A stretch of DNA of 64,000 nt from Sphaerisporangium krabiense. Its GTDB lineage: Bacteria; Actinomycetota; Actinomycetes; Streptosporangiales; Streptosporangiaceae. The stretch is from contig NZ_JACHBR010000001.1 in NCBI RefSeq assembly GCF_014200435.1, positions 1,488,001 through 1,552,000 of the forward strand, given 5' to 3'. Shown piece by piece: positions 1-64,000 of this stretch. The notes under the pieces are model-generated. The model searched no databases, was not told the origin of the DNA, and was given only the letters and a program-made list of their open reading frames with translations. Both the position numbers and the translations under genes were made by a program. Each line of letters begins with the position of its first letter. Position 1 is the stretch's first letter.

Positions 1-17
1 TCCTCGGGTGTGCTCAC
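1..17 (-). CDS. Start of a gene running off the left edge, possibly RidA family
   Basis: A GTG at 17-15 overlaps the TGA of the DUF4177 gene and opens a frame reading M-S-T-P-E before the window ends. In M. tuberculosis the equivalent position is held by Rv3678c, a RidA/YjgF-type protein. Only five codons are visible, so the identity is inferred purely from synteny. Confidence 0.3.
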
Positions 18-169
18 TGCTTCACCCTCTTCAGGTAGGCGACGAGCTGCTCGGCGTTCGGGCCGGGGATGACGGTGACGAGCTCCCAGCCGTCCTCGCC
101 CCACTGGTCGAGGATCTGCTTGGTGGCGTGGGTCAGCAACGGGACCGTGGCGTATTCGAACCTGTTCAT
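14..169 (-). CDS. DUF4177-type small protein
   Basis: A 51-residue protein starting M-N-R-F-E-Y-A-T-V with the typical DUF4177 core W-G-x-D-G-W-E-L-V near residues 24-32 and ending in K-R-V-K-Q. Function is unknown; members are short beta-strand/helix proteins. It lies head to head with the ArsA pair and overlaps the next minus-strand gene at its stop (GTGA), so the two are probably co-translated. The position matches Rv3678A, next to the ArsA/WhiB/PonA2 block of mycobacteria, which is the main support for calling so short a frame a gene. Confidence 0.75.
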   Translation of the reverse strand: MNRFEYATVPLLTHATKQILDQWGEDGWELVTVIPGPNAEQLVAYLKRVKQ

Positions 170-235
170 GGTGAGACTGTAGACGGCGCGGGGGCGCCCG
201 GGTCGCGCGCGGGGACCTTTTGCGAAGTATCAACG

Positions 236-277
236 ATGACCGGAAAAGCCCCTGGTGTAGGGCTTTTCGCCGGTCAT
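236..277. promoter_or_regulatory. Strong inverted repeat between divergent genes
   Basis: An arm at 236-251 pairs with 260-277 over 16 bp with a two-base bulge, around an 8-base loop. The hairpin sits between the divergent DUF4177 and ArsA genes, where a terminator is not expected. It could be a leader attenuator for one of the transcripts or a protein-binding dyad. Confidence 0.5.
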
Positions 278-348
278 GGGCGACGGGCGGGTATCCGGGG
301 GGTGGGGAACGGCGAATCGCCAAGTGACCGTTGGGTAGCCTTCGAGAC

Positions 349-1353
349 GTGAGCGCTCGCGACATCGACTGGGACGGCGTGCGGCTGCACGTCGTCACCG
401 GCAAGGGTGGCACCGGCAAGACCACGGTGGCCGCCGCCCTGGCACTGGCCCTCGCCGCGGGCGGCAAGAAGGTCCTCCTCGTCGAGGTCGAAGGACGGCA
501 GGGCATCGCCCAGGTCTTCGACACCCCGCCGCTCCCCTACGAGGAGCGCAAGATCGCCGTCGCCCCGGGCGGCGGCGACGTCTACGCCCTCGCCGTGGAC
601 CCCGAAGAGGCCATGCTCGAATACGTCGAGATGTTCTACGGCATGCGGCGCGCGGGCAAGGCGCTCAACAAGATCGGCCTGGTCGACTTCGCGACCACCA
701 TCGCCCCCGGCCTGCGTGACGTGCTCGTCACCGGCAAGACCAGCGAGGCCGTGCGCCGCCGCGACAAGTCGGGCAGGCGCGTGTACGACGCCGTCGTCAT
801 GGACGCGCCGCCCACCGGCAGGATCACCCGCTTCCTCAACGTGACCTCCGAGGTCGCCGGGCTCGCCCGCATCGGCCCGGTCAAGAACCACGCGGACCTG
901 GTGCGCGGCGTCGTGGCCTCGCCCGAGACCGCCGTGCACTTCGTCACGCTGCTGGAGGAGATGCCCGTCCAGGAGACCCTCGACGGCGTCGAGAGCCTGC
1001 GCGCCGCCAATCTGCCCGTGGGCGGCATCTTCATCAACATGGTGCGCCCCGAGCTGCTGCCCAAGACGGCCCTGGACGCCGCCGCGAAGAACTCCTTCGA
1101 CCCGGCCGAGCTGGCGCTCGGGCTCAAGGCCGCCGGGCTCGCCGACGGCCCGGCCGACGCCTCCGCGATAGCCGAGGCCCTGGCGGCCGAGATCGCCGAA
1201 CACGCCCGGCGCACCTCGCTGGAACGGCGCGAGCGCCGTGCGCTGGCCCGGGCCAAGAGCCCGCGCTATGACCTGCCGCTGCTGACCGACGGCGCCGACC
1301 TCGCCGGGCTGCACGAGCTGGCCCAGGCCATCCGCGCGCAGGGAGCGGCGTGA
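349..1353 (+). CDS. ArsA/GET3-family ATPase, first of a pair
   Basis: A 334-residue P-loop ATPase of the ArsA anion-transporter/GET3 family. The deviant Walker A G-K-G-G-T-G-K-T-T is at residues 18-26, and the switch-like motif D-A-P-P-T-G-R is near residue 150. The GTG at 349 is chosen because the protein then begins just before the conserved H-V-V-T-G-K-G core; no good Shine-Dalgarno is visible, so the message may be leaderless. It is followed after 40 bp by a second ArsA gene, the arrangement of Rv3679-Rv3680 in M. tuberculosis. There is no ArsB pump nearby, so arsenite export is not indicated. The two probably form a heteromeric soluble ATPase. Confidence 0.88.
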   Translation: MSARDIDWDGVRLHVVTGKGGTGKTTVAAALALALAAGGKKVLLVEVEGRQGIAQVFDTPPLPYEERKIAVAPGGGDVYALAVDPEEAMLEYVEMFYGMRRAGKALNKIGLVDFATTIAPGLRDVLVTGKTSEAVRRRDKSGRRVYDAVVMDAPPTGRITRFLNVTSEVAGLARIGPVKNHADLVRGVVASPETAVHFVTLLEEMPVQETLDGVESLRAANLPVGGIFINMVRPELLPKTALDAAAKNSFDPAELALGLKAAGLADGPADASAIAEALAAEIAEHARRTSLERRERRALARAKSPRYDLPLLTDGADLAGLHELAQAIRAQGAA

Positions 1354-1393
1354 ACATCTCCAGGCGAAGCCCCCACCGGAGGACCTCCCCGTC

Positions 1394-2575
1394 ATGACCA
1401 CGACCATCCCGGACCCGACCGGCCAGGCCGCGCACACCGGCGACGCCGGCCGCCGGGTCTCGCCCGTCCTCGACGTGGACGCCATCCTCGACGACGAGGG
1501 CACCCGCATCGTGGTGTGCTGCGGCTCCGGCGGGGTGGGCAAGACCACGACGGCCGCGGCGCTCGCGCTGCGGGCGGCCGAGCGAGGACGCCGCGTCGTG
1601 GTGCTCACCGTCGACCCGGCGCGCCGCCTGGCGCAGTCCATGGGGCTCACCGAGCTGGACAACACCCCGCGGCCGGTCGCCGGCGTCAAGGGGGCGGGCG
1701 AGCTGCACGCCATGATGCTCGACATGAAGCGGACCTTCGACGAGATCATCGAGGCGCACGCCGACCCCGAGCGCGCCCGGCAGATCCTCACGAACCCCTT
1801 CTACCAGTCGCTGTCGTCCAGCTTCTCCGGCACGCAGGAGTACATGGCCATGGAGAAGCTCGGCCAGCTGCGCCGCTCAGACGAATGGGACCTGATCATC
1901 GTCGACACGCCCCCGTCGCGGTCGGCGCTGGACTTCCTCGACGCCCCCGAGCGGCTCGGCCGCTTCCTGGACGGGCGGCTGATCCGCATCCTGACGGCTC
2001 CGGCCAAGGCCGGGGGCCGCAGCGCCTTCAAGCTGCTCAACGCCGGGTTCGGCCTGGTGGCCGGGGTGCTGACGAAGATCCTCGGCGCGCAGTTCCTCAA
2101 GGACATCCAGACGTTCGTCGCCGGGCTCGACGCCGTGTTCGGCGGGTTCCGGCAGCGCGCGGAGCAGACCTACCGCCTGCTCCAGGCCCCCGGCACCGCC
2201 TTCGTGGTCGTCGCCGCGCCCGAGCGGGACGCGATGCGGGAGGCGTCGTACTTCGTGGAACGGCTCGCCGAGGAGCGCATGCCCCTGGCGGGCCTGGTGA
2301 TCAACCGGGTGCACCGATCCCCGGCGCCGGCCCTCTCGGCCGCGCGCAGTGCGGCCGCCGCCGAAGATCTGGAAGCGCGTGGCGAGCACGAGCTGACCGC
2401 CGCCGTGCTGCGGCTGCACGCCGGACGGATGCAACTCGCCGCTCGCGAGCACCGGGAACGCGACCACTTCGCCTCGGCACACCCCACCGTGCCGATCTCC
2501 GAGGTCCCCGCGATGCCGGAGGACGTCCATGACCTCGCCGGCCTGCGTCGGATCGGCGAGCTGCTGTCCTCGTGA
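1394..2575 (+). CDS. ArsA/GET3-family ATPase, second of a pair
   Basis: A 393-residue homologue of the preceding gene. Walker A G-S-G-G-V-G-K-T-T lies at residues 44-52 and the switch motif D-T-P-P-S-R-S near residue 176. The conserved stretch S-G-T-Q-E-Y-M-A near residue 145 is typical of actinobacterial ArsA2 proteins. A GGAGGA sequence at 1379-1384 gives a good ribosome site for the ATG at 1394. It is probably in an operon with the first ArsA gene. A strong hairpin at 2646-2669 ends the unit before the convergent WhiB gene. The substrate is unknown; synteny indicates the Rv3680 orthologue. Confidence 0.88.
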   Translation: MTTTIPDPTGQAAHTGDAGRRVSPVLDVDAILDDEGTRIVVCCGSGGVGKTTTAAALALRAAERGRRVVVLTVDPARRLAQSMGLTELDNTPRPVAGVKGAGELHAMMLDMKRTFDEIIEAHADPERARQILTNPFYQSLSSSFSGTQEYMAMEKLGQLRRSDEWDLIIVDTPPSRSALDFLDAPERLGRFLDGRLIRILTAPAKAGGRSAFKLLNAGFGLVAGVLTKILGAQFLKDIQTFVAGLDAVFGGFRQRAEQTYRLLQAPGTAFVVVAAPERDAMREASYFVERLAEERMPLAGLVINRVHRSPAPALSAARSAAAAEDLEARGEHELTAAVLRLHAGRMQLAAREHRERDHFASAHPTVPISEVPAMPEDVHDLAGLRRIGELLSS

Positions 2576-2645
2576 CCGGCGGACGGCGACCGTGATCGCC
2601 GTGGCCCCCGGAAGGTCGTGAAGGTTCTGACCCGGTGACGCCAGT

Positions 2646-2669
2646 GAGGGGCTGACCCGTCAGCCCCTC
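2646..2669. terminator. Bidirectional terminator between ArsA2 and WhiB genes
   Basis: A perfect 10-bp stem (2646-2655 with 2660-2669) with a CCCG loop lies between the convergent ArsA and WhiB genes, as expected for a shared intrinsic terminator. Confidence 0.75.
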
Positions 2670-2715
2670 TGTCGTGTCATCGGAGCGCGAGGCGACACCG
2701 CCCCCGCTCCTGAAC

Positions 2716-3012
2716 TCAGCCGGCGATCAGCTCGTTGGTCCGCTCGTACTCCTCCTTGGCGACCTCCAGAAGGTCGCGCCAGGAGGTGACGTCCGGCCGT
2801 CGCCTGAGCAGCGCTCGGCGCTCCCGCTCGGTCATGCCGCCCCAGACACCGAACTCGATGCGGTTGTCCAACGCGTCCGCGAGGCACTCCGTACGGACCG
2901 GGCATCCTCGGCAGATGAGCTTCGCCCTGTTCTGCGCGGCACCCTGCACGAACAACGCGTCAGGATCCGCACCTCGACAGGCGGCACGGGAGGTCCAATC
3001 CGTGATCCACAT
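2716..3012 (-). CDS. wblA: WhiB-family iron-sulfur regulator (WblA/WhiB4 type)
   Basis: A 98-residue WhiB-like protein. The four cluster-binding cysteines are C12, C34, C37 and C43 in the pattern C-x21-C-x2-C-x5-C. They are followed by the G-V-W-G-G turn near residue 58 and a basic C-terminal segment (R-E-R-R-A-L-L-R-R-R). WhiB proteins bind a 4Fe-4S cluster and act on transcription with the principal sigma factor in response to redox or nitric oxide. The position between the ArsA pair and the divergent PonA2-type gene is that of whiB4 (Rv3681c) in mycobacteria and wblA in Streptomyces, which fixes the paralogue better than the sequence alone. Start ATG at 3012. Confidence 0.9.
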   Translation of the reverse strand: MWITDWTSRAACRGADPDALFVQGAAQNRAKLICRGCPVRTECLADALDNRIEFGVWGGMTERERRALLRRRPDVTSWRDLLEVAKEEYERTNELIAG

Positions 3013-3154
3013 TTCGACCCCACTCCCCTATAGGTGGTCAGTCGTCACTTGGCGGCCGACGGGCGCGGGCGTCGAGCCTCCTTATTCAGTTGCCGCAGAG
3101 GAGAACGTACGCAACCAGACGTTGGGACCGACAGACCCCGGGCGGGTCAATTTC

Positions 3155-3180
3155 CCACATGGTCATGTCAGGCCATGTGG
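3155..3180. promoter_or_regulatory. Inverted repeat in the WhiB/PonA2 divergent promoter region
   Basis: CCACATGG at 3155-3162 and its exact complement CCATGTGG at 3173-3180 are separated by 10 bp, with a further CATG between them. It lies 45 bp before the penicillin-binding protein start. This looks like an operator for a dimeric regulator; the protein that binds is unknown. Confidence 0.45.
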
Positions 3181-3224
3181 CCGGGAATGACTAGTCATCT
3201 CCGCGCCGGGTAGCGGGCGAGTCA

Positions 3225-5543
3225 ATGCGAAATGGACTTTCGGTACCTATTGAGTCATGGGTTCGGCATACCCTTGGACGTGTGCAAGCTCAAGGCAAAG
3301 CTCACGGGTCCGTGTTCGGGAACCTGCTGCGGCTGATCGGGGCCGCCGTCGCCGCCGGCGTCCTCGCCGCGGCGATCGCCCTGCCCGCCGTGGGCGGCGC
3401 CGGCATGGGCGTCAAGAGCACCACTGACGTGCTCAACCTCAAGCCAGAAGAGCTCAAAGCGGATCCGCCTCCGGAGAAGACGGTGATCCGGGACTCCGAC
3501 GGCAAGCAGATCGCGCAGTTCTACTACCAGAACCGCGAATCAGTGACGCTGGACAAGGTCGCGCCCATCATGCGCCAGGCCATCATCGCCATCGAGGACT
3601 TCCGCTTCTACGAGCACGGGGCCCTCGACCTCGAAGGCTCGCTCCGCGCTCTCATGAAGAACTTCCAGTCCGGCGGCGTCGCCCAGGGCGGTTCCTCGAT
3701 CACCCAGCAGTACGTCAAGCAGGTGATCTTCAACAAGGCCGAGACCGACGAGGAGAAGGCCGCGGCCATCGCCCCGACCGTGTCGCGCAAGCTCAACGAG
3801 CTGCGGTACGCCATGGCGGTCGAGCAGGAGAACACCAAGGACCAGATCCTTGAGAAATACCTGAACATCGCCTACTTCGGCGCCAGCTCGTACGGCATCC
3901 AGGCCGCGTCCAAGCGCTTTTTCGACAAGCCGGCCTCCGAGCTGAACCTCGAAGAGGCCGCCACGCTCGCGGGGGCCGTGCAGAACCCCAACGCGACCGA
4001 CCCCAACCTCGGCAAGCAGCACCGGGCCGCCCTGCTGTCCCGGCGCAACGTCGTCCTCGACCGCATGGCCGAGCTGGGCAAGATCACACCGCAGCAGGCG
4101 GCCGAGGCCAAGGCCAAGAAACTGACGTACAAGGACATCTCCATCCCCGGCGGGTGCGAGCAGAGCAAGTACCCGTACTTCTGCCTGTACGTCCAGCACG
4201 AGATCCTCAACGACACGCAGTTCGGCAAGACCGAGAAGGCGCGCAGGGAGTTCCTCAACCGGGGCGGCCTCGTCATCAGGACGACGCTCGACACCAAGAT
4301 GCAGAAGGCCGCCGAGAAGGCGATCAAGAGGTTCGTGCACGCCTCCGACAAGCCCGTCGCCTCCGAGGCCCTCATCGAGCCCGGCACCGGCGCCATCAAG
4401 GCCATGGCCGCGAGCCGCAAGTTCGGCGGCAGCAAGAAGAAGAACGAGTCGAACTACAACCTCGTCGCCGACGTCGCGCACGGCGGTGGCACCGGCTTCC
4501 AGGCCGGGTCCACGTTCAAGGCGTTCACGCTGGCCACGGCCCTGAAAGAGGGCATGCGCTACGACGACGGCATCAACTCGGGCAGCAGCTTCCAGGCGAG
4601 CGGGTACAGCGACTTCAAGAACTGCAAGGGCGAGAACGTCGGCGACCCCAGCCACGTCGCCCACAACTCCGAGGGCGGCGGCGGGTTCAAGACCCTCAGG
4701 ACCGGCACCTGGGGCTCGGTCAACACCTTCTTCCTCCGGCTGGAGCAGAAGGTCGGGCTCTGCGACGTCGTCAAGACCGCCAAGGACCTCGGCATCAAGC
4801 GCGCCGACGGCGGCAAGCTGAGCGAGGTCGAGACCTTCACCCTCGGCGTCAACGAGATGGACCCGGTGACGGTCGCCGCCGCCTACGCCACCTTCGCCGC
4901 CCGCGGCAGCTACTGCAAGCCCATGGCGATCACCTCGATCACCGACCGCTTCGGCAAGAAGACCCAGTTCAAGCCCGCATGCAAGCAGACGCTGGACGAG
5001 AAGGTCGCCGACGCCGTCAGCGGCATCCTGTCCGGGGTCTTCACCAAGGGCACCATGACCGGCGTCGGCGGCATCGGCCGCGACGCGGCGGGCAAGACCG
5101 GGACCACCGACGGCTCCATGACCGCCTGGTTCGCCGGGTACACCCCCGACCTGGCCGGCGCCGTCAGCCTGGGTGACCCGCGCGGCTCCTACACCCACCC
5201 GCTGCGCAACATCCGCATCGGCGGCCGCTACTACGGCGAGGTGTTCGGCGCGACGATCTCCGGACGCATCTGGAAGGAGACGTTCCTCAGCGCGCTGAAG
5301 GGCATCGAGGCCTCGTCCTTCACGGCGCCGGACATGAGCCAGTTCGGCGGGTGCAGCGGCGGCTGCGCGCCCAAGGCGCCGCCCAAGACCCACGGCGAGG
5401 ACGGCGGCCCGTTCGAGGTCCCGAACGGCAACAACGGCGGCGGGGACATGCCCAACCTCCCGGACGTCACCACCAACGGCGGCGGCGGCACCACCGGCAC
5501 CACCGGCATCTACCCCGTCACCCCGGGCATCGCCCGGGACTGA
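3225..5543 (+). CDS. ponA2: Bifunctional class A penicillin-binding protein
   Basis: A 772-residue peptidoglycan synthase anchored by one membrane segment near residues 34-58. The GT51 glycosyltransferase domain (about 90-270) has the catalytic glutamate E124 in E-D-F-R-F-Y-E-H-G. The transpeptidase domain (about 370-680) has S429-T-F-K432, an S-V-N motif and K624-T-G-T. The tail after residue 715 is Gly/Asn/Thr-rich and low complexity, and no PASTA domain is seen. It lies divergent from the WhiB gene as ponA2 (Rv3682) does in M. tuberculosis. The ATG at 3225 is used; a GTG at 3282 would still keep the membrane anchor and is a real alternative. A strong terminator follows. Confidence 0.92.
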   Translation: MRNGLSVPIESWVRHTLGRVQAQGKAHGSVFGNLLRLIGAAVAAGVLAAAIALPAVGGAGMGVKSTTDVLNLKPEELKADPPPEKTVIRDSDGKQIAQFYYQNRESVTLDKVAPIMRQAIIAIEDFRFYEHGALDLEGSLRALMKNFQSGGVAQGGSSITQQYVKQVIFNKAETDEEKAAAIAPTVSRKLNELRYAMAVEQENTKDQILEKYLNIAYFGASSYGIQAASKRFFDKPASELNLEEAATLAGAVQNPNATDPNLGKQHRAALLSRRNVVLDRMAELGKITPQQAAEAKAKKLTYKDISIPGGCEQSKYPYFCLYVQHEILNDTQFGKTEKARREFLNRGGLVIRTTLDTKMQKAAEKAIKRFVHASDKPVASEALIEPGTGAIKAMAASRKFGGSKKKNESNYNLVADVAHGGGTGFQAGSTFKAFTLATALKEGMRYDDGINSGSSFQASGYSDFKNCKGENVGDPSHVAHNSEGGGGFKTLRTGTWGSVNTFFLRLEQKVGLCDVVKTAKDLGIKRADGGKLSEVETFTLGVNEMDPVTVAAAYATFAARGSYCKPMAITSITDRFGKKTQFKPACKQTLDEKVADAVSGILSGVFTKGTMTGVGGIGRDAAGKTGTTDGSMTAWFAGYTPDLAGAVSLGDPRGSYTHPLRNIRIGGRYYGEVFGATISGRIWKETFLSALKGIEASSFTAPDMSQFGGCSGGCAPKAPPKTHGEDGGPFEVPNGNNGGGDMPNLPDVTTNGGGGTTGTTGIYPVTPGIARD

Positions 5544-5562
5544 CCCGGCCCCGGCGCCACAC

Positions 5563-5611
5563 AGCCGAAGGGGCCCGCCACGGCATCACTCCGCGGCGGG
5601 CCCCTTCGGCT
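5563..5611. terminator. Terminator between the PBP gene and the convergent GatB/YqeY gene
   Basis: A 17-bp perfect stem (5563-5579 with 5595-5611) with a 15-base loop, placed between two convergent genes. Confidence 0.85.
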
Positions 5612-5654
5612 CGTACCCGGCGCCTCCTACGGCCCGGGATGCGCGCCGTCCCCC

Positions 5655-6110
5655 TCAGCCGGCGAGGTGCGCGCGGACGGCCTGGGCGACCCTGCCGCCC
5701 TCCGCACGGCCGGCGACCTTGGGGTTGAGAACCTTCATCACCTGCCCCATCGCCTTCGGCCCCTCGGCGCCGCTCTCGGCGATCGCCTCCTGGACCAGAC
5801 GGTCGAGCTCCTCGTCGCTGAGCTGCGCCGGCAGGTACTCCTCAAGCACGGCCTGCTCGTCCTGCTCGGCCCGCGCCTGCTCGGCCCGGCCGGCGCCCGC
5901 GAAGGCCTCCGCCGCCTCACGCCGCTTCTTGGCCTCCTTGGTCAGCACCTTGACGACCTCGTCGTCCGAGAGCTGCCTGGCCTCCTTACCCGCGACCTCC
6001 TCCGTGCTGACGGCCGCCAGAGCCATGCGGAGCGTCCGCGTCCGCAGCTCGTCCCGCGCCTTCATCGCCGTAGTGAGATCGGCCTTCAGCTTGTCCTTCA
6101 GAGCACTCAT
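5655..6110 (-). CDS. GatB/YqeY domain protein
   Basis: A 151-residue all-helical protein of the YqeY family. It begins M-S-A-L-K-D-K-L-K and carries the family's K-A-R-D-E-L and basic K-R-R-E-A-A-E-A-F segments. The domain resembles the tail of the GatB amidotransferase subunit and is thought to bind tRNA, but the stand-alone protein has no settled function. The inner ATG at 6110 is preferred over one at 6137 because it matches the usual N-terminus of the family. It is divergent from the metallophosphoesterase gene with only 56 bp between starts, so both promoters must be very compact. Confidence 0.88.
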   Translation of the reverse strand: MSALKDKLKADLTTAMKARDELRTRTLRMALAAVSTEEVAGKEARQLSDDEVVKVLTKEAKKRREAAEAFAGAGRAEQARAEQDEQAVLEEYLPAQLSDEELDRLVQEAIAESGAEGPKAMGQVMKVLNPKVAGRAEGGRVAQAVRAHLAG

Positions 6111-6166
6111 GGCGACCATCTTGCCGTGAGGAGGCATGGGCGGGTGGGCTCGGGCATCATGAAGGG

Positions 6167-7072
6167 GTGAGGAAAGCTGCCGCGATACCCCTGTCCCTGC
6201 TAGGTCTCGGCGTCGCCGGGCTCGGCTACGCGTCCGTCGTCGAGCGCAACTGGTTCCGGCTGCGCCGCTTCGACGTGCCGGTCCTCCCGCCGGGGCAGCG
6301 TCCGGTGCGCATTCTCCACCTCTCCGACCTGCATCTCACCCCGGGGCGCACCCATCTGATCAACTGGGTCCGCTCGCTGGACGCCCTCGAACCCGATCTC
6401 GTGGTGAACACCGGCGACACCATCGCCCACCCGGACGCCGTCCCCGCCTACCTGCGCGCGGTCGAGCCCCTGCTGGCCCGTCCGGGCCTGTTCGTCTACG
6501 GGTCCAACGACCTGTACTCGCCGCACTTCAAGAACCCCGCACGCTACCTGTGGCGCTCGTCCAAGTCCGACGGCCGGCGCAGCGTCCCCGACCTGCCCTG
6601 GCCGGAGCTGGGCGAGGGCATGACGGCGGCGGGCTGGCTGGACATGAACAACACCACCGCCAGCATCAAGGTGGGCGATCTGGACGTCTTCGTGGGCGGC
6701 ATCCACGACTCGCACATCAACCGCGACCGCTACGACGAGATCGCCGGCCCCGCCCCCGCGGAGGCCGACCTGCGCCTCGGGGTCATGCACTCCCCCGAGC
6801 CCAGCAACATGTCCCGCTTCGCCGCCGACGGCTACCAGTTGCTCCTCGCCGGGCACACCCACGGCGGCCAGCTCTGCATCCCCTTCTACGGCGCCCTGGT
6901 GACCAACTGCGGCATCGATCGCGCCCGCGTGAAGGGCCTGCACCGCCACGACTCCGCCTGGCTCCACGTCTCCGCGGGCCTCGGCACCTCCCCCTTCGCC
7001 CCCGCCCGCTTCTCCTGCCCCCCCGAGGCCACCCTGCTCACCCTCGTCCCCCGCCGCCCCACCCGCCGCTGA
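6167..7072 (+). CDS. Membrane-anchored metallophosphoesterase
   Basis: A 301-residue calcineurin-like phosphoesterase. An N-terminal hydrophobic segment (residues 5-24) is followed by metal-binding motifs in order: L-S-D-L-H near residue 51, N-T-G-D near 79, a G-S-N-D variant of GNHD near 109, V-M-H-S-P near 205 and G-H-T-H-G-G near 230. GSND in place of GNHD is common in this actinobacterial group. The GTG at 6167 has a short purine stretch (AAGGGG) just before it. It is syntenic with Rv3683 of M. tuberculosis, next to PonA2, which hints at a cell-envelope role. The substrate is unknown. Confidence 0.87.
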   Translation: MRKAAAIPLSLLGLGVAGLGYASVVERNWFRLRRFDVPVLPPGQRPVRILHLSDLHLTPGRTHLINWVRSLDALEPDLVVNTGDTIAHPDAVPAYLRAVEPLLARPGLFVYGSNDLYSPHFKNPARYLWRSSKSDGRRSVPDLPWPELGEGMTAAGWLDMNNTTASIKVGDLDVFVGGIHDSHINRDRYDEIAGPAPAEADLRLGVMHSPEPSNMSRFAADGYQLLLAGHTHGGQLCIPFYGALVTNCGIDRARVKGLHRHDSAWLHVSAGLGTSPFAPARFSCPPEATLLTLVPRRPTRR

Positions 7073-7157
7073 CCCCTCCGCTCCCCCCTACGAGATGACG
7101 CGAGCACCGCCAAAGTCCGCTAGACTCATGCGAGCACAAGCAAAACCGCCAGTGCAC

Positions 7158-7231
7158 CGGGGTGTAGCGCAGCTTGGCAGCGCGCTTCGTTCGGGACGAA
7201 GAGGCCGTGGGTTCAAATCCCGCCACCCCGA
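7158..7231 (+). tRNA. tRNA-Pro (anticodon CGG)
   Basis: A complete cloverleaf of 74 bases. The acceptor stem 7158-7164 pairs with 7224-7230, the anticodon stem C-T-T-C-G/C-G-A-A-G encloses the loop TTCGGGA (anticodon CGG), and the T-arm GTGGG-TTCAAAT-CCCGC is intact. CCA is not encoded. Its 3' half and the following terminator are duplicated, in diverged form, at 12041-12145. Confidence 0.95.
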
Positions 7232-7249
7232 CCCAGCAGTACCAGCTCA

Positions 7250-7280
7250 AAGGCCGGTTCCGATCTTCGGACCCGGCCTT
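7250..7280 (+). terminator. Terminator of the tRNA-Pro gene
   Basis: An AAGGCCGG arm (7250-7257) pairs with CCGGCCTT (7273-7280), 19 bases after the tRNA. The same element, degraded, follows the tRNA-like repeat at 12041. Confidence 0.7.
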
Positions 7281-7543
7281 CTGCGTAGGTGGGTGTCGAG
7301 ACAACCGGCACGGTCGGCCTCTACGACGCCCGCCACATCATCCGCCTACACCAGCGGAGAGGTACGCCGACAGTTCGCCCTCTGCCGCACGGCATACGTG
7401 GAAGGTCGGCGGGTTCTCTCGCATCGCGGCGGCGCAGCTCGGCGACGATCGTGATGAGGTCGGCCAGGGTGCGGGGGCGCCGCTCACAGGCGTGGCCCAG
7501 AAATCGGCGATCGCGGATGTAACGGGCGTCATGTCGCCGCGCC

Positions 7544-7568
7544 GCTTGACCCTGACGCAGGGTCAAGC
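7544..7568. promoter_or_regulatory. MerR-type operator
   Basis: A perfect 11-bp inverted repeat, GCTTGACCCTG and its complement, around ACG. It includes the TTGACC -35-like element at 7546-7551 that MerR-family promoters carry inside the dyad. It sits 16 bp before the hydrolase gene, which is followed by a MerR gene, so autoregulation of the pair is the simple reading. Confidence 0.85.
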
Positions 7569-7583
7569 TTTCAGCATGGTGGC

Positions 7584-8474
7584 ATGGCCACGGAAACCAG
7601 GGCGATCGAGGTCGCCGTGCTGTACGACGAGCACAAAAATCATGGAGAGCGGGCGGAGAGAGGTGACAGGACGGTGCGGCACTTCACGATCCACCACGAC
7701 GGTGTCACGATCCCGGTGTCTCGCGGCGGTCAGGGACGACCGCTGGTCCTGTGCCCTGGCCTGAGCTCGACCCAGGCCGACCTGCGCGAGTTGACCGAGC
7801 TGCTGAGGCGCGATCACGACGTGGTGACCTTCGATCTGCGGGGGCATGGCCTCGCCTCGGCCGCCGAGCGGTACTCCTTCGAGGACTTCCTCAGCGATCT
7901 CGTCGCGGTGATGGCGGAACTGAGGAACCTCGGCCTCCCAACAGCGCCGGTGCTGGTGGGCTACTCGCTGGGCGCCGACCTGGCCGTGCACTATGCCTCC
8001 GAGCATCATGACACCGTCGCCGAGCTTGTTCTCATCGACGGGGCGAACCCGGTGCCCGAACCGTTCATCACCGAGGCGGCCCTGCCGGCGTTCCGCGCCA
8101 TGTGGGAGGACTTGGCGACGCAGCAGGAGGCCGAGCGGGGTACCGCGCGTCAGGTGCTGCTCACCGCCCAGGAGATTCTCGACCTGAACCTCGAGATCGA
8201 CGTGATCCGGTCCGAGATCCTCGACCGGTACAGGAAGATCGACCGGCCCGTCAGAATGATCATGTCGACCTCGATGGCCGGCGACAGCAGCGAAGGGCCT
8301 GCACCGCGGTTCAGCCAGAACTGGCGTGTCGGCGTCGAGCGGCTTGTCCGCGAGTATCCGCACATCGCCACCAGCTGGCTCGACGCCGATCACCAGCTGG
8401 TCTTCACCCATGCCCCGCAAATCGCCCAGATCATCCTTGACGCACCAGGCGCAGCCGGTCGGGCGATCTCTTGA
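7584..8474 (+). CDS. Alpha/beta-fold hydrolase
   Basis: A 296-residue protein (ATG 7584), or 266 residues from the GTG at 7674. The GTG has a GGAGAGAGG ribosome site and starts right before the first strand, while the ATG lies close behind the MerR operator. The fold is shown by the nucleophile elbow G-Y-S-L-G, an oxyanion region L-C-P-G-L and a C-terminal D-A-D-H-Q supplying the histidine. The substrate is not predictable; esterase or detoxifying hydrolase roles are likely. The MerR gene follows 22 bp later, and the pair forms a small ligand-responsive operon. Confidence 0.82.
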   Translation: MATETRAIEVAVLYDEHKNHGERAERGDRTVRHFTIHHDGVTIPVSRGGQGRPLVLCPGLSSTQADLRELTELLRRDHDVVTFDLRGHGLASAAERYSFEDFLSDLVAVMAELRNLGLPTAPVLVGYSLGADLAVHYASEHHDTVAELVLIDGANPVPEPFITEAALPAFRAMWEDLATQQEAERGTARQVLLTAQEILDLNLEIDVIRSEILDRYRKIDRPVRMIMSTSMAGDSSEGPAPRFSQNWRVGVERLVREYPHIATSWLDADHQLVFTHAPQIAQIILDAPGAAGRAIS

Positions 8475-8496
8475 GGAACTCCTGGAGACTGGTCTG

Positions 8497-9285
8497 ATGC
8501 TGACCATCGGCGAGCTGGCGTCGTATGCGGGAGTGACGGTGCGCGCAGTGCGGCACTACCACGCCAAGGGGCTGCTGCCGGAGCCCGACCGGGATCACTC
8601 CGGCTACCGCAGATACGACGCCGGCGCCGTGATCGAGCTGATCAAGATCCGGATCCTCGCCGACGCCGGGGTTCCGCTGGCGCGGGTGCGGGAGCTGCTG
8701 CGGGCCGGAGAGGAGGAGTTCGCCGCGGCGATCGCGGACATCGATGGGAGGCTGCAGGCGGAGATCCAGGAGAGGCAGCGGCACCGCGAGCGAATCGCCC
8801 GGCTCGCCTCCGGGGACAGCCTGGTCCTGCCCTCGGAAGTGGTCGAGTATCTCGACCGGCTGCGGGCGCTCGGAGTCGACGAGCGGATCGTCCAGGCGGA
8901 GCGTGACGGCTGGATCCCGCTGGCCGCGCACTCACCCGAGCGAGTCCCGGAGTGGATGGCACGCAAGCGGGAGCAGCTCGACGATCCGCGGCTGGTCGAC
9001 TTCTACCTCACCCTGGGCCAGGCTCTTGAGCGAGCCGACGACAACCCGCGGCTGGTCGAGCTGGCCGACAAGCTGGCCGCCTACATCACGCGTATGGCCG
9101 ACGAGCGGGGCGAGGACTATGTCGACGACACCGCTATCGAGCTACCGCTCGTCGAGCTGATGGACACGCTGGCGTTCGACACGGTGCCTCCGGCGCGTCG
9201 GCTGATCGAACTTCTGAAGCAGCGAGGCTGGAAAGGCTGGACCAAGCTCGAGCGCGTGGCCCCCATACCGGGTGTGACACCCTAG
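8497..9285 (+). CDS. MerR-family transcriptional regulator
   Basis: A 262-residue regulator. The winged-helix DNA-binding domain covers residues 1-70 (M-L-T-I-G-E-L-A at the start, then R-A-V-R-H-Y-H-A-K-G-L-L, the MerR signature). A coiled-coil dimerisation helix (about 75-115) leads into a C-terminal effector domain that I do not recognise. The ATG at 8497 gives the classic MerR N-terminus and follows GGAG. It lies downstream of the hydrolase gene in one operon whose promoter carries a MerR dyad at 7544-7568, so it probably activates its own operon when a ligand binds. Confidence 0.9.
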   Translation: MLTIGELASYAGVTVRAVRHYHAKGLLPEPDRDHSGYRRYDAGAVIELIKIRILADAGVPLARVRELLRAGEEEFAAAIADIDGRLQAEIQERQRHRERIARLASGDSLVLPSEVVEYLDRLRALGVDERIVQAERDGWIPLAAHSPERVPEWMARKREQLDDPRLVDFYLTLGQALERADDNPRLVELADKLAAYITRMADERGEDYVDDTAIELPLVELMDTLAFDTVPPARRLIELLKQRGWKGWTKLERVAPIPGVTP

Positions 9286-9633
9286 TAGCGCCAGTACGCG
9301 CAGGAAGACGCCACAGGCGACGATCCGAGCGCTATTTGTGATGGCGGGCGGGGTACTTTTGGGCGAGGCTTGGTCCAATCGCAACAGCGACCCAGCGACG
9401 GATTGCCCTCATGCACCGCCGAGCGAGCCGAGATCGCCGATGCTCAAGCGGGCGCTCATATCAAGGCGCACCTCGCCGTATGGGTTACGTGCGGCCAGAA
9501 CATTCTCCCAGCTCTGATTCCCGGCGTCCGGTGAGATCGGCGAACGTCCTCGCCATTGAGTCGGGCTGAAACCGTGCAGAAGCTGCTGCCCCCAACTGAC
9601 TCGCAACACACACCACTGCAATCGAGGGCAGCC
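9286..9633. other. Gene-poor remnant region
   Basis: No intact gene is convincing here. On the minus strand a frame ending at 9409 has a protein-like tail (residues such as W-E-N-V-L-A-A-R-N-P-Y-G-E-V-R) but no credible start, so it may be the 3' end of a decayed gene. The base composition is lower in GC than the flanks. Confidence 0.4.
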
Positions 9634-9760
9634 ATGAGTCATGCAGTCATCTATGAGGCGTTCGGAGATCCCGAAGGTTCTCACGCTCCGAGAAGTCTCA
9701 GGGCCGCATGCGGGGGTCGGCGAGGTCCGGGTGCATGTGGCGGCGTGCCAGGGGACCAAT
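9634..9760 (+). pseudogene. Fragment of a zinc-type alcohol dehydrogenase (MDR) gene, frameshifted
   Basis: From ATG 9634 the frame reads M-S-H-A-V-I-Y-E-A-F-G-D-P-E, the usual start of an NADP-dependent MDR oxidoreductase. After 9675 the continuation (V-L-T-L-R-E-V-S-G-P-H-A-G-V-G-E-V) is in another frame, so a frameshift is present. The similarity stops near 9760, where the opposite-strand MFS gene body begins. The fragment is about 45 residues of a family usually near 310. Confidence 0.7.
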
Positions 9761-10978
9761 ACCGGGGCGAGGGGCGTGAGCGGGTGCCTGGGAATCGGGG
9801 GAGGGCACTGTGCCTGAGCCGGCTGCCAGGGCGGCGATCGTCTGGGTGGCCGCGGTGGCGCACATCAGTATGAGCGGTGTTCGCCAGCCGGAGGTCAGCG
9901 TGTGCAGGAGGCCGAAGATCACTGGGCCGGCGGCGGCCAGCAGGTAACCGATCGACTGGGCCATCGCCGACAACGCGCCGGCCACGGACGCGTCCTGCGC
10001 GCGCAGGCTGATGAAGGCCAGTGCGAGCACGAGGCAGGCTCCGCCGCCCAGGCCGAGGATGACACTCCACAGCCACGCCAGTCCCGGCGCCGCGGAAAGT
10101 CCAAGGTAGCCGAGGAGCATGATCGCCGAGCAGATCGTCGCCAGGGCGCGCTGGTCACGTGCCCGCCGCAGTGCGCCGGGCACCGCCAGGCTGGTCAGCA
10201 CCGCGACCGCCTGGAACAGGAAGAGAAGCCATCCCGCCGTGGCCGCGCTCATGCCGTTGTCCTGGAAGACCTGCGGCAGCCACGTCACGACGACGTAGAA
10301 GCCGAGCGACTGCAGGCCCATGAACGCCGTGACCGCCCAGGAGAGGCCGGAGCGCCACGGCAACGGGTGCCGGCGAATCGCCTGGGCGGCACGCCGCGGA
10401 GCGCGCATCTGAGGGATCCACAGCAGGACGGCCACCAGTGCGAACACGAGCCAGCACCCCAACGCGGTGTGCCAACCGCCGGGCGCGACCGCGCTGATCG
10501 GCACCGCCACCCCGGAGGCCACTGCGGCGACACCTCCCATGACGGTGGCGTAGGCGCTGGTCAGCAGTCCCACCTTGGTGGGGAAATCGCGCTTGATGAG
10601 GCTCGGCAGCAGCACGTTGCCGACGGCGACGCCCGCCCCGATCAGCACGGTTCCGCCGAACAGACCGGCTGCCGTCGGCACCCACCGGAGCGCGATCCCC
10701 AGCGTGAGCACCACGAGCGCACCTCCAAGGAGCCGCTCGGCTCCCCACCGCCCGACCAGTCGGGGCACCAGTGGGGACAGCGCCGCGAACGCCAGCAATG
10801 GCAATGTGTTGAGCAGGCCCGCCACGGCCGGGGTCAACCCAAGATCAGCCTGCACGTGGTCCAGCAACGGCCCGACGCCGGTCAAACTCGCCCGCAGGTT
10901 CGCCGCCACCACGAGCAGCCCCCATACCAGCAACGCCTGCCCCGAACGCCGCGTCAGCGTCTTCTCCATGGACATCAC
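9698..10978 (-). CDS. MFS transporter, CynX/NimT type
   Basis: A 426-residue major-facilitator protein with about 12 hydrophobic segments. It carries the CynX/NimT-like start L-R-A-S-L-T-G-V-G-P-L-L and the long loop R-R-A-A-Q-A-I-R-R between the two halves. The substrate is unknown; relatives move cyanate, nitroimidazoles or small organic acids. The last ~25 residues are hydrophilic and read antisense through the MDR fragment (9698-9760), so the original C-terminus was probably replaced at a recombination junction. It is divergent from the XRE regulator at 11098, which probably controls it. ATG 10978 is used, though M codons at 10975 and 10969 are also possible. Confidence 0.85.
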   Translation of the reverse strand: MMSMEKTLTRRSGQALLVWGLLVVAANLRASLTGVGPLLDHVQADLGLTPAVAGLLNTLPLLAFAALSPLVPRLVGRWGAERLLGGALVVLTLGIALRWVPTAAGLFGGTVLIGAGVAVGNVLLPSLIKRDFPTKVGLLTSAYATVMGGVAAVASGVAVPISAVAPGGWHTALGCWLVFALVAVLLWIPQMRAPRRAAQAIRRHPLPWRSGLSWAVTAFMGLQSLGFYVVVTWLPQVFQDNGMSAATAGWLLFLFQAVAVLTSLAVPGALRRARDQRALATICSAIMLLGYLGLSAAPGLAWLWSVILGLGGGACLVLALAFISLRAQDASVAGALSAMAQSIGYLLAAAGPVIFGLLHTLTSGWRTPLILMCATAATQTIAALAAGSGTVPSPDSQAPAHAPRPGIGPLARRHMHPDLADPRMRP

Positions 10979-11097
10979 GATCGAGCAGCACCGCAGCCGG
11001 CAACCAGGCCGTGTTCAGGGCTAGCCCTCGCAGGGCCACCCTGCGCACTGCCACGATGGAACACTGTGCGATCAACGGGCCCGGGTAGCCTGTCGGC

Positions 11098-11979
11098 GTG
11101 GGGTCACCACTGGGGAACTTCATCAGGTCGAAGCGTGACAGCATCCAGCCGGAATCCCTTGGTCTGCCGGACCGCGGCCGCCGCCGGTCACCGGGTCTGC
11201 GCCGGCTGGACCTCGCCACGTGCGCCGGCATCAGCGTTGAATACCTGACGCGCATCGAGCAGGGCCGCGACCGCAATCCATCGCCGACGGTCGTCAACGC
11301 CCTCGCCGACGCGCTCCGCCTCGACTCCCCGGAGCGCAACCACCTGCGCTACCTCGCGAAGATCACCGGTGACGAATGCTCCATCCTCATCCGTCCCGTG
11401 CCACCGTCCCGGCGCGTGCGACCGCCCGTCCTGCGGACGCTCCGCCTCCTCGAACCCAGCGTCGCCATCGTGACCAACCGGCTGGGCGACGTCCTCGCCC
11501 ACACCAGCGGCTACCGACTGGTCACCAGCGGGACGGGCCTGCTCGACGACGCCCATCCGAACCTCAACCGCTACCTGTTCACCGACCCCCGCGCCCGGAC
11601 GTTCTTCGTCGACTGGGACGACGTCGCGGACGAGCAGGCCTTCGATCTTTGGCAGGCGCCGTCCCTGGAGAACCTCGAATGGCTCACCGCGGAGCTCACC
11701 CCCATCGCCGGGCCTGACTTCACCGACCGCCTGAACCGTCACGTGGTGCCGCGACGCGGCGTCCTCCGGCTCGACCACCCGTCCGGTCACCGGCTTCGAC
11801 TGCTTCGTGAGACCCTCGAACTGCCCGCGGAGGCCCAACAACTGGTCGTCTTCCTCCCGGCCGACGACCAGACGGCCGAGGCCATCGACCAGCTCGAGCA
11901 CGAGTCCCGCGGCCGACCCGGTCCATCTCGTGACACACCGCGAACTCAGCACTCCCAACCGGTCCAAGCCACGGTGTGA
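11098..11979 (+). CDS. XRE-family regulator with MmyB-like ligand domain
   Basis: A 293-residue protein. An N-terminal helix-turn-helix (about residues 20-80, with I-S-V-E-Y-L-T-R-I-E-Q-G-R typical of this group) precedes an MmyB-like PAS-type domain (about 105-270; V-T-N-R-L-G-D-V-L-A and D-P-R-A-R-T-F-F-V-D-W are characteristic). Such proteins repress a divergent transporter or oxidoreductase and are released by small ligands, which fits the MFS gene 119 bp away. GTG 11098 is the start. The usual L-R-x-R-R-E-x-L-x-P opening looks altered, so the extreme N-terminus may be degraded. Confidence 0.85.
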   Translation: MGSPLGNFIRSKRDSIQPESLGLPDRGRRRSPGLRRLDLATCAGISVEYLTRIEQGRDRNPSPTVVNALADALRLDSPERNHLRYLAKITGDECSILIRPVPPSRRVRPPVLRTLRLLEPSVAIVTNRLGDVLAHTSGYRLVTSGTGLLDDAHPNLNRYLFTDPRARTFFVDWDDVADEQAFDLWQAPSLENLEWLTAELTPIAGPDFTDRLNRHVVPRRGVLRLDHPSGHRLRLLRETLELPAEAQQLVVFLPADDQTAEAIDQLEHESRGRPGPSRDTPRTQHSQPVQATV

Positions 11980-12040
11980 CTCGTCGTGATGGGTTCTATC
12001 GGGCGGTTGGGTCACACAGCCTCGACACTCCCAGACTCCT

Positions 12041-12145
12041 GCGCTTCCTTTGGGACGAAGAGGCCGTAGGTTCAGTTCCTGCCGCCGCGACCACGTAGTA
12101 CGAGTACCGAGGCCGGTTCCACAGATCGGAGCTGACCTTCTGTGC
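12041..12145 (+). repeat. Diverged copy of the tRNA-Pro 3' half and its terminator (att-like)
   Basis: By eye about 44 of 52 bases match the tRNA-Pro from its anticodon stem to the 3' end (7183 onward), and similarity continues through the terminator region. The anticodon loop reads TTTGGGA (TGG, also Pro), the closing pair of the anticodon stem is broken, and no 5' half exists, so it is not a working tRNA. One T-arm base pair is changed on both sides, so the copy came from a different functional tRNA-Pro rather than by simple local duplication. Confidence 0.75.
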
Positions 12146-12293
12146 TCTCTGCGGGCCCATGGCTTCGAGCCATTGCGGAGCATGCGGCCCTGGCTGCCGG
12201 ACCAGTAAGGGTCGCACGGCATCACCCCTTCAGCCTGTACTGACCATGCAGACGTCGCGGCTCAATGATCGTGGCAAAAAAGGGCGCCTACTC

Positions 12294-12322
12294 TAACTTC
12301 CTGTCACTATGACAAGAAGTTA
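12294..12322. promoter_or_regulatory. 29-bp palindrome, probable NrtR-type operator
   Basis: A 13-bp arm, TAACTTCCTGTCA, at 12294-12306 is mirrored at 12310-12322 with a single mismatch and a 3-bp centre. It lies 10 bp before the start of the Nudix regulator and must overlap its promoter. NrtR regulators bind TGTCA/TGACA-containing palindromes of this kind, so autoregulation of the 12333-16248 operon is likely. Confidence 0.8.
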
Positions 12323-12332
12323 CGGTGTACTC

Positions 12333-13097
12333 ATGAGCGTCGAACCTTGGGAACCGCCCAGCGTTCTGCTGGCAGTGGACCTGGTGATCTTGACTCTGCG
12401 GAGTGCCCGCTTGCATGTGTTGCTCATCGAACGTGGTGTTGAGCCTTATCGCGGTTCGTTCGCCTTACCTGGAGGATTCCTCAGCCATGGAGATGAGGAC
12501 ATATTCGTGGCGGCGCGTCGTGAGCTGTCCGAAGAGGCCGGTCTTGCCGATGTGCCGCATCTTGAGATGCTGAGTGTGTACGGTGAGCCAGGACGCGACC
12601 CTCGTGGCCGAGTGATCTCGGTGGCCTACCTGGCGATCGCACCGCGCTTGCCGGAGCCTGTCGCCGGCACGGATGCGGCGGGTGCCTGTTGGAAACCCGT
12701 AGAAGATGTTTTGTCCTCCGGTCTGAAATTGGCGTTCGACCATCGGCGGATCATCGCGGATGGCGTCGAATGCGCGCGCGTGAAGCTGGAACATTCGGCA
12801 CTCGCCACGGCGTTCTGCGCTGACACCTTCACCATCTCGGAACTACAGCAGGTGTACGAGGCGGTGTGGGGTGTCCGGCTTGATCCTCGGAATTTCTATC
12901 GCAAGGTTCAGAACGCCCGCGGCTTCATCGTCCCGGCCGGCCCTATGCGGCGAACGGAGAATGGGCGGCCTGCCCGGCTCTTCAAGCCGGGCCCGCTCCA
13001 GGTTTTGTATCCCCCGATGGCCCGTTCGGCGCAGTCCGTATCCGCGCCCCCTGGCGACTCGACGGCGCAGAACCCTGAAGGAGGTGTGCTCTCATGA
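12333..13097 (+). CDS. NrtR-like Nudix-winged-helix regulator
   Basis: A 254-residue two-domain protein. The N-terminal Nudix domain (about 8-145) contains R-R-E-L-S-E-E-A-G-L, so the acidic catalytic core of the Nudix box is kept, although one extra residue sits between the first glycine and the first glutamate. The C-terminal winged helix (about 150-225) has the NrtR-like F-T-I-S-E-L-Q-Q-V-Y-E and R-N-F-Y-R-K-V. NrtR proteins sense ADP-ribose or related NAD metabolites and usually repress NAD genes. Here the regulator heads an operon with a nucleosidase and a membrane protein, and its stop overlaps the next start (ATGA). Enzyme activity is possible but not certain. Leu TTA codons occur here and in the next two genes. 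Confidence 0.85.
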   Translation: MSVEPWEPPSVLLAVDLVILTLRSARLHVLLIERGVEPYRGSFALPGGFLSHGDEDIFVAARRELSEEAGLADVPHLEMLSVYGEPGRDPRGRVISVAYLAIAPRLPEPVAGTDAAGACWKPVEDVLSSGLKLAFDHRRIIADGVECARVKLEHSALATAFCADTFTISELQQVYEAVWGVRLDPRNFYRKVQNARGFIVPAGPMRRTENGRPARLFKPGPLQVLYPPMARSAQSVSAPPGDSTAQNPEGGVLS

Positions 13098-14251
13098 ACG
13101 AGCGCCCCGTCGTGATCCTCACCGCTCTGGATCTGGAGTACGAAGCAGTCCGGAGACACTTATCCGACCTACGACTACATCGCCACCGGGCTGGGACGCG
13201 ATTCGAGATCGGTCGTCTCCCGAACGGCTGCCACGTGGCCCTGGGACTGGTCGGAAAGGGTAACCAACCCGCTGCCGTGCTCACTGAGCGGGCGATCACC
13301 GAGTTCGATCCGTTCGCCTTGCTGTTCGTAGGCGTCGCCGGTGCCCTCTGGCCCGACGTCGACTTAGGCGATGTTGTGATCGCGACCCACGTCTACGCCT
13401 ACCACGGCGGCACCAGCGAGGACGACGGGTTGAAAGCACGTCCTCGCGTCTGGGAGATCTCGCACGAGCCGGATCAGATTGCCCGTCATCTGGTCAGGAA
13501 CGGCACCTGGAAACGCCGCCTTCCTGCCGATCAGGCCGCGGCGGAAGTCCGCTTCGGGCCGATCGCGGCCGGCGAGGTCGTGCAGGATTCCGCGATTTCA
13601 GCACATGCTCAATGGGTTCGCCAGACCTACAACGACGCGCTGGCGATAGAGATGGAAGCCGCCGGGGTGGCGCAAGCCGCCCATTTGAACAGATCGCTTC
13701 CGATGGTCGTGATACGCGGCATCAGCGACCGGGCCGACGGCACCAAGGTGAAGACCGACGGCGTTGGCTGGCAGGCGAAAGCGGTGACGAATGCCGCAGC
13801 ACTCGCTCTCGCCCTCGCCGAGGAACTTGCTCGGGAGACGCTCCGTGGCAACGTCGCCGACAGGACAGAGAAGGCGGAAGGCGAATCCATGCCCGAAATC
13901 GTGAGGAACGTTGCCAAGGGAAGTGCCCATGTGGGGGTACAGGCCGGCCGTATCTACGGCAATGTGTCGATCGGGCAGCCGTCTCAGGCCGTACTCGATC
14001 CGGCAGGACAACTCGCGGACCTCCGCCACAAGCTCTCAAAGGCCTGCGCGGCCGGAGATGTGGACGTGGCCACCTTCACTGCAGCAGAGGAAGAGATCGA
14101 CGTCGCCGCCCAATCGCTGTCGGAGAACACCGACCAGGGCAAGAACAAGGCGATGATCGCACTCCGGAGGCTGCGGGGGCTGCTGATGGATGTGGCCGAC
14201 CTGGCCTCGAAAGTCGCCTCGGTCATCGCCGCGATACGAGGCACGTTATGA
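13094..14251 (+). CDS. MTAN/PNP-family nucleosidase with C-terminal amyloid-like motif
   Basis: A 385-residue protein. Residues 1-245 are a purine nucleoside phosphorylase/MTA-SAH nucleosidase domain: I-L-T-A-L-D-L-E at the start, F-V-G-V-A-G-A-L-W near 76, the ribose-binding A-I-E-M-E-A-A-G-V-A near 180, and R-G-I-S-D-R-A-D-G with the catalytic aspartate near 206. Housekeeping MTAN proteins end here; this one continues with a linker, a 23-residue motif at 272-294 (V-G-V-Q-A-G-R-I-Y-G-N-V) and a helical tail. The motif recurs at the N-terminus of the next protein. PNP domains are known effectors in bacterial STAND/NLR conflict systems, so this is read as a candidate toxic or signalling effector. 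Both ends overlap the neighbours by ATGA. Confidence 0.85.
   Translation: MNERPVVILTALDLEYEAVRRHLSDLRLHRHRAGTRFEIGRLPNGCHVALGLVGKGNQPAAVLTERAITEFDPFALLFVGVAGALWPDVDLGDVVIATHVYAYHGGTSEDDGLKARPRVWEISHEPDQIARHLVRNGTWKRRLPADQAAAEVRFGPIAAGEVVQDSAISAHAQWVRQTYNDALAIEMEAAGVAQAAHLNRSLPMVVIRGISDRADGTKVKTDGVGWQAKAVTNAAALALALAEELARETLRGNVADRTEKAEGESMPEIVRNVAKGSAHVGVQAGRIYGNVSIGQPSQAVLDPAGQLADLRHKLSKACAAGDVDVATFTAAEEEIDVAAQSLSENTDQGKNKAMIALRRLRGLLMDVADLASKVASVIAAIRGTL
13907..13975 (+). other. RHIM-like amyloid motif, copy in the nucleosidase
   Basis: Residues 272-294 align without gaps to residues 10-32 of the next protein. Nine of 23 positions are identical, including V-G-V-Q and a later G-x-V, with I/V, I/L and N/D exchanges elsewhere. 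The pattern V-x-Q-x-G-x-I-x-G-x-V resembles the RHIM-like class of bacterial amyloid signalling sequences found in actinomycete NLR proteins. Assignment is by eye. Confidence 0.6.
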
Positions 14252-16248
14252 ACGCGTCCACCGTTACCTCGGCCAACATCGCTGAGGAGGGGGCAACCGT
14301 CGGCGTTCAGACGGAGGCGCTACACGGAGACGTCTATGTGTATCAACTGCCTCCCGATGCGACGCCGCAGCAAAAATTCGAGGTGGGAGTCAAATGTCTG
14401 CGCGGTGGCATGTCGGCGAGGGCGAGAGAGTACATCAGCGATGCCGTGGTGCAGGGGCATGTGACGAGCCGCTCATGCTTCTATCTGCTCCTCGCTCTGC
14501 TGAGCGGCCGTACACTGCAGCAGGTCCCGAAGGAGGACCTCGACGTATTGCGGTCCGTCCAGGCGCGAATCGTCGAGCGGCCTGGTGACACGTGGGTAAT
14601 TGCGGTCAGGATGCTCAGCGACCTTCTGACGTCGCTCCAGACCGGTTCCGTGGATTCGGAAGCCATAGAGCGGGATCTTCAGGCATTAGGCACCCGTCAG
14701 CGGGACGAGATTTTCCGGCATCTCGAAATGCTTCTGAGTGGTCCCGCTCTGGACGGGCTCTGGGCGCGTGCGTTTGCGTCGGCGAAGGCGGAGCGGTGTG
14801 ACTATGAGCGCCTGCGGCGGGTCTGGAAGTTCTTCCAGCCCGAGCCGATCGGCGCACGGGTACGGTCGCCGCGTCCGGCAGCGATCACGGTTGGCGATTG
14901 GATCCGATCGATCGCCACCACGATGCTGTCGCTGACATCCGTCAGCTTCATCGGAGCGGTGTCGTGGCAGCACGCCTGGTCATCGACGGCGCTGGCCCTA
15001 CCCCTCTTCACCGCTGGTTGCCACGCCTGTGCACGACACGGCGTGGAGTGGCGGTTCAGGGTGCAGCGCCGTCAAGAGAAAGACCGACAACATTGGACCG
15101 CGGGGCAACGACCGATCGCCGCCCCGCAAGGCGGTTTCGCGAATCAGATCGACCGTCAGTTCGACTACTATTTCGCGAGGTACGTTCCACGAAACACTGA
15201 CAGGGCGGAGTGGCTCACCCGGACGGCCGCTATCCGCCGATGTCTACGTGATGAAGTCGTGGAGCTGTACCGGGAGAGCAGGGTCGATGCGAAACGAGTG
15301 GCCTGGCTCACCAGATATCTCGTCAGCGACGTGAAAGGACGCTGGCAGGACGGCACGCTATGGGATTACCGCGACCGACTGAGGGTCACGGCATCCATGA
15401 AGGTGCTGTTCACTCTCGGGGTAGCCGCCCTTATCGTGGGCGGGGCGATGATGACGTGGAGCGCGCTGTACGTCAGACCGCTCAGTGTCGTCGGTGCCAC
15501 CGTCGTCGCCATATGGGGCGGATGGATCGCATGCGCGACCTGGTTACGCATAATCCTCGAACACAAGAGGCTGACCGCGGAGCAGGCGGAGGCGGATCTA
15601 CTCCTGGCCGAGCGCCGTGCGGCCTTCGAACGATGGAAGAGCAAGCTGGCGGACAAACCCACCGATTTGGAGATGGCCCACTGGCTGGACTGCGATCGTA
15701 AGGCGTTGATGGAAGAGGCGATGCGGCACTACAAGCTCGCCGCAGCCGATGTCATCGCCCATGCCTTCATCGAGGCACCTGCGAGCTACTACAAGCGGGC
15801 CAGGGTGCGAAAGGGCCCCTGGCGCTATTCGAGGTACAAGCTGCTGACCTTCCTGCTCACCGCCGATGGTGTGCGCCAACTGACCGTTGAACTCGACTTC
15901 GAGAAGGCCACCTTCCATGATCGGGCACGTATCAACTACCGCTACGACGCTGTCGCGGCGGTAGAGGTGACCGAAGCCGATGATGGCCACAAGACGTTCG
16001 AACTCACACTCGTCAACGGTCATCCGATCGAGGTCGAGGTGACCGGACCCCCACCCGGAACCGACCAACTGGGGGAGGACACGCGCATGGTGTCCCAGGC
16101 GACTCTCGATACCGCAGGATTGGGGAACACCCTGCACATTCTTGAAGGTGTCGCCGCCGAAGGAAAGGAATGGATCAGGAACGAGCGCGAGCGTGAGCGA
16201 GTCGGGTCAGCCGATCTCGCGGATGCGGCCCGCAGGCTTCTCGCTTAG
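14248..16248 (+). CDS. Membrane protein with N-terminal amyloid-like motif, partner of the nucleosidase
   Basis: A 666-residue protein. Residues 10-32 carry the motif shared with the upstream nucleosidase. Residues 38-200 are alpha-helical and TPR-like (repeated A-R-E-Y and L-L-L-A-L-L segments). Hydrophobic stretches at about 220-262 and the hairpin at 383-406/412-435 anchor it in the membrane. A charged helical part (436-500) leads to a beta-rich C-terminal domain (about 525-610, L-T-F-L-L-T-A-D-G-V-R-Q-L, R-I-N-Y-R-Y-D). I recognise no enzyme domain. By analogy with paired amyloid-signalling genes it could be the sensor or the membrane executor that nucleates the nucleosidase. ATG 14248 overlaps the upstream stop. 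Confidence 0.8.
   Translation: MNASTVTSANIAEEGATVGVQTEALHGDVYVYQLPPDATPQQKFEVGVKCLRGGMSARAREYISDAVVQGHVTSRSCFYLLLALLSGRTLQQVPKEDLDVLRSVQARIVERPGDTWVIAVRMLSDLLTSLQTGSVDSEAIERDLQALGTRQRDEIFRHLEMLLSGPALDGLWARAFASAKAERCDYERLRRVWKFFQPEPIGARVRSPRPAAITVGDWIRSIATTMLSLTSVSFIGAVSWQHAWSSTALALPLFTAGCHACARHGVEWRFRVQRRQEKDRQHWTAGQRPIAAPQGGFANQIDRQFDYYFARYVPRNTDRAEWLTRTAAIRRCLRDEVVELYRESRVDAKRVAWLTRYLVSDVKGRWQDGTLWDYRDRLRVTASMKVLFTLGVAALIVGGAMMTWSALYVRPLSVVGATVVAIWGGWIACATWLRIILEHKRLTAEQAEADLLLAERRAAFERWKSKLADKPTDLEMAHWLDCDRKALMEEAMRHYKLAAADVIAHAFIEAPASYYKRARVRKGPWRYSRYKLLTFLLTADGVRQLTVELDFEKATFHDRARINYRYDAVAAVEVTEADDGHKTFELTLVNGHPIEVEVTGPPPGTDQLGEDTRMVSQATLDTAGLGNTLHILEGVAAEGKEWIRNERERERVGSADLADAARRLLA
14275..14343 (+). 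other. RHIM-like amyloid motif, copy in the membrane protein
   Basis: Residues 10-32 (A-T-V-G-V-Q-T-E-A-L-H-G-D-V inside) match the motif in the nucleosidase position by position. Location at the very N-terminus before a helical domain is the usual arrangement for amyloid signalling motifs in receptor proteins. Confidence 0.6.
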
Positions 16249-16280
16249 CCGCTGCGGATTCGAGATCATCGACGGGACGA

Positions 16281-16514
16281 CCAATTCTCGTCAGGAGCGT
16301 CCGGAACCCCGCCCACGTCGACCGCGCGCTCCAGGCGGGCGTGGCCTGGCGGCAGGTGGCCACGGCGACCGGACGGGAGGAGCGGGACGCGCGCCGGGAC
16401 TATCAGATATGGGCCGACGACCGGTACGACCTGCATCGCAACTATCCCGGTACCACAAGCGGCATGACCGGCGAAGAGCACGCGCAGGCCACCGCTCGAG
16501 CGGCCATGCCCTGA
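16281..16514 (+). pseudogene. Remnant of a small HTH-like actinobacterial protein
   Basis: The frame through 16290-16514 reads V-D-R-A-L-Q-A-G-V-A-W-R-Q-V-A-T-A-T-G followed by A-R-R-D-Y-Q-I-W-A-D-D and an M-x-x-E-E-H-A-Q-A-x-A ending. I recall this pattern from the C-terminal part of short helix-turn-helix-like proteins common in Streptosporangiales, often beside DUF1918 genes. No start codon with a ribosome site is present and the N-terminal part is missing, so it is called a fragment. Confidence 0.5.
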
Positions 16515-16592
16515 TCGGTACGGCCGCCTCCCCAACGCCTGTTCCGCTCTGGAGCGGATGGGGAAGGTGAAGGGTGAGGGGAGGAGGCGGAT

Positions 16593-16799
16593 ATGAAGGC
16601 TGAAGTTGGGGATCGGCTGGTTCTTGAGGGGACGCGGCCGGGGAGTCATCGCCGGGTCGGCGTGATCACGGCGTTGCATCATGACGATGGGTCGCCGCCG
16701 TATGACGTGCACTGGCTTGATCAGGATCACGAATGCCTGGTCTTCCCTGGGCCGGACGCCCATATCGAGCATCCGGCCACCGGGCGCCAGGGGGGCTGA
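16593..16799 (+). CDS. DUF1918 protein
   Basis: A 68-residue protein starting M-K-A-E-V-G-D-R-L-V with the family core R-R-V-G-V-I-T and P-P-Y-D-V-H-W. It ends with H-E-C-L-V-F-P-G-P-D-A-H-I, the typical DUF1918 SH3-like beta barrel. GAGGAGGCGG ends 4 bases before the ATG. Function is unknown. The converging multicopper oxidase gene follows on the other strand. Confidence 0.88.
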   Translation: MKAEVGDRLVLEGTRPGSHRRVGVITALHHDDGSPPYDVHWLDQDHECLVFPGPDAHIEHPATGRQGG

Positions 16800-16883
16800 C
16801 GGCCGGCGGACCAGGTGTCACCGGGGCTGAACGCGGCCGGGTGAGGGGGTGCCCGGACGATCGCGTCATGCTCTCCTCGCCGG

Positions 16884-18800
16884 TCATGGGCCGATGCGGT
16901 AGGGGCGCATCATTTCGTTGTCCTCGTGTTCGAGTAGGTGGCAGTGCCAGACGAACAGGCCGGGGCGGTCGAAGTAGGCCTTGACGCGGGTGATCTGGTG
17001 GGGGTAGGCGATCACGGTGTCCTTGTAGCCGCGTTCCCAGGGCTCGGGGGGCCGGGTGCCGTGGTCGAAGCCTCGGCGGTCGGCGACCTGGAAGGCGATC
17101 TCGTGGATGTGGATCGGGTGGGCGTCGGGGGTGAAGTTGTGGATCTCCCAGATCTCGGTGGCGCCCACGGCGGGGGTCTCGGTGAGCCGGTCGGACCACA
17201 TCATGGGCATGGGACGGTGATCCTCATCGAGGGTGCCCAGCAGCACGGCGGCCGGACCGGCGCCGCGCACTACCGCCGAGTTCCGTTCGACCAGGGCCAC
17301 CCGGCGGGTCGCGTTCTCCGTGCCCAGGTGGGGGAACGACGGCAGGGTGAGGCGGTCGGGCGGCACGCTGCGGTCGGGTCCCCGTGAGTCGCGGACGGCG
17401 AACTTCATCACCTGCCCGGTGGTCGCCGGGTCGGCCGGCGCGGCGTGGGGGTCCCCTTTGTAGGCACCGTCCGGGCCCTCGTTGATCAGGTAGAGATCCG
17501 TGCCGGGCCGTACGCCGGTGAAGTCCACGATGACGTCGGCGCGTTCGGCCGGGGCGAGCAGGACGTGGCCGAGGCGCACCGGGGCGGGCAGGAAGCCGCC
17601 TTCCGATCCGATGTGCCAGAACGGCAGGGCCGCCCGCGCGGGTCGCCTTGCCAGCGGGTCGGTCACGATCTTCAGGTTCAGGACGCGGCCGTTGGAGCCG
17701 TTGAGGATGCGGAAACGGAACCGGTGCGGCTCGACCTCCAGGTACGGCCAGGTGCGGCCGTTGACCATCATCGCCGCGCCGAAGAACTCGGGGTTCCAGA
17801 TGGGCGGGATGTCGCCGCGCGGCGCGTACGGCCCACTGAAGCGGTCGAAGTAGGCGCGCCCGCCGGGGTAGAACAGCGCGCCGTCGGCGGTGAACGAGCG
17901 GTCCTGCACCACGATCGGGATCTCACGGTACCCCCTGCGCCCGCCGTCGCCGGCCGTCGGCGCCGGCCCGGGGAGCACGCCGGGGGGAAGGTCGGAAGGG
18001 CCGCCCCGCAGCAGGTAGAAGCCTGCCAGGCCGGCGTAGGTGTTCAGCCGGGTGATGCCCAGCGCGTGGTCGTGGTACCACATCGTGGCGGCCCGCTGGT
18101 CGTTGCCGTAGTGGAACACCGCCGACCCCGGGGGCCAGGACCCGCCGTGCGCCGCGGCGTACGCCGCGGCGAACTGCGCGTACCACGATCCTTCCGCCGC
18201 GTAGCCCGTCGGGAGGTTCCGCGCCGCGGGCAGGTACCACGCCTCGGGAAAGCCGTCGCTGTGGTCGGCGCTGTGCCCGCCGTGCAGGTGGGTGACCAGC
18301 GGGACCGGCCCCCGGTAGCGGCCGGGGGTGGCGTCCAGGTGCGGGCGGCCGTCCCTGCCGGTCGGGCCGCCCGGAGGGTTGGCCCAGTGCAGGGTGGGGT
18401 CCACCGGGAGCAGGTGCGGCAGATACCTGCCGTCCTGGTCGACCAGCTCGTTGGCCCACCGCACCCGTACCGGACGGCCGGCCACGGCCTCGATGGTGAA
18501 CCCCGGGCTGCTGAAGGTCCGCGGGTCGTGCGTCGCGCCGTAGCCCCACACCACGGTCGGCGGATGGCCGGGCGGCAGGATCTGCTGCCGGAACCGCCGC
18601 ACCCCGATCGTGTACCGGTCGAGGGCCCCGTCCTGCCCCGGGGTCTGCGGCATCACCGGCGGGACGATCAGCGGCGTGACGTACTTGGCGATCCGCCGGG
18701 GGTCCGCCGGCGGCACCGCCCGTACGCCGCCCGCGATCGCACCGGTGAGCAGGACGGCCGTCCCGCCCGCCGCTCTCAGGAACTCGCGTCTGGTGAACAC
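16884..18800 (-). CDS. Multicopper oxidase, Tat-exported
   Basis: A 638-residue oxidase. The GTG at 18800 is chosen because it follows GGGGAGG and directly begins the Tat signal M-F-T-R-R-E-F-L-R-A-A-G-G. Copper ligand motifs appear in order: T-H-L-H-G-G-H near residue 190, W-Y-H-D-H-A-L-G near 250, H-P-I-H-I-H near 560 and H-C-H-L-L-E-H-E-D-N-E-M-M at the C-terminus. The architecture matches the phenoxazinone synthase/bilirubin oxidase/CotA group of three-cupredoxin laccases. It oxidises phenolic or bilirubin-like substrates, or Cu(I), in the cell envelope with O2 as acceptor. No copper chaperone is adjacent. Confidence 0.92.
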   Translation of the reverse strand: MFTRREFLRAAGGTAVLLTGAIAGGVRAVPPADPRRIAKYVTPLIVPPVMPQTPGQDGALDRYTIGVRRFRQQILPPGHPPTVVWGYGATHDPRTFSSPGFTIEAVAGRPVRVRWANELVDQDGRYLPHLLPVDPTLHWANPPGGPTGRDGRPHLDATPGRYRGPVPLVTHLHGGHSADHSDGFPEAWYLPAARNLPTGYAAEGSWYAQFAAAYAAAHGGSWPPGSAVFHYGNDQRAATMWYHDHALGITRLNTYAGLAGFYLLRGGPSDLPPGVLPGPAPTAGDGGRRGYREIPIVVQDRSFTADGALFYPGGRAYFDRFSGPYAPRGDIPPIWNPEFFGAAMMVNGRTWPYLEVEPHRFRFRILNGSNGRVLNLKIVTDPLARRPARAALPFWHIGSEGGFLPAPVRLGHVLLAPAERADVIVDFTGVRPGTDLYLINEGPDGAYKGDPHAAPADPATTGQVMKFAVRDSRGPDRSVPPDRLTLPSFPHLGTENATRRVALVERNSAVVRGAGPAAVLLGTLDEDHRPMPMMWSDRLTETPAVGATEIWEIHNFTPDAHPIHIHEIAFQVADRRGFDHGTRPPEPWERGYKDTVIAYPHQITRVKAYFDRPGLFVWHCHLLEHEDNEMMRPYRIGP

Positions 18801-18966
18801 TCCGGCCTCCCCTCGCCGGATCGGACGCCCGGCACGCCGAAACCCCGGGTCCGTCCTCCCTGCGAAGCCACCCCCCACAAAAGCCCCAAATGTGGACATA
18901 CCCACCGGCCGAGCTAGGACATCGACGTACGGCTGGGCTCTGGTCGGCGGTGCGCCGGGGCGGCGT

Positions 18967-20352
18967 TCAGTGGGTGGTTCTCGGGTTCACGCGGCAGTTG
19001 GTGTGCAGGTATTGGGCCGGGCCGTTGGTGAAGTCGTAGATGGCCACGGTTTGGGGGTCCTCCTGGGGGGCGTCGGAGAGCATCAGGAAGTGGGTTTCGC
19101 TGACGGGGAGGAGTTCGTAGTCCAGGCGTTCCGATTGGCGGAGGAAGGCGGCCTGTGCGGGGTTCTGGACCAAGGTGAGAACGAGCCTGCCGGCCTCGGC
19201 ACGCACTTCGTAGCGGATGCCGGGGCGCCCGTAGACGCCTTCGTAGCGGGAGAGGTCGAGGGCGAGCGCGGGGTCGGGGTGCGGCAGGCCGGGGATCGTG
19301 GGCAGGTTCAGGGCGGAGAGGATCTCGTTGAACGCCTTGCGGTAGAAGCCGTCGCGTGGGCCCGCGTTCGCCAGCATCGTGAGGGCGGTGCCCGAGTCGG
19401 GCAGGACGCGCAGGCGGGCGTTCTGGCCGATGGTGCTGCCGTCGTGGGCGTAGACGGTCTCGCCGTGCCAGTCGCAGACGATCAGGCCGAGGGCCCATTC
19501 CTGTCCGAAGGTGTACGGGTCGGGTATCGGCACGCGGGACCGGGTCATCTCGTGGACGGCCTCCGCCGAGAGGACGCGGGCGCCGTCCGGCGCCTCTCCC
19601 CCGCTGAGGAGGACGTGCGCCATCGCGAGGACCTCCCGGGCGGTCGAGGAGATGTTGCCTCCGGGGCCGAACGCGCGGGGCAGATGGCTCACGGGTGAGA
19701 CGACCGGGTCCTCGTCGAGGGACGGGATCAGATATCCCGTGGCGGCCCGGGCCGGGTCCACCTGCCCGTGCCACGTGGTCGTGGCCGTCAGGCCGAGGGG
19801 GACGAAGAGGCGGTCGCGCATGACGGCGTCCCACGGTTTGCCGTCGATCACCTCCATGACGCGGGCGAGGATCGCGTAGCCGAGGGCGGCGCTGTACCCG
19901 TGGGTGTGGCCCAGCGGGTGGACCTGGGGGGCGTCGGCGATGGCGGCGACCATGCGCTCGTACACGTCCTCGCCCTCGCCGGGGTTCCCGATGTCCTCCT
20001 CGATGCCGTGCGTGTGGTTCAGCAGGTGCCGGGGGGTGACCTTGGCGCCGACCTCGGGGTCGGCGACCCGGAAACCGGGCAGGTACGTCCGCACCGGCTC
20101 GTCCAGGCCGGCCTTCCCCTCGTCGACGAGTCGCATGAAGGCGAGGGCGGTCCAGGTCTTGCTCATGGATCCGCACTGGTAGACGGTGTCGGTCGTCGCG
20201 GGTTCGCGCGTCTCCAGGTTCTTCAGGCCGACGGCGAAGTCGGTCACCCGCCCGTCGTGGAGGACGCCGACCACCGCGCTCGGGATCCGGTACTCGGCGA
20301 GCAGCTCGGCCATCCGGGCGCGGACGCGCGTCAGATCCGGTTCGTCGGTCAT
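18967..20352 (-). CDS. Serine beta-lactamase-like hydrolase (class C / S12 family)
   Basis: A 461-residue cytoplasmic protein without signal peptide. The nucleophile motif S-M-S-K lies in Q-C-G-S-M-S-K-T-W near residue 73. H-G-Y-S-A takes the place of the Y-x-N motif near 165, and a Y-A-H-D-G motif near 320 replaces K-T-G. A C-terminal beta domain (about 360-461) resembles that of D-aminopeptidase/esterase-type members. This suggests a peptidase or esterase rather than a resistance beta-lactamase. ATG 20352 begins M-T-D-E-P-D-L; longer upstream frames are low-complexity arginine-rich and not believable. The small gene at 20364 lies 11 bp upstream, so the two form an operon. Confidence 0.87.
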   Translation of the reverse strand: MTDEPDLTRVRARMAELLAEYRIPSAVVGVLHDGRVTDFAVGLKNLETREPATTDTVYQCGSMSKTWTALAFMRLVDEGKAGLDEPVRTYLPGFRVADPEVGAKVTPRHLLNHTHGIEEDIGNPGEGEDVYERMVAAIADAPQVHPLGHTHGYSAALGYAILARVMEVIDGKPWDAVMRDRLFVPLGLTATTTWHGQVDPARAATGYLIPSLDEDPVVSPVSHLPRAFGPGGNISSTAREVLAMAHVLLSGGEAPDGARVLSAEAVHEMTRSRVPIPDPYTFGQEWALGLIVCDWHGETVYAHDGSTIGQNARLRVLPDSGTALTMLANAGPRDGFYRKAFNEILSALNLPTIPGLPHPDPALALDLSRYEGVYGRPGIRYEVRAEAGRLVLTLVQNPAQAAFLRQSERLDYELLPVSETHFLMLSDAPQEDPQTVAIYDFTNGPAQYLHTNCRVNPRTTH

Positions 20353-20363
20353 CGGGGCGGCCG

Positions 20364-20621
20364 CTATCGCGGAAGGCCGACGGCGTTGGCGGCGTCGGCC
20401 TCGAAGTACTCCGTCGCGGCGAAGGGGGCGGCGTGCCCCTCGAAGAAGGCGCGGACGTCGTCGAGCGAGTCGTGGACGATGACGTTCACCGCCCTGGCGC
20501 CGTCGGTGCTCGCCACCGCGAGGGTCCATTTCGCCCCTTGGGGCAGACGGCCGTGCGCCTTCTTCAGGGAGTCCCAGAAGCCGTTCTCGTCGGAGATCGC
20601 GGAAATCGCCATCACGTGCAT
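20364..20621 (-). CDS. Small conserved protein, possibly a dimeric alpha/beta-barrel type
   Basis: An 85-residue protein (M-H-V-M-A-I-S-A-I-S-D-E-N-G-F-W) with an alpha/beta pattern and alternating strand segments such as W-T-L-A-V-A-S and A-V-N-V-I-V-H. This resembles small ferredoxin-like dimeric proteins, but I do not recognise the family. The ATG at 20621 has AAGGACA upstream, better than a longer frame starting at 20711. It is co-oriented with the serine hydrolase 11 bp downstream and divergent from the HTH regulator at 20896. Confidence 0.65.
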   Translation of the reverse strand: MHVMAISAISDENGFWDSLKKAHGRLPQGAKWTLAVASTDGARAVNVIVHDSLDDVRAFFEGHAAPFAATEYFEADAANAVGLPR

Positions 20622-20782
20622 CGCCGTGTCCTTTGCGTGTTCTGCGTCGGTGAGTGCCCAGTGCTCTGTGATGCGGAGGGGATGTCCGCCATGCGCTTTC
20701 CAGGCGAGCAAAGGCTACGTTGCGTTTTAGAAAGCGTCAACGATTAATAGGCAAGATGGTGGGTTTGTGTGCAGGTATATCC

Positions 20783-20841
20783 TGCAATCGTTGCAACAGC
20801 ATTGCGGTCTAATGCAATGCCCGCCGAGAAGCCGTTGCAAT
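20783..20841. promoter_or_regulatory. Cluster of TGCAA/TTGCA half-sites
   Basis: Within about 60 bp the motif occurs five times: TGCAA-tcg-TTGCA (20783-20795), GCATTGC...GCAATGC (20799-20820) and a further TTGCAATG at about 20834. They lie in the divergent promoter region upstream of a regulator gene and are probably its binding sites. Confidence 0.55.
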
Positions 20842-20895
20842 GTAGTGTGGGTGAACGCACCGGAGCGTGAACCGTCGGGACAGGAGGCGAGCGGC

Positions 20896-21879
20896 GTGCC
20901 CGGAAGCAGGCTGACCCACGACGACCGGCGGCGGATCTCGGCCTGGCTCGCAGAAGGGCTCGGGTACGCCGAGATCGGGCGGCGGCTCGGCAGGCCCACG
21001 TCCACGATCAGCCGCGAGGTCGCCCGCAACGCCGACCGCGGTGCCTATCAGGCCGACCACGCCCAGCGGGTCGCGGGCGGGCGCGCCCGCAGGCGCAGGC
21101 CGGTGCCGGGCGCGGAGCCGCCACCCGGCGGGCGGTCCGAGGCGGCGCGTGCCTTCGTGGAGCGGTTCGCGGGCCTGCTGGCCGGGACCGGGCTGCCCCG
21201 GATGGCCTCCCGGGTGTTCGTCTGCCTGGTCACCTCCGACTCCGGGAGCCTGACGGCCGCCGAGCTGGTCCACGGCCTGCGGGTGAGCCCGGCGTCGGTG
21301 TCCAAGGCCATCGCCTACCTGGAGGCGATGGAGCTGGTCGGGCGCGAACCGGACCGTGGCGGACGGCGTGAGAGGTACTTCGTCGGCGACGACGTGTGGA
21401 TCCGGGCGTGGCGCGCGGACACCGGGGCGCACGCGGAGGTCGCGGAGGCCGCGCGGCGGGGAGTCGAGATCTTCGGTGACGGCACGCCCGCCGGGGATCG
21501 CCTGGCACGGATGGGCGGGTTCTTCCGCCGGATCAGCGAGCAGATGGGCGGCGTCACCGGCACGGCCGGGCGCGACGCGCTGACGGTGCTCGCCGCGCTG
21601 GTCTACGCCGGCAGGCCGCTCACCGTGGAGGATCTGGCCGCGGCGCTGGGCTGGCCCCGGGAGCGCGCCGCCGCGGCCCTGGACATGGCGGAACACCGGC
21701 CGGACGTCACCGGCCCGCTCGTGCTGCGGCGCGCCGGCCCCGGCACGTACACCGTCAGCCCCGGAGAGGACCGTCTGAGTGCGGCGCAGCGCGCGGCGCT
21801 TCGTCCGGAGGAGTCGCGGGAAACGGCACATGGGGGGCCGGTCGTTGCCGGGCAAAGGGGCACGTCACCTACCCGTTAG
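20896..21879 (+). CDS. Regulator with IS30-type HTH and GbsR/MarR-like winged helix
   Basis: A 327-residue protein. Residues 5-50 form the helix-turn-helix found in IS30 transposases (R-L-T-H-D-D-R-R-R-I, then I-G-R-R-L-G-R-P-T-S-T-I-S-R-E-V). From about 85 a GbsR/MarR-like winged helix follows (M-A-S-R-V-F-V-C-L, S-P-A-S-V-S-K-A-I-A-Y-L), and a second helical repeat (about 215-290) may contact DNA or a ligand. No DDE catalytic core is present, so this is a regulator. GTG 20896 sits 8 bases after AGGAGG. The half-site cluster upstream and the divergent hydrolase operon suggest local control. Confidence 0.8.
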   Translation: MPGSRLTHDDRRRISAWLAEGLGYAEIGRRLGRPTSTISREVARNADRGAYQADHAQRVAGGRARRRRPVPGAEPPPGGRSEAARAFVERFAGLLAGTGLPRMASRVFVCLVTSDSGSLTAAELVHGLRVSPASVSKAIAYLEAMELVGREPDRGGRRERYFVGDDVWIRAWRADTGAHAEVAEAARRGVEIFGDGTPAGDRLARMGGFFRRISEQMGGVTGTAGRDALTVLAALVYAGRPLTVEDLAAALGWPRERAAAALDMAEHRPDVTGPLVLRRAGPGTYTVSPGEDRLSAAQRAALRPEESRETAHGGPVVAGQRGTSPTR

Positions 21880-21885
21880 CCTGAC

Positions 21886-22323
21886 ATGGTGATGATGGAT
21901 GGCACGGCCAAGGCGGTCGCACGGGCGATCGCGGGGCCGGTTCTGCTGTGTGCCATCGTCATCGGGTTGTTCGCCATGCACGGGATTCAGCCCACTCCCG
22001 GGCCGGTGCGGATGCCCGGCGTCCTGACCCTGCACGACGGCGGGACCATGACGTCCGGGAGGGAGATGGCGGTCGTCGGCGCGCATTCGCCCACCAAGGC
22101 CGGGGCGCGCGACGGGCAGATGCCCGGTCATGGGGGGCATGGGGGCGGGGAGGTGTGCCTGGCGCTGCTGCTCGCCGGGCTGCTGGTGTTCTTCGTGGGC
22201 GGGGCGCTCGGGGCCTGCCTGAGCGTCCAGGCGGCCGTCGGCGGCGGGGTCGTGCCCCGGGCCGGGCCGAGGGTTCTGCCGCGCGGGCCTACTCTGGCGC
22301 GGCTCTGCGTGCTTCGGCGGTGA
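21886..22323 (+). CDS. DUF6153-like small membrane protein
   Basis: A 145-residue protein with a hydrophobic segment near residues 13-31, a Met/His-rich loop (P-G-H-G-G-H-G) and a second membrane segment near 89-110, followed by a basic tail. This layout is that of DUF6153 proteins, which often precede DUF305 genes in actinomycetes. The pairing holds here, with the DUF305 lipoprotein 64 bp downstream. The His/Met content suggests a metal, perhaps copper, connection; this is inference. Confidence 0.65.
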   Translation: MVMMDGTAKAVARAIAGPVLLCAIVIGLFAMHGIQPTPGPVRMPGVLTLHDGGTMTSGREMAVVGAHSPTKAGARDGQMPGHGGHGGGEVCLALLLAGLLVFFVGGALGACLSVQAAVGGGVVPRAGPRVLPRGPTLARLCVLRR

Positions 22324-22387
22324 GATGCCCCGCGACGGCCTCGGCCGTCCACGGACAGTCACCGGACACAAGCACGGAGTAGTTCGC

Positions 22388-23053
22388 ATGAAACGTTTCA
22401 TCACCGTTCCCGCCGCCCTGGTGGCGGCCGGGGTGCTCGTCACCGGCTGCGGCGCGGGCGAGACCGGCCAGGAGTCGCAGGCGGGCGGCGGCCACATGTC
22501 GCCGACGATGTCGCCCACCACCATGCCCAGCACCATGCCCAGCGGCATGGCCTCTGCCATGCCCTCTGCCATGCCCACCGGTACGCCGTCCCCGCCGTAC
22601 TCCGGGCAGGACGTCATGTTCGCCCAGATGATGATCCCCCACCACCGCCAGGCGGTGGAGATGGCCGGGCTGGCCGCGTCGCGGACCGCCGGCGCCGAGG
22701 TCAAGCGGCTCGCCGAGCGGATCGAGGCCGCCCAGGAGCCCGAGATCACGGCCATGAGCGGCTGGCTGGCCGACTGGGACATGCCGGTCGCCCACGACAT
22801 GGCGTCGATGGGGCACGACATGCAGGGCATGATGTCCGACGGCGACATGCGCCGGCTCAAGGGCATGTCCGGCACCGCCTTCGACCGGGCCTTTCTCCAG
22901 ATGATGATCGAGCACCACGAGGGGGCGATCTCGATGGCCGAGCAGGAACGGACGGCCGGGAGCTTCGCGCCCGCCAGGACGATGGCCGCGTCCATCGTCG
23001 AGAGCCAGAAGGCGGAGATCGCCACGATGCGGCGCCTCCTCGGGCGGAAGTAA
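22388..23053 (+). CDS. DUF305 lipoprotein
   Basis: A 221-residue lipoprotein with lipobox L-V-T-G-C21. A linker rich in M-P-S/M-S-P repeats (about 37-65) is followed by the DUF305 ferritin-like four-helix domain. This holds two copies of the signature, F-A-Q-M-M-I-P-H-H-R-Q-A and F-L-Q-M-M-I-E-H-H-E-G-A, whose His/Met residues can bind metal. DUF305 proteins are often linked to copper handling in the envelope. The ATG at 22388 follows the DUF6153 gene by 64 bp, and a strong terminator follows at 23063-23093. Confidence 0.9.
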   Translation: MKRFITVPAALVAAGVLVTGCGAGETGQESQAGGGHMSPTMSPTTMPSTMPSGMASAMPSAMPTGTPSPPYSGQDVMFAQMMIPHHRQAVEMAGLAASRTAGAEVKRLAERIEAAQEPEITAMSGWLADWDMPVAHDMASMGHDMQGMMSDGDMRRLKGMSGTAFDRAFLQMMIEHHEGAISMAEQERTAGSFAPARTMAASIVESQKAEIATMRRLLGRK

Positions 23054-23062
23054 CCCGTTCAC

Positions 23063-23093
23063 GTCCGGGGCGCGCGGTCCGCGCGCCCCGGAC
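23063..23093 (+). terminator. Terminator after the DUF305 gene
   Basis: A 15-bp perfect stem (23063-23077 with 23079-23093) that starts 9 bp after the DUF305 stop codon. Confidence 0.8.
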
Positions 23094-23259
23094 GCCGTCC
23101 CCTCTGAACGGCGGCGGAAGGCCGGACGCGCGGCACCGCCGACAAGGGCCGGAGCGGCGTGTGATCGCGATCTCTTTTCATGGTTTCCCGTGCCCGGCTC
23201 CCGATCTTGACCGGACAATCTAGGCACATTCGTCCAGAACTCATGGGAAGCGGTAGCCG

Positions 23260-24072
23260 GTGGCACCACACGAGCGTGTTCGTTCCGTCCTGGAGAACCG
23301 GCTGACGCAGCGGGCGATCATCGCGGTCATCGTCGTGAACGCCGTCACCATCGGGTGCGAGACCAGTTCGGCCCTGATGGACCGGGCGGGCGGCTTCCTG
23401 CACGTGGTCGACAGGGTGGCGCTGGGGATCTTCGCGCTGGAGCTGGCCGCGCGCCTGTACGCCTACCGCGGGGCGTTCTTCAAGGACCCGTGGAACTGGT
23501 TCGACGCCGTGATCGTGACGCTGGCGCTGATCCCGGCGTCCGGGCCGACGTCGATCCTGCGCGCGCTGCGCATCCTGCGGGCCCTGCGGCTGCTGTCGGT
23601 GGTGCCGAGCATGCGCCGGGTGGTGAGCGCGCTGCTGGCCGCCGTGCCGGGGATGGCCTCGATCATCGGGCTGCTGGTCCTGCTGATCTACATCGCGGCG
23701 GTGATCGCGACCAAGCTGTTCGGCGGCATCGCGCCGGAGCGCTTCGACGAGCTGCCCCGGTCGCTGTTCACGCTGTTCCAGATCATGACGGGCGACGACT
23801 GGGGCAGCACCGCGCAGGCCGTGATGGAACAGAAGCCCTGGGCGTGGATCTTCTTCATCGTCTACATCCTGATGTCCACGTTCGTGGCGCTGAACCTGTT
23901 CATCGCCGTCGTCGTGAACGCCATGAACGACGCCGAGCCCTCGCCCTCGGAGAACCGGGCCGAGGCGGAGCTGCGCGAGCTGAAGCAGGACATGGCCGTG
24001 CTCAACGCCAAGCTCGACCGGCTCCTCGCCCGGCCGAACGGGCATCAGCCCCGGTCCCGCACCCCGGCCTGA
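23260..24072 (+). CDS. Single-domain voltage-gated cation channel (NaChBac family)
   Basis: A 270-residue six-helix channel subunit that would assemble as a tetramer. S1 is near residues 19-38 and S4 near 105-130 with regularly spaced arginines (R-A-L-R-I-L-R-A-L-R-L-L). S5 lies near 137-158 and S6 near 205-227. The pore loop reads F-Q-I-M-T-G-D-D-W-G-S, and a C-terminal coiled coil (about 235-258) is typical of the family. The filter T-G-D-D-W differs from the T-L-E-S-W of sodium channels and recalls calcium-selective versions. GTG 23260 is the start. Own unit, ended by the hairpin at 24075. Confidence 0.9.
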   Translation: MAPHERVRSVLENRLTQRAIIAVIVVNAVTIGCETSSALMDRAGGFLHVVDRVALGIFALELAARLYAYRGAFFKDPWNWFDAVIVTLALIPASGPTSILRALRILRALRLLSVVPSMRRVVSALLAAVPGMASIIGLLVLLIYIAAVIATKLFGGIAPERFDELPRSLFTLFQIMTGDDWGSTAQAVMEQKPWAWIFFIVYILMSTFVALNLFIAVVVNAMNDAEPSPSENRAEAELRELKQDMAVLNAKLDRLLARPNGHQPRSRTPA

Positions 24073-24074
24073 CG

Positions 24075-24104
24075 CAAGGCCCGCCGCCGGGGAGACGGGC
24101 CTTG
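24075..24104. terminator. Terminator between convergent channel and membrane-protein genes
   Basis: CAAGGCCCG at 24075-24083 pairs with CGGGCCTTG at 24096-24104. Confidence 0.7.
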
Positions 24105-24117
24105 GCCAGAGGACGGG

Positions 24118-24534
24118 TCAGCTCGTCAGCAGGCCGATGCCCAGGGTCAGCACGCCCGCGGCGAGGCAGAGCGCGCCGATCCAGACGAGGACGATCAGGC
24201 GGTTCGGCCGGGTCACGTCGCGCCCGATGGAGGAGACGAAGAATCCGGCCGACATGAGGATGGCCGCGGCGGGGACGCCGAGCCGTGCGATCCACAGGGC
24301 GACGCCGCCGAGGCCGGTGTAGTCGACGTAGAGCTCGCAGACGAGGCTGAGGATGACGAGGACGCCGGCGTGGGCGTGCCCGGCCCGGGCGAACGCCTGC
24401 TGGAAGGGGGTCATCGGGATCTCACCGCGGACGATTCTGGTGAGGAACCAGCCGCCGAACTCGATGGTCACGATGGTGAGCAGGACGACGCCGGCGATCC
24501 ACCGGGTCTCCTGGCCGAGCTGCAGGGAGGTCAT
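24118..24534 (-). CDS. Four-helix membrane protein of unknown function
   Basis: A 138-residue protein with four hydrophobic segments (about 12-32, 53-71, 79-100 and 113-135) and a conserved-looking A-R-A-G-H-A-H-A-G-V motif before the second. The His pair facing the membrane could bind a metal or haem, but no family is recognised with confidence. It is convergent with the channel gene and transcribed away from the TetR gene's 3' end at 24686. Confidence 0.72.
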   Translation of the reverse strand: MTSLQLGQETRWIAGVVLLTIVTIEFGGWFLTRIVRGEIPMTPFQQAFARAGHAHAGVLVILSLVCELYVDYTGLGGVALWIARLGVPAAAILMSAGFFVSSIGRDVTRPNRLIVLVWIGALCLAAGVLTLGIGLLTS

Positions 24535-24685
24535 GGTGCTCCTGTCGGGACATCAGTCGGAACCGATCACGCAGGCCCAGTGTGACCCGCGATGATCGAT
24601 GCGGGCCCGCGCCGACCAGTGTCCCGGAGGGACTTCGGCAGGTCAGCGAGGACGACCTGATGCTCTTGGTCCGTTCACCCGGCGG

Positions 24686-25405
24686 TCAGCGGCCCGCCTC
24701 CAGCGCCGACTCCGGCAGGCCGAGCATGCGGGCGAGGTCGGACAGCTCGGCCTCGAACAGCGCCCCGGAGTGGTCGCCGATGACCCGCGTCAGCCCGAGC
24801 GACTCCACGCAGACCATGCCGAACAGCCGCAGCCAGCAGCGCGTGAAGGCGACCGCGGCCTCGGAGGACGGCAGGGGGATCTGCAGCCGTTCGAGCAGCC
24901 GGTCGGCCAGGGCCTCGCTCGCCGCCGGGTGGATGCCCGGCACGGTGGCGGACGCGCCGTACTCGTGCCAGACATGGAGGAAGATGTCGCCGAAGAACGC
25001 GCCGACCTGGGCGCGCGCCTGCCTGACCACGGCGTCGTCGTCCTCGGGGGTGGCCACGACGAGGGCGAGCTGGAACTCCGGCACATGCTCGACGGCCCAG
25101 CGGCGCAGGGCGCGGCTGGCCGCGATGAGCCGGCGGGCCGCGTCGGACTTGTCCTGCTCGTCGGTGGCGGAGGCGATGTACTCGGTGAGCTCGTCGAGGA
25201 TGTCGACGATCACCGCGTCCATGAGCTTGCGATGGCTGTCGAAGTAGCGGTAGATGCCCGGCGGGGTCATCCCCATCTCGCGGGCCACCGCGCGGATCGT
25301 CAGGGCCTCGACGCCCTGGCTCGTCAGGATCTCGCGGCTCACGCTCATCAGTTCGCGCAGCGTGGCGTCGCGAACCCTCTGCCGGCGTGACGTGCTGCTG
25401 CTCAT
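24686..25405 (-). CDS. TetR-family regulator
   Basis: A 239-residue repressor. The DNA-binding domain spans residues 8-60 (A-L-T-I-R-A-V-A-R-E-M-G-M-T-P-P-G-I-Y-R-Y-F-D-S), and the ligand domain fits the WHG-type TetR C-terminal family. ATG 25405 has GGAGGGG 6 bases upstream and is preferred over the longer frame. It is divergent from the sigma-factor gene with repeated TGTTACC sites between them. Confidence 0.9.
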   Translation of the reverse strand: MSSSTSRRQRVRDATLRELMSVSREILTSQGVEALTIRAVAREMGMTPPGIYRYFDSHRKLMDAVIVDILDELTEYIASATDEQDKSDAARRLIAASRALRRWAVEHVPEFQLALVVATPEDDDAVVRQARAQVGAFFGDIFLHVWHEYGASATVPGIHPAASEALADRLLERLQIPLPSSEAAVAFTRCWLRLFGMVCVESLGLTRVIGDHSGALFEAELSDLARMLGLPESALEAGR

Positions 25406-25483
25406 CGCGGCCCCTCCACGTGTCTGCTCCTCGTCCGGATCCCTCGGGCACCGTAGCGAATGATCCACTCCTGTCGCGTCAAG

Positions 25484-25548
25484 TGTTACCGGGTGTTAAC
25501 TTTTGCTGCTGCCCTTCGCGGAAGCATCTGGGCACAACCAATGTTACC
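25484..25548. promoter_or_regulatory. Repeated TGTTA(C/A)C sites between TetR and sigma-factor genes
   Basis: TGTTACC at 25484-25490, TGTTAAC at 25494-25500 and TGTTACC at 25542-25548 lie in the divergent promoter region in the same orientation. They are candidate binding sites for the TetR protein or a promoter-class signal. Confidence 0.4.
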
Positions 25549-25584
25549 TTCATTCGTGAGAGTTTCCATGAGGGAGGCAGGCGA

Positions 25585-26235
25585 GTGGTAGCGGCCGTTC
25601 AGGAAACCAGGCGAGAGACGGACACGCACGGGGGTGCAGCTCTGATGGACGGCTCCGGGACACGGACGCCCGGTTCCCCGAACCCGCGCGAGCTGCTGGC
25701 GGCGGCGTGCCGGGAGGGCGACCAGCGGGCGTGGAGGGAGCTCATCAAGCTCTACACCCCTGTCGTGTGGTCCGTGGCCCGATCGTTCCGATTACGGGCG
25801 GCGGACTGCGAGGACGTCTGCCAGCTCGCCTGGCTGCGTGTGGTGGAGAACATCGACCGGCTGCGCGAACCGGCCAAGTTCGCGTCCTGGCTGGTCACGA
25901 TAACCCGCCGTGAGGCGATCAAGCACATCGAACGGAACCGGCGGCACGTGCCCGTGGGGGACTACGCGCCGTTCGACGACCGGCCCGACGACACCGTGTC
26001 CGTGGAGGACGCCGTCATCGACCGCTGGCAGGACCCTCGCACGCTGGAGGCGTTCCGCGGCCTGGAGAAGCACCACCAAGCGTTGCTGGCCATGCTCATG
26101 CACGAGCCGGCGATGAGCTACGACGAGATCAGCGCCGCGCTGGGCATCCCCCGCGGCTCCATCGGCCCGACCCGGAACCGGATCCTGCGCCGTCTGCGCG
26201 AGAGCGTCCGGCCCGAACCCGCACTCGTCGGCTGA
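25585..26235 (+). CDS. ECF-like sigma factor
   Basis: A 216-residue sigma-70 family protein. Region 2 (about residues 45-110) has A-A-D-C-E-D-V-C-Q-L-A-W-L-R-V, and the region 4 helix-turn-helix (about 165-205) has M-S-Y-D-E-I-S-A-A-L-G-I-P-R-G-S-I-G. GTG 25585 follows GAGGGAGG; ATG 25645 (M-D-G-S-G) is the alternative, giving 196 residues. No anti-sigma gene is adjacent. Residue 70 is a TTA leucine codon, rare in this genome. It lies 300 bp upstream of the lipid cluster and may control it, but that is only positional. Confidence 0.86.
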   Translation: MVAAVQETRRETDTHGGAALMDGSGTRTPGSPNPRELLAAACREGDQRAWRELIKLYTPVVWSVARSFRLRAADCEDVCQLAWLRVVENIDRLREPAKFASWLVTITRREAIKHIERNRRHVPVGDYAPFDDRPDDTVSVEDAVIDRWQDPRTLEAFRGLEKHHQALLAMLMHEPAMSYDEISAALGIPRGSIGPTRNRILRRLRESVRPEPALVG

Positions 26236-26552
26236 CACGCCCCCGCGCGTCGGCACGACCCCACTCGCGTCGGCCGCCCGATCCGGTCTCCCGGACGGGC
26301 CTTCCTCACCTCCGCGCCCGCGGCGGGGGCGTTTCCCGCCCCGGTCCTATGGCGCGTCCCCATCTCATATGAAGTGACCGGTTCATACGTCTCATACCGT
26401 GAACCGGTCACTTTGTCATGCCTGCGGTAAGACGCCGTTCCAGATGGGAGGACCCATTTCCCGAGAAATCTCTCCAAAGGTGTATCCAGGCCGCCCACCG
26501 GCCTCTCTTTAACTAGTGAGAAGCGCGACAGGGACGGACACGGGAGGCACGG
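26236..26552. other. Intergenic region before the lipid cluster
   Basis: No gene is seen. A weak GC-rich hairpin follows the sigma-factor gene near 26277-26301, and a long inverted repeat lies at 26372-26413. The last 100 bases are lower in GC and should hold the cluster promoter. Confidence 0.6.
26372..26413. promoter_or_regulatory. Long inverted repeat upstream of the lipid cluster
   Basis: A perfect 14-bp arm (26372-26385, AAGTGACCGGTTCA) is mirrored at 26400-26413 with a 14-bp spacer. It lies 140 bp before the first cluster gene and 137 bp after the sigma-factor stop. Its spacing fits an operator bound by a multimeric regulator or a stable RNA hairpin. Confidence 0.6.
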
Positions 26553-27860
26553 GTGACTCCGCGAGTGGCGGTCGTCGGCGGCGGGATAGCGGGTTTGTCC
26601 ACCGCGTATCACCTGCGGGACGACGCGCGTGTGACATTGTTCGAGGCCGATTCCCGGCTGGGCGGCCACGCCAACACGATCGAGGTGCGCGAGGGTGAGA
26701 AGACCCTCGGCCTCGACACGGCGTTCATCGTGTACAACGAGGCGCACTATCCCATGCTGACCGAGTTCTTCCGCGAACTCGACGTGCCCACGCAGGACCA
26801 CCCGGGTCGATTCTCCTTCTTCGACCTGGACCGCGGGCGCAGCTACGTGTCGGAGGATTTCGAGCGCACAGAAGAGGAGATCGCCCGGCGTTACGACGCC
26901 GATTTCACCGGCCTGTGGCGCGAGGCGCGCCGGTTCCAGACCGAGGCGCCGCGCGACTTCGTCAGGAAGCGCGCCGACATCCCCCTCGGCGAGTACCTGG
27001 ACCGCAACGGCTACAGCGCCGCCTTCCGGTACGGCTTCGTGGTGCTGATCGCCACCGCCGCCTGGTCGGTGCCCGCCGAGCGGATCTGGGAGATGCCGGC
27101 GAGCACGGTCATCGCCTTCTTCTTCGCGCACGGCCACGAAGGGCTCGGCGGCCGGACCGCCCCCTGGCGCACGGTCACCGGCGGCAGCGTCTCCTACGTG
27201 CGCCGCGCGGCCGACCTGCTCACCCGCTCCGGCGCCGACCTGAGGCTCAACGCGCCGGTCAAGCAGGTCGCGCAGGACGGCGACCAGGTCGTCGTGCACG
27301 GCCCCGGCGGGCCGGAGCGCTTCGACCACGTGGTGCTCGCCACCCACGCCGACGACGCGCTGGCCGTGCTCGCCGAGCCGACCGCGGCCCAGCGGCGGCT
27401 GGAGGTCATCCGCTACCACGGCACCCGCACCGTCCTGCACACCGACGCCTCGGTGATGCCGGCCGACCGGGAGCGGTGGCGCAGCTGGAACTACGGCCGG
27501 GTCGGCGAGGGCGAGGACCAGCGGTCGTGGGTCGTGTACTACCTCAACGAGCTGCAGCACCTGCGGGCCGGCGCCGACTATTTCGTCACGCTGGACTGCC
27601 CGCTGCCGATCCGCGAGGACGCCGTGATCCAGGAAATGGCCTACCGGCACCCCGTCTTCACCACCGAGGTGCGCGCCCTCCAGCGCGACATCCACACGAT
27701 CAACGACGACGGTTCCCGTATCAAGCTCGCCGGTTCCTATTTCCACTCCCGGAAGATGGGAATCGACATCATCGGCAGTCACGAATCGGCTTTCGACTCC
27801 GGCGCGGCCGCCGCGGATGCCGTTCGCCGCACGGCGGGAATCGCCCCGGCCCGCGCCTAG
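26553..27860 (+). CDS. FAD-dependent oxidoreductase, amine-oxidase fold (COG2907-like)
   Basis: A 435-residue flavoprotein. The N-terminal dinucleotide motif V-A-V-V-G-G-G-I-A-G-L-S-T-A-Y-H (5-20) leads to E-A-D-S-R-L-G-G-H at 33-41 and a C-terminal FAD-contact region near 395-410. The group is usually found with cyclopropane synthase and DUF1365 genes, which are absent here. Related folds include polyenoic fatty acid isomerases and phytoene desaturases, so double-bond isomerisation or desaturation of the lipid product is a reasonable guess. GTG 26553 follows GGGAGG. First gene of the Pfa cluster, 62 bp before the ACP gene. Confidence 0.85.
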   Translation: MTPRVAVVGGGIAGLSTAYHLRDDARVTLFEADSRLGGHANTIEVREGEKTLGLDTAFIVYNEAHYPMLTEFFRELDVPTQDHPGRFSFFDLDRGRSYVSEDFERTEEEIARRYDADFTGLWREARRFQTEAPRDFVRKRADIPLGEYLDRNGYSAAFRYGFVVLIATAAWSVPAERIWEMPASTVIAFFFAHGHEGLGGRTAPWRTVTGGSVSYVRRAADLLTRSGADLRLNAPVKQVAQDGDQVVVHGPGGPERFDHVVLATHADDALAVLAEPTAAQRRLEVIRYHGTRTVLHTDASVMPADRERWRSWNYGRVGEGEDQRSWVVYYLNELQHLRAGADYFVTLDCPLPIREDAVIQEMAYRHPVFTTEVRALQRDIHTINDDGSRIKLAGSYFHSRKMGIDIIGSHESAFDSGAAAADAVRRTAGIAPARA

Positions 27861-27922
27861 GCCGCCGAATCCCCGCCCCTTTTCCCAAGAACGCCAATAA
27901 ACGGTCTGTAGCGAGGAATGCG

Positions 27923-28210
27923 ATGAACAACCAGGTGACGGCGGCGACCGCCGGGCTGACCGAGACCGAGGTCCGTGAATGGCTGGTCGGAAAGCTGGCC
28001 CACCGGCTCGGCGTGCCGGCGGAACAGGTGGACGCCGACCAGTATTTCGACGAGTTCGACCTGGACTCGACCGAGGCGCTGGTCCTTTCCGGCGAGCTGG
28101 AGAACTGGCTCGGATTCGAGCTGGAGACCACCGCCCTCTGGTACCACCCGACCATCAACGAGCTCGCCGGCTACATCGTGGAGAAGCAGCGCGATGCGAC
28201 GGCCCGATAG
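27923..28210 (+). CDS. Free acyl carrier protein
   Basis: A 95-residue carrier protein. The phosphopantetheine serine sits in F-D-L-D-S-T-E-A-L-V near residue 51, a D-S-T variant of the usual D-S-L, followed by the second helix (L-S-G-E-L-E-N-W-L-G-F-E-L) seen in PKS-associated ACPs. ATG 27923 is preceded by GAGGAA. The stop overlaps the start of the giant PKS gene by 17 bp. A separate carrier beside a synthase that has its own ACP suggests it loads a starter or carries the chain during tailoring by the flavoenzymes. Confidence 0.87.
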   Translation: MNNQVTAATAGLTETEVREWLVGKLAHRLGVPAEQVDADQYFDEFDLDSTEALVLSGELENWLGFELETTALWYHPTINELAGYIVEKQRDATAR

Positions 28211-31200
28211 GAAGCCAGCCCGGACGGTGAGCCGGGTGGGGTCCGCCCCCGAGGACGCGCCGGCGGTGGTCCTGGTCCACCCGGGCGCGCTGCCGGCCAC
28301 CGTCTACGCCGGCCTCGCCGCGGCGCTGTCCCCCGGGGCGGCCCTGCACGTGGTGAACCTCGAACACGTGCCGGAGTACTTCGAGGCGGCGCTGCGCGGC
28401 GGCGCCCCCGCCACCTCGATCCCGGCGCTGGCGGAGCGGATCGCCGCCGACCTGCGCGGCCAGGGACTGACCGCCGGCAGGTGGTGCCTGGCCGGATGGT
28501 CCTTCGGCGGCGTGGTGGCGCTCGAACTCGCCGGGCTGCTGGAGGAGCGGGAGCGCCCGTGCGCGCTGCTGGCCCTGGACAGCATCGCCCCCGTGCCCGA
28601 GTACACCCGGCTGGACGGCGACCTCGACGACGCCGGGGTGCTGCGCTGGTTCGCCATGTACCTGGGCGCCCGCCGCGGCGTGGCGGTGCCGCTGGACGGG
28701 CCGCTCCCCGATGACAGGGAGAAGGGGCTGCGGGAGGTCCTCGACCGGGCGCGTGCGGCCGGGGCGCTGCGGCCCGACACGACGCTGCCCGGCCTGCGCA
28801 AGGTGCTGGACACCTACCTGCAGGGGCTGGTCCGCAACAACCGCCTGGCCGTCGCCTGCGAGCCGCGCCGCTCGCCGGTGCCGGTGGTGCTGGTCAGGCC
28901 CGAGCACGGCCTGCTGGACGTGCCCGACCCGCTCGGCTGGGGCGGGCTGGCCGAGGACCTGACGGTGCTGGGCTGCCCCGGCGACCACTACACGATGCTG
29001 CACGATCGCGAGGCCGTGGACCGGATCGCCGGGACGGCGCTGGACCTCCTGGACGACCGGGCGGCCGCCGGCCCGCCCGCCGCGGGCATCGCGACGCTCT
29101 CGACCGGAACGGACCGTGTCATGGACAGCGAGAACACCTCCCCCACGCGGACGGGCGACACCCCCATCGCGATCGTCGGCCTCGGCGCGCTCTTCCCGCG
29201 CTCGGGCGACCTGCGCGAGTTCTGGGGCAACGTCGTCGACGCCGTCGACTGCATCGAGGACGTGCCGGAGACCCACTGGCGCGTCGAGGACCACTACGAC
29301 CCCGACCCCAAGGCCCCGGACAAGACCTACGCCAAGCGTGGCGGGTTCATCCCCACGGTGCCGTTCAACCCGCTGGAGTTCGGCCTGCCGCCGAACACCC
29401 TCGAGGTCACCGACGTGCTGCAGTTGCTCAGCCTGGTGGTGGCCAAGCAGACCCTCGCCGACGCGGGCGCGCCCGGCTCCGAGTGGTACAAGCCGGAGCG
29501 GACCGGCGTCGTGCTCGGCATCACCGGCGCGAACTCGCTGACCCAGCCGCTGGCGACCCGTCTGCAGACCCCCGTGCTGAAGGAGGTCGTCCGCAGCTGC
29601 GGTCTCACCGAGCGCGACGCCGAGGAGATCGCCGCCAAGTTCGTCAAGGCGTTCGCGCCGTGGGAGGAGCACTCCTTCCCCGGCATGCTCGGCAACGTCG
29701 TGGCCGGCCGCGTCGCCAACCGCTTCGACCTCGGCGGCACGAACTGCACCGTGGACGCGGCGTGCGCCAGCTCGCTCGCGGCCGTCCACATGGCGGCGGC
29801 GGAGCTGATCTCCGGCCGGGCCGACCTGATGCTCACCGGCGGCTGCGACGCCGAGAACACGATCCTGATGTACCTGTGCTTCTCCAAGACGCCCGCGTTC
29901 TCCAAGGCGGGGGCGATCCGTCCCTTCGACGAGACCGCGGACGGCACGCTGATCGGCGAGGGCCTCGGCATGCTCGCGCTCAAGCGCCTGGCGGACGCCG
30001 AGCGCGACGGGGACCGTGTCTACGCGGTGCTGCGCGGCATCGGCACCTCCAGCGACGGCCGGTACAAGAGCATCTACGCGCCGCGCAAGGAAGGCCAGAT
30101 GGTCGCGCTGCGCCGGGCCTACGAGGACGCGGGCTTCGGTCCCGAGCAGGTCGGGCTGGTGGAGTGCCACGGCACCGGCACGCCGGTCGGGGACCTCACC
30201 GAGGTCGGCGCGCTGCGCGAGGTGTTCGCCGCGGCGGGCGCGGGCCGCGAGGCCGTCGCGCTCGGCAGCGTCAAGAGCCAGATCGGGCACACCAAGGCCG
30301 CCGCGGGCGCGGCCGGCATGATCAAGACGTCGCTCGCGCTGTACCACAAGCTGCTGCCGCCGACGATCAACGTGACCGAGCCGCGGGGCGCGATGGAGTT
30401 CGGCTCCTCGCCGTTCTACGTCAACACCCGCACCCGGCCGTGGATCACCGATCCCGCGCGTCCGCTGCGGCGGGCCGCGGTCTCCTCCTTCGGGTTCGGC
30501 GGCACCAACTTCCACTGCGTCCTGGAGGAGCACGACCCCTCCGGCGCCGCGCTGACGGTGCTGCACCGGACGTCGCGGGTCCACCTGTGGCACGGCACGG
30601 ACCCCGAGGCCCTGCTGAAGGCGGTCCAGGACGACCCGGCCGGGCTGGACGACACGGCGCCGGTGCCCGCCGGGCACGCGCGGCTCGCCGTGGTCGCCCG
30701 CGACGAGGCCGAGCTGGACCGGCTGCGCGGGCAGGCGTGCGCGCGCCTCGCCGAGAACCCCGGCGTGGCGGCGTTCGAGCTGCCCGGCGGCGCCTTCTAC
30801 CGCCGCGCCGCGGCGGCGCCCGGCAAGGTCGGCGCGCTGTTCGCGGGCCAGGGCAGCCAGTACGTCTCCATGGCGGCGGAGGCGGCGCTCGCGGTCCCGC
30901 CGGTGCGGGCCGCGTTCGACGCGGCGGCGGCGCACTTCGCGGACGCCGAGCCGCTGGGACGGGTGGTCTTCCCGCCGCCCGCGTTCGACGAGGACGGCAG
31001 GCGCCGTCAGGACGACGCGCTGCGGCGCACGGACTACGCCCAGCCCGCCATCGGCGCCGTCTCCGCCGGGCAGTACACCTTCCTCAAGGAGCTCGGCTTC
31101 GCCGCCGAGGGCGCGCTCGGCCACAGCTTCGGCGAGGTGACCGCCCTGTGGGCGGCGGGGAGCCTCACCACCGAGCAGTTCTTCCGGCTGGCCAGGGAAC

Positions 31201-34200
31201 GCGGCGCGGCGATGGCGGAGCGCGGCGAGGGCGACGACCCGGGCACGATGGCCGCCGTCCCGGCGGGCCTGCCGGAGGTCGAGCGCCTGCTCGACGGGCA
31301 CCCCGACGTCGTCGTCTGCAACGTCAACGCGCCCGACCAGATCGTGGTCGGCGGCGGACGCGACGCGGTCGCGGCCTTCGTCGAGGCGTGCGCGGCGGCG
31401 GGGGTGAAGGCGAGCCCGCTGCCGGTGGCGGCGGCCTTCCACACCCGTTACGTCACGCACGCGGTCGAGCGGTTCGCCTCGGCGGTCGCCTCGGCGGTCG
31501 TCGCGCCCCCGGCCATCACGGTCTACGCCGACACCGAGGGCGCCTCGTACGGCGCCGACACCGGCGAGAACGCGCGCGTTCTCGTCCAGCAGCTCGCCCG
31601 CCCCGTCGGCTTCGCGCCCCGGGTCGAGCAGATGTACCGCGACGGATACCGGGTCTTCGTCGAGTTCGGGCCGAAGAAGGTCCTGACCGGCCTGGTCCGG
31701 CGGATCCTCGCCGACCGTCCCGACGTGGTCGCGCTGTCGGCCGACGCCGGGCCCGGCGGTGACAGTGACCACGCACTCAAGCAGCTCGCCGCGCGCCTGG
31801 CCGTCCTCGGCCTGCCGCTGACCGGTTTCAACCGCTACACCGCGACGGCGGCCGAGCCGCCGCACTCCGAGGGGATGACGATCCAGTTGAACGGTGTGAA
31901 CTACGTGCCCGAGGCGCGCCGCCGCGAGTACCGTGACGCACTCGAGAACGGGTACACGGTGGAGGGGACGTCCGCGGAGGGCGCCGCCACCGAGACCGCC
32001 CCGGCCACGGGCCAGACCAACGGCCACGCCGCCAACGGGCACGGCTCGAACGGGCACGTCAACAACGGGCACAGCGCCAACGGCCACAGCTCGAACGGAC
32101 ACGGCACCAACGGCCACAGCTCGAACGGGCATGGGGCCGGCGGGCACAACGGCAACGGGCACCCGGCGCCCGGCGCGGCGCCGAGCGTGGGCGCCATCGC
32201 CGCCAGCCACCTCGCCATGCACGGGGAGTACCTGCACAGCCAGCTCCGCCTGTCCGAGCGCCTGACCAACCTCGTCGAGGAGGGCAGCCGCCAGGACGCC
32301 GGCCCGTCGGAGAACACGATCGCCGGCATCACCGCCGTCACCGAGCACAGCCTGGCCATCGGCCAGAGCCACGTCTGGGCCAGCGAGGTGCTGCGCAGCT
32401 TCGCCCAGCTCGAAACGACCATGATCGCGCCGGACCGCGCGGCCGGAGGCGACCTGGCGGGCCCGTCCCTGCCCCAGGCCGTCGCGCCGTCGTACGAGCT
32501 GCGCGCCATCGGCTCCCGTCCGGGCGCCTGGCCGCAGGAGGCGGAGACCGGGTACGACGGGCGGAACGGCAACGGCCACAACGGCTACGCCGCCAACGGG
32601 CACCAGGCTCAGGGCCACACCGCCACGCTCGCCCCCGCCGCCCCGGTCGCCTTCGCCGAGGCCCCCGTCCAGGCTCCCGCCCCGGCTCCCGTCGTGGAGA
32701 CCACCCCCGTCGCCACGGCCCCCGCTCCGGTCGCCGCGGCGCCCGCCCCCGCTCCGGCCCCCGCGCAGGCCCCGGTGCAGGCCGGCGCCGCCCCGGCCGC
32801 GGCCGACGCCGCGACCGTCCAGGCCGCCCTGCTGTCCATCGTCGCCGAGAAGACCGGCTACCCCACCGACATGCTCGACCCCTCGATGGACGTGGAGGCC
32901 GACCTCGGCATCGACTCCATCAAGCGCGTGGAGATCATGGGCGCGCTGCGCGAGTCGTTCCCCGGCTCGCCGTCGGTGAGCCCCGAGCGGCTCGCCGAGC
33001 TGCGAACGCTCGAGGACATCGTCCAATTCATCGCGGGAGCGGCGGCCGAGCCGACCGGGGCGGAGGTGGTGAACGGCCCAAAAGCTGAGGCCCTGCCGCG
33101 GATCGACCGCCGGCAGGCCCGTCTGACCCGGCTCCCGGTCCCCGACCGGCAGGAGGACGCCTACAGAGACGCTCCGCTGGCCCTGGTGACCGGGGCCGGC
33201 GGGCCGCTCGCCGACGCGGTGGCCGCCAGGCTCCGGTCCGCCGGGTGGCGTACGGCCGGGCCGGACGCCGCGGAGGACGGGCTCGACCTGGTGCTGTACC
33301 TGGCGCCGGAGCGGGTGGACGGCACGCCCGCCGCCCTGGCCGCGCTGCGCGAGACGGCGATGCTGGCCCGCGACACCCAGCGCGCGCTGGAGTCGACGGC
33401 CGGCCGGTCCGCCTTCGTCACGGTGACCCGCCTGGACGGCCGCCTCGGCGTCACCCCGAACGCCGGGCCCACGGGCGACGACGGCCTCGCGACCGTCGCG
33501 CTCGGCGGGGTGTCCGGCCTGGTCAAGACCCTCGCCATCGAGGCGCCCACCGTGTTCTGCCGGGCGATCGACGTCGAGGCCGGGCTCGCCGACGAGCGGG
33601 TCGCCGAGATCGTCCTGGCCGAGCTGTACGACCCGCGGGCCGGGCTGCGCGAGGTGGGTCACACCGCCGACGGCGCCCGGTGGACGACGACGCTCACCGG
33701 CGAAGGGCCTCAGGCGGCGCCGGTGGCGCCGCCCGGAGAGGGCGACCTGCTGGTGGTGACCGGCGGCGGGCGCGGCGTGACGGCCGCGTGCGTGGTCGAG
33801 CTCGCCCGGCGGCACGGCACAGGTCTGCTGCTCCTCGGCCGCACGCCGCTGGCCGACGAGCCGGAGTGGGCCCGCGAGGTGCCCCTGGACCGGCTGAAGG
33901 CGGCCATCGCGGCGGCGCTCAAGGCGGGCGGGGCGAAGGTGACCCCGCGCGACGTCGAGCCCCGCTTCCAGGAGCTGAAGGCGCAGCGCGAGATCCGCAC
34001 GACCCTGGCGCTGGTGGCCGAGGCCGGAGCGGCGGCGACGTACGTGCCGGTGGACGTGACCGACCCCGCCGCCGTCCGCGCGGCGCTCGCGCCCTACCGG
34101 GACCGCGTGGCCGGGGTCGTGCACGGCGCGGGCGTCCTCGCCGACCAGCTCATCGTGGACAAGCGCCCGCAGGACGTCGACCGGGTGCTCGGCACCAAGC

Positions 34201-35366
34201 TCGCGGGCCTCGCGGGCGTGCTCGCCGCGCTGGACGCCGACCGGCTGCGCCACGTCGTGCTCTTCTCCTCGGTGGCCGGGTTCTTCGGCAACCAGGGGCA
34301 GGCCGACTACGCGATGGCCAACGAGGCGCTCAACCGCATCGCCTCCCGGCTGCGCGGCGCGCACCCCGGCGCGAGGGTGACCTCGATCAACTGGGGCGCG
34401 TGGGACGGCGGCATGGTCACCCCCGAGCTCGCCCGGCTCTTCGCCGAGCGCGGGGTGGACCTGATCCCGCTGGAGACCGGGGCGTGGATGTTCGCCGAGC
34501 AGTTCGACGCCGAGCGCGGCGGCGACCTGGTCTGCGTGATCGGCCCGGACAAGCCGCTGTCGGAGGCCGAGCCTCCGGCGCTGCCCGCGGGCGGGGTCAC
34601 GGTGACCCGGGACCTCGGCACGCTGGCCGGGGAGCCCGTGCTCGCGAGCCACTGGATCGGGAACCAGCCGGTGCTGCCCGCCACGGTGGCGCTCGGCGGG
34701 ATCCTCGCCACCGCCTGGGAGGCGACCGGCTCGCGGTCCGCCGCCGCCCGGGACTTCACCGTCCTGAAGGGCGTGGTGTTCGGCGCCGAGGCGCCCGAGG
34801 CCTTGCGGTTCACGCTCACGCCGGACGGCGAGGGCACGCGGGTCGAGGTGCGCGACGAGACCGGCCGTCCCCGCTACCGGGCGGTCGTGGACCACGCGGT
34901 CCCGGCTCCGGCGCCGGTGGGCGGCCTGCCCGCCCTCGACGCGGGCGAGGACTGCGCGGCCTACTCCGACGGCACCCTGTTCCACGGCGAGGTCCTGCGC
35001 GGCCTGCGCCGGGTGCTGGACCCGGGACGGCGCATGGTCCTGCGCGCCGAGCTTCCCCCCACCCCGTTCGCCGCCGGCGCCTACGGCACCGGCGACTACG
35101 ACCCGGTGCTCGCCGACCTGCTGCTGCAGGCCGTGCTGGTCTGGGTGCGCCGGCACACCGGCCAGGCCAGCCTGCCCGCGGGCGTGGGCCGCGCCGAGGT
35201 CCACGCGCCGATCCCGGCGGGCGAGCCCTTCCTCATCGTGGTCGACGAGGCCACCGTCAGCGGGCCGCTGGTGCGCTGCACGGTCACCGCGTGCGACGGC
35301 GACGGGCGGGTCCTCACCCGGTTCGCCGGGGTCCAGGCGATCTGCCGCGACGGCGTCGCGCAGTAA
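28194..35366 (+). CDS. PfaA-like PUFA synthase subunit with N-terminal thioesterase (TE-KS-AT-ACP-KR-DH)
   Basis: A 2390-residue multidomain synthase read as one uninterrupted frame. An alpha/beta thioesterase (about 20-300; nucleophile in G-W-S-F-G-G, His in G-D-H-Y-T-M) is followed by a ketosynthase (about 322-780; C524 in D-A-A-C-A-S-S, then H-G-T-G-T and G-H-T-K), an acyltransferase (about 880-1200; S978 in G-H-S-F-G-E) and a single ACP (S1575 in L-G-I-D-S-I-K-R). A PfaA-type ketoreductase (G-G-G-R-G-V-T-A near 1855) and a hotdog dehydratase-like region (about 2140-2385) complete it. An N-terminal TE on a PfaA protein is unusual. An internal ATG at 29119 could start a separate PfaA but has no good ribosome site. 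An N-G-H repeat linker separates AT and ACP. Confidence 0.9.
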   Translation: MRRPDRKPARTVSRVGSAPEDAPAVVLVHPGALPATVYAGLAAALSPGAALHVVNLEHVPEYFEAALRGGAPATSIPALAERIAADLRGQGLTAGRWCLAGWSFGGVVALELAGLLEERERPCALLALDSIAPVPEYTRLDGDLDDAGVLRWFAMYLGARRGVAVPLDGPLPDDREKGLREVLDRARAAGALRPDTTLPGLRKVLDTYLQGLVRNNRLAVACEPRRSPVPVVLVRPEHGLLDVPDPLGWGGLAEDLTVLGCPGDHYTMLHDREAVDRIAGTALDLLDDRAAAGPPAAGIATLSTGTDRVMDSENTSPTRTGDTPIAIVGLGALFPRSGDLREFWGNVVDAVDCIEDVPETHWRVEDHYDPDPKAPDKTYAKRGGFIPTVPFNPLEFGLPPNTLEVTDVLQLLSLVVAKQTLADAGAPGSEWYKPERTGVVLGITGANSLTQPLATRLQTPVLKEVVRSCGLTERDAEEIAAKFVKAFAPWEEHSFPGMLGNVVAGRVANRFDLGGTNCTVDAACASSLAAVHMAAAELISGRADLMLTGGCDAENTILMYLCFSKTPAFSKAGAIRPFDETADGTLIGEGLGMLALKRLADAERDGDRVYAVLRGIGTSSDGRYKSIYAPRKEGQMVALRRAYEDAGFGPEQVGLVECHGTGTPVGDLTEVGALREVFAAAGAGREAVALGSVKSQIGHTKAAAGAAGMIKTSLALYHKLLPPTINVTEPRGAMEFGSSPFYVNTRTRPWITDPARPLRRAAVSSFGFGGTNFHCVLEEHDPSGAALTVLHRTSRVHLWHGTDPEALLKAVQDDPAGLDDTAPVPAGHARLAVVARDEAELDRLRGQACARLAENPGVAAFELPGGAFYRRAAAAPGKVGALFAGQGSQYVSMAAEAALAVPPVRAAFDAAAAHFADAEPLGRVVFPPPAFDEDGRRRQDDALRRTDYAQPAIGAVSAGQYTFLKELGFAAEGALGHSFGEVTALWAAGSLTTEQFFRLARERGAAMAERGEGDDPGTMAAVPAGLPEVERLLDGHPDVVVCNVNAPDQIVVGGGRDAVAAFVEACAAAGVKASPLPVAAAFHTRYVTHAVERFASAVASAVVAPPAITVYADTEGASYGADTGENARVLVQQLARPVGFAPRVEQMYRDGYRVFVEFGPKKVLTGLVRRILADRPDVVALSADAGPGGDSDHALKQLAARLAVLGLPLTGFNRYTATAAEPPHSEGMTIQLNGVNYVPEARRREYRDALENGYTVEGTSAEGAATETAPATGQTNGHAANGHGSNGHVNNGHSANGHSSNGHGTNGHSSNGHGAGGHNGNGHPAPGAAPSVGAIAASHLAMHGEYLHSQLRLSERLTNLVEEGSRQDAGPSENTIAGITAVTEHSLAIGQSHVWASEVLRSFAQLETTMIAPDRAAGGDLAGPSLPQAVAPSYELRAIGSRPGAWPQEAETGYDGRNGNGHNGYAANGHQAQGHTATLAPAAPVAFAEAPVQAPAPAPVVETTPVATAPAPVAAAPAPAPAPAQAPVQAGAAPAAADAATVQAALLSIVAEKTGYPTDMLDPSMDVEADLGIDSIKRVEIMGALRESFPGSPSVSPERLAELRTLEDIVQFIAGAAAEPTGAEVVNGPKAEALPRIDRRQARLTRLPVPDRQEDAYRDAPLALVTGAGGPLADAVAARLRSAGWRTAGPDAAEDGLDLVLYLAPERVDGTPAALAALRETAMLARDTQRALESTAGRSAFVTVTRLDGRLGVTPNAGPTGDDGLATVALGGVSGLVKTLAIEAPTVFCRAIDVEAGLADERVAEIVLAELYDPRAGLREVGHTADGARWTTTLTGEGPQAAPVAPPGEGDLLVVTGGGRGVTAACVVELARRHGTGLLLLGRTPLADEPEWAREVPLDRLKAAIAAALKAGGAKVTPRDVEPRFQELKAQREIRTTLALVAEAGAAATYVPVDVTDPAAVRAALAPYRDRVAGVVHGAGVLADQLIVDKRPQDVDRVLGTKLAGLAGVLAALDADRLRHVVLFSSVAGFFGNQGQADYAMANEALNRIASRLRGAHPGARVTSINWGAWDGGMVTPELARLFAERGVDLIPLETGAWMFAEQFDAERGGDLVCVIGPDKPLSEAEPPALPAGGVTVTRDLGTLAGEPVLASHWIGNQPVLPATVALGGILATAWEATGSRSAAARDFTVLKGVVFGAEAPEALRFTLTPDGEGTRVEVRDETGRPRYRAVVDHAVPAPAPVGGLPALDAGEDCAAYSDGTLFHGEVLRGLRRVLDPGRRMVLRAELPPTPFAAGAYGTGDYDPVLADLLLQAVLVWVRRHTGQASLPAGVGRAEVHAPIPAGEPFLIVVDEATVSGPLVRCTVTACDGDGRVLTRFAGVQAICRDGVAQ
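32019..32162 (+). repeat. In-frame Asn-Gly-His repeat in the PfaA-like protein
   Basis: About twelve copies of N-G-H with two or three variable residues between them form a His-rich flexible linker between the AT and ACP parts; a second short patch occurs near 32565-32620, followed by an Ala/Pro-rich linker. Confidence 0.85.
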
Positions 35367-35397
35367 ACGCCCCTCGTTCGAGAGCGGATGGAGAGTC

Positions 35398-38300
35398 ATG
35401 TCCACGCCAGAGCATGTTGCGGATACCGGACAGGAACCCGTAGCGATCGTCGGGATCGCCTGCCTGCTGCCAGGCGCCGACACACCCGAGCAGTTCTGGG
35501 CCAACCTGCGGTCCGGGGTGGATCTGCGCCGCCCCGGCGGCCGCGAGATGTTCGGCACGGACGACGCCGTCCCCGGCGGGTGGGGTGACCCGGAGCACCG
35601 GGTCACCGCCACCCGGGGCGGGTTCGTCACCGAGCCGCCCATCGACCTGACCGGCCTGCGCGTCCCCGCGGCGACGCTGGACCGGCTGGACAAGGTGGTC
35701 CGGTGGCCCCTGCACACCGCCCGCCGCGCCCTGGCGGACGCCGGCATCGCCGAGGACGCCGCCGTCCTGGCGCGCACCGGCGTGATCCTGGGCAACTACG
35801 CCTTCCCGACCGAGACCTCGGTGCGCGCCTGCGTGCCGCTGGTCAGGAACGCGGTGACCGCCGGCCTGCGCCGCGCCGGCCTCGACCTGCCGGAGACCGC
35901 CGGGACGGCGACCGGGGAGGAACCCGCGGAGCTGTGGCCGTTCGGCCTCCCCGCGACCGTGGTGGCCGACGCCCTGGGTCTCGGCGGCGCCCGGCTGACC
36001 CTGGACGCGGCGTGCTCCTCCGCGCTCTACGCGCTGGCCCTGGCCCAGCGGCAACTGTCGACGGGCCGGGCCGACGTGATGCTCGCCGGCGCGGTGTGCG
36101 CGCCGGACCCCCTTCTCATCCACCTGTCCTTCTCCGACCTGAAGGCCTACCCCGCCGACGGGGTGAGCCAGCCGTTCGACGCCCGGTCGCAGGGCATCGT
36201 GACCGGGCAGGGCGCCGGGATCTTCGTGCTCAAGCGCCTGTCGGACGCCCGGCGGGACGGCGACCACGTCCACGCGGTGCTCGGCCCGATCGGGCTCAGC
36301 AACGACGGCGCGGGCGGGCACCTGCTCACCCCGCGCAAGGACGGCCAGGTCGAGGCGTACCGCCGCACGTACCTGGACCACGGCGTCGACCCGGCGCAGA
36401 TCGACTACATCGAGTGCCACGCCACCGGCACGCCGATCGGCGACAGCACCGAGCTGCGCGGCCTGGCCGAGTTCTTCGGCGGGCGCGGCGGGGTGCCGCC
36501 GCTCGGCTCGGTGAAGGCCAACGTCGGCCACCTGCTGACCGTGGCGGGCTTCACCAGCGTGCTCAAGGCGATCCTGGCGCTGCGGCACGGGATCATCCCG
36601 GCCACGCCGGGCGTCGCCGAGCCGCTGCGCCCGGCCGAGGCGCTGCCCGCCGCCGGCCGGGTCGTGGTGTCCGAGCGGCCCTGGCCGCTCCCCCGGGTCG
36701 AGCGCGACCCCGGCCACCGGGTGGCCGCGGTGTCGGCGTTCGGCTTCGGCGGCACCAACGCCCACGCGATCCTGACGACCGACGAGGCGGCCGGCGTCCT
36801 GCCCTCGGGCGGCGCCGCCACCGGCGGTCGGCTCGCCGTGGTCGGGCTCGGCCTGCGGGCCGGACCGCTGACCGGCGTCGCGGAATGGCGGCGCGCCGCG
36901 CGCACGGGCACGCCCGCGCTGGTGGAGCGTCCCGGGCACCGCTGGTACGGCCTGCAGGACGGCGACCCCGCGCCCGCCACCGGCGACCACGCCGGCGCGG
37001 CCGGGTACGCCGACACGATCGACGTGGACGCCCGCGCCTACCGCATCCCGCCGGGCGAGCTCGGCCACGCCAACCCGCAGCACCTGCTGCTGTTCGAGGC
37101 GGCCGAGCAGGCGCTCGCCGACGCCGGGTACGACGAGCGGCCGTCGGGGCGGCGCGCGAACCAGCTCCCGGAGCGGCGGGTGGCCGTGGTCGTCTCGATG
37201 GAGCTGGAGCCGCGCACCCACACCCACCGCGCGCGGTTCGACATCGGCGCCCACGTGCGGGCCGAGGTCGAGAGGTCCGGGCTGGCGCTGGACGACGAGG
37301 CCGTGGACCGGCTGGAGGCCGCGGTGCGCGGCGCGGTGCACGACCCGATCGGCGCCAACGAGGTGCTCAGCTACATCGGCAACATCATGGCCAGCCGCAT
37401 CTCCTCCTCCCGCAACCTCACCGGGCCGTCCTTCACGGTGGCCGCCGACGCCACCGGCGGCGCCCGCGCCCTGGAGGTCGCCCAGCTCCTGCTGCTCGAC
37501 CCGACGGTGGAGGCCGTCCTGGTCGGCGGGGTGGACCTGGCGGCGGGCATCGAGAACGTGGCCGCGAGGACGGCGCTCGCCCGGGCGGAGGGCGGCCTGC
37601 CGCCGGTGCCGGGCGACGCCGCCGCCGCGGTCGTGGTCACCCGGCCCGGCGACGCGCGCGGCCGGCGGGTCTACGCCACCATCGAGTCGATGGCGGTGTG
37701 CTCCGACCCGGCCGGTCCGGGGGCCGCGCTGGCCGCCGCCGCGGGCGCGAGCCTGTCCGCCGCGGGCCTCGGCCCGCAGGACGTGGACTACCTGGAGCTG
37801 GCCTCCCCGGCGACCCCCGAGGTCACGGGAACGCTGGCCGCCGCCTACCCGGCGGACGGCGGGGACGGCGAGGGCTGCCTGATCGGCGGCGCCGCCGCGC
37901 TCGCCGGGGACTCCCAGCAGGCGTCCGTGCTCACCGCCCTCGTCAACGCGGCCGGGTGGCTGCACACGGCCGAGCTGCCCGCCACCCCCGAGCCGCTGCG
38001 CGAGGCGCTGGACGGCCTGCCGCCGACCCGGCTCGAGGTGTCGGCGGACCCGGCGCCGTTCCTGCGCCGCGCGCACGACCGGCCGCGGATCGCCGCCGTG
38101 GCCGCCTGGGACGGCCGCGCGCTGGCGGGCGGCGACACCGCCGCCCACCTGGTGCTGGCCGGCGCGGACACCCGCGGCGCGGCGGTGGAGGCCGACTGGC
38201 GGGACGCCCCCGGCCACCTGATGCTCGCGGTCAGCGCCGACGACGCGGGCGCGATGACCGACCTGGTGCGCCAGTACCGGTCCGCGCTCGACCACGGCCG

Positions 38301-41300
38301 CGACCCGTGGGAGCTGGTCCGCGAGGCCGCGCCGCGCGGCGGGTCGCGGCGGTACACGGCGGTGCTGGTCGCCGCCGACGGGGAGCGGCTGCGCCGCGAG
38401 CTGGACGCCGCCGAGCGCGACCTGCCGTCCGTGCTGGCGAACGGCGGCGAGTGGGCGACCCCCGCGGGCAGCTTCTGCACCGCGCGCCCGGTCGGCGAGG
38501 GACGCGTCGCGTTCGTCTACCCCGGCGCCTTCACCGGCTACCCGGGCATGGACCGCGACCTGTTCCGCCTGTTCCCCGGCCTGCTGGAGCGCTTCGAGCG
38601 CGAGGCCGACCGGCCGCGCGACCGGTTCAAGCACCGCTGGCTGTACCCGCGCGGCTCCCGTCCCCTGGGGCGGCGCGACCTGATGCGGCACGAGGAGCGG
38701 CTGATCGACGAGATCCCCGTGCTGCTCGCCGCCGGCACCAACACGGCGGTGCTGCGCACCCAGCTCCTGCGCGACGTGCTCGGCGTCACCCCGCACGGCG
38801 GGTTCGGCTACAGCCTCGGGGAGAGCAGCATGCTCTTCGCGATGGACGTGTGGGCCGCCGCCGCCCGCGACGACGCCAAGCTCGCCGCCACGCCCCTGTT
38901 CCGCGACCGGCTGCGCGGCCCCAAGCACCTGGTCCGCGAGACGTGGGCGCTGCCCGAGGACACCCCGGACGCGCAGGTGTGGGCGAGCTACCTGCTGCTG
39001 GCCGGCCCCGAGGCGGTCGGCGCGGCGATGGAGGGCCTGGACCGCGTCTTCCTCACCCACGTCAACACCCCGGGCGAGGTGGTCGTCGGCGGCGACCCGG
39101 CGCAGATCCGCGAGCTGATCCGCCGGGCGGGCTGCCAGGCCGCCAAGGCCCCGGCCAACCACGTCATGCACTGCCCGATGGTCGACCCGGGCCTCGCCGA
39201 GCTGGCCGAGCTGAACCGGTACCACGCCGGCACGCCCCACCCGTCGCTCGAACTGCTGTCGGCCTTCGACTACGACACCGTCGACCCGGCGGACCTGGAG
39301 ACCGTGGCGACGCGGATCGCCTGGACGCTGCGCAGCACCATCGACTTCGCGCGCCTGACCCGCGTCGCGCACGACCGCGGCTTCCGGTTCTTCGTCGAGG
39401 TCGGCCCCGGCGCGACCTGCACCCGCTGGATCGGCGAGACCCTCGCCGGCCTGCCGCACGTGGCCGTCTCGGTGGACCGCCGGCACACCTCGGTGAGCGG
39501 CGCGCTGGCCCAGGCCCTGGCCCGGCTGGCGAGCCACGGCCTGCCCGTGGACCTCGGACGGCTGCTGGGCGGCGCCGAGCAGGCGGGCGCGGCGCCGGCG
39601 GAGCGGCGGCTGATCCGCACCGTCCCGTGCGGCGGCGAGTCGATCGTCGAGCGGGTCGCCGACCGTGCCACCCCCGTTCTCGACCGTGCCACCCCTGTTC
39701 TCGCGACGGCCGGGCACGACGCCCCGGTCGCCGCCGACGCCGAGGAGGCGCCTGCCGTCATGCCCGACCCGATCGTCTACTGGCCCGAGGACATGACCGT
39801 CTGGGACCTCGACGCCGAGGACGTCATCACGCTCGAAGGCGAGCCGTTCGTCTTCGTCCCCGACCCGCCCGCGCCCCAGGCGGTGCCCGCGCCGGCGCCC
39901 GTCCCCTTCGCCGCGCCCACGGGCCGGCACGAGACCCCGGTCCGCCGGGTGCGTCCCCCGCGCGCCGGGTCCTGGAACCCGCGCGGGCGCCGCCCGGCAC
40001 CCGAGGCCCTGACCGGCACCGTGGCGTCCATGGCGGCCTGGGTCGCCGAGGCGCACCGCGCCGCGCTGCGCGCCCACGACGCGATCCTCGACGGCGCGGT
40101 CACGCGGCTCGAACTCGCCACGTCCGGCACCGTCACCGCCCTTCCCCCCGTGCCGCCCGCGGGCGGCGACCTGCCGGAGGGGCCGCGGCCGGTGCTGGAC
40201 GAGGCCGACCTGCTGGAGTTCGCCACCGGCGAGGTGGCCAACGTGTTCGGCCCGGCGTTCGCCGAGGTGGACGCCTACCCCACCCGCACCCGGCTGCCCG
40301 CGCCGCCCTACCACTTCGTCACCCGCGTGACCGCGCTGGAGGGCCGCACGGGCGTGTTCGAGCCGTCGTCGATCACCACCGAGTACGACGTGCCCGCCGG
40401 GGCCTGGTACGGCGTGGACGGCCTGGTGCCGTGCGCGGTGACCATCGAGGCCGGGCAGTGCGACCTGCTGCTGATCAGCTACCTCGGCATCGACCAGCGC
40501 CACCGCGGCGACCGCGTCTACCGGCTGCTGGACAGCAAGCTGGTCTTCCACGGCCCGCTGCCGCGCGAGGGCCAGACCCTGCGGTACGAGATCAAGATCA
40601 AGCGGTTCGTGTGGAACGGCGACGCGCTGCTGTTCTTCTTCGGCTACAAGTGCTACGCCGACGGCGAGCTGATCCTGGAGCTGCTCGACGCCTGCGCCGG
40701 CTACTTCACCCAGGCCGAGCTGGACAACTCCCTCGGCGTGGTGCTGTCGGAGTCCGACAAGGCCCGGCGCGCCGCGCTGGAGCGGACCTGGTTCAAGCCG
40801 CTGGCCCGCACCGAGCGCACCGCGCTGAGCGGCGCCGACCTGGCGCTGCTCGCCGAGGGGCGCCGCGCGGAGGTGTTCGGCCCGCAGTACGACCAGGGCG
40901 ACGCCAACCCGTCGGTGCGGCTGCCCGGCGAGATGCTCCGCATGATCGACGAGATCCCGTCGATCGACCGCCTCGGCGGGCCGTGCGGGCTCGGCGAGCT
41001 GACCGCCGTCAAGCGGCTCGAACCGGACGGCTGGTACTTCACCTGCCACTTCCCCGGCGACCCCGTGCTGGCCGGCTCGCTGGTGGCCGAGGGCGCGGTG
41101 CAGCTCCTGCAGACGTACGCGATGTACCTGGGCATGAACCTGGTGCTGCCGGACGCCGAGTTCCAGTCGGTGCCGGGGCTGCAGACCGAGGTCAAGGTGC
41201 GCGGGCAGATCACCCCGGGCACGAGCGAGATCCGCTACCAGGCGGAGATCATCGGGCTGACCCTGCTCCCCCGGCCCACCGTGATCGCCGACATCACCGT

Positions 41301-42582
41301 GTACGACGGCGACAAGCCGATCGTGGCGATGCGCAACTTCGGCGTCCAGCTCCGCGAGAAGCCGGGCGCGCCCTACCGTCCCGGCCCGGGCGGGGTGCCC
41401 GAGGACCTGGGCAGGCGCAACGCCAAGGGCGAGATCGCGTTCATCAACGAGCTGCACCTGGCGCACGCCGCCAAGGGCGACCTCGGCACCGCGATGGGCC
41501 CGGAGTTCGACGTCTACCGCGACCGCAGGGCGCCGCACATCCCGAACGGCGACTTCCAGTTCGTCGACCGGATCATGGCGCTGGAGGGCACGCGGGGCAG
41601 GCTGACGCCCGGCGCGAAGATGGTCACCGAGTACGACTCGCCGCCCGAGGCCTGGTACTACGCCGACAGCCCGACCGGCGGCATGCCGAACGCCGTGCTC
41701 ATGGAGACCTCGCTGCAGGCGGCCATCCTGTGCGGCTACTACCTGGGCGCGACGCTGGCCAGCCCCGAGGACGAGTTCGCGATCCGCAACCTGGACGGCA
41801 AGGCCACCCTGGTCCGCGACGTGGACCTGCGCGGCAAGACCATCAGGCAGCGGACGACCATGCTGTCCAGCCAGGCGGTCACCGGGGCGACGCTGCAGAG
41901 CTTCCGGTACGAGCTGCTGGCCGACGACGAGGTGTTCTACGCCGGCGAGTCGCTGTTCGGCTACTTCACCGAGGCGGCGCTGAGCAACCAGGTCGGCCTG
42001 GACTCCGGCAGGTACGTCGCGCCGTGGCTGGAGGAGCAGACCGGCCTCGACCCGGCCCGGGTGCGCCGGCTGGAGCTCCCCGCCGGCGACTCCCGGCGGG
42101 AGCGGCGGCCAGGGCTGCGGCTCGGCGACGGGCACCTGGGCCTGGTCGACGAGGTGACGCTGGTCGCCGACGGCGGCGCGCACGGCAAGGGCTACCTGTT
42201 CGGCCGCCGCGCCATCAACCCCGCCGACTGGTACTTCACCTGCCACTTCCACCGCGACCCCGTGATGCCAGGGTCGCTCGGCGTGGAGTCGGTGCTCCAG
42301 GGCCTGCAGGCCTTCGTGATCGAGACCGGCCTCGCCGACGACATCCCCGGCGCGCGGTTCGCCTCCGCGGTGGACGTGCCCATGGGCTGGAAGTACCGCG
42401 GCCAGATCCTGCGCGAGGACCGCGAGATGACGTTCGACCTGCACGTCAAGGAGGTCCGCCGCGAGGAGGACCGCCTGGTCGTCATCGCCGACGCCAGCGT
42501 GTGGAAGCCGGGGCTGCGCATCTACGAGCTGACCGATGTGGCCATCGAGGTCCGGGCCGGCGCGTCCGGCCGGGAGGAGTGA
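35398..42582 (+). CDS. PfaC-like PUFA synthase subunit (KS-CLF-AT-DH-DH)
   Basis: A 2394-residue synthase. The first ketosynthase (10-470) is active-looking, with C206 in D-A-A-C-S-S, then H-A-T-G-T-P and N-V-G-H. The second (480-880) lacks the cysteine and has A-D-A-T-G-G near 685, so it is a chain-length-factor-like domain. An acyltransferase of the PfaB type follows (about 1025-1420, S1139 in G-Y-S-L-G-E). The C-terminal third holds two double-hotdog FabA-like dehydratases with catalytic histidines H1884 (F-T-C-H-F-P-G-D-P) and H2283 (F-T-C-H-F-H-R-D-P). Standard marine clusters keep the AT in a separate PfaB; fusion here recalls myxobacterial pfa3 and thraustochytrid subunits. A GAGCGG sequence lies 17 bp before ATG 35398, and 31 bp separate it from the PfaA-like stop. 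Confidence 0.92.
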   Translation: MSTPEHVADTGQEPVAIVGIACLLPGADTPEQFWANLRSGVDLRRPGGREMFGTDDAVPGGWGDPEHRVTATRGGFVTEPPIDLTGLRVPAATLDRLDKVVRWPLHTARRALADAGIAEDAAVLARTGVILGNYAFPTETSVRACVPLVRNAVTAGLRRAGLDLPETAGTATGEEPAELWPFGLPATVVADALGLGGARLTLDAACSSALYALALAQRQLSTGRADVMLAGAVCAPDPLLIHLSFSDLKAYPADGVSQPFDARSQGIVTGQGAGIFVLKRLSDARRDGDHVHAVLGPIGLSNDGAGGHLLTPRKDGQVEAYRRTYLDHGVDPAQIDYIECHATGTPIGDSTELRGLAEFFGGRGGVPPLGSVKANVGHLLTVAGFTSVLKAILALRHGIIPATPGVAEPLRPAEALPAAGRVVVSERPWPLPRVERDPGHRVAAVSAFGFGGTNAHAILTTDEAAGVLPSGGAATGGRLAVVGLGLRAGPLTGVAEWRRAARTGTPALVERPGHRWYGLQDGDPAPATGDHAGAAGYADTIDVDARAYRIPPGELGHANPQHLLLFEAAEQALADAGYDERPSGRRANQLPERRVAVVVSMELEPRTHTHRARFDIGAHVRAEVERSGLALDDEAVDRLEAAVRGAVHDPIGANEVLSYIGNIMASRISSSRNLTGPSFTVAADATGGARALEVAQLLLLDPTVEAVLVGGVDLAAGIENVAARTALARAEGGLPPVPGDAAAAVVVTRPGDARGRRVYATIESMAVCSDPAGPGAALAAAAGASLSAAGLGPQDVDYLELASPATPEVTGTLAAAYPADGGDGEGCLIGGAAALAGDSQQASVLTALVNAAGWLHTAELPATPEPLREALDGLPPTRLEVSADPAPFLRRAHDRPRIAAVAAWDGRALAGGDTAAHLVLAGADTRGAAVEADWRDAPGHLMLAVSADDAGAMTDLVRQYRSALDHGRDPWELVREAAPRGGSRRYTAVLVAADGERLRRELDAAERDLPSVLANGGEWATPAGSFCTARPVGEGRVAFVYPGAFTGYPGMDRDLFRLFPGLLERFEREADRPRDRFKHRWLYPRGSRPLGRRDLMRHEERLIDEIPVLLAAGTNTAVLRTQLLRDVLGVTPHGGFGYSLGESSMLFAMDVWAAAARDDAKLAATPLFRDRLRGPKHLVRETWALPEDTPDAQVWASYLLLAGPEAVGAAMEGLDRVFLTHVNTPGEVVVGGDPAQIRELIRRAGCQAAKAPANHVMHCPMVDPGLAELAELNRYHAGTPHPSLELLSAFDYDTVDPADLETVATRIAWTLRSTIDFARLTRVAHDRGFRFFVEVGPGATCTRWIGETLAGLPHVAVSVDRRHTSVSGALAQALARLASHGLPVDLGRLLGGAEQAGAAPAERRLIRTVPCGGESIVERVADRATPVLDRATPVLATAGHDAPVAADAEEAPAVMPDPIVYWPEDMTVWDLDAEDVITLEGEPFVFVPDPPAPQAVPAPAPVPFAAPTGRHETPVRRVRPPRAGSWNPRGRRPAPEALTGTVASMAAWVAEAHRAALRAHDAILDGAVTRLELATSGTVTALPPVPPAGGDLPEGPRPVLDEADLLEFATGEVANVFGPAFAEVDAYPTRTRLPAPPYHFVTRVTALEGRTGVFEPSSITTEYDVPAGAWYGVDGLVPCAVTIEAGQCDLLLISYLGIDQRHRGDRVYRLLDSKLVFHGPLPREGQTLRYEIKIKRFVWNGDALLFFFGYKCYADGELILELLDACAGYFTQAELDNSLGVVLSESDKARRAALERTWFKPLARTERTALSGADLALLAEGRRAEVFGPQYDQGDANPSVRLPGEMLRMIDEIPSIDRLGGPCGLGELTAVKRLEPDGWYFTCHFPGDPVLAGSLVAEGAVQLLQTYAMYLGMNLVLPDAEFQSVPGLQTEVKVRGQITPGTSEIRYQAEIIGLTLLPRPTVIADITVYDGDKPIVAMRNFGVQLREKPGAPYRPGPGGVPEDLGRRNAKGEIAFINELHLAHAAKGDLGTAMGPEFDVYRDRRAPHIPNGDFQFVDRIMALEGTRGRLTPGAKMVTEYDSPPEAWYYADSPTGGMPNAVLMETSLQAAILCGYYLGATLASPEDEFAIRNLDGKATLVRDVDLRGKTIRQRTTMLSSQAVTGATLQSFRYELLADDEVFYAGESLFGYFTEAALSNQVGLDSGRYVAPWLEEQTGLDPARVRRLELPAGDSRRERRPGLRLGDGHLGLVDEVTLVADGGAHGKGYLFGRRAINPADWYFTCHFHRDPVMPGSLGVESVLQGLQAFVIETGLADDIPGARFASAVDVPMGWKYRGQILREDREMTFDLHVKEVRREEDRLVVIADASVWKPGLRIYELTDVAIEVRAGASGREE

Positions 42583-42587
42583 ACCCC

Positions 42588-44189
42588 ATGACCGTCACCG
42601 TCCAGACCGGCGCCGCGCCCCGCACCACGGGCGTGGTCCGCACCGACCCGGCCGGGGTGCACGAGGCCCTGGCCCGCCTGGAGCAACCCGTCTACGTGGT
42701 CCGCACGGGCGCCGGGATCGGCGTGAGCAACGCCCGCCCGGCGGACACCGGGGCGATCGTCGCCGCGGCCGGCCCGCTGCCCCCCGAGCGCCTCGGCGAC
42801 GCCGGGTTCCGCGCCCGGCACGGCCTGCGCTACGCCTACATGGGCGGCGCGATGGCCGGCGGCATCGCCTCGGAGGACCTGGTGATCGAGCTGGCCAAGG
42901 CCGGCACCCTGGGGTCCTTCGGCGCGGCGGGGCTGCTGCCCGAGCGCATCGAGCGGGCGCTGAAGCGCTTCGCCGCCGAGATCCCCCGCCTGCCGTACGC
43001 GGTCAACCTGATCCACGCGCCGAGCGAGCAGGAGCTGGAGCGCGCGGGCGTGGAGCTGTTCCTGCGCCACCGGGTGCGCTGCGTGGAGGCGTCCGCCTTC
43101 ATGGACCTCACCCCGCACATCGTGCGCTACCGGGTCGCGGGCCTCTACCGCGACCCGCAGGGCCGCCCGGTCGCCGGGAACCGGGTGATCGCCAAGGTGT
43201 CCCGGCCGGAGGTCGCCGAGCGGTTCCTGCGGCCCGCGCCCGAGTCCGTGGTCGCGGACCTGCTCGCCCGGGGCCTGGTCACCGCCGAGCAGGCCGAGCT
43301 GGCCCGCGTGGTGCCGATGGCCGACGACATCACCATCGAGGGCGACTCCGGCGGGCACACCGACCGGCGCCCGCTGGTCGCGCTGTTCCCGGTCATCGCC
43401 GCCCTGCGCGACGAGGCCCAGCGCCGCACCGGGTACCCCGTGCGGCTCGGCGCGGCGGGCGGGCTCGGCACCCCTGCCTCCATCGCCGCCGCCTACGGGC
43501 TCGGCGCCGACTACGTCGTGGTCGGCTCGGTCCACCAGGCGTGCCTGGAGTCCGGCACCTCCCCCGCCGTGCGGGCGATGCTGGCGGAGGCCGGGGTCGC
43601 CGACTGCGACATGGCCCCGGCGGCCGACATGTTCGAGCTGGGCGTGGACCTGCAGGTGCTGCGCAAGGGCACCATGTTCCCGATGCGGGCCCGCCGCCTC
43701 TATGAGCTGTACAAGCAGTACGACGGTGTGGAGGCCCTGCCCGCCGGCGAGCGGCGCAAGCTGGAGACCCAGGTCTTCCGCCGCCCGCTGGACGACATCT
43801 GGGCCGACGTCCAGGAGTACTTCGCCCGGCGCGACCCCGACCAGCTGGAGCGGGCCGGGCGGGAGCCCCGCCGCAAGATGGCGCTGATCTTCCGCTGGTA
43901 CCTCGGCATGGCGTCGCGGTGGGCGACCGTCGGCGAGGGCGACCGGGTGGCCGACTACCAGGTCTGGACGGGGCCGGCGATCGGCGCGTTCAACGCCTGG
44001 ACCGCCGGCACGCCGCTCGCCGCGGTGGAGAACCGGCGGGTGGCCCTGGTGGCGTCCGAGCTGATGCGCGGGGCCGCGTTCACCGGCCGCGTCCAGCAGC
44101 TCACGCTCGGCGGCGTCCGGCTCCCCGCGTCGGTCCGCTCCTACCGCCCCGCAAGCCTCCGCGAGACGTCCGAGGTCGTGGCGGCATGA
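42588..44189 (+). CDS. pfaD: PfaD-like trans-acting enoyl reductase
   Basis: A 533-residue FMN enzyme of the 2-nitropropane-dioxygenase/PfaD family, which reduces enoyl-ACP during chain growth. Recognisable parts are G-V-S-N-A-R near residue 45, the M-G-G-A-M-A-G-G-I-A-S turn near 85 and the FMN-binding G-A-A-G-G-L-G-T-P near 285. V-V-G-S-V-H-Q-A-C-L-E-S-G-T-S near 308 and a helical C-terminal part (380-460) with Y-E-L-Y-K-Q-Y-D complete the match to PfaD. GGAGG at the PfaC stop serves as ribosome site, and its own stop overlaps the next start (ATGA). It is the component that decides how many double bonds survive. Confidence 0.93.
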   Translation: MTVTVQTGAAPRTTGVVRTDPAGVHEALARLEQPVYVVRTGAGIGVSNARPADTGAIVAAAGPLPPERLGDAGFRARHGLRYAYMGGAMAGGIASEDLVIELAKAGTLGSFGAAGLLPERIERALKRFAAEIPRLPYAVNLIHAPSEQELERAGVELFLRHRVRCVEASAFMDLTPHIVRYRVAGLYRDPQGRPVAGNRVIAKVSRPEVAERFLRPAPESVVADLLARGLVTAEQAELARVVPMADDITIEGDSGGHTDRRPLVALFPVIAALRDEAQRRTGYPVRLGAAGGLGTPASIAAAYGLGADYVVVGSVHQACLESGTSPAVRAMLAEAGVADCDMAPAADMFELGVDLQVLRKGTMFPMRARRLYELYKQYDGVEALPAGERRKLETQVFRRPLDDIWADVQEYFARRDPDQLERAGREPRRKMALIFRWYLGMASRWATVGEGDRVADYQVWTGPAIGAFNAWTAGTPLAAVENRRVALVASELMRGAAFTGRVQQLTLGGVRLPASVRSYRPASLRETSEVVAA

Positions 44190-46165
44190 CCGAGCTGACC
44201 CTGGACGCCCTCCCCGCACCCCCCGGCGTGCCAGAAGCGGATTCACTCACGCCTCAGTGCTCGACCGGCTCTCCTACCCCCCAACCCCTGACCGCTTCGC
44301 CCACCTCCTCCGGCCTGCCCGGGCCGGTGGCGCGGTACGCGGTGGCGGCCGGGCTGGACCGGTCGCTCGGCGACCCGGCGTCCGCGGCGAGCCCCTTCGG
44401 GTTCGCGGCGGCGGCGGCCCGCGACGAGGCCGCGGCGTTCCCCGCCGAGCTGTCCGCCGCCGCGGGCCCGGCGCTGCGGCTGTCGTACGTGCCCCGCGCC
44501 GACGGCGGCACGCTGGACGCCGCCGACGAAACGCTGATGACCGTCCGGGCGGCGGCCCGCAGGGACCTGACCGTGATGCCCGCCACGATGTTCGGCATCA
44601 CGGCCGCGACCTGCGTGCTGCTGGCCGGGGACGCGGCGCAGCGGGCCCGCGTGACCGAGCTGCTTCGCCGGGGCGGCGCGGTGGGCTTCGCGCTCACCGA
44701 GGACGGCCACGGCAGCGACCTGCTGGCCAACGAGTGCCGGCTGGAGCCGGACGGCGAGGGCGGGTACCGGCTGTGGGGCCGCAAGTGGCTGGTGGGCCTC
44801 GGCGACCGGGCCGAGGCGCTGGTCGTCTGCGCCCGCACCGGCCGCAGGGGGCCGGGAGCGTTCACGCTGGTCCTGCTGGAGGGCCCGGTGGTGGCCGCGT
44901 GCCGCACCGGGACGCGGCCGAGCGCCGGCATGCGCGGCATCGGGTTCGCCGGGTTCGAGTTCGCCGGGGTTCCGGTCCCGGCGGGCGCCCGGGTGGGCCG
45001 GGAGGGCCGCGGGCTGGACGTCGCGATGCGGGCCATGCAGTACGTGCGGGTCATGAGCACCGGGGCGAACCTCGCCGCCGGCGACACCGCGCTGCGGCTG
45101 GCCCTGGACTTCGCGGCCGGGCACCGTGTGGGCGACCGTCCGCTGGACGGCCTGCCCACGGCGCGGCGCGAGATCGCCACCGCCGTGACCGCGCTGCTGG
45201 CCGCCGAGGCCGGCGCGCTCGGCGCGGCCCGCGCCCTGCACCTCGCCCCCGAGGCACAGGGCCTGTGGTCGAGCGTGGTCAAGCACGTGACCATCGACGC
45301 GGCGGGCGATGTCTTCGCCCGCTGCGGCGACCTGCTCGGCACGCGTGGCCTGCTGCGGGAGGGGCCGGCGGCGGCGTTCGACACCTTCCGCAGGGACAAC
45401 GCGGTGGTCCGGCACATCGACACCGGCCCTGTGGCCAACCTGCGCCTGGTCACGACCTGGCTCACCCAGGCGGCCCTGACCCGCTCGGGTAGTCCCGGCC
45501 GCTCGGCCCGCTCGGACGTGACGGAGCTGTTCGACCTGGCCACGGCGCCGCCGGAGGCACGGCTGGACGGGCTGGCGGTGGCCGGGCGCGCCGACCCCGT
45601 CACGGAGGCGCTGCCGGAGGCGGCCGCGGCCGTACGGGCCGAGCTGGCGGCCGTCGGCGGGCCGATCGCCGAGCTGGCGGCCGTCGGCGGGCCGATCGCC
45701 GAGCTCGCGGACCAGGTGGTCGCCCGGCTGTGCGCGGCGGTGGCCGAGGTGCCGGAGCGGGTGCGGGCCCTGCTCGCCGACCGCAGGGACGCGGCGACGC
45801 CCGACCTGCTGGAGGAGGCCGAGCGGTTCTGCTTCCTGCACGCCGCCGCGAGCTGCGTCCACCTGTGGCGGGCCGGCCGTGAACAACCCCTGCTCACGGG
45901 CCGGGAGCCGTCCTGGCTGGCCGCCACGGTGGGCCTGCTGCTGGCCCGCGCCGAGGGCGGGACCTGGCGTCTGCCCGCGCTCCTGGACGACCCGATGGCC
46001 GAGACGGCGCTGCGCCTCCACCGCGAGGGCCGGATGTTCTCCGTCACCGCGCTGCCCCTGGCCGAGCACGACCGGGCCGCCGACAGGACCCCCGACAGAG
46101 CCGACAACAGGGCCGACAACAGGGCCGGCCGAGAGACCGACGCAGGAGAGGAGGAGACGCCGTGA
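44186..46165 (+). CDS. Acyl-CoA dehydrogenase-like protein 1
   Basis: A 659-residue flavoprotein-like member of the acyl-CoA dehydrogenase superfamily. A non-conserved N-terminal extension (1-50, Pro/Ser-rich) precedes the helical and beta domains: G-F-A-L-T-E-D-G-H-G-S-D-L near 175, then G-R-K-W-L-V-G. The region that normally reads R-x-x-F-G before the FAD-contact helix is altered to H-R-V-G-D-R-P-L-D, so FAD or substrate contacts may be partly lost. Two exact 30-bp repeats (A-E-L-A-A-V-G-G-P-I twice) sit near residue 490, and the C-terminus ends in D-R-A-D-N repeats. Overlap with its neighbours at both ends indicates strict co-translation with the second dehydrogenase, probably as a heteromer. 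Confidence 0.87.
   Translation: MTELTLDALPAPPGVPEADSLTPQCSTGSPTPQPLTASPTSSGLPGPVARYAVAAGLDRSLGDPASAASPFGFAAAAARDEAAAFPAELSAAAGPALRLSYVPRADGGTLDAADETLMTVRAAARRDLTVMPATMFGITAATCVLLAGDAAQRARVTELLRRGGAVGFALTEDGHGSDLLANECRLEPDGEGGYRLWGRKWLVGLGDRAEALVVCARTGRRGPGAFTLVLLEGPVVAACRTGTRPSAGMRGIGFAGFEFAGVPVPAGARVGREGRGLDVAMRAMQYVRVMSTGANLAAGDTALRLALDFAAGHRVGDRPLDGLPTARREIATAVTALLAAEAGALGAARALHLAPEAQGLWSSVVKHVTIDAAGDVFARCGDLLGTRGLLREGPAAAFDTFRRDNAVVRHIDTGPVANLRLVTTWLTQAALTRSGSPGRSARSDVTELFDLATAPPEARLDGLAVAGRADPVTEALPEAAAAVRAELAAVGGPIAELAAVGGPIAELADQVVARLCAAVAEVPERVRALLADRRDAATPDLLEEAERFCFLHAAASCVHLWRAGREQPLLTGREPSWLAATVGLLLARAEGGTWRLPALLDDPMAETALRLHREGRMFSVTALPLAEHDRAADRTPDRADNRADNRAGRETDAGEEETP
45641..45700 (+). 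repeat. Perfect 30-bp tandem duplication inside dehydrogenase 1
   Basis: 45641-45670 and 45671-45700 are identical, giving a duplicated ten-residue unit. It looks like a recent slippage event. Confidence 0.95.
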
Positions 46166-47934
46166 CCGTCAAGGAGCAGGTCGCGGTGGCCGAGGAGCTG
46201 GAGCGCCACCTCGGCGACCCGCACGACCCGGCGAGCCCGATGTCGTTCGCGAAGGTGCTCGACCACGACGAGCGTGAGGAGTTCCCCCACGAGCTGGTCG
46301 GGCTACTGCAGCGCTGGAACCTGCACGAGTACTGCCTGCCGTCCGCGTTCGGCGGCCGGGCGGGCGACGTCGAGGTGGGCTTCAACCTGCTGCGCCTGGT
46401 GGCCCGCAGGGACCCGACCACGGCGACCGCGCTGATGCTGACCAACCTGGCCTTCATGCCGGCCTGGATCGCGGGCACCGACGAGCAGAAGCGGTACTTC
46501 GTCGAGGCGATCAAGCGCGGCACCCGGATGGCCTGGGGCCTGTCGGAGCGCGACCACGGCAGCGACGTGCTCAGCAACGAGATGCGCGCCGAGCGCGTCG
46601 AGGGCGGCTACCTGCTGACCGGCGAGAAGTGGCTGATCGGCAACGCCACCGTCGCCGACGTGGTGAGCGTGCAGGCGCGCACCAACGAGCGGGGCGGGCC
46701 GGGCGACTGGTCGATCTTCGCGGTCGAGAAGCGGCACTGCCCGGCGGGCTCGGTGGTGCACCTGCCCAACGAGCGCATCCACGGGCTGCGGGCGCTGGAC
46801 ATGAGCGGCATCCGCCTGGACCGCCTGTTCGTCCCGGAGTCCGCCCTGCTCGGCAGGGAGGGCCAGGGCCTGGAGCTGGCACTGAAGAGCGGCCAGGTCG
46901 CCAGGACCACGATCAACGGCATGGGGCTCGGCGCGGTGGACACCGCGCTGCGGGTCACGATGGACTTCGTCACCGAGCGGGTCATCTTCGGCCAGCGCGT
47001 CATCGACGTCCCCTACACCCGCAGGCAGCTCGCCGAGAGCTTCGCCGACCTGGTGGTCGCGGACGCGGCCACCACCGGCGCGGTGCGCGGCCTGCAGGCC
47101 AACCCCGGCCAGGCCAGCGTCTACTCCTCGGTGGTCAAGTACCACGTGCCGACCTCGCTGGAGCGCACGCTCGCGCAGCTCTCGGTGGTGCTCGGCGCGC
47201 GGCTGTACCTGCGGGCGCACCCGCACTACGGCATCTACCAGAAGATGCTGCGCGACGCGCTCGTGGCGATCTTCGCCGACGGCAACACGGTGGTGAACCT
47301 CAAGAACATCGCCCTCCAGCTCGACGGCCTGCTGCGCACCGCGGCCGGCCCGGTGACGCCGGAGGCGGAGGCCCGCGTCCAGGCGCAGTACGACCTGGAC
47401 GCACCGCTGCCCGAGTGGCGGCCCTGCGACCAGCAGCTCTTCAGCCGGGGCGGCGACGACACCGTGCTGCTGCTGCCGGACGGCGTGCGCCGGCTGCGGG
47501 CGATGGCCGCGGCGCACGCGGACGAGCGGCAGCGCCACTGGCTGTCCCGGGCCGCCGACGTCGCCGCGTCGCTGGTCGTGGAGCTCGGCCGCCTGCGCGA
47601 GGAGGTCACGCGGCTGCGCGAGACGCACGGCAAGGGGTACGCCGGCACGGCCGAGCTCTTCCGCCTGGCCGAGCAGTACTGCGCGGTCCACGCCGCCGCC
47701 GCGGCCGTCCACCTGTTCACCCGCTCGAAGGACGCGCTGGCCGAGCCGTTCCCGGACGGCGCGCTGCTGCTGATGTGCCTGGAGCGGGCGACCCGGCACT
47801 TCCACCCGGCCCGGCCGGTGACCGACCAGGAGGTGGTGGACCGGGTGGTGGAGATCCTGCGGGGCCTGCACTCCGACCGGCTGCTCTTCTCCTTCTGGCA
47901 GTTCCGGCTCAGCGCCTCGGGAGAGCGGCGATGA
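46162..47934 (+). CDS. Acyl-CoA dehydrogenase 2
   Basis: A 590-residue acyl-CoA dehydrogenase, longer than the usual 380-400 because of a C-terminal helical domain like that of dehydrogenase 1. Conserved elements are intact: W-G-L-S-E-R-D-H-G-S-D-V near 130, G-E-K-W-L-I-G-N near 154, and E-R-V-I-F-G-Q-R-V-I-D near 272, the FAD-contact segment missing in protein 1. FAD-dependent alpha,beta-desaturation of acyl-CoA or acyl-ACP is expected, introducing a double bond into the Pfa product. GTG 46162 overlaps the previous stop, and its stop overlaps the PPTase start (ATGA). Confidence 0.9.
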   Translation: MTVKEQVAVAEELERHLGDPHDPASPMSFAKVLDHDEREEFPHELVGLLQRWNLHEYCLPSAFGGRAGDVEVGFNLLRLVARRDPTTATALMLTNLAFMPAWIAGTDEQKRYFVEAIKRGTRMAWGLSERDHGSDVLSNEMRAERVEGGYLLTGEKWLIGNATVADVVSVQARTNERGGPGDWSIFAVEKRHCPAGSVVHLPNERIHGLRALDMSGIRLDRLFVPESALLGREGQGLELALKSGQVARTTINGMGLGAVDTALRVTMDFVTERVIFGQRVIDVPYTRRQLAESFADLVVADAATTGAVRGLQANPGQASVYSSVVKYHVPTSLERTLAQLSVVLGARLYLRAHPHYGIYQKMLRDALVAIFADGNTVVNLKNIALQLDGLLRTAAGPVTPEAEARVQAQYDLDAPLPEWRPCDQQLFSRGGDDTVLLLPDGVRRLRAMAAAHADERQRHWLSRAADVAASLVVELGRLREEVTRLRETHGKGYAGTAELFRLAEQYCAVHAAAAAVHLFTRSKDALAEPFPDGALLLMCLERATRHFHPARPVTDQEVVDRVVEILRGLHSDRLLFSFWQFRLSASGERR

Positions 47935-48710
47935 GCGCCCTGCTCGCCCCTGCCCCCGCGCCCGCCCCCGAGCTGGTCCGCGAGGCCGGCGTCTGGCTGC
48001 TGGCCGAGTCCGAGGTGGACGCGCTGGCCGACGCCGCGCCGCCCGAGCGGGTGCTCTCCGCCGGCGAGCGGGACCGGGTGGCGCGCCTGCGCGCCCCCGG
48101 CGCCCGCAGGCGGAGCCTCGGCGCCCGGCTGCTGGCCCGCCTGCTGCTGGCCAGGTACGCCGCGGTGGAGCCGTCGCGGCTGTCCTTCGTCACCCGCTGG
48201 TACGGCAGGCCCGAGCTGTCGCCGAACCCGTGGAACCTGCGGTTCAACCTCTCGCACAGCGACGGCTGGATCGCCTGCGTGGTCACCTCGGTGGCGCCGT
48301 GCGGCGTGGACGTCCAGAGCCCCCTCGGGGACGACGCCCTGCGCCACCTGCCCGGCGCCCTGTCCGAGCCCGAGAAGGCGCGGCTCGACGCGCTGGACCC
48401 GGGGACGCGGGCGGAGGCGCTGCTCGACACCTGGGCGGTGAAGGAGGCGTACACCAAGGCGCTCGGCTACGGGCTCCGGTACGGCTTCGAGCGGCTCACC
48501 GTCGGCGGCGTGCCCGGCGGCCCGGTCACGCTGCGCGACGCGCGGCGCGGCGCCGCCGAGGACCGCGCCTGGACCTTCCACCTCGACCACCTGCACACCG
48601 GCCACTGCCTGGCCGTCGCCGTCCGCACGCCGGGGACGGCCCCCTGTCCGATCGTCGTCCGGCACGTCATGGATCCGTCAGAAACCTCCCTGGAAGGGGT
48701 GCTCCCGTGA
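47931..48710 (+). CDS. Sfp-type 4'-phosphopantetheinyl transferase
   Basis: A 259-residue enzyme with the Sfp signature F-N-L-S-H-S-D-G-W near 101, G-V-D-V-Q near 121 (magnesium ligands) and W-A-V-K-E-A-Y-T-K-A-L-G near 171. It transfers phosphopantetheine from CoA to carrier-protein serines. The cluster encodes two carrier sites, the free ACP and the PfaA-domain ACP, so it serves the role PfaE has in PUFA clusters. Translationally coupled to dehydrogenase 2 upstream and to the exporter downstream (GTGA overlap). Confidence 0.93.
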   Translation: MSALLAPAPAPAPELVREAGVWLLAESEVDALADAAPPERVLSAGERDRVARLRAPGARRRSLGARLLARLLLARYAAVEPSRLSFVTRWYGRPELSPNPWNLRFNLSHSDGWIACVVTSVAPCGVDVQSPLGDDALRHLPGALSEPEKARLDALDPGTRAEALLDTWAVKEAYTKALGYGLRYGFERLTVGGVPGGPVTLRDARRGAAEDRAWTFHLDHLHTGHCLAVAVRTPGTAPCPIVVRHVMDPSETSLEGVLP

Positions 48711-50179
48711 ACCCACGCCGTGGGCTCGCCGCCACAGTCGTGGCCGCTTCGATACCCATGTTCCTGGTGGCGCTCAACAACCTCGTCGTCACCAACGCGC
48801 TCCCCGAGATCGGCCAGGACCTGAAGGCCGGGCTCGACGACCTGCAGTGGGTGGTCAACGCCTACGTGCTCGCCTTCGCGGGCCTGCAGATCACCGCCGC
48901 GGCGCTCGGCGACCGGCTCGGCCGCCGCCGGCTGTTCGTGGTCGGCATCCTGGTGTTCGTCGCCGCCTCGGCCCTGTGCGCCGTGGCCGAGTCCACCGCG
49001 GTGCTGCTCACCGCGCGGGTGTTACAAGGCGTCGGCGCCGCCGCGGTGTTCCCGCTCTCCCTGACCCTGCTGGCCGCCGGGGTGCCCGAGCGGCGCAGGA
49101 ACCTGGCCGTCGGCCTGTGGGGCGCCGTCTCCGGCACCGCGGTCGCGGTCGGCCCGCTCGTCGGCGGCGCCGTCACCGAGGGCCTGAGCTGGCAGTGGAT
49201 CTTCTGGGTGAACGTCCCGATCGGCCTCGCCGCCGTCGGCCTGGTCTACCGGGTGCTCGGCGAGAGCAAGGGCGTGGGCCGCAACATGGACCTGCCCGGC
49301 ATGGTGCTCGGCTGCGCCGCGATCACCACGGCGGTCTGGGCGATCGTCGAGGCCCACGGCCGCGGCTGGACCGACCCGGTCATCCTCGCCGCGTTCGGCG
49401 GCGCGGCCGTCCTGTTCATCCTGTTCGTCGCCTGGGAGCGGCGCACCCCCAACCCGCTGCTGCCGCTGACCTTCTACCGGTCCCGCCCGTTCGTCCTCAG
49501 CAACCTCGTGTCGCTGGCCATGTACTTCGGGGTGTTCGGCTCGATCTTCCTGCTCGTGCAGTACCTGCAGGGCCCGCTGGCCTACTCGCCCCTGGAGGCG
49601 GGCGTGCGCACCCTGCCCTGGACGCTGATGCCGATGTTCCTCGCCCCGGTGGCCGGCCTGCTCGTCGGCAAGGTCGGCGGCGGCAGGCTCATGGCCGCCG
49701 GTCTCGGCCTCCAGGCCGCGGCCCTGTTCTGGATCGGCACGCTGGCCGACCCGGGACGCGAGTACACCGCGCTGATCCCGGCCCTGATCGTCGCCGGCAT
49801 CGGCATGGGGCTGACGTTCGCGCCGAACTCGGCGGTCGTGCTGGCCGCGGTCCGCACCGAGGAGCACGGCAAGGCGTCCGGCGCCAACAGCACGATCCGC
49901 GAGGTCGGCGGCGCGCTCGGCGTCGCGGTCCTGGCCACGGTGTTCCAGCAGTCCGGCGGCGTGGTGGGCCCGTCCCCGGCCGCGCCGACCGCCTTCTTCG
50001 ACGGCATCGTGCCCGCCCTGTACGTGGGCGCGGCCGTGGTCGCGGCGGGCGCGCTCGCCGGGGCCCTGATCCCGCGCGTCGTCCGCGGCCCCGCCGAGGC
50101 CGAGGCCCGGCGGAACGTCCGGCAGGAGGCCGCCAGGACCGGCGGCGCGTCCTACGCCCCCAGCGAGGCGGGGGTCTGA
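48707..50179 (+). CDS. DHA2-family (EmrB/QacA) MFS exporter
   Basis: A 490-residue, 14-helix proton-driven exporter. The family motifs are visible: L-N-N-L-V-V-T-N-A-L-P in helix 1, D-R-L-G-R-R-R between helices 2 and 3, and the motif C region G-P-L-V-G-G in helix 5. The E-H-G-K-A-S-G-A-N-S-T-I-R-E-V-G-G motif typical of actinobacterial DHA2 proteins is near 390. Last gene of the cotranscribed Pfa operon, coupled to the PPTase, so it probably exports the lipid product or confers self-resistance. Residue 106 is a TTA codon. A terminator follows. Confidence 0.92.
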   Translation: MNPRRGLAATVVAASIPMFLVALNNLVVTNALPEIGQDLKAGLDDLQWVVNAYVLAFAGLQITAAALGDRLGRRRLFVVGILVFVAASALCAVAESTAVLLTARVLQGVGAAAVFPLSLTLLAAGVPERRRNLAVGLWGAVSGTAVAVGPLVGGAVTEGLSWQWIFWVNVPIGLAAVGLVYRVLGESKGVGRNMDLPGMVLGCAAITTAVWAIVEAHGRGWTDPVILAAFGGAAVLFILFVAWERRTPNPLLPLTFYRSRPFVLSNLVSLAMYFGVFGSIFLLVQYLQGPLAYSPLEAGVRTLPWTLMPMFLAPVAGLLVGKVGGGRLMAAGLGLQAAALFWIGTLADPGREYTALIPALIVAGIGMGLTFAPNSAVVLAAVRTEEHGKASGANSTIREVGGALGVAVLATVFQQSGGVVGPSPAAPTAFFDGIVPALYVGAAVVAAGALAGALIPRVVRGPAEAEARRNVRQEAARTGGASYAPSEAGV

Positions 50180-50193
50180 CCCGCGGCGAGGCT

Positions 50194-50221
50194 CCCGGTG
50201 GCGCCGTGCGGCGCCACCGGG
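50194..50221 (+). terminator. Terminator of the Pfa operon
   Basis: A 12-bp perfect stem (50194-50205 with 50210-50221), loop GTGC, 15 bp after the exporter stop. It separates the Pfa genes from the carboxylase genes, which need their own promoter between 50222 and 50285. Confidence 0.8.
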
Positions 50222-50285
50222 GCGCCCCGCCCGACCAGCGCGAACACCTCTGAGCACGTCTGACAGTTACGAACCGGGAGCCACA

Positions 50286-51992
50286 ATGACTTCGGTGCTG
50301 AGCCGGCCGGTGACCGATCGATCCGGCGACGAGAACCAGTGGACCAAATGCCCCTCGTGCACGTCCCTGCTGTACCTGCGCCGGTTGCGGCGCCAGGACT
50401 GGGTGTGCCCCGAATGCACCCACCCCCTGCGGCTGAGCGTGGCCGACCGCCTGGACCTGCTGCTCGACCCTGGCTCGTTCCGCCGGCACGACGCCGACCT
50501 CGAACCCGTGGACGTGCTCGGCTTCACCGACAGCAAGCCCTACCCCAGGCGCATCGCCGAGGCGCGTGAGCGCACCGGCGCGAACGAGTCGGTCGTGTGG
50601 GGCACCGGGGCCATCGAGGACATGCCGCTGGTCGTGGCGGTCATGGCGTTCGAGTTCATGGGCGGCAGCGTCGGCGGCGTCAGCGGCGAGCTGATCGCCC
50701 GCGCCGCCCGGCACGCGCTGGCGGCCCGGCTCCCGCTGCTGCTGATCACCGCCTCCGGCGGGGCCCGCATGCAGGAGGGCGCGATCTCGCTGATGCAGCT
50801 CGCCAAGACCGCGCAGGAGCTCGGGCGGCTGCGCGAGGCCGGGCTGCTGTGCGTCAACCTGCTCACCGACCCCACCTACGGCGGCGCGACGGCCTCGTTC
50901 GCCGTCCTCGGCGACATCGTGCTGGCCGAGCCGTCGGCCAGGATCGGCTTCGCCGGGCCTGGGGTGATCAAGCAGACGATCCGGCAGGACCTGCCGAAGA
51001 ACTTCCAGCGCGCCGAGTCGCTGCTGGCCTGCGGCATGATCGACGACGTGGTGCCCCGGGACAGGCTGCGTCCCACCCTCGGCCGCCTGCTGCGCCTGCA
51101 CTCCGGCCCCCGGGACGCCGACCCGGCCCCGGCCGGCGGGGTGCCGTACCTGACCGACCCGATCACCCTGGACCACCTGCCGGCCACGGAGGTCGTCCGC
51201 ACCGCGCGCAACATCGACCGTCCCACCACGCTGGACTACTGCGCGCAGATCTTCGAGGAGTTCTTCGAGCTGCACGGCGACCGCTGCTCCGGCGACGACA
51301 AGGCGATCGTCGGCGGTGTCGCCTCGCTCGGCGGGCGGCCGGTCGTGGTGATCGGCCACCAGAAGGGGCACGAGACGCCCGAGCTGATCCGCCGCAACTT
51401 CGGCATGCCGCAGCCGTCCGGTTACCACAAGGCCCGGCGCCTGATGGACCACGCCGAGCGGTTCGGCATGCCGGTCGTCACGTTCGTCGACACCCCCGGC
51501 GCCTACCCGGGCGTCGAGGCCGAGGAGCGGGGGCAGGGGACGGCCATCGCCGAGTGCATCCTGCGCCTGTCCCGGCTCCGCGTCCCGGTGGTGTCGGTGG
51601 TCACCGGCGAGGGCGGCAGCGGCGGCGCGCTGGCGCTCGCGACCGCCAACCGGCTGCTGATCCTCGGCAACGCGTACTTCTCGGTGATCAGCCCGGAGGG
51701 GTGCGCGACGATCCTGTTCGGCAGCGCGGGACAGGCCGACCGCGCCGCCGCCGAGCTGCGGCTGACCGCCCGTGACCTGCTCGAACTCGGGGTGGTGGAC
51801 GGCGTGGTGCCCGAGCCTGCCGAGGGCGCGCACGGCGACTGGGCGGCGACCGGAGCGGCGGTCCGCGAGGCCCTTCTGGCCGGACTAGCCGAACTGTCGC
51901 CGTTGTCCGCGGACAACCTCGTCAAGGATCGGTACGGCCGCCATACTCGCTTCGGTGATCCGAATTGTCAGCCCTCAGTCACTCGGTGGTGA
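50286..51992 (+). CDS. Acetyl-CoA carboxylase carboxyltransferase, AccD-AccA fusion
   Basis: A 568-residue fusion. The AccD half (1-285) starts with a zinc finger C-P-S-C...C-P-E-C (residues 22-44) and contains G-S-V-G-G-V-S-G-E-L and L-I-T-A-S-G-G-A-R-M-Q-E-G. The AccA half (300-568) has G-H-Q-K-G-H, D-T-P-G-A-Y-P-G-V-E-A-E-E-R-G-Q-G and G-E-G-G-S-G-G-A-L-A. Most actinomycetes use AccA3/AccD-type acyl-CoA carboxylases for primary metabolism, so an E. coli-like AccDA with its own BCCP and AccC is a hallmark of secondary pathways that need extra malonyl-CoA. A GGGAG sequence precedes ATG 50286. First gene of a second operon. Confidence 0.94.
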   Translation: MTSVLSRPVTDRSGDENQWTKCPSCTSLLYLRRLRRQDWVCPECTHPLRLSVADRLDLLLDPGSFRRHDADLEPVDVLGFTDSKPYPRRIAEARERTGANESVVWGTGAIEDMPLVVAVMAFEFMGGSVGGVSGELIARAARHALAARLPLLLITASGGARMQEGAISLMQLAKTAQELGRLREAGLLCVNLLTDPTYGGATASFAVLGDIVLAEPSARIGFAGPGVIKQTIRQDLPKNFQRAESLLACGMIDDVVPRDRLRPTLGRLLRLHSGPRDADPAPAGGVPYLTDPITLDHLPATEVVRTARNIDRPTTLDYCAQIFEEFFELHGDRCSGDDKAIVGGVASLGGRPVVVIGHQKGHETPELIRRNFGMPQPSGYHKARRLMDHAERFGMPVVTFVDTPGAYPGVEAEERGQGTAIAECILRLSRLRVPVVSVVTGEGGSGGALALATANRLLILGNAYFSVISPEGCATILFGSAGQADRAAAELRLTARDLLELGVVDGVVPEPAEGAHGDWAATGAAVREALLAGLAELSPLSADNLVKDRYGRHTRFGDPNCQPSVTRW

Positions 51993-51995
51993 GGG

Positions 51996-52526
51996 ATGAG
52001 CGAGGAGTTGGGCGACGTGGTGCACGAGGAGAAGAACGGGGAGGTGACTCTGGCGGACCTGCGGCACGAGGTGCGCCAGCTCATCTCCGACGTGGGCCGG
52101 CCGATCCGCCGGGTCAGTCTCAAGGCGGGGACGGCCGTCATCGAGGTGGAGTGGGAGTCCAGCGCTGACGGCGCGGCCGCGGAGGCGTCCCGCCCCGCGC
52201 CCGCCGCGCCGCCGCGCGACCAGCAGGCCGCCGCGCCCGCTCCTCCTCCCCCCGCCGCGGAGCAGGCCCCGGACCGCCACCGCATCGTCGCGCCGCTCGT
52301 CGGCACCTTCTACGGCGCGCCCTCGCCGGGCGCGGAGCCGTTCGTGGGCGTCGGCGACGTCGTGCAGGCGGGCAAGCAGGTGGCCATCGTCGAGGCGATG
52401 AAGCTGATGAACGCGGTGACCGCCGACCGTTCCGGCACGGTGGTGTCGATCGAGGTGAGCGACGGCGAGTTCGTCGAGTACGGCCAGACGCTCATCGTCA
52501 TCGAGCCCGCCGACGGGCCTGAGTAG
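51996..52526 (+). CDS. accB: Biotin carboxyl carrier protein (AccB type)
   Basis: A 176-residue carrier. An N-terminal helical segment is followed by an Ala/Pro-rich linker (about 58-92) and the biotinyl domain with E-A-M-K-L-M-N near 133, where the lysine is biotinylated. It has the E. coli AccB 'thumb' region F-Y-G-A-P-S-P-G-A-E-P-F. Only 3 bp separate it from the AccDA stop, and it is followed 10 bp later by AccC. Confidence 0.94.
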   Translation: MSEELGDVVHEEKNGEVTLADLRHEVRQLISDVGRPIRRVSLKAGTAVIEVEWESSADGAAAEASRPAPAAPPRDQQAAAPAPPPPAAEQAPDRHRIVAPLVGTFYGAPSPGAEPFVGVGDVVQAGKQVAIVEAMKLMNAVTADRSGTVVSIEVSDGEFVEYGQTLIVIEPADGPE

Positions 52527-52536
52527 GGAGCGGCGC

Positions 52537-53901
52537 ATGTTCCGCAAGGTGCTCGTCGCCAACCGCGGCGAGATCGCGTTACGCGTGCTCCGCGCCTGCA
52601 AGGAGCTCGGCATCCGCACGGTCGCCGTCTACTCCACCGCCGACGCCGACTCCCTGCCGGTGCGCCTGGCCGACGAGTCGGTCTGCATCGGCCCGCCCGC
52701 CTCCCGGCTCAGCTACCTCAACGTGCCGAACATCATCGGCGCCGCGCTGAAGACCGGCGCCGACGCGATCCACCCCGGGTACGGCTTCCTGTCGGAGGAC
52801 CCGTACTTCGCGGAGATCTGCGCCGACAACGGCATCACCTTCGTCGGCCCGCCGCCGGAGGTCATGGAGCACCTCGGGGACAAGTCGACGGCGCGCAAGC
52901 TCATGCAGGACGCGGGGCTCCCCCTGCTGCCCGGGACGGTCAGCCCCATCGTCTCGGCCGAGGAGGCGCTCGCCCTCGCCGACGAGATCGGCTACCCGGT
53001 GGTGCTCAAGGCGTCCGCCGGGGGCGGCGGCCGGGGCATCACCGTGGTGCAGCGCCGCGAGGACCTGCCCGAGGCCGTGCGCGCCACCCGCGCCAACGCC
53101 CAGGCCCTCTTCAAGGACGCCGCGATCTACCTGGAGAAGTACCTCACCGGCGCCCGGCACATCGAGGTGCAGGTGATGGCGGACGACTACGGCACCGTCG
53201 TCCACCTCGGCGAGCGCGACTGCTCGGTGCAGCGGCGCAAGCAGAAGCTGATCGAGGAGTCCCCCTCGGCCGTCGTGGACGCCGGCCTGCGGGCGCGCAT
53301 CGGGCAGGCCGCGGTCGACGGCGCCCGCTCGGTGGGCTACCGGGGCGCCGGCACGATGGAGTTCCTGCTGGACGGCGAGGGCCGGTTCTGGTTCATGGAG
53401 ATGAACGCCCGGATCCAGGTGGAGCACCCGGTCACCGAGATGGTGACGGGCGTGGACCTGGTCCGCGAGCAGCTCCGCGTGGCGGCGGGCGAGCCGATGT
53501 CCCTGCGCCAGGAGACCATCGACCTGCGCGGCCACGCGATCGAGTGCCGGATCAACGCCGAGAACGCCGCCGCCGGCTTCGCCCCGACCCCCGGACGCCT
53601 GGACCGCTTCGACGTCCCCGGCGGGCCGTGGGTCCGCCTGGACACGCACTGCCTGACCGGCACCCGGGTGCCGCCCTACTACGATTCCTTGATCGCCAAG
53701 CTGATAGTGTGGGGGCCGGACCGGGACGCCGCGCTCGACCGCATGGCCCGGGCCCTCGACGAGTTCCAGATCGAAGGCCGCGGGGTACATACCACTATCG
53801 AGCTGCACCGCCGCGTCCTCGAACACCCCGAGTTCCGGGCCGGCAGCGTCACCACCCAGTTTCTCGACCAGTATCTGAGCGGCAATGGCACGCCCCCGTA
53901 G
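52537..53901 (+). CDS. accC: Acetyl-CoA carboxylase biotin carboxylase
   Basis: A 454-residue ATP-grasp enzyme that carboxylates biotin on BCCP. It starts M-F-R-K-V-L-V-A-N-R-G-E-I-A. The glycine-rich ATP loop K-A-S-A-G-G-G-G-R-G lies near 159-168, followed by V-E-H-P-V-T-E near 293 and M-E-M-N-A-R-I-Q at 286-293. The length is right for a stand-alone AccC without fused BCCP, unlike AccA3 of primary metabolism. Residue 15 is a TTA leucine codon, rare in this genome and a possible bldA-type translational control point. GGAGCGGCGC before ATG 52537 gives a usable ribosome site. Confidence 0.94.
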   Translation: MFRKVLVANRGEIALRVLRACKELGIRTVAVYSTADADSLPVRLADESVCIGPPASRLSYLNVPNIIGAALKTGADAIHPGYGFLSEDPYFAEICADNGITFVGPPPEVMEHLGDKSTARKLMQDAGLPLLPGTVSPIVSAEEALALADEIGYPVVLKASAGGGGRGITVVQRREDLPEAVRATRANAQALFKDAAIYLEKYLTGARHIEVQVMADDYGTVVHLGERDCSVQRRKQKLIEESPSAVVDAGLRARIGQAAVDGARSVGYRGAGTMEFLLDGEGRFWFMEMNARIQVEHPVTEMVTGVDLVREQLRVAAGEPMSLRQETIDLRGHAIECRINAENAAAGFAPTPGRLDRFDVPGGPWVRLDTHCLTGTRVPPYYDSLIAKLIVWGPDRDAALDRMARALDEFQIEGRGVHTTIELHRRVLEHPEFRAGSVTTQFLDQYLSGNGTPP

Positions 53902-54019
53902 CCTGTGAGCCCCCCCGGGGCCGATCGGCGCGGGCCCGCGCCGCCGGCGAGGCGGTGCGGGGACCCGGCCGCGGGGCCGGATCGGCACAGGTTCCCGCAT
54001 CGGCGGAAGGTGATTCCAG

Positions 54020-54172
54020 ATGGACCACGACAGGTCGGACATCGCGCACGACGCCGAGCTCGACGAGACCATGGACTCCCTCAGGACGGCCCTCGGCGGC
54101 GTGCCCCGCGGCCTGACCGACCGCCTGGCCTCGACCCTCGACGCGGCCCGCGACCTCCGCGACCTTTCCTGA
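54020..54172 (+). CDS. Small acidic helical protein
   Basis: A 50-residue frame (M-D-H-D-R-S-D-I-A-H-D-A-E-L-D) that is acidic and helical, ending R-D-L-R-D-L-S. A GGAAGG precedes the ATG at a somewhat long distance. It follows accC by 118 bp in the same direction and converges with the 54206 gene. No family is recognised; codon use is coding-like, but so short a frame in GC-rich DNA could be chance. Confidence 0.45.
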   Translation: MDHDRSDIAHDAELDETMDSLRTALGGVPRGLTDRLASTLDAARDLRDLS

Positions 54173-54205
54173 ACGTCCCGCGCGCCGCCACGGGCGCGCG
54201 GCCGG

Positions 54206-54517
54206 TCACGTGGCGATCGTGAGCTTGTCGGCGGTGCGCGAGAGCACCGTCAGCTCGAAGGGGGCGGCGCGGCCGTCCGGGAAGGTCACGCGCACGTGGC
54301 CGTCCCGGGCCCGCCAGCGCCCCGCCACCTCCCGCGGCCGGTCGTCCGGCCCCGGGCGCAGTTCCACGAACGTGCCGTCCGGGCGGAACTCCAGGCCGCG
54401 GCGCGGCCTTCTCGACGGCCGGAACGGGTGGTCCGCGGGACGGTAGACGGCCGTGCCGCCGGTGTCCTCCTCGTAGGAGTGCAGCCAGGCGCCGGTGACG
54501 TCGGGCTCCCTGGTCAC
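54206..54517 (-). CDS. Small protein linked to the metalloprotease
   Basis: A 103-residue, beta-rich protein (T-G-A-W-L-H-S-Y-E-E-D near the start; R-P-D-G-T-F-V-E-L and G-R-W-R-A-R-D-G-H-V-R-V-T in the middle) with a lipocalin-like strand pattern. I do not recognise the family. GTG 54517 has GAAGGGCGG upstream and lies 19 bp after the metalloprotease stop, so it belongs to the NACHT-protease operon. An inhibitor, chaperone or substrate role for the protease is possible but unsupported. Confidence 0.65.
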   Translation of the reverse strand: MTREPDVTGAWLHSYEEDTGGTAVYRPADHPFRPSRRPRRGLEFRPDGTFVELRPGPDDRPREVAGRWRARDGHVRVTFPDGRAAPFELTVLSRTADKLTIAT

Positions 54518-54536
54518 GCGCCGCCCTTCGCCGGGG

Positions 54537-55658
54537 TCATCCGCCCGCCTGGTCGACGACCATGCCGAGCGCGGCGCGGATGTCGCTCAGGACCTCCGCG
54601 GTCAGCCGCTCGCTGTCGTGCAGCAGCCGCTCCACCTCGCCGTCGTGGGCGGGCCCGCCCGGCCCTGGGACGGGCACACCGGCCGTGGCCGGCGTGGGCG
54701 CGGCGGCCGGAGCGCGTGCCAGCAGCGGCGCGACCAGGAGCGACGCCCGCGACCCCTCCAGGCAGGCGTTCATGCGCGTCACCTGGCCGGAGGTGAACAT
54801 GAACATGGCCGCGTCGTCGGTGTAGTCCATGAAGTTCATGAACATGTCGCCGTTCGGGCCGTTCTCGCAGGTCACGTGCGGGAAGGCCGGCCTGCCGTGG
54901 TTCGCGCCCGCCTGGTTCGGCGTGTCGGCGACCTTGTCGTCGCTGCTGCACGCCCCGTCGTCGTCGCCCCAGATGTGGTACAGGTCCAGCCAGTGCCCGA
55001 TCTCGTGGGTGGCGGTGCGCCCGCCGTCGAAGGGCGCCGCCGCCGTCCCCGTCGTCCCGAACGCCGAGTGCAGGATCACCACGCCGTCGGTCTGCGGCGG
55101 GCCGCCGGGGAACTGCGCGTAGCCGAGAAGGCCGCCGCCCAGCGCGCACACCCACAGGTTGAGGTACTGGTCGCTGGGCCAGGGGTCGGAACCGCCGGTG
55201 ACGTGCGACTTCACGCCGTCGTCCCAGCTGAAGACCCGTTCGCCGGTGGCCACCCTGACGATACCGTCCGTCGGCGCGCCGTCCGGGTCGCGGTCGGCGA
55301 GGCGGAACTCGACGCGCGCGTCGGTCACCAGCGACCGCCACACCGGCGGCACGCCGCCGACGTCCGGGTTGGCGGCGCGGAAGTCCCGGTTGAGCACGTC
55401 GATCTGGCTGTGGACCTGGTCCGCGCCGATGTCCTGCTCGGGCGCGGCGCGGTTGTGCACCACGTGCACGACGACCGGGATGGTGACCACCTCGGTCCGC
55501 GCGGGGGCGCGGCGGCCCTGCTCGTACCGCAGCGCGCGGTTCTCGATCGCCGCCCGGCGCGCACGGTAGGTCATGCTCTCGTTGAGCAGCCTGCGGTGCA
55601 CCAGCATGGTGCCGCACAGGTCGCGGGCCGGTGGTTGCGGGAAGCCGGGTTCTGTCAT
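54537..55658 (-). CDS. M43 (pappalysin-like) zinc metalloprotease
   Basis: A 373-residue protease with the extended zinc site [11 protein letters not shown] near residue 214 and the downstream N-F-M-D-Y-T Met-turn-like region near 278, both hallmarks of M43 metzincins. No signal peptide is seen; the protein starts [18 protein letters not shown], so it may act inside the cell. A C-terminal Pro/Ala linker leads to a helical tail. ATG 55658 overlaps the NACHT stop (ATGA) and has GGAGGG upstream, so the two proteins are made together. Confidence 0.88.
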
Positions 55659-57799
55659 GGCCGTCCCTCCTGGTCCAATCGGGGCGCGGGTGCCGCGCCT
55701 GTCCCGTCCTGGGAGAGGTGCTTTTGCAGTTCGTAGTTCCTGAACTGGTAGAAGGGCCCTTCGGTGCGGAGCAGGCCGAGGCGGTGGGCGTCGTCGAAGA
55801 AGCTCATGGCGCGGAGCGGCAGCCGTCCCTTCCCGGCCAGCCGGGGCATGGTGACGCTGTAGGCCAGCCAGGCGTGGTGGCTGCCGAGGACGAGCCCGAG
55901 CACGAGGCCGAGCAGCACCCCGCCGACGATCACGGTCGGTCCGTCCAGCCCGGCGGCCCACCCGATGGCGCCCGCCATGAGCCCGATCGCCGCCCCGCTG
56001 ACCGCGCGGACCAGCGTGAGGTTCATGTCGGCCTTCCAGGTGGAGCGGGGCGACCGCGCGGTGGTGCTCTTGGTGGGGCGCTCGACGAACCGGCTCAGGC
56101 CGATCGTCACGAGGAACATGAGCGCGGACAGCGCCCCGATCATGAGCGCGCTGCGCGCCTGACCGCCGCCCATGCCCCAGCCCACGACCGCGCCGAGCAG
56201 CCCGACGATCAGCCCGTCCCTGAGCGCCCCGACGACCAGCGAGCGCCGTCCGTGGAGCTGGAAGCCGGCGCGGCCCGGCGCCTCGCTGAACCACGTCCCG
56301 CTCATGACCACGACGACGAGCGCCGCCAGGACGCCGGCCACCAGGCCCACCGGCGGCGACACCGTCACCAGGCCGAGCACGGCCCCGACCACGACCCCGG
56401 TCCCGAGACCCACCAGCGCCCGGACCGGCCAGGTGGAGGTGTAGCCCGCGAGCCGCCACCAGGCCATGTCGCGGGCGTCCTCGCCGGAGACCAGGAGCTG
56501 GCGGGAGAGATAGGCCAGCCATCGCCGCACCTGGTCGGGGCTCCAGGCGTGCCGGGGACGGAACGGCTCGGCGGCGGCGGGGGGACGGGAGTCGACCACG
56601 GCCGGGATGAGGCGGTCGCAGAGGTGGTCGTTCAGGGTGGACGCGTCGCCCTGGCCGAGGGTGAGCAGCGGGGCCGGATCCCGCCGGGAGGAGACGTAGG
56701 CGGCGCGGACCAGCCAGAGACCGAGCGGCGTGCTCGTCACCTCGGCGAGGGCGGGCACGGCGCCCTTCCGCAGCGCGTCCAGGACCCGCTGCCATGAGGG
56801 CGGGGGCCTGCGGGGCAGGCATGCCTCCAGGTAGCCGGCGGACGCGGTGGCGGACAGCGGGTGGGGCTCGATGACCGCCGCGGCGGTGAGGACGTCCCCC
56901 GCCGCCTCGACCGACTCGGCGAACTCGGCCGTGCGGCAGGTCACGATCAGCTGGTCGGAGTCCGACATCGACCGGTTCAGCGTGGACAGGATGCCGGCCC
57001 CGGCGTCTCCGGGCAGCTCGTCCAGACCGTCGAGGATGGGCAGCACCTCGCCGCGGACCGCGAGCGTGACCGGGGCGTCGGGGGGGAGCCCTTCCGCGCG
57101 CAGGGCGGGGTAGTCCATGTCGAGGCAGGCCGCCACCCAGTCGTGCAGGCGCGGATGCGCGTCGGTGTCCCAGCGGGCCGCCGACAGCAGGATCGGGATG
57201 GGCTCGTCGGGCTGCCGCGTTCTCAGCAACTCCATGATGAGCTGGACGGCCAGGGTCGTCTTGCCCGATCCCGGGCCGCCGAGGATCACCAGGCGGCGGC
57301 ATCGCAGCGCGCGGAAGTCCTCCGCCATGGCGGCGATGTGGTCGGTGAGGCTGGGGAAGCTGACGGAGCCCTCGGCGATCAGGCGGGGGTGGTCCATGAG
57401 CTCCTCGTGCTCGGTGGACCGCCACGGCACGGGGATCGGCTCGGGGTCCGCGAGCGACCGCAGGATCGTCTCGTCCTGCCACTTCTCGGCGGCCAGACCG
57501 GCGAGGGTGTCCTTGGCCCTGCCGACGTCCGTCGGCGTCGGGGCGGGCGCGGGCCGCAGCGACCTGCGCCACGTGGTCAGGAGGAGCAGCACTCCGTTCA
57601 TCAGGCCCACGACGCCGCCCGCTGTCGTCAGGATCTGTGTGGCGTTCAGGGAGTGGACCTTGCTGCCCTCCTCTGAGGGGAACCCTTGCCTCAGCAGCAC
57701 CAGAATGAGGACGCCGACGGCCAGGGACACGAGCCCCAGCACCAGAGACCGCCTGGCCGACGATCGGCGCCTTCCGTAAACCGCCGCCATAACCCCCAT
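55655..57799 (-). CDS. Membrane-embedded NACHT NTPase
   Basis: A 714-residue STAND ATPase. Two N-terminal membrane helices (about 18-37 and 55-77) precede a NACHT domain with P-loop G-G-P-G-S-G-K180-T-T and Walker B I-L-D-G-L-D-E-L near 255-262. A winged-helix/helical region runs to about 430, then several Gly/Ala/Val-rich membrane segments (about 440-640), and a soluble tail ends the protein. Such proteins are switch NTPases in signalling or immunity. Here no repeat sensor domain is present; the C-terminal membrane region takes its place. Translationally coupled to the metalloprotease, the likely output component. Confidence 0.87.
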
Positions 57800-57869
57800 G
57801 ATGCGATCCGGTGATATCCGGTCGTAACTACGGCTTGCATAGCGAACGGTCTAATGAACGGAAAGCCTT

Positions 57870-59264
57870 CTACGTTTGCCCATATGTACGGCAATTCTCC
57901 GGCATCAGTCGGCAGGCGGGCCCTCCATTCGCCCGCGCGGCCGCCCCGTTCGCGGCGGCGGCTCGTCCTCGTGCGCCCGGCACCATCAGGTTGCCGTCCG
58001 TGATCAACATGAACCGCTCCAGGCCCGGCACGACGACGTGCACGACGGTGATCTCGCCGGGGAGCACGGCCACCGTGCGGTAATAGGGCGTACGGCCGTG
58101 CGCGGCGAGCGTGGCGACCAGCTCGCGCACCCGGTCGCGGGGGTGCGCGGGCGCGGGCTCCCGGCCCAGGGGCACCGTGCGGGCGTCGCGCAGGTGCGCG
58201 GTGAGATCGAACCGCCCGCACGCGTGCAACTCGGGATGCCGGGCCAGCCCTCTCAGGTCACCACGCCGCGCCGACCAGGACAGAGACTCGGCCGCCACCG
58301 TCTGGACGAGCTCGGCGACCGCGCGCCGCGCCGCGTGCGCCGGACTCGCCGACGCGCCCGAGCCCCGCCGATGCGGCCGGCCGCCGTCCGGAGCCACGTA
58401 CGCCAGCATGACCGGCACCCCCAGATCGGCGGTGACGTCCACCAGCCACACCGGCCCCCCGGCGAGCCGCTCCGCCCGCGCGAGACCGCGCGCCAGATCG
58501 GACGGCAGCGTGGCGGCATCCACCACGGCAGGCCGAAACCGCCCTCGCCCGAGAAAGGCACGCACCAGCACCAGGGACAGCGCGTCACGCTCGACCGTCT
58601 CGTTCAGCGCATGCAGCAACGCCTCATCCGCCGTGACCCCGATCGCCGAACCGCTGTTACAGCTGTAACGCATCAACCGGCCGTAGTCACAGAAGTCCCC
58701 GACACGCTCCCGCAGCCCCGCCGCGCCCGTCTCCACGTACCAGGGACACGACACGAACAACGGCACCGCGACCCCATCCCCCACCCCGACCGGCCGATAA
58801 CGGCAACAGGCCACCCGCCCGCCACCCGACACCGCCCGCGACGTCGAGGCCGTGGTCTCCGCCGCCCCCGCCGTCCGCGACATGTCCGCCAGTGCCAGGA
58901 GCCATGGCTCGTCGGCCAGTGGTCCGGCGGCGAGGTGCGCCGTCTCCTCCATCGCCACGCACGCGGCGTCGAACCCATCCGGCCCGGTCACATGGTGCTC
59001 AAGCGCCTCGAACAGCGCCCCCACCCGGGCCTCGTCGTACCGCCCTTTGCCCATCCCCCGCGCCGACGGCAGCAGGGTCCCGTCCGCGGTACGCACCTGG
59101 CAGACAGCCGCGCACAGCCGGTCGTCACCGGCCGACTCGGCATCCCGCGGCAACTCCGCGTCCCCGGGCGACTCGCCATCACCGGCCAGGAAGAGGACCT
59201 CGGGCGTCAGTCCGAGCCCGGCCAGCGCGCCCCTAACGCGCCGCTCGGCCTCCGGCAGCGCCAC
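57870..59264 (-). CDS. YcaO-domain ATP-dependent cyclodehydratase-like protein
   Basis: A 464-residue YcaO enzyme. Key ATP-site elements are visible: S-A-R-G-M-G-K-G-R-Y-D-E-A near 68, A-L-F-E-A-L-E-H-H near 83, and H-A-L-N-E-T-V-E-R-D-A near 225. YcaO proteins activate a peptide backbone amide for azoline, thioamide or amidine formation. No E1-like/ocin-ThiF partner, TfuA or dehydrogenase is adjacent, and the C-terminal P-x-P-x-P found in azoline-forming members is absent. GTG 59264 follows GGAGGAG perfectly, making the ATG at 59315 less likely. The start lies inside the end of the small upstream gene. Confidence 0.87.
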   Translation of the reverse strand: MALPEAERRVRGALAGLGLTPEVLFLAGDGESPGDAELPRDAESAGDDRLCAAVCQVRTADGTLLPSARGMGKGRYDEARVGALFEALEHHVTGPDGFDAACVAMEETAHLAAGPLADEPWLLALADMSRTAGAAETTASTSRAVSGGGRVACCRYRPVGVGDGVAVPLFVSCPWYVETGAAGLRERVGDFCDYGRLMRYSCNSGSAIGVTADEALLHALNETVERDALSLVLVRAFLGRGRFRPAVVDAATLPSDLARGLARAERLAGGPVWLVDVTADLGVPVMLAYVAPDGGRPHRRGSGASASPAHAARRAVAELVQTVAAESLSWSARRGDLRGLARHPELHACGRFDLTAHLRDARTVPLGREPAPAHPRDRVRELVATLAAHGRTPYYRTVAVLPGEITVVHVVVPGLERFMLITDGNLMVPGARGRAAAANGAAARANGGPACRLMPENCRTYGQT

Positions 59265-59388
59265 GACGCGCTCCTCCGGCGTCCTTCCCGCGAAGGAGCT
59301 CTTCGAGCCGCTCATTCTCGGCGTCCGTCAGTTCCTGGCCTTCCGCATCAAGCGACTCGGCCTTCGTGTAGTCCAGCCCACGACCCAT
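59233..59388 (-). CDS. Small protein upstream of YcaO, possible precursor or accessory peptide
   Basis: A 51-residue frame with a strong ribosome site (AAGGGAGG, 8 bases before ATG 59388) and a 32-bp overlap with the YcaO start. The first two thirds are acidic and helical (T-D-A-E-N-E-R-L-E-E-L-L), like a leader peptide; the end is Gly/Ala/Arg-rich (A-G-G-A-R-R-G-A-A-G-G-R-A-A-R) with no Cys and few Ser/Thr. If it is a YcaO substrate, the chemistry would have to be on backbone amides other than heterocycles. It could also be only a translational coupler. Confidence 0.55.
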   Translation of the reverse strand: MGRGLDYTKAESLDAEGQELTDAENERLEELLRGKDAGGARRGAAGGRAAR

Positions 59389-59581
59389 GACATCCGCCTC
59401 CCTTCTCAAGTCCCGTGCCCGGACGCCCCTCCCGCGAATACCACGAGCCCGCATACACCGTTGAACGCCCTGAATATCCGCACGCCGATACAACCCACGA
59501 AACCCGAAAGACCCGAAAATCAATATTCATCCGCTCGGAGGCGGCGCGATACCGGCCGGAACCTCCCCACAGCGGCTCGTC

Positions 59582-60940
59582 TCAGTGCTTCCAGCGGGTG
59601 CGCCGGGCGATCTCATCGGGTGTGGCCCCGGCGAAAAGCGCGATCTCGCCGCGGCGCACGGTCGCGACCGTGTCGATGACGGCCTCGCCGAAGGCGTCCT
59701 TCAGCGTGGCGTCGGCCTCGAACGCCGCCACGGCCTCCTCCAGCGAGGACGGCAGCGGCGTGACGTCGTCGCCCAGCGTGGCCGGGTCGACGTCCACGGG
59801 CTCGGGCAGCGTGCCCCGCTCGGCGACGCCCGCGCGCCCGGCGGCGAGGAGCGCGGCCAGCGCCAGGTAGGGGTTGGCGGCCGCGTCGAAGCACTTGACC
59901 TCCAGATTGGCCGCCCGCCCGCGCTCGCCCGCCGACCCGGTGACGAACCGCAGCGCCGCCTCCCGATTCTCCAGACCCCAGCAGGCGTACGCGCCCGCCC
60001 AGTGCGAGGGGACCAGCCGCAGATAGCTGGCCACGGACGGCGCGCCGACCGCGAGCAGGGCGGGCAGGCGGGACAGGACGCCCGCGGCGAACCCCTCCCC
60101 CTCCGCGGTGAGGCCGTACCGGCGGTCGCCGCCCGCCATCAGGTTGGCGCCGTCCCGCCACAGGCTGAGATGGACGTGCCCCCCATTGCCCACCCCGTCG
60201 GCCAGCACCTTCGGCGAGAAGGACGCGCGCAGGCCGTGGTTCAGGCTGACGGCGCGGATCGTCTCGCGAACGAGGACGGCGGTGTCGGCGGCCCCCACCG
60301 GGTCCTCCGCCGCGACCGACACCTCGTACTGCCCGGCCGCGTACTCGGGGTGGATCTGTTCGACCGCCACCCCCGACGCCGCCAGCGTCTCGACGATGTC
60401 ACGCAGGTAGGCGGACCGCTCGGTCAGCCGCGTCATCCCGTACGCCGGCCCGGTGCAGGCGGGGACGAAGTCGTCGCCGTCCCCCACGGACGCCGCCCAC
60501 TCGACCTCGAAGGACGCCCGCACCGAGAAGCCGCCCTCGGCCAGGCGCGCCACCTCACGGCGGACCAGGTGACGCCCGTCCAGCGGATGCGGCGCGCCTT
60601 CCTGGTCATACCGGTCCGCCGGCGCCCACGCCCACCCGGGCAGCGCGGGCAGCACCACCAGCCGGTCGAGATCGGGATACAGACGCAGGTCCCCCACGGG
60701 CCCCCCGGCGAAGCGGCCGCTCACGATCGAGTCATCGAGCAGAAACGTGTCGAACACCGGCGAAGCCCCCACCCCCCACACGGCCACATGCTCCAACCGC
60801 CCGACCGGCACGCCCTTAACCCGAGTCACCCCACTGGTATCCACCCACGTGACGGCGACCTCCCCGACCCCGCCCGCACAGATCACCCCCGCGACCTTCC
60901 GCGCCGCCTCACCCCGCCGCCCACGCTCCCGCTCATCCAC
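59582..60940 (-). CDS. Glutamine synthetase-family enzyme (GlnA-like)
   Basis: A 452-residue member of the GS superfamily. The C-terminal catalytic domain has F-E-V-E-W near residue 140, the metal/glutamate segment G-N-G-G-H-V-H-L-S-L near 253, and N-R-E-A-A-L-R-F-V near 325. It lacks the adenylylation-site sequence and Lys-rich features of true GlnA, so it more likely ligates glutamate to an amine or polyamine (gamma-glutamylamide synthetase type). GTG 60940 is the start. It stands alone between the YcaO unit and the glycosyltransferase; the substrate is unknown. Confidence 0.87.
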   Translation of the reverse strand: MDERERGRRGEAARKVAGVICAGGVGEVAVTWVDTSGVTRVKGVPVGRLEHVAVWGVGASPVFDTFLLDDSIVSGRFAGGPVGDLRLYPDLDRLVVLPALPGWAWAPADRYDQEGAPHPLDGRHLVRREVARLAEGGFSVRASFEVEWAASVGDGDDFVPACTGPAYGMTRLTERSAYLRDIVETLAASGVAVEQIHPEYAAGQYEVSVAAEDPVGAADTAVLVRETIRAVSLNHGLRASFSPKVLADGVGNGGHVHLSLWRDGANLMAGGDRRYGLTAEGEGFAAGVLSRLPALLAVGAPSVASYLRLVPSHWAGAYACWGLENREAALRFVTGSAGERGRAANLEVKCFDAAANPYLALAALLAAGRAGVAERGTLPEPVDVDPATLGDDVTPLPSSLEEAVAAFEADATLKDAFGEAVIDTVATVRRGEIALFAGATPDEIARRTRWKH

Positions 60941-60999
60941 CCCGCCATCTTCCCCACCCCGACCCGCCCGCGTCGACAGAACGCGGCCGTGGCATGTCC

Positions 61000-62298
61000 T
61001 CAGGCCACCATCGACAGGGCTGATTCATCGAGAGCGGGCCCACGCGTCACCCAGCCTGTGCGCCTGGCCGTCAGCGCGGCGTGCCACATGGCCGGACGGA
61101 TGACCCCGTACTGGAGAAGAAGCAGGAACGGGGTGCCGAGCAGCCAGGTCGCCGTCCGGGACCAAGCGCTCACGCCCGGGCGGCGCAGAGCGTAGCGGGA
61201 GCCGATGATGTAGGTGAGCCCGAGCCAGTACAGGGCTCCTTCCAGGGGAAACGGCTTGCCCATGAGGGGAGAGCCGACGCACATCCACAGCAGCGCGATC
61301 GGGTTGAGCGCGCTCATCGCCATGGCGTAGATCCGCCAGGCGGCAGGGAGGGCGCGCAGGTGGGAGACCTCCCACAACGCGTAGACCCAGTAGGAGCGGT
61401 ACCAGCGGGTGCGCTGGCGGTATGTGGTCCTGACGGTCTCCGGCATATCGGTGAACACCCACGCCTCGTCCACCGCGACGGTCTGGCCGCGCTGCAGGGC
61501 ATAGTGGGTCAGGCGGCGGTCATCTCCGACGGTCCCGCTGGTGATGTAGTCGTCGAGGTTGTCCAGGACGAGGTCGGCGCGGTAGAGGCTGAGCGCTCCC
61601 GAGCAGGGCGCGACGACGCCGAGACGCGAGCGTGCCGCGCGCTGGGTGAGGCACGCCGACACCATCTCCAGGTCGAGCAGGCGCGTGAGCAGATTCTTCG
61701 TGCGGTTACGCAGCATGGGCAGCCCCGTCGCCGCCTGAACACGCTCGTCGGACATCGCCCGCAGCAGGTGGCGGATCGCGCGCCTGTCCACGACGCTGTC
61801 GGAATCGACGGTGAGAATGAAGTCCGCCCGTCCGCGCCCGTGGTCACGGGCCCAGCGCAGTTCACGCAACACCCATGCCTGCGCTTCTCTCTTGCCGCCG
61901 TTCTCCCGCCGGTGCCAATGGACGAATGGATGGGCGAATCGGACGGCGGGCGTCTTCGAGCCGTCGTCCACCACATGGATCTCGTCCGGAGGCCTCGTGG
62001 AATTGAGCAGGGCCGCGATTGTCGAGTTCAGAGCCTCCGTGGTCTCGTTGTAAGCCGGCACGATCGCGACGACCCTGCCTTTCGCGGGCGGCAGGTGAGT
62101 GAACCGGCGCGGATAGACGGTGGAGCCGAGAATGGCGATGAGGACCCCGGTCGTCAGAAGGTAAACACCCATCGACTCCCAGTGACCGGGATTGCCGATG
62201 AAGGCGCGGAAAACGAGAATCCACACGACGGCCGCCGCCAGCACGAGAACACCGGCCGCGACCATCCGCAGGTTCTCGTTGTCTTTGCGTCTTCTCAC
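61000..62298 (-). CDS. GT2-family membrane glycosyltransferase
   Basis: A 432-residue processive-type glycosyltransferase. Two N-terminal helices (about 12-31 and 42-62) precede the GT-A domain with V-P-A-Y-N-E-T near 81, V-V-D-D-G-S near 110, T-V-D-S-D-S near 164, and the acceptor/processivity motif Q-R-T-R-W near 294. C-terminal helices follow (about 325-415). It resembles hyaluronan/cellulose/NodC-type synthases that polymerise and extrude a polysaccharide. GTG 62298 overlaps the stop of the tiny upstream membrane protein (GTGA), so they are expressed as a pair. Confidence 0.89.
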   Translation of the reverse strand: MRRRKDNENLRMVAAGVLVLAAAVVWILVFRAFIGNPGHWESMGVYLLTTGVLIAILGSTVYPRRFTHLPPAKGRVVAIVPAYNETTEALNSTIAALLNSTRPPDEIHVVDDGSKTPAVRFAHPFVHWHRRENGGKREAQAWVLRELRWARDHGRGRADFILTVDSDSVVDRRAIRHLLRAMSDERVQAATGLPMLRNRTKNLLTRLLDLEMVSACLTQRAARSRLGVVAPCSGALSLYRADLVLDNLDDYITSGTVGDDRRLTHYALQRGQTVAVDEAWVFTDMPETVRTTYRQRTRWYRSYWVYALWEVSHLRALPAAWRIYAMAMSALNPIALLWMCVGSPLMGKPFPLEGALYWLGLTYIIGSRYALRRPGVSAWSRTATWLLGTPFLLLLQYGVIRPAMWHAALTARRTGWVTRGPALDESALSMVA

Positions 62299-62438
62299 CG
62301 CGACCGTCGCCGTCGCGTCACGTAGCGATACCCCAGCAGCCCTCCTACGACCGCGAGCCCCACCCCGGTCAGAACCATCGAGAGGACGGCGGGGGCCCCT
62401 GAGGACAGCGACGCCACGTCAGCGATTTCCCCACGCAC
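62295..62438 (-). CDS. Tiny single-helix membrane protein paired with the glycosyltransferase
   Basis: From GTG 62438, which has GAAGGGAA 6 bases upstream, a 47-residue protein runs M-R-G-E-I-A-D-V-A-S. It has one hydrophobic helix (about 16-38, G-V-G-L-A-V-V-G-G-L-L-G-Y) and a basic end R-R-R-R-S-R. A longer frame from a TTG at 62513 lacks a ribosome site. Overlap with the glycosyltransferase start suggests a small subunit or assembly partner of that enzyme. Confidence 0.65.
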   Translation of the reverse strand: MRGEIADVASLSSGAPAVLSMVLTGVGLAVVGGLLGYRYVTRRRRSR

Positions 62439-62523
62439 GATGTTCCCTTCATATGACTTCTGCTCATACGTACTGATCTGCGCGATCAGCGCTGGACCGG
62501 GGAACGGTACCAAAAAATCGATT

Positions 62524-62539
62524 CAAATCTTGAGATTTG
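62524..62539. promoter_or_regulatory. Perfect 16-bp palindrome
   Basis: CAAATCT-TG-AGATTTG at 62524-62539 lies 85 bp upstream of the small membrane-protein/glycosyltransferase pair in an AT-richer patch. It is a probable operator for a dimeric repressor; the binding protein is unknown. Confidence 0.55.
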
Positions 62540-62600
62540 CCCCTTCCGCGGCACCACCCCGCGAACCACGACAGAAAAGGCGCTCTCGACGACCGCGGAA

Positions 62601-63569
62601 TTGACGAACTTTCCGACTGACAAATACTTACTCAGACATGCCCAGACCCCGGCCTACAGGAAGGTGCATGAGGTCACAGACCCGGCATCGGCGACACCAA
62701 AGACATATAATGACTATCCAACCCGCACCGTAATGGATGATTCGGGCAGCCCGTGCCGCATTACGGGCTTCTCTATACCGAAATTACAGTCACTCAATAT
62801 CGCAAGAGCGAATGTTCGGAAAAGGAGGTAGATGCGCGACTTGATCGCACGGCACACGAGGGATCCGCAGCCCGTCGGGACGACCGAGCACGTCCTAGAA
62901 GGAAGCCTCGGCGGCGCATGCCTCCCACTCCCCGCCCACCAGGTCGGCCAAGGGCTCACCCGTCAGCACATCGTCACCGTCCCGACAGAGCGCCGGCCCC
63001 GCCTCTTTGAGCCGCCGATGCGCCGAACGCCACCACCGCTCGGCCCAGCGGGAATGACGCGTGAACAGTGCGTGAAAAAACGCTCAGCGTGATCAACGTC
63101 ACATCACGCTCCGAACGTGTGCGCGTTCGTGCTGTCGCCACGTGAGGTCCTTCATCGGCATACCCCGGTGGCGGGCGGCCGTGGAACTTCACTCGGCGGA
63201 TCCGGCCGACGCGGCGACGAAACCCACTTCGCCACCTGCCGTTTGACCGGATCAGTAGCGAGATCCTGACTTGCCGTCCCGTCAATCTGACCACCTCGGG
63301 CATGTCGCGACGGCGAAACGGGCGTTCAAGATCGGGAAAAGCCTTGCGAATTTTCACGATCGTTCCCTGGGCCAAATATGGCTTTCACCCCGTACCGTTG
63401 GTGTCGGGGGTTTCCACAGAGCTGATCCGGGCAGTCCGGTCTGGTTGATGTTGGCCGTTGACCGTCCGATTGGGAGGTCGTGCCTGCCTGGGGGTGCCGC
63501 GTACGGCGGTTTCCTGGGTCACGGCGGCTTGCCTGGCCGAAATGACGGATTGGACCACGGAAGAAGGTC
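62601..63569. other. Gene-poor stretch with lower GC
   Basis: No gene is convincing. A TTG-started frame 62601-62831 of 76 residues has low-GC codon use and its stop codon abuts the ATG at 62832. That ATG has a perfect AAAGGAGG site but leads into an 86-residue frame (to 63092) rich in Pro/Arg with no recognisable domain. Hairpins occur at 62748-62769 (AGCCCGT/ACGGGCT) and 63086-63110 (AGCGTGAT/ATCACGCT). The region looks like decayed or transferred DNA. Confidence 0.5.
62832..63092 (+). CDS. Hypothetical small ORF with a strong ribosome site
   Basis: An 86-residue frame starting M-R-D-L-I-A-R-H-T-R-D, with AAAGGAGG 4 bases before the ATG. That is the best ribosome site in the region, and the only strong reason to list the frame. 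The remainder is Pro/Arg-rich, without visible domains or membrane segments, and could be a decayed or chance frame. Confidence 0.3.
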   Translation: MRDLIARHTRDPQPVGTTEHVLEGSLGGACLPLPAHQVGQGLTRQHIVTVPTERRPRLFEPPMRRTPPPLGPAGMTREQCVKKRSA

Positions 63570-63572
63570 GTG

Positions 63573-63881
63573 ATGACGAACGAGGTCACCGAGAGCAAGG
63601 CCGCCGCGCGCGCGCTGGCGGCGCGGATGCCCGGATGGACCGTCTGGTACGGGGAGCACACCCGGCGTTTCTGGGCGATTCCCCGCTCGGCCGTCCCCGC
63701 CGGCACGCGGATGGCCGAGGCCGACACGGTCGAGGAGCTCGAAGAGGTGGTCCGCCGCATGATGGGCGCCCCGCCGCGGCAGCTCGAGGCCCCGGCGGCG
63801 CGTCCCGAGACCGCGGCCGGGCAGGTTCCCATGCCGGGTCCGGCCCCGCAGCAGCACCGTCAGCCCGTCGCCACGGGCTGA
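63573..63881 (+). CDS. Small hypothetical protein
   Basis: A 102-residue protein (M-T-N-E-V-T-E-S-K-A-A). The folded N-terminal part (about 1-65) has W-T-V-W-Y-G-E-H-T-R-R-F-W-A-I-P and a helix E-L-E-E-V-V-R-R-M-M. The tail is Pro/Gln/Ala-rich and probably disordered. I recall similar short W-x-V-W-Y proteins as common in Streptosporangiales; their function is unknown. AAGAAGG lies before the tandem GTG/ATG start (63570/63573). A HAD hydrolase gene starts 58 bp downstream. Confidence 0.72.
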   Translation: MTNEVTESKAAARALAARMPGWTVWYGEHTRRFWAIPRSAVPAGTRMAEADTVEELEEVVRRMMGAPPRQLEAPAARPETAAGQVPMPGPAPQQHRQPVATG

Positions 63882-63939
63882 CCGCGAGGCGCGCCGGCCG
63901 TCGACCGGCGTGGCCCGCGGCCTTCCGTATGCTCGGACG

Positions 63940-64000
63940 GTGACCACCCCGCGCACCCTCGTCCTGTGGGACATCGACCACACGCTGATGAACACCGCGG
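63940..64000 (+). CDS. HAD-family hydrolase, 5' end only
   Basis: From GTG 63940 the frame reads M-T-T-P-R-T-L-V-L-W-D-I-D-H-T-L before the window ends. D-I-D-H-T-L is HAD motif I, with the first aspartate as nucleophile. The rest of the gene lies outside. Confidence 0.8.
   Translation, partial: MTTPRTLVLWDIDHTLMNTA

Follow-up and report, generated by a model that had tools for sequence, protein, structure and literature searches.

Nucleosidases of the PNP superfamily occur as immune effectors in CBASS, Detocs and other systems, where they act as ATP nucleosidases. In the BASS pairs of bacteria, an effector of the BELL (or TIR or CHAT) type is matched with an NLR receptor through a motif located at the N-terminus of the receptor and on the C-terminal side of the effector. 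A comparable arrangement is described for fungal PNP_UDP effectors, in which the C-terminal motif (PUASM, with the pattern FxGxGxQxxGxGxF) is matched by the N-terminal motif of a neighbouring NACHT or NACHT-WD40 NLR (PMC9815663). Such beta-type paired motifs, at the receptor N-terminus and the effector C-terminus, are given as nucleating in PMC7889193 and PMC9815663, and PMC12881547 lists PNP and TIR among immune modules that hydrolyse ATP and NAD.

The locus studied here lies in a 64,000-nucleotide stretch of Sphaerisporangium krabiense DNA, the whole of which is referred to as the window. It consists of three genes on the + strand, in the order NrtR-like regulator, MTAN/PNP nucleosidase and membrane protein (MEM), with ATGA overlaps at both junctions, as had been noted in the first-pass annotation (Table 1). 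The locus is similar to the BASS pairs in the placement of its motifs, and the published Frankia BASS3 peptide also has the GVQ-G core (PMC8086366). In contrast to BASS, the effector in the window is a PNP_UDP_1 protein, with TIR occurring in sister loci, the effectors of the family are nucleosidase, TIR, BTAD or cyclase-like rather than BELL, and the partner, a membrane protein, has no STAND/NLR domain. From the fungal system the locus differs in being bacterial, in its motif pattern and in having a non-NLR partner. No description of it was found in a limited literature collection. We read the cassette as a non-NLR, membrane-anchored, motif-paired effector system that probably serves abortive defence.

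Table 1. Positions of the features of the three-gene cassette in the window.
Feature	Position	Strand	Basis or remark
Palindromic operator, core CTTNNTGTCA-NNN-TGACANNAAG	12294..12322	.	Overlaps the earliest candidate ATG of the NrtR-like gene
NrtR-like regulator	12309..13097	+	Nudix and NrtR winged-helix domains; alternative start 12333
MTAN/PNP-superfamily nucleosidase, 385 aa	13094..14251	+	PNP_UDP_1 match, catalytic residues
Shared motif, nucleosidase residues 272-294	13907..13975	+	Alignment, shuffles, profile
Probably helical domain after the motif, about 91 residues	13976..14248	+	Missing from four distant loci
MEM, 666 aa, of an unnamed family	14248..16248	+	Domain-library and profile searches
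Shared motif, MEM residues 10-32	14275..14343	+	Alignment, shuffles, profile
Soluble TPR-like region of MEM (probable), residues about 35-210	14350..14877	+	Inference from PDB match
Membrane hairpin 1 of MEM (predicted), residues about 222-262	14911..15033	+	Hydropathy mean, 64 homologues
Membrane hairpin 2 of MEM (predicted), residues about 386-429	15403..15534	+	Hydropathy mean, 64 homologues
C-terminal soluble region of MEM	15535..16245	+	Most conserved part of MEM

The nucleosidase has the fold and the catalytic residues of the metabolic MTA/SAH nucleosidases, which are also its nearest solved structures (3e-21 by profile, 2.7e-12 by single sequence). Residues E15, E188 and D212, which we take from alignment to be the equivalents of E. 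coli E12, E174 and D197, were present in all 94 homologues. The enzyme differs from its metabolic relatives in failing to reach either NCBIfam MTAN equivalog cut-off (91.7 bits against 169, and 53.1 against 73.8), and in the C-terminal extension proposed in the first-pass annotation: the PNP_UDP_1 match (5.8e-34) covers residues 5-241, and the 144 residues that remain contain the motif. Most nucleosidases of the family add a domain of approximately 91 residues after the motif, which is absent in the distant loci L123, L199, L200 and L201 and gave nothing above the cut-off in Pfam (best DUF5955, 0.004, in 2 of 8). The proposal that the PNP domain acts as an effector of immune type is supported by the PADLOC profile PDLC00759 'Effector, PN-superfamily', whose match at 3.3e-19 is a likeness to the PNP-superfamily effectors of CBASS, Detocs and other systems; among the three proteins of the operon, PADLOC gave only effector profiles and no cognate sensor or cyclase. 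The same domain, 44-50% identical, is also fused to nSTAND1-WD40 in two loci (L221 and L222), with sensor and effector in one chain, and a motif profile search of these fusions found no paired motif. Motif-bearing nucleosidases lacking MEM were found as an orphan (L230), at a contig end (L231) and as a broken copy (L237), in a count based on 18 further fetched places, with seven other weak nucleosidase places lying outside it.

Members of the NrtR family generally control NAD metabolism. The assignment of the first gene to this family was upheld, as its product matches both NUDIX (4.5e-16) and NrtR_WHD (2.3e-15). Its score with the NCBIfam NtrR equivalog, which is ADP-ribose-responsive, was 112 bits, below the cut-off of 400; the Nudix box RELxEE is kept in 62/62 homologues, while Gly78 of the box varies. 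The single palindromic control site that had been proposed spans the start of this gene, with arms at 12294-12306 and 12310-12322 that are 92% complementary. Of the two possible starts, the ATG at 12333, in the same frame, is the more probable. The operator was present, allowing up to 2 mismatches, in 83/83 loci and in 0/1660 shuffles, at position -13/-14 in 79 of the 83. It is specific to the cassette: a scan of the host's own genome gave no second site with up to 2 mismatches, and the idea of a wider regulon was dropped for this reason.

In terms of distribution, a search for homologous three-gene loci revealed a conserved yet patchy family with 97 nucleosidase-type loci (seven loci were omitted from the counts as copies of others fetched). 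The MEM gene was found in 96 of 297 genomes of the host order, in 24 of 394 of the host class, and on one Streptomyces plasmid among 72,556 records. The cassette is present in 3 of 10 genomes of the same genus, and in one that lacks it (G220) the flanking sequences lie 33 bp apart. The start/stop overlap of nucleosidase and MEM genes is 4 nt in 82/96 fetched loci, as in the window. A search of 50,697 phage records, and another of viral contigs, detected no relatives, which is neutral for the defence reading. The proposed defence-island context was not borne out, as the 10 flanking frames contained no defence neighbours except for a MerR-type match. This last result, along with the MTA/SAH relatives of the enzyme and the usual role of NrtR proteins, would suit a metabolic operon in which a regulator sensing NAD metabolites controls a membrane-docked MTA/SAH (or related) nucleosidase and the motif has a conventional docking role. 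We regard such an operon as quite improbable, given the unreached MTAN cut-offs, the patchy spread with an empty site in G220, the lack of a second operator in the genome, and the exchange of the effector for TIR and other proteins described below.

MEM had been described as a non-NLR partner of unknown family, and both points held. Searches of Pfam, NCBIfam and PADLOC gave no family at E<=1, and no STAND NTPase was present among the 25 families listed for 64 MEM homologues. An NLR partner was ruled out by Pfam, applied to the window protein and the 64 homologues, together with the PDB profile search. The sole PDB match of the MEM profile was a designed helical protein (2.5e-4, profile positions 33-155), and the region of MEM that includes this match is probably soluble, helical and TPR-like. 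The predicted hairpins are poorly conserved among the 64 homologues, and the motif residues N10, A12 and Q21 are each kept in at least 90% of them. The N-terminus, the helical region and the C-terminal region are predicted to lie on the cytoplasmic side.

The motif match reported in the first-pass annotation was reproduced, with 9 identities and 15 positives over 23 residues (BLOSUM62 score 43). When all ungapped 23-residue windows of the two full proteins were compared, the best was the same motif shifted by one, with a score of 45. This score was attained by 6/1000 shuffles of both proteins and by 4/1000 when only the extension was used, and the single match in the window is therefore suggestive, not overwhelming. 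We accept it as real because it is conserved, as is the operator: both motifs scored above all 970 shuffled controls in 92/97 nucleosidase-type loci. The five exceptions are a locus with a start called late (L097), two with the nucleosidase frame broken before the motif (L108 and L142), a fragment (L140) and one with an unrecognised MEM motif (L198). Loss of the motif from homologues that keep the folded domains was looked for, and the motif was retained in full three-gene loci with few exceptions. The motif entropy was 1.84 bits compared to 3.22 and 2.83 in the flanks (36 loci).

With the family motif profile, the two motif sites were found in the host's own genome at 3.0e-9 and 6.7e-9. The third-ranked match (0.17) is antisense to a frame that we presume to be radical-SAM-like, and this sole candidate for a third motif protein was dropped as a chance antisense frame. 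Among 148 genomes of the class, matches at E<=0.001 occurred in just 6, all with the cassette, although the reach of the profile is limited, as at least one cassette genome (G010) was missed. GxQxG was present in 77/94 nucleosidase motifs and 48/94 MEM motifs, while the PP/RHIM core GxQxGxN was present in 3/94 and 2/94, respectively. Compared with one published 21-residue BASS3 peptide only, the profile did not score above the 1000 shuffles of that peptide. Co-variation of the two motifs within nucleosidase loci was weak once body distances had been removed (partial Mantel r 0.086, with 86/2000 permutations as high). This test covered 87 of the 97 loci, leaving out the five exceptions above, where one of the two proteins lacks a clear motif, as well as L118-L121 and L127, in which MEM lies apart from the nucleosidase. 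The small co-variation, like the shuffles that reach the single-pair score, would fit a likeness that was left over from common ancestry or arose by chance and has no function between the two proteins. We consider this very improbable, in view of the retention of both motifs across the family and the cognate matching that spans unrelated effector folds. Chance in particular was rejected on the conservation of motif and operator, the single pair by itself being only moderately unlikely.

The cognate matching was seen among twelve full-length divergent MEMs that adjoin non-nucleosidase proteins, namely five of TIR type, six of BTAD type and one cyclase-like protein; unrelated partners of these kinds end in a motif matching that of their own MEM. 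Pfam was run on two TIR-type partners (TIR_2, 4.5e-11 and 1.2e-10), on two BTAD-type partners (1.9e-9 and 4.1e-10, with an OmpR-type DNA-binding domain) and on the cyclase-like partner (nothing at E<=1); the remaining TIR- and BTAD-type partners were named by sight. For 8 of the 12 loci, with windows cut by hand, the mean cognate motif score was 72.6 versus 41.0 over all pairings, and 2 of 40,320 pairings reached the cognate mean, the true pairing included (2 of 120 for the TIR loci alone). The cognate partner was the single best match for just 5 of the 8 effectors. The four loci left out were L131 and L134 (near copies) and L135 and L136 (no clear pair). L124 and L126 have unusual motifs with near-copies in both partners. 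When effector labels were mapped on a MEM tree of 54 rows that we chose from 118 loci, label changes numbered 2 for PNP, 2 for BTAD, 1 for TIR and 1 for PNPmini, and all labels together required 5 changes, the minimum possible for six labels. Exchange has thus occurred, and repeated exchange is unsupported since the changes equal the minimum. The variety of effectors was absent from the first-pass annotation, and their exchange is new here. These loci indicate that MEM is the shared component of a modular arrangement in which the effector may be a nucleosidase, a TIR protein, a SARP/BTAD-type protein or a cyclase-like protein, and the matching of motifs with such different partners suggests an immune-like switch independent of the usual NLR receptors.

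We place the chances slightly above even that the cassette is a version of a modular actinobacterial effector system, based on paired motifs, in which MEM nucleates the effector. The NrtR-like repressor would bind its own operator and hold expression low, and repression may lift when NAD metabolites change. MEM would be the membrane-anchored common part, with two predicted hairpins. The G-x-Q motif, of beta type, lies in its first 35 residues and would pair homotypically with a motif of the effector, whose gene immediately precedes that of MEM. Once triggered, MEM may cluster, and its motif would template that of the effector, in this direction. The nucleosidase, an MTAN-fold enzyme with an intact active site, would become concentrated or ordered and may then debase a purine nucleoside or a nucleotide such as, perhaps, ATP, so that a cell under infection or stress would stop growing. 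Weighing against this reading are the weak co-variation of the motifs within nucleosidase loci, the best match of cognate partners in just 5 of 8 effectors, the BASS3 peptide that the profile did not recognise and the lack of defence neighbours, along with the SARP/BTAD partners, which look like transcription factors and fit plain suicide poorly.

The motif pair could instead keep the effector inactive at the membrane until a trigger frees it, with MEM acting as a brake, or anti-effector. Translational coupling, which would give near-equal amounts of both proteins, fits this tethering, as do the poorly conserved hairpins, expected of a mere anchor, and the BTAD-type partners, whose OmpR-type DNA-binding domain is more easily seen as tethered and then freed. 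We hold it to be unlikely, as beta-type paired motifs are nucleating in the cases published so far (PMC7889193, PMC9815663).

For nucleation by MEM, a broader and more tentative proposal, which we would put at less than even, is an NLR-independent signalosome family in which a membrane receptor nucleates exchangeable effectors through a private RHIM-like motif. Nucleosidase and TIR effectors would cleave nucleotides, the cyclase-like one would produce a second messenger, and SARP/BTAD effectors would alter transcription; for these, a transcription factor would be governed by amyloid-type assembly or by release from it. Signalling amyloids of bacteria and fungi in NLR-independent pathways are counted as an open question in a field review (PMC7889193). 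The MEM family may offer a ready test of such amyloids, with a membrane protein of a few hundred residues, a locus-specific motif pair and natural effector swaps. MEM, which is unnamed in the copies of Pfam, NCBIfam and PADLOC used, could also serve as a membrane marker gene in defence searches. The family suggests a route in filamentous bacteria by which the clustering of a receptor may lead to nucleotide loss or to transcription.

Both ATGA overlaps that the first-pass annotation had claimed for the three-gene cassette were read in the window sequence, at the junctions of genes 1 and 2 and of genes 2 and 3, and the latter 4-nt overlap recurs in 82 of the 96 fetched loci. The claimed palindromic control site was likewise found, at 12294-12322 with 13-nt arms that are 92% complementary, and overlaps the earliest ATG from which gene 1 could start. 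Because many homologues align only from about position 12333, the ATG there is the likelier start of this gene. A search for the operator core, CTTNNTGTCNNNNNGACANNAAG, close to the start of NrtR in 83 loci gave a perfect match in 48, one mismatch in 31 and two mismatches in 4; the core lies at -13 or -14 in 79 of the 83, and 0 of 1660 shuffles contained it with two or fewer mismatches. Since it occurs once at this threshold in its own genome, the NrtR-like regulator probably serves the cassette only. RELxEE, the Nudix signature, is present in 62 of 62 regulator homologues; as the box is not conserved at its final glycine, the domain may bind rather than hydrolyse.

Coordinates of the cassette genes and of related proteins in other loci
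Feature	Coordinates	Strand	Basis or remark
Gene 1, Nudix and NrtR winged-helix domains	12309-13097	+	Pfam
Gene 2, PNP/MTAN domain at residues 5-241	13094-14251	+	Pfam
Gene 3, membrane protein MEM	14248-16248	+	Open frame
Nucleosidase-nSTAND1-WD40-like one-chain proteins	L221:2375-6679; L222:2537-6766	-	1435 and 1410 aa from match start
Small extra gene, 120-167 aa	L118:3490-3993; also L119-L121		Motif, then probably helical domain

A search by single sequence (2.7e-12) or by profile (3.3e-21) placed the nucleosidase nearest, among solved structures, to MTA/SAH nucleosidases, and the protein falls below the curated MTAN cut-offs of NCBIfam. It should be catalytically active, because E15, E188 and D212 are kept in 94 of 94 homologues. 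That the cassette is a metabolic operon with an NrtR-controlled nucleosidase is, in our estimate, unlikely. The proposal that the PNP domain is an immune-type effector was supported by a match to the PADLOC PN-superfamily effector profile (3.3e-19). Among 18 further places fetched, the domain was fused to nSTAND1 (1.4e-84, 7.9e-89) and WD40-like repeats in two (domain 50% and 44% identical), and to an AAA_16 domain in one; judged from these fusions, close cousins of the cassette domain occur in NLR-like proteins. Nucleosidases with differing motif-like C-terminal stretches, perhaps other motif families, were also seen (L224:2058-3569, L229:3837-4715, - strand; NVVQHGNLYVN and AVQKGVQNI), and in L229 a cyclase-like frame follows the nucleosidase.

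Gene 3 matched no family at E<=1 in Pfam, NCBIfam or PADLOC, single MEM members gave scattered weak Pfam and PADLOC matches with no lead, and the sole PDB match of the MEM profile was a designed helical protein (2.5e-4). Two membrane hairpins are predicted at ~222-262 and ~386-429 from the mean hydropathy of 64 homologues, and only the C-terminal end is less conserved than these hairpins. From the side on which basic residues lie, the N-terminus, middle and C-terminus are predicted to be inside.

The claimed match between residues 272-294 of gene 2 and residues 10-32 of gene 3 was confirmed (9 identities, score 43). The top 23-residue window of the whole comparison was the same stretch shifted by one, and its score of 45 was equalled or exceeded by 6 of 1000 shuffles. 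Because this support for a single pair is modest, relatives of MEM were sought. Within the order they occur in 96 of 297 genomes, spread over 26 of 62 genera; the class gave 24 of 394, the phylum sample 2 of 296 and the genus 3 of 10. They were also found on one linear Streptomyces plasmid among 72,556 plasmid records, and in neither 50,697 phage records nor viral contigs. The linear, mobilizable plasmid pLBRS of Streptomyces sp. M54 (NZ_CP059899.1) carries the trio NUDIX, nucleosidase and hypothetical protein.

Together with some further loci, and with copies excluded, the set comprised 118 loci, 97 with an adjacent nucleosidase and a MEM of scorable length. The motif was kept among these homologues, both proteins outscoring the best of 970 shuffled controls in 92 of the 97. 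Mean entropy of the nucleosidase motif columns was 1.84 bits, compared with 3.22 and 2.83 in the two flanks (36 dereplicated loci). Motifs from one locus scored 56.8 versus 47.3 for non-cognate pairs (87 nucleosidase loci), and 0 of 5000 partner shuffles reached the cognate mean (36 dereplicated loci). This co-variation is mostly relatedness, because the partial Mantel r was only 0.086 after body distances were removed (86 of 2000 permutations were as high).

About 91 residues follow the motif in most cassette nucleosidases, and those of L123 and L199-L201 stop soon after it. Four loci (L118-L121) have, between nucleosidase and MEM, a small additional gene for the motif and a probably helical domain of the post-motif type; the motif of this gene suits MEM better than the nucleosidase motif does in three, and the gene product is possibly an adaptor or regulator. 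Partners have been exchanged, because the nucleosidases of these loci are 70-72% identical to that of the window and the MEMs only ~30%.

Thirteen full-length MEMs lack an adjoining nucleosidase; one of them (L037) sits close to the end of its contig, and the other 12 are downstream of a TIR-like (5), BTAD-like (6) or cyclase-like (1) gene, Pfam having been run on five of these partners and the other seven, with the label cyclase-like, assigned by sight. TIR_2 was detected in L122 (4.5e-11) and L125 (1.2e-10), BTAD in L130 (1.9e-9) and L136 (4.1e-10), and nothing by Pfam in the cyclase-like protein of L128. In 10 of the 12 loci the frame upstream, which stops close to where MEM begins, has a recognisable matching motif at its C-terminal end, and this frame overlaps MEM by 4 nt in 8 of the 10. 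In L124 and L126 the motifs deviate from the family pattern, both partners alike. Across the eight non-redundant loci, the mean cognate score was 72.6 versus 41.0 for all pairings, and the cognate value was reached by 2 of the 40,320 pairings, one being the true pairing; for TIR loci alone (n = 5) it was reached by 2 of 120. The cognate MEM was the single best match for five of the eight effectors, the remaining three scoring higher with L129 or others. This cross-effector test is stronger than that of co-variation among nucleosidase loci.

SARP/BTAD-type proteins with the C-terminal motif adjoin MEM in L130 (3019-4059), L131, L132, L134 and L136, a possible case of membrane-linked transcription control. 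In view of such partners the motif pair might tether the effector until release rather than nucleate, which we consider rather unlikely.

The window does not amount to a defence island. The cassette's neighbours are a MerR regulator, an MFS transporter, an MmyB-type regulator, a multicopper oxidase and a beta-lactamase-fold protein, and only the MerR protein had a PADLOC match below 1e-10. In G220, a genome without MEM, matches to 11605-11672 and 16538-17132 sit 33 bp apart. Also missing there is the greater part of the multicopper oxidase gene that follows the cassette (16538-18970), and the site looks variable. Both strands of 27975-42582 hold very long open frames, of up to 2546 aa, perhaps a modular biosynthesis cluster.

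The first-pass annotation had considered the motif amyloid-like; the profile did not recognise the single published BASS3 peptide tested and gave no link to BASS3. The PP-type core GxQxGxN was present in only 3 of 94 nucleosidase and 2 of 94 MEM motifs, all from distant loci. NLR-effector amyloid pairs are described in filamentous bacteria and fungi (PMC7889193, PMC9815663, PMC8086366, PMC7885112), and PNP and TIR domains are placed among effectors of bacterial conflict systems (PMC7159879, PMC8195603); no description of the cassette was seen in passages of the latter two or in the literature searched. The MEM family is paired with exchangeable effectors through a private motif, and two of these effectors, PNP and TIR, are nucleotide-destroying immune domains. 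MEM-effector pairs would most simply work like NLR-effector amyloid pairs, with a membrane protein replacing the NLR, and we lean slightly towards a nucleation-type mechanism with a role in defence or stress suicide.
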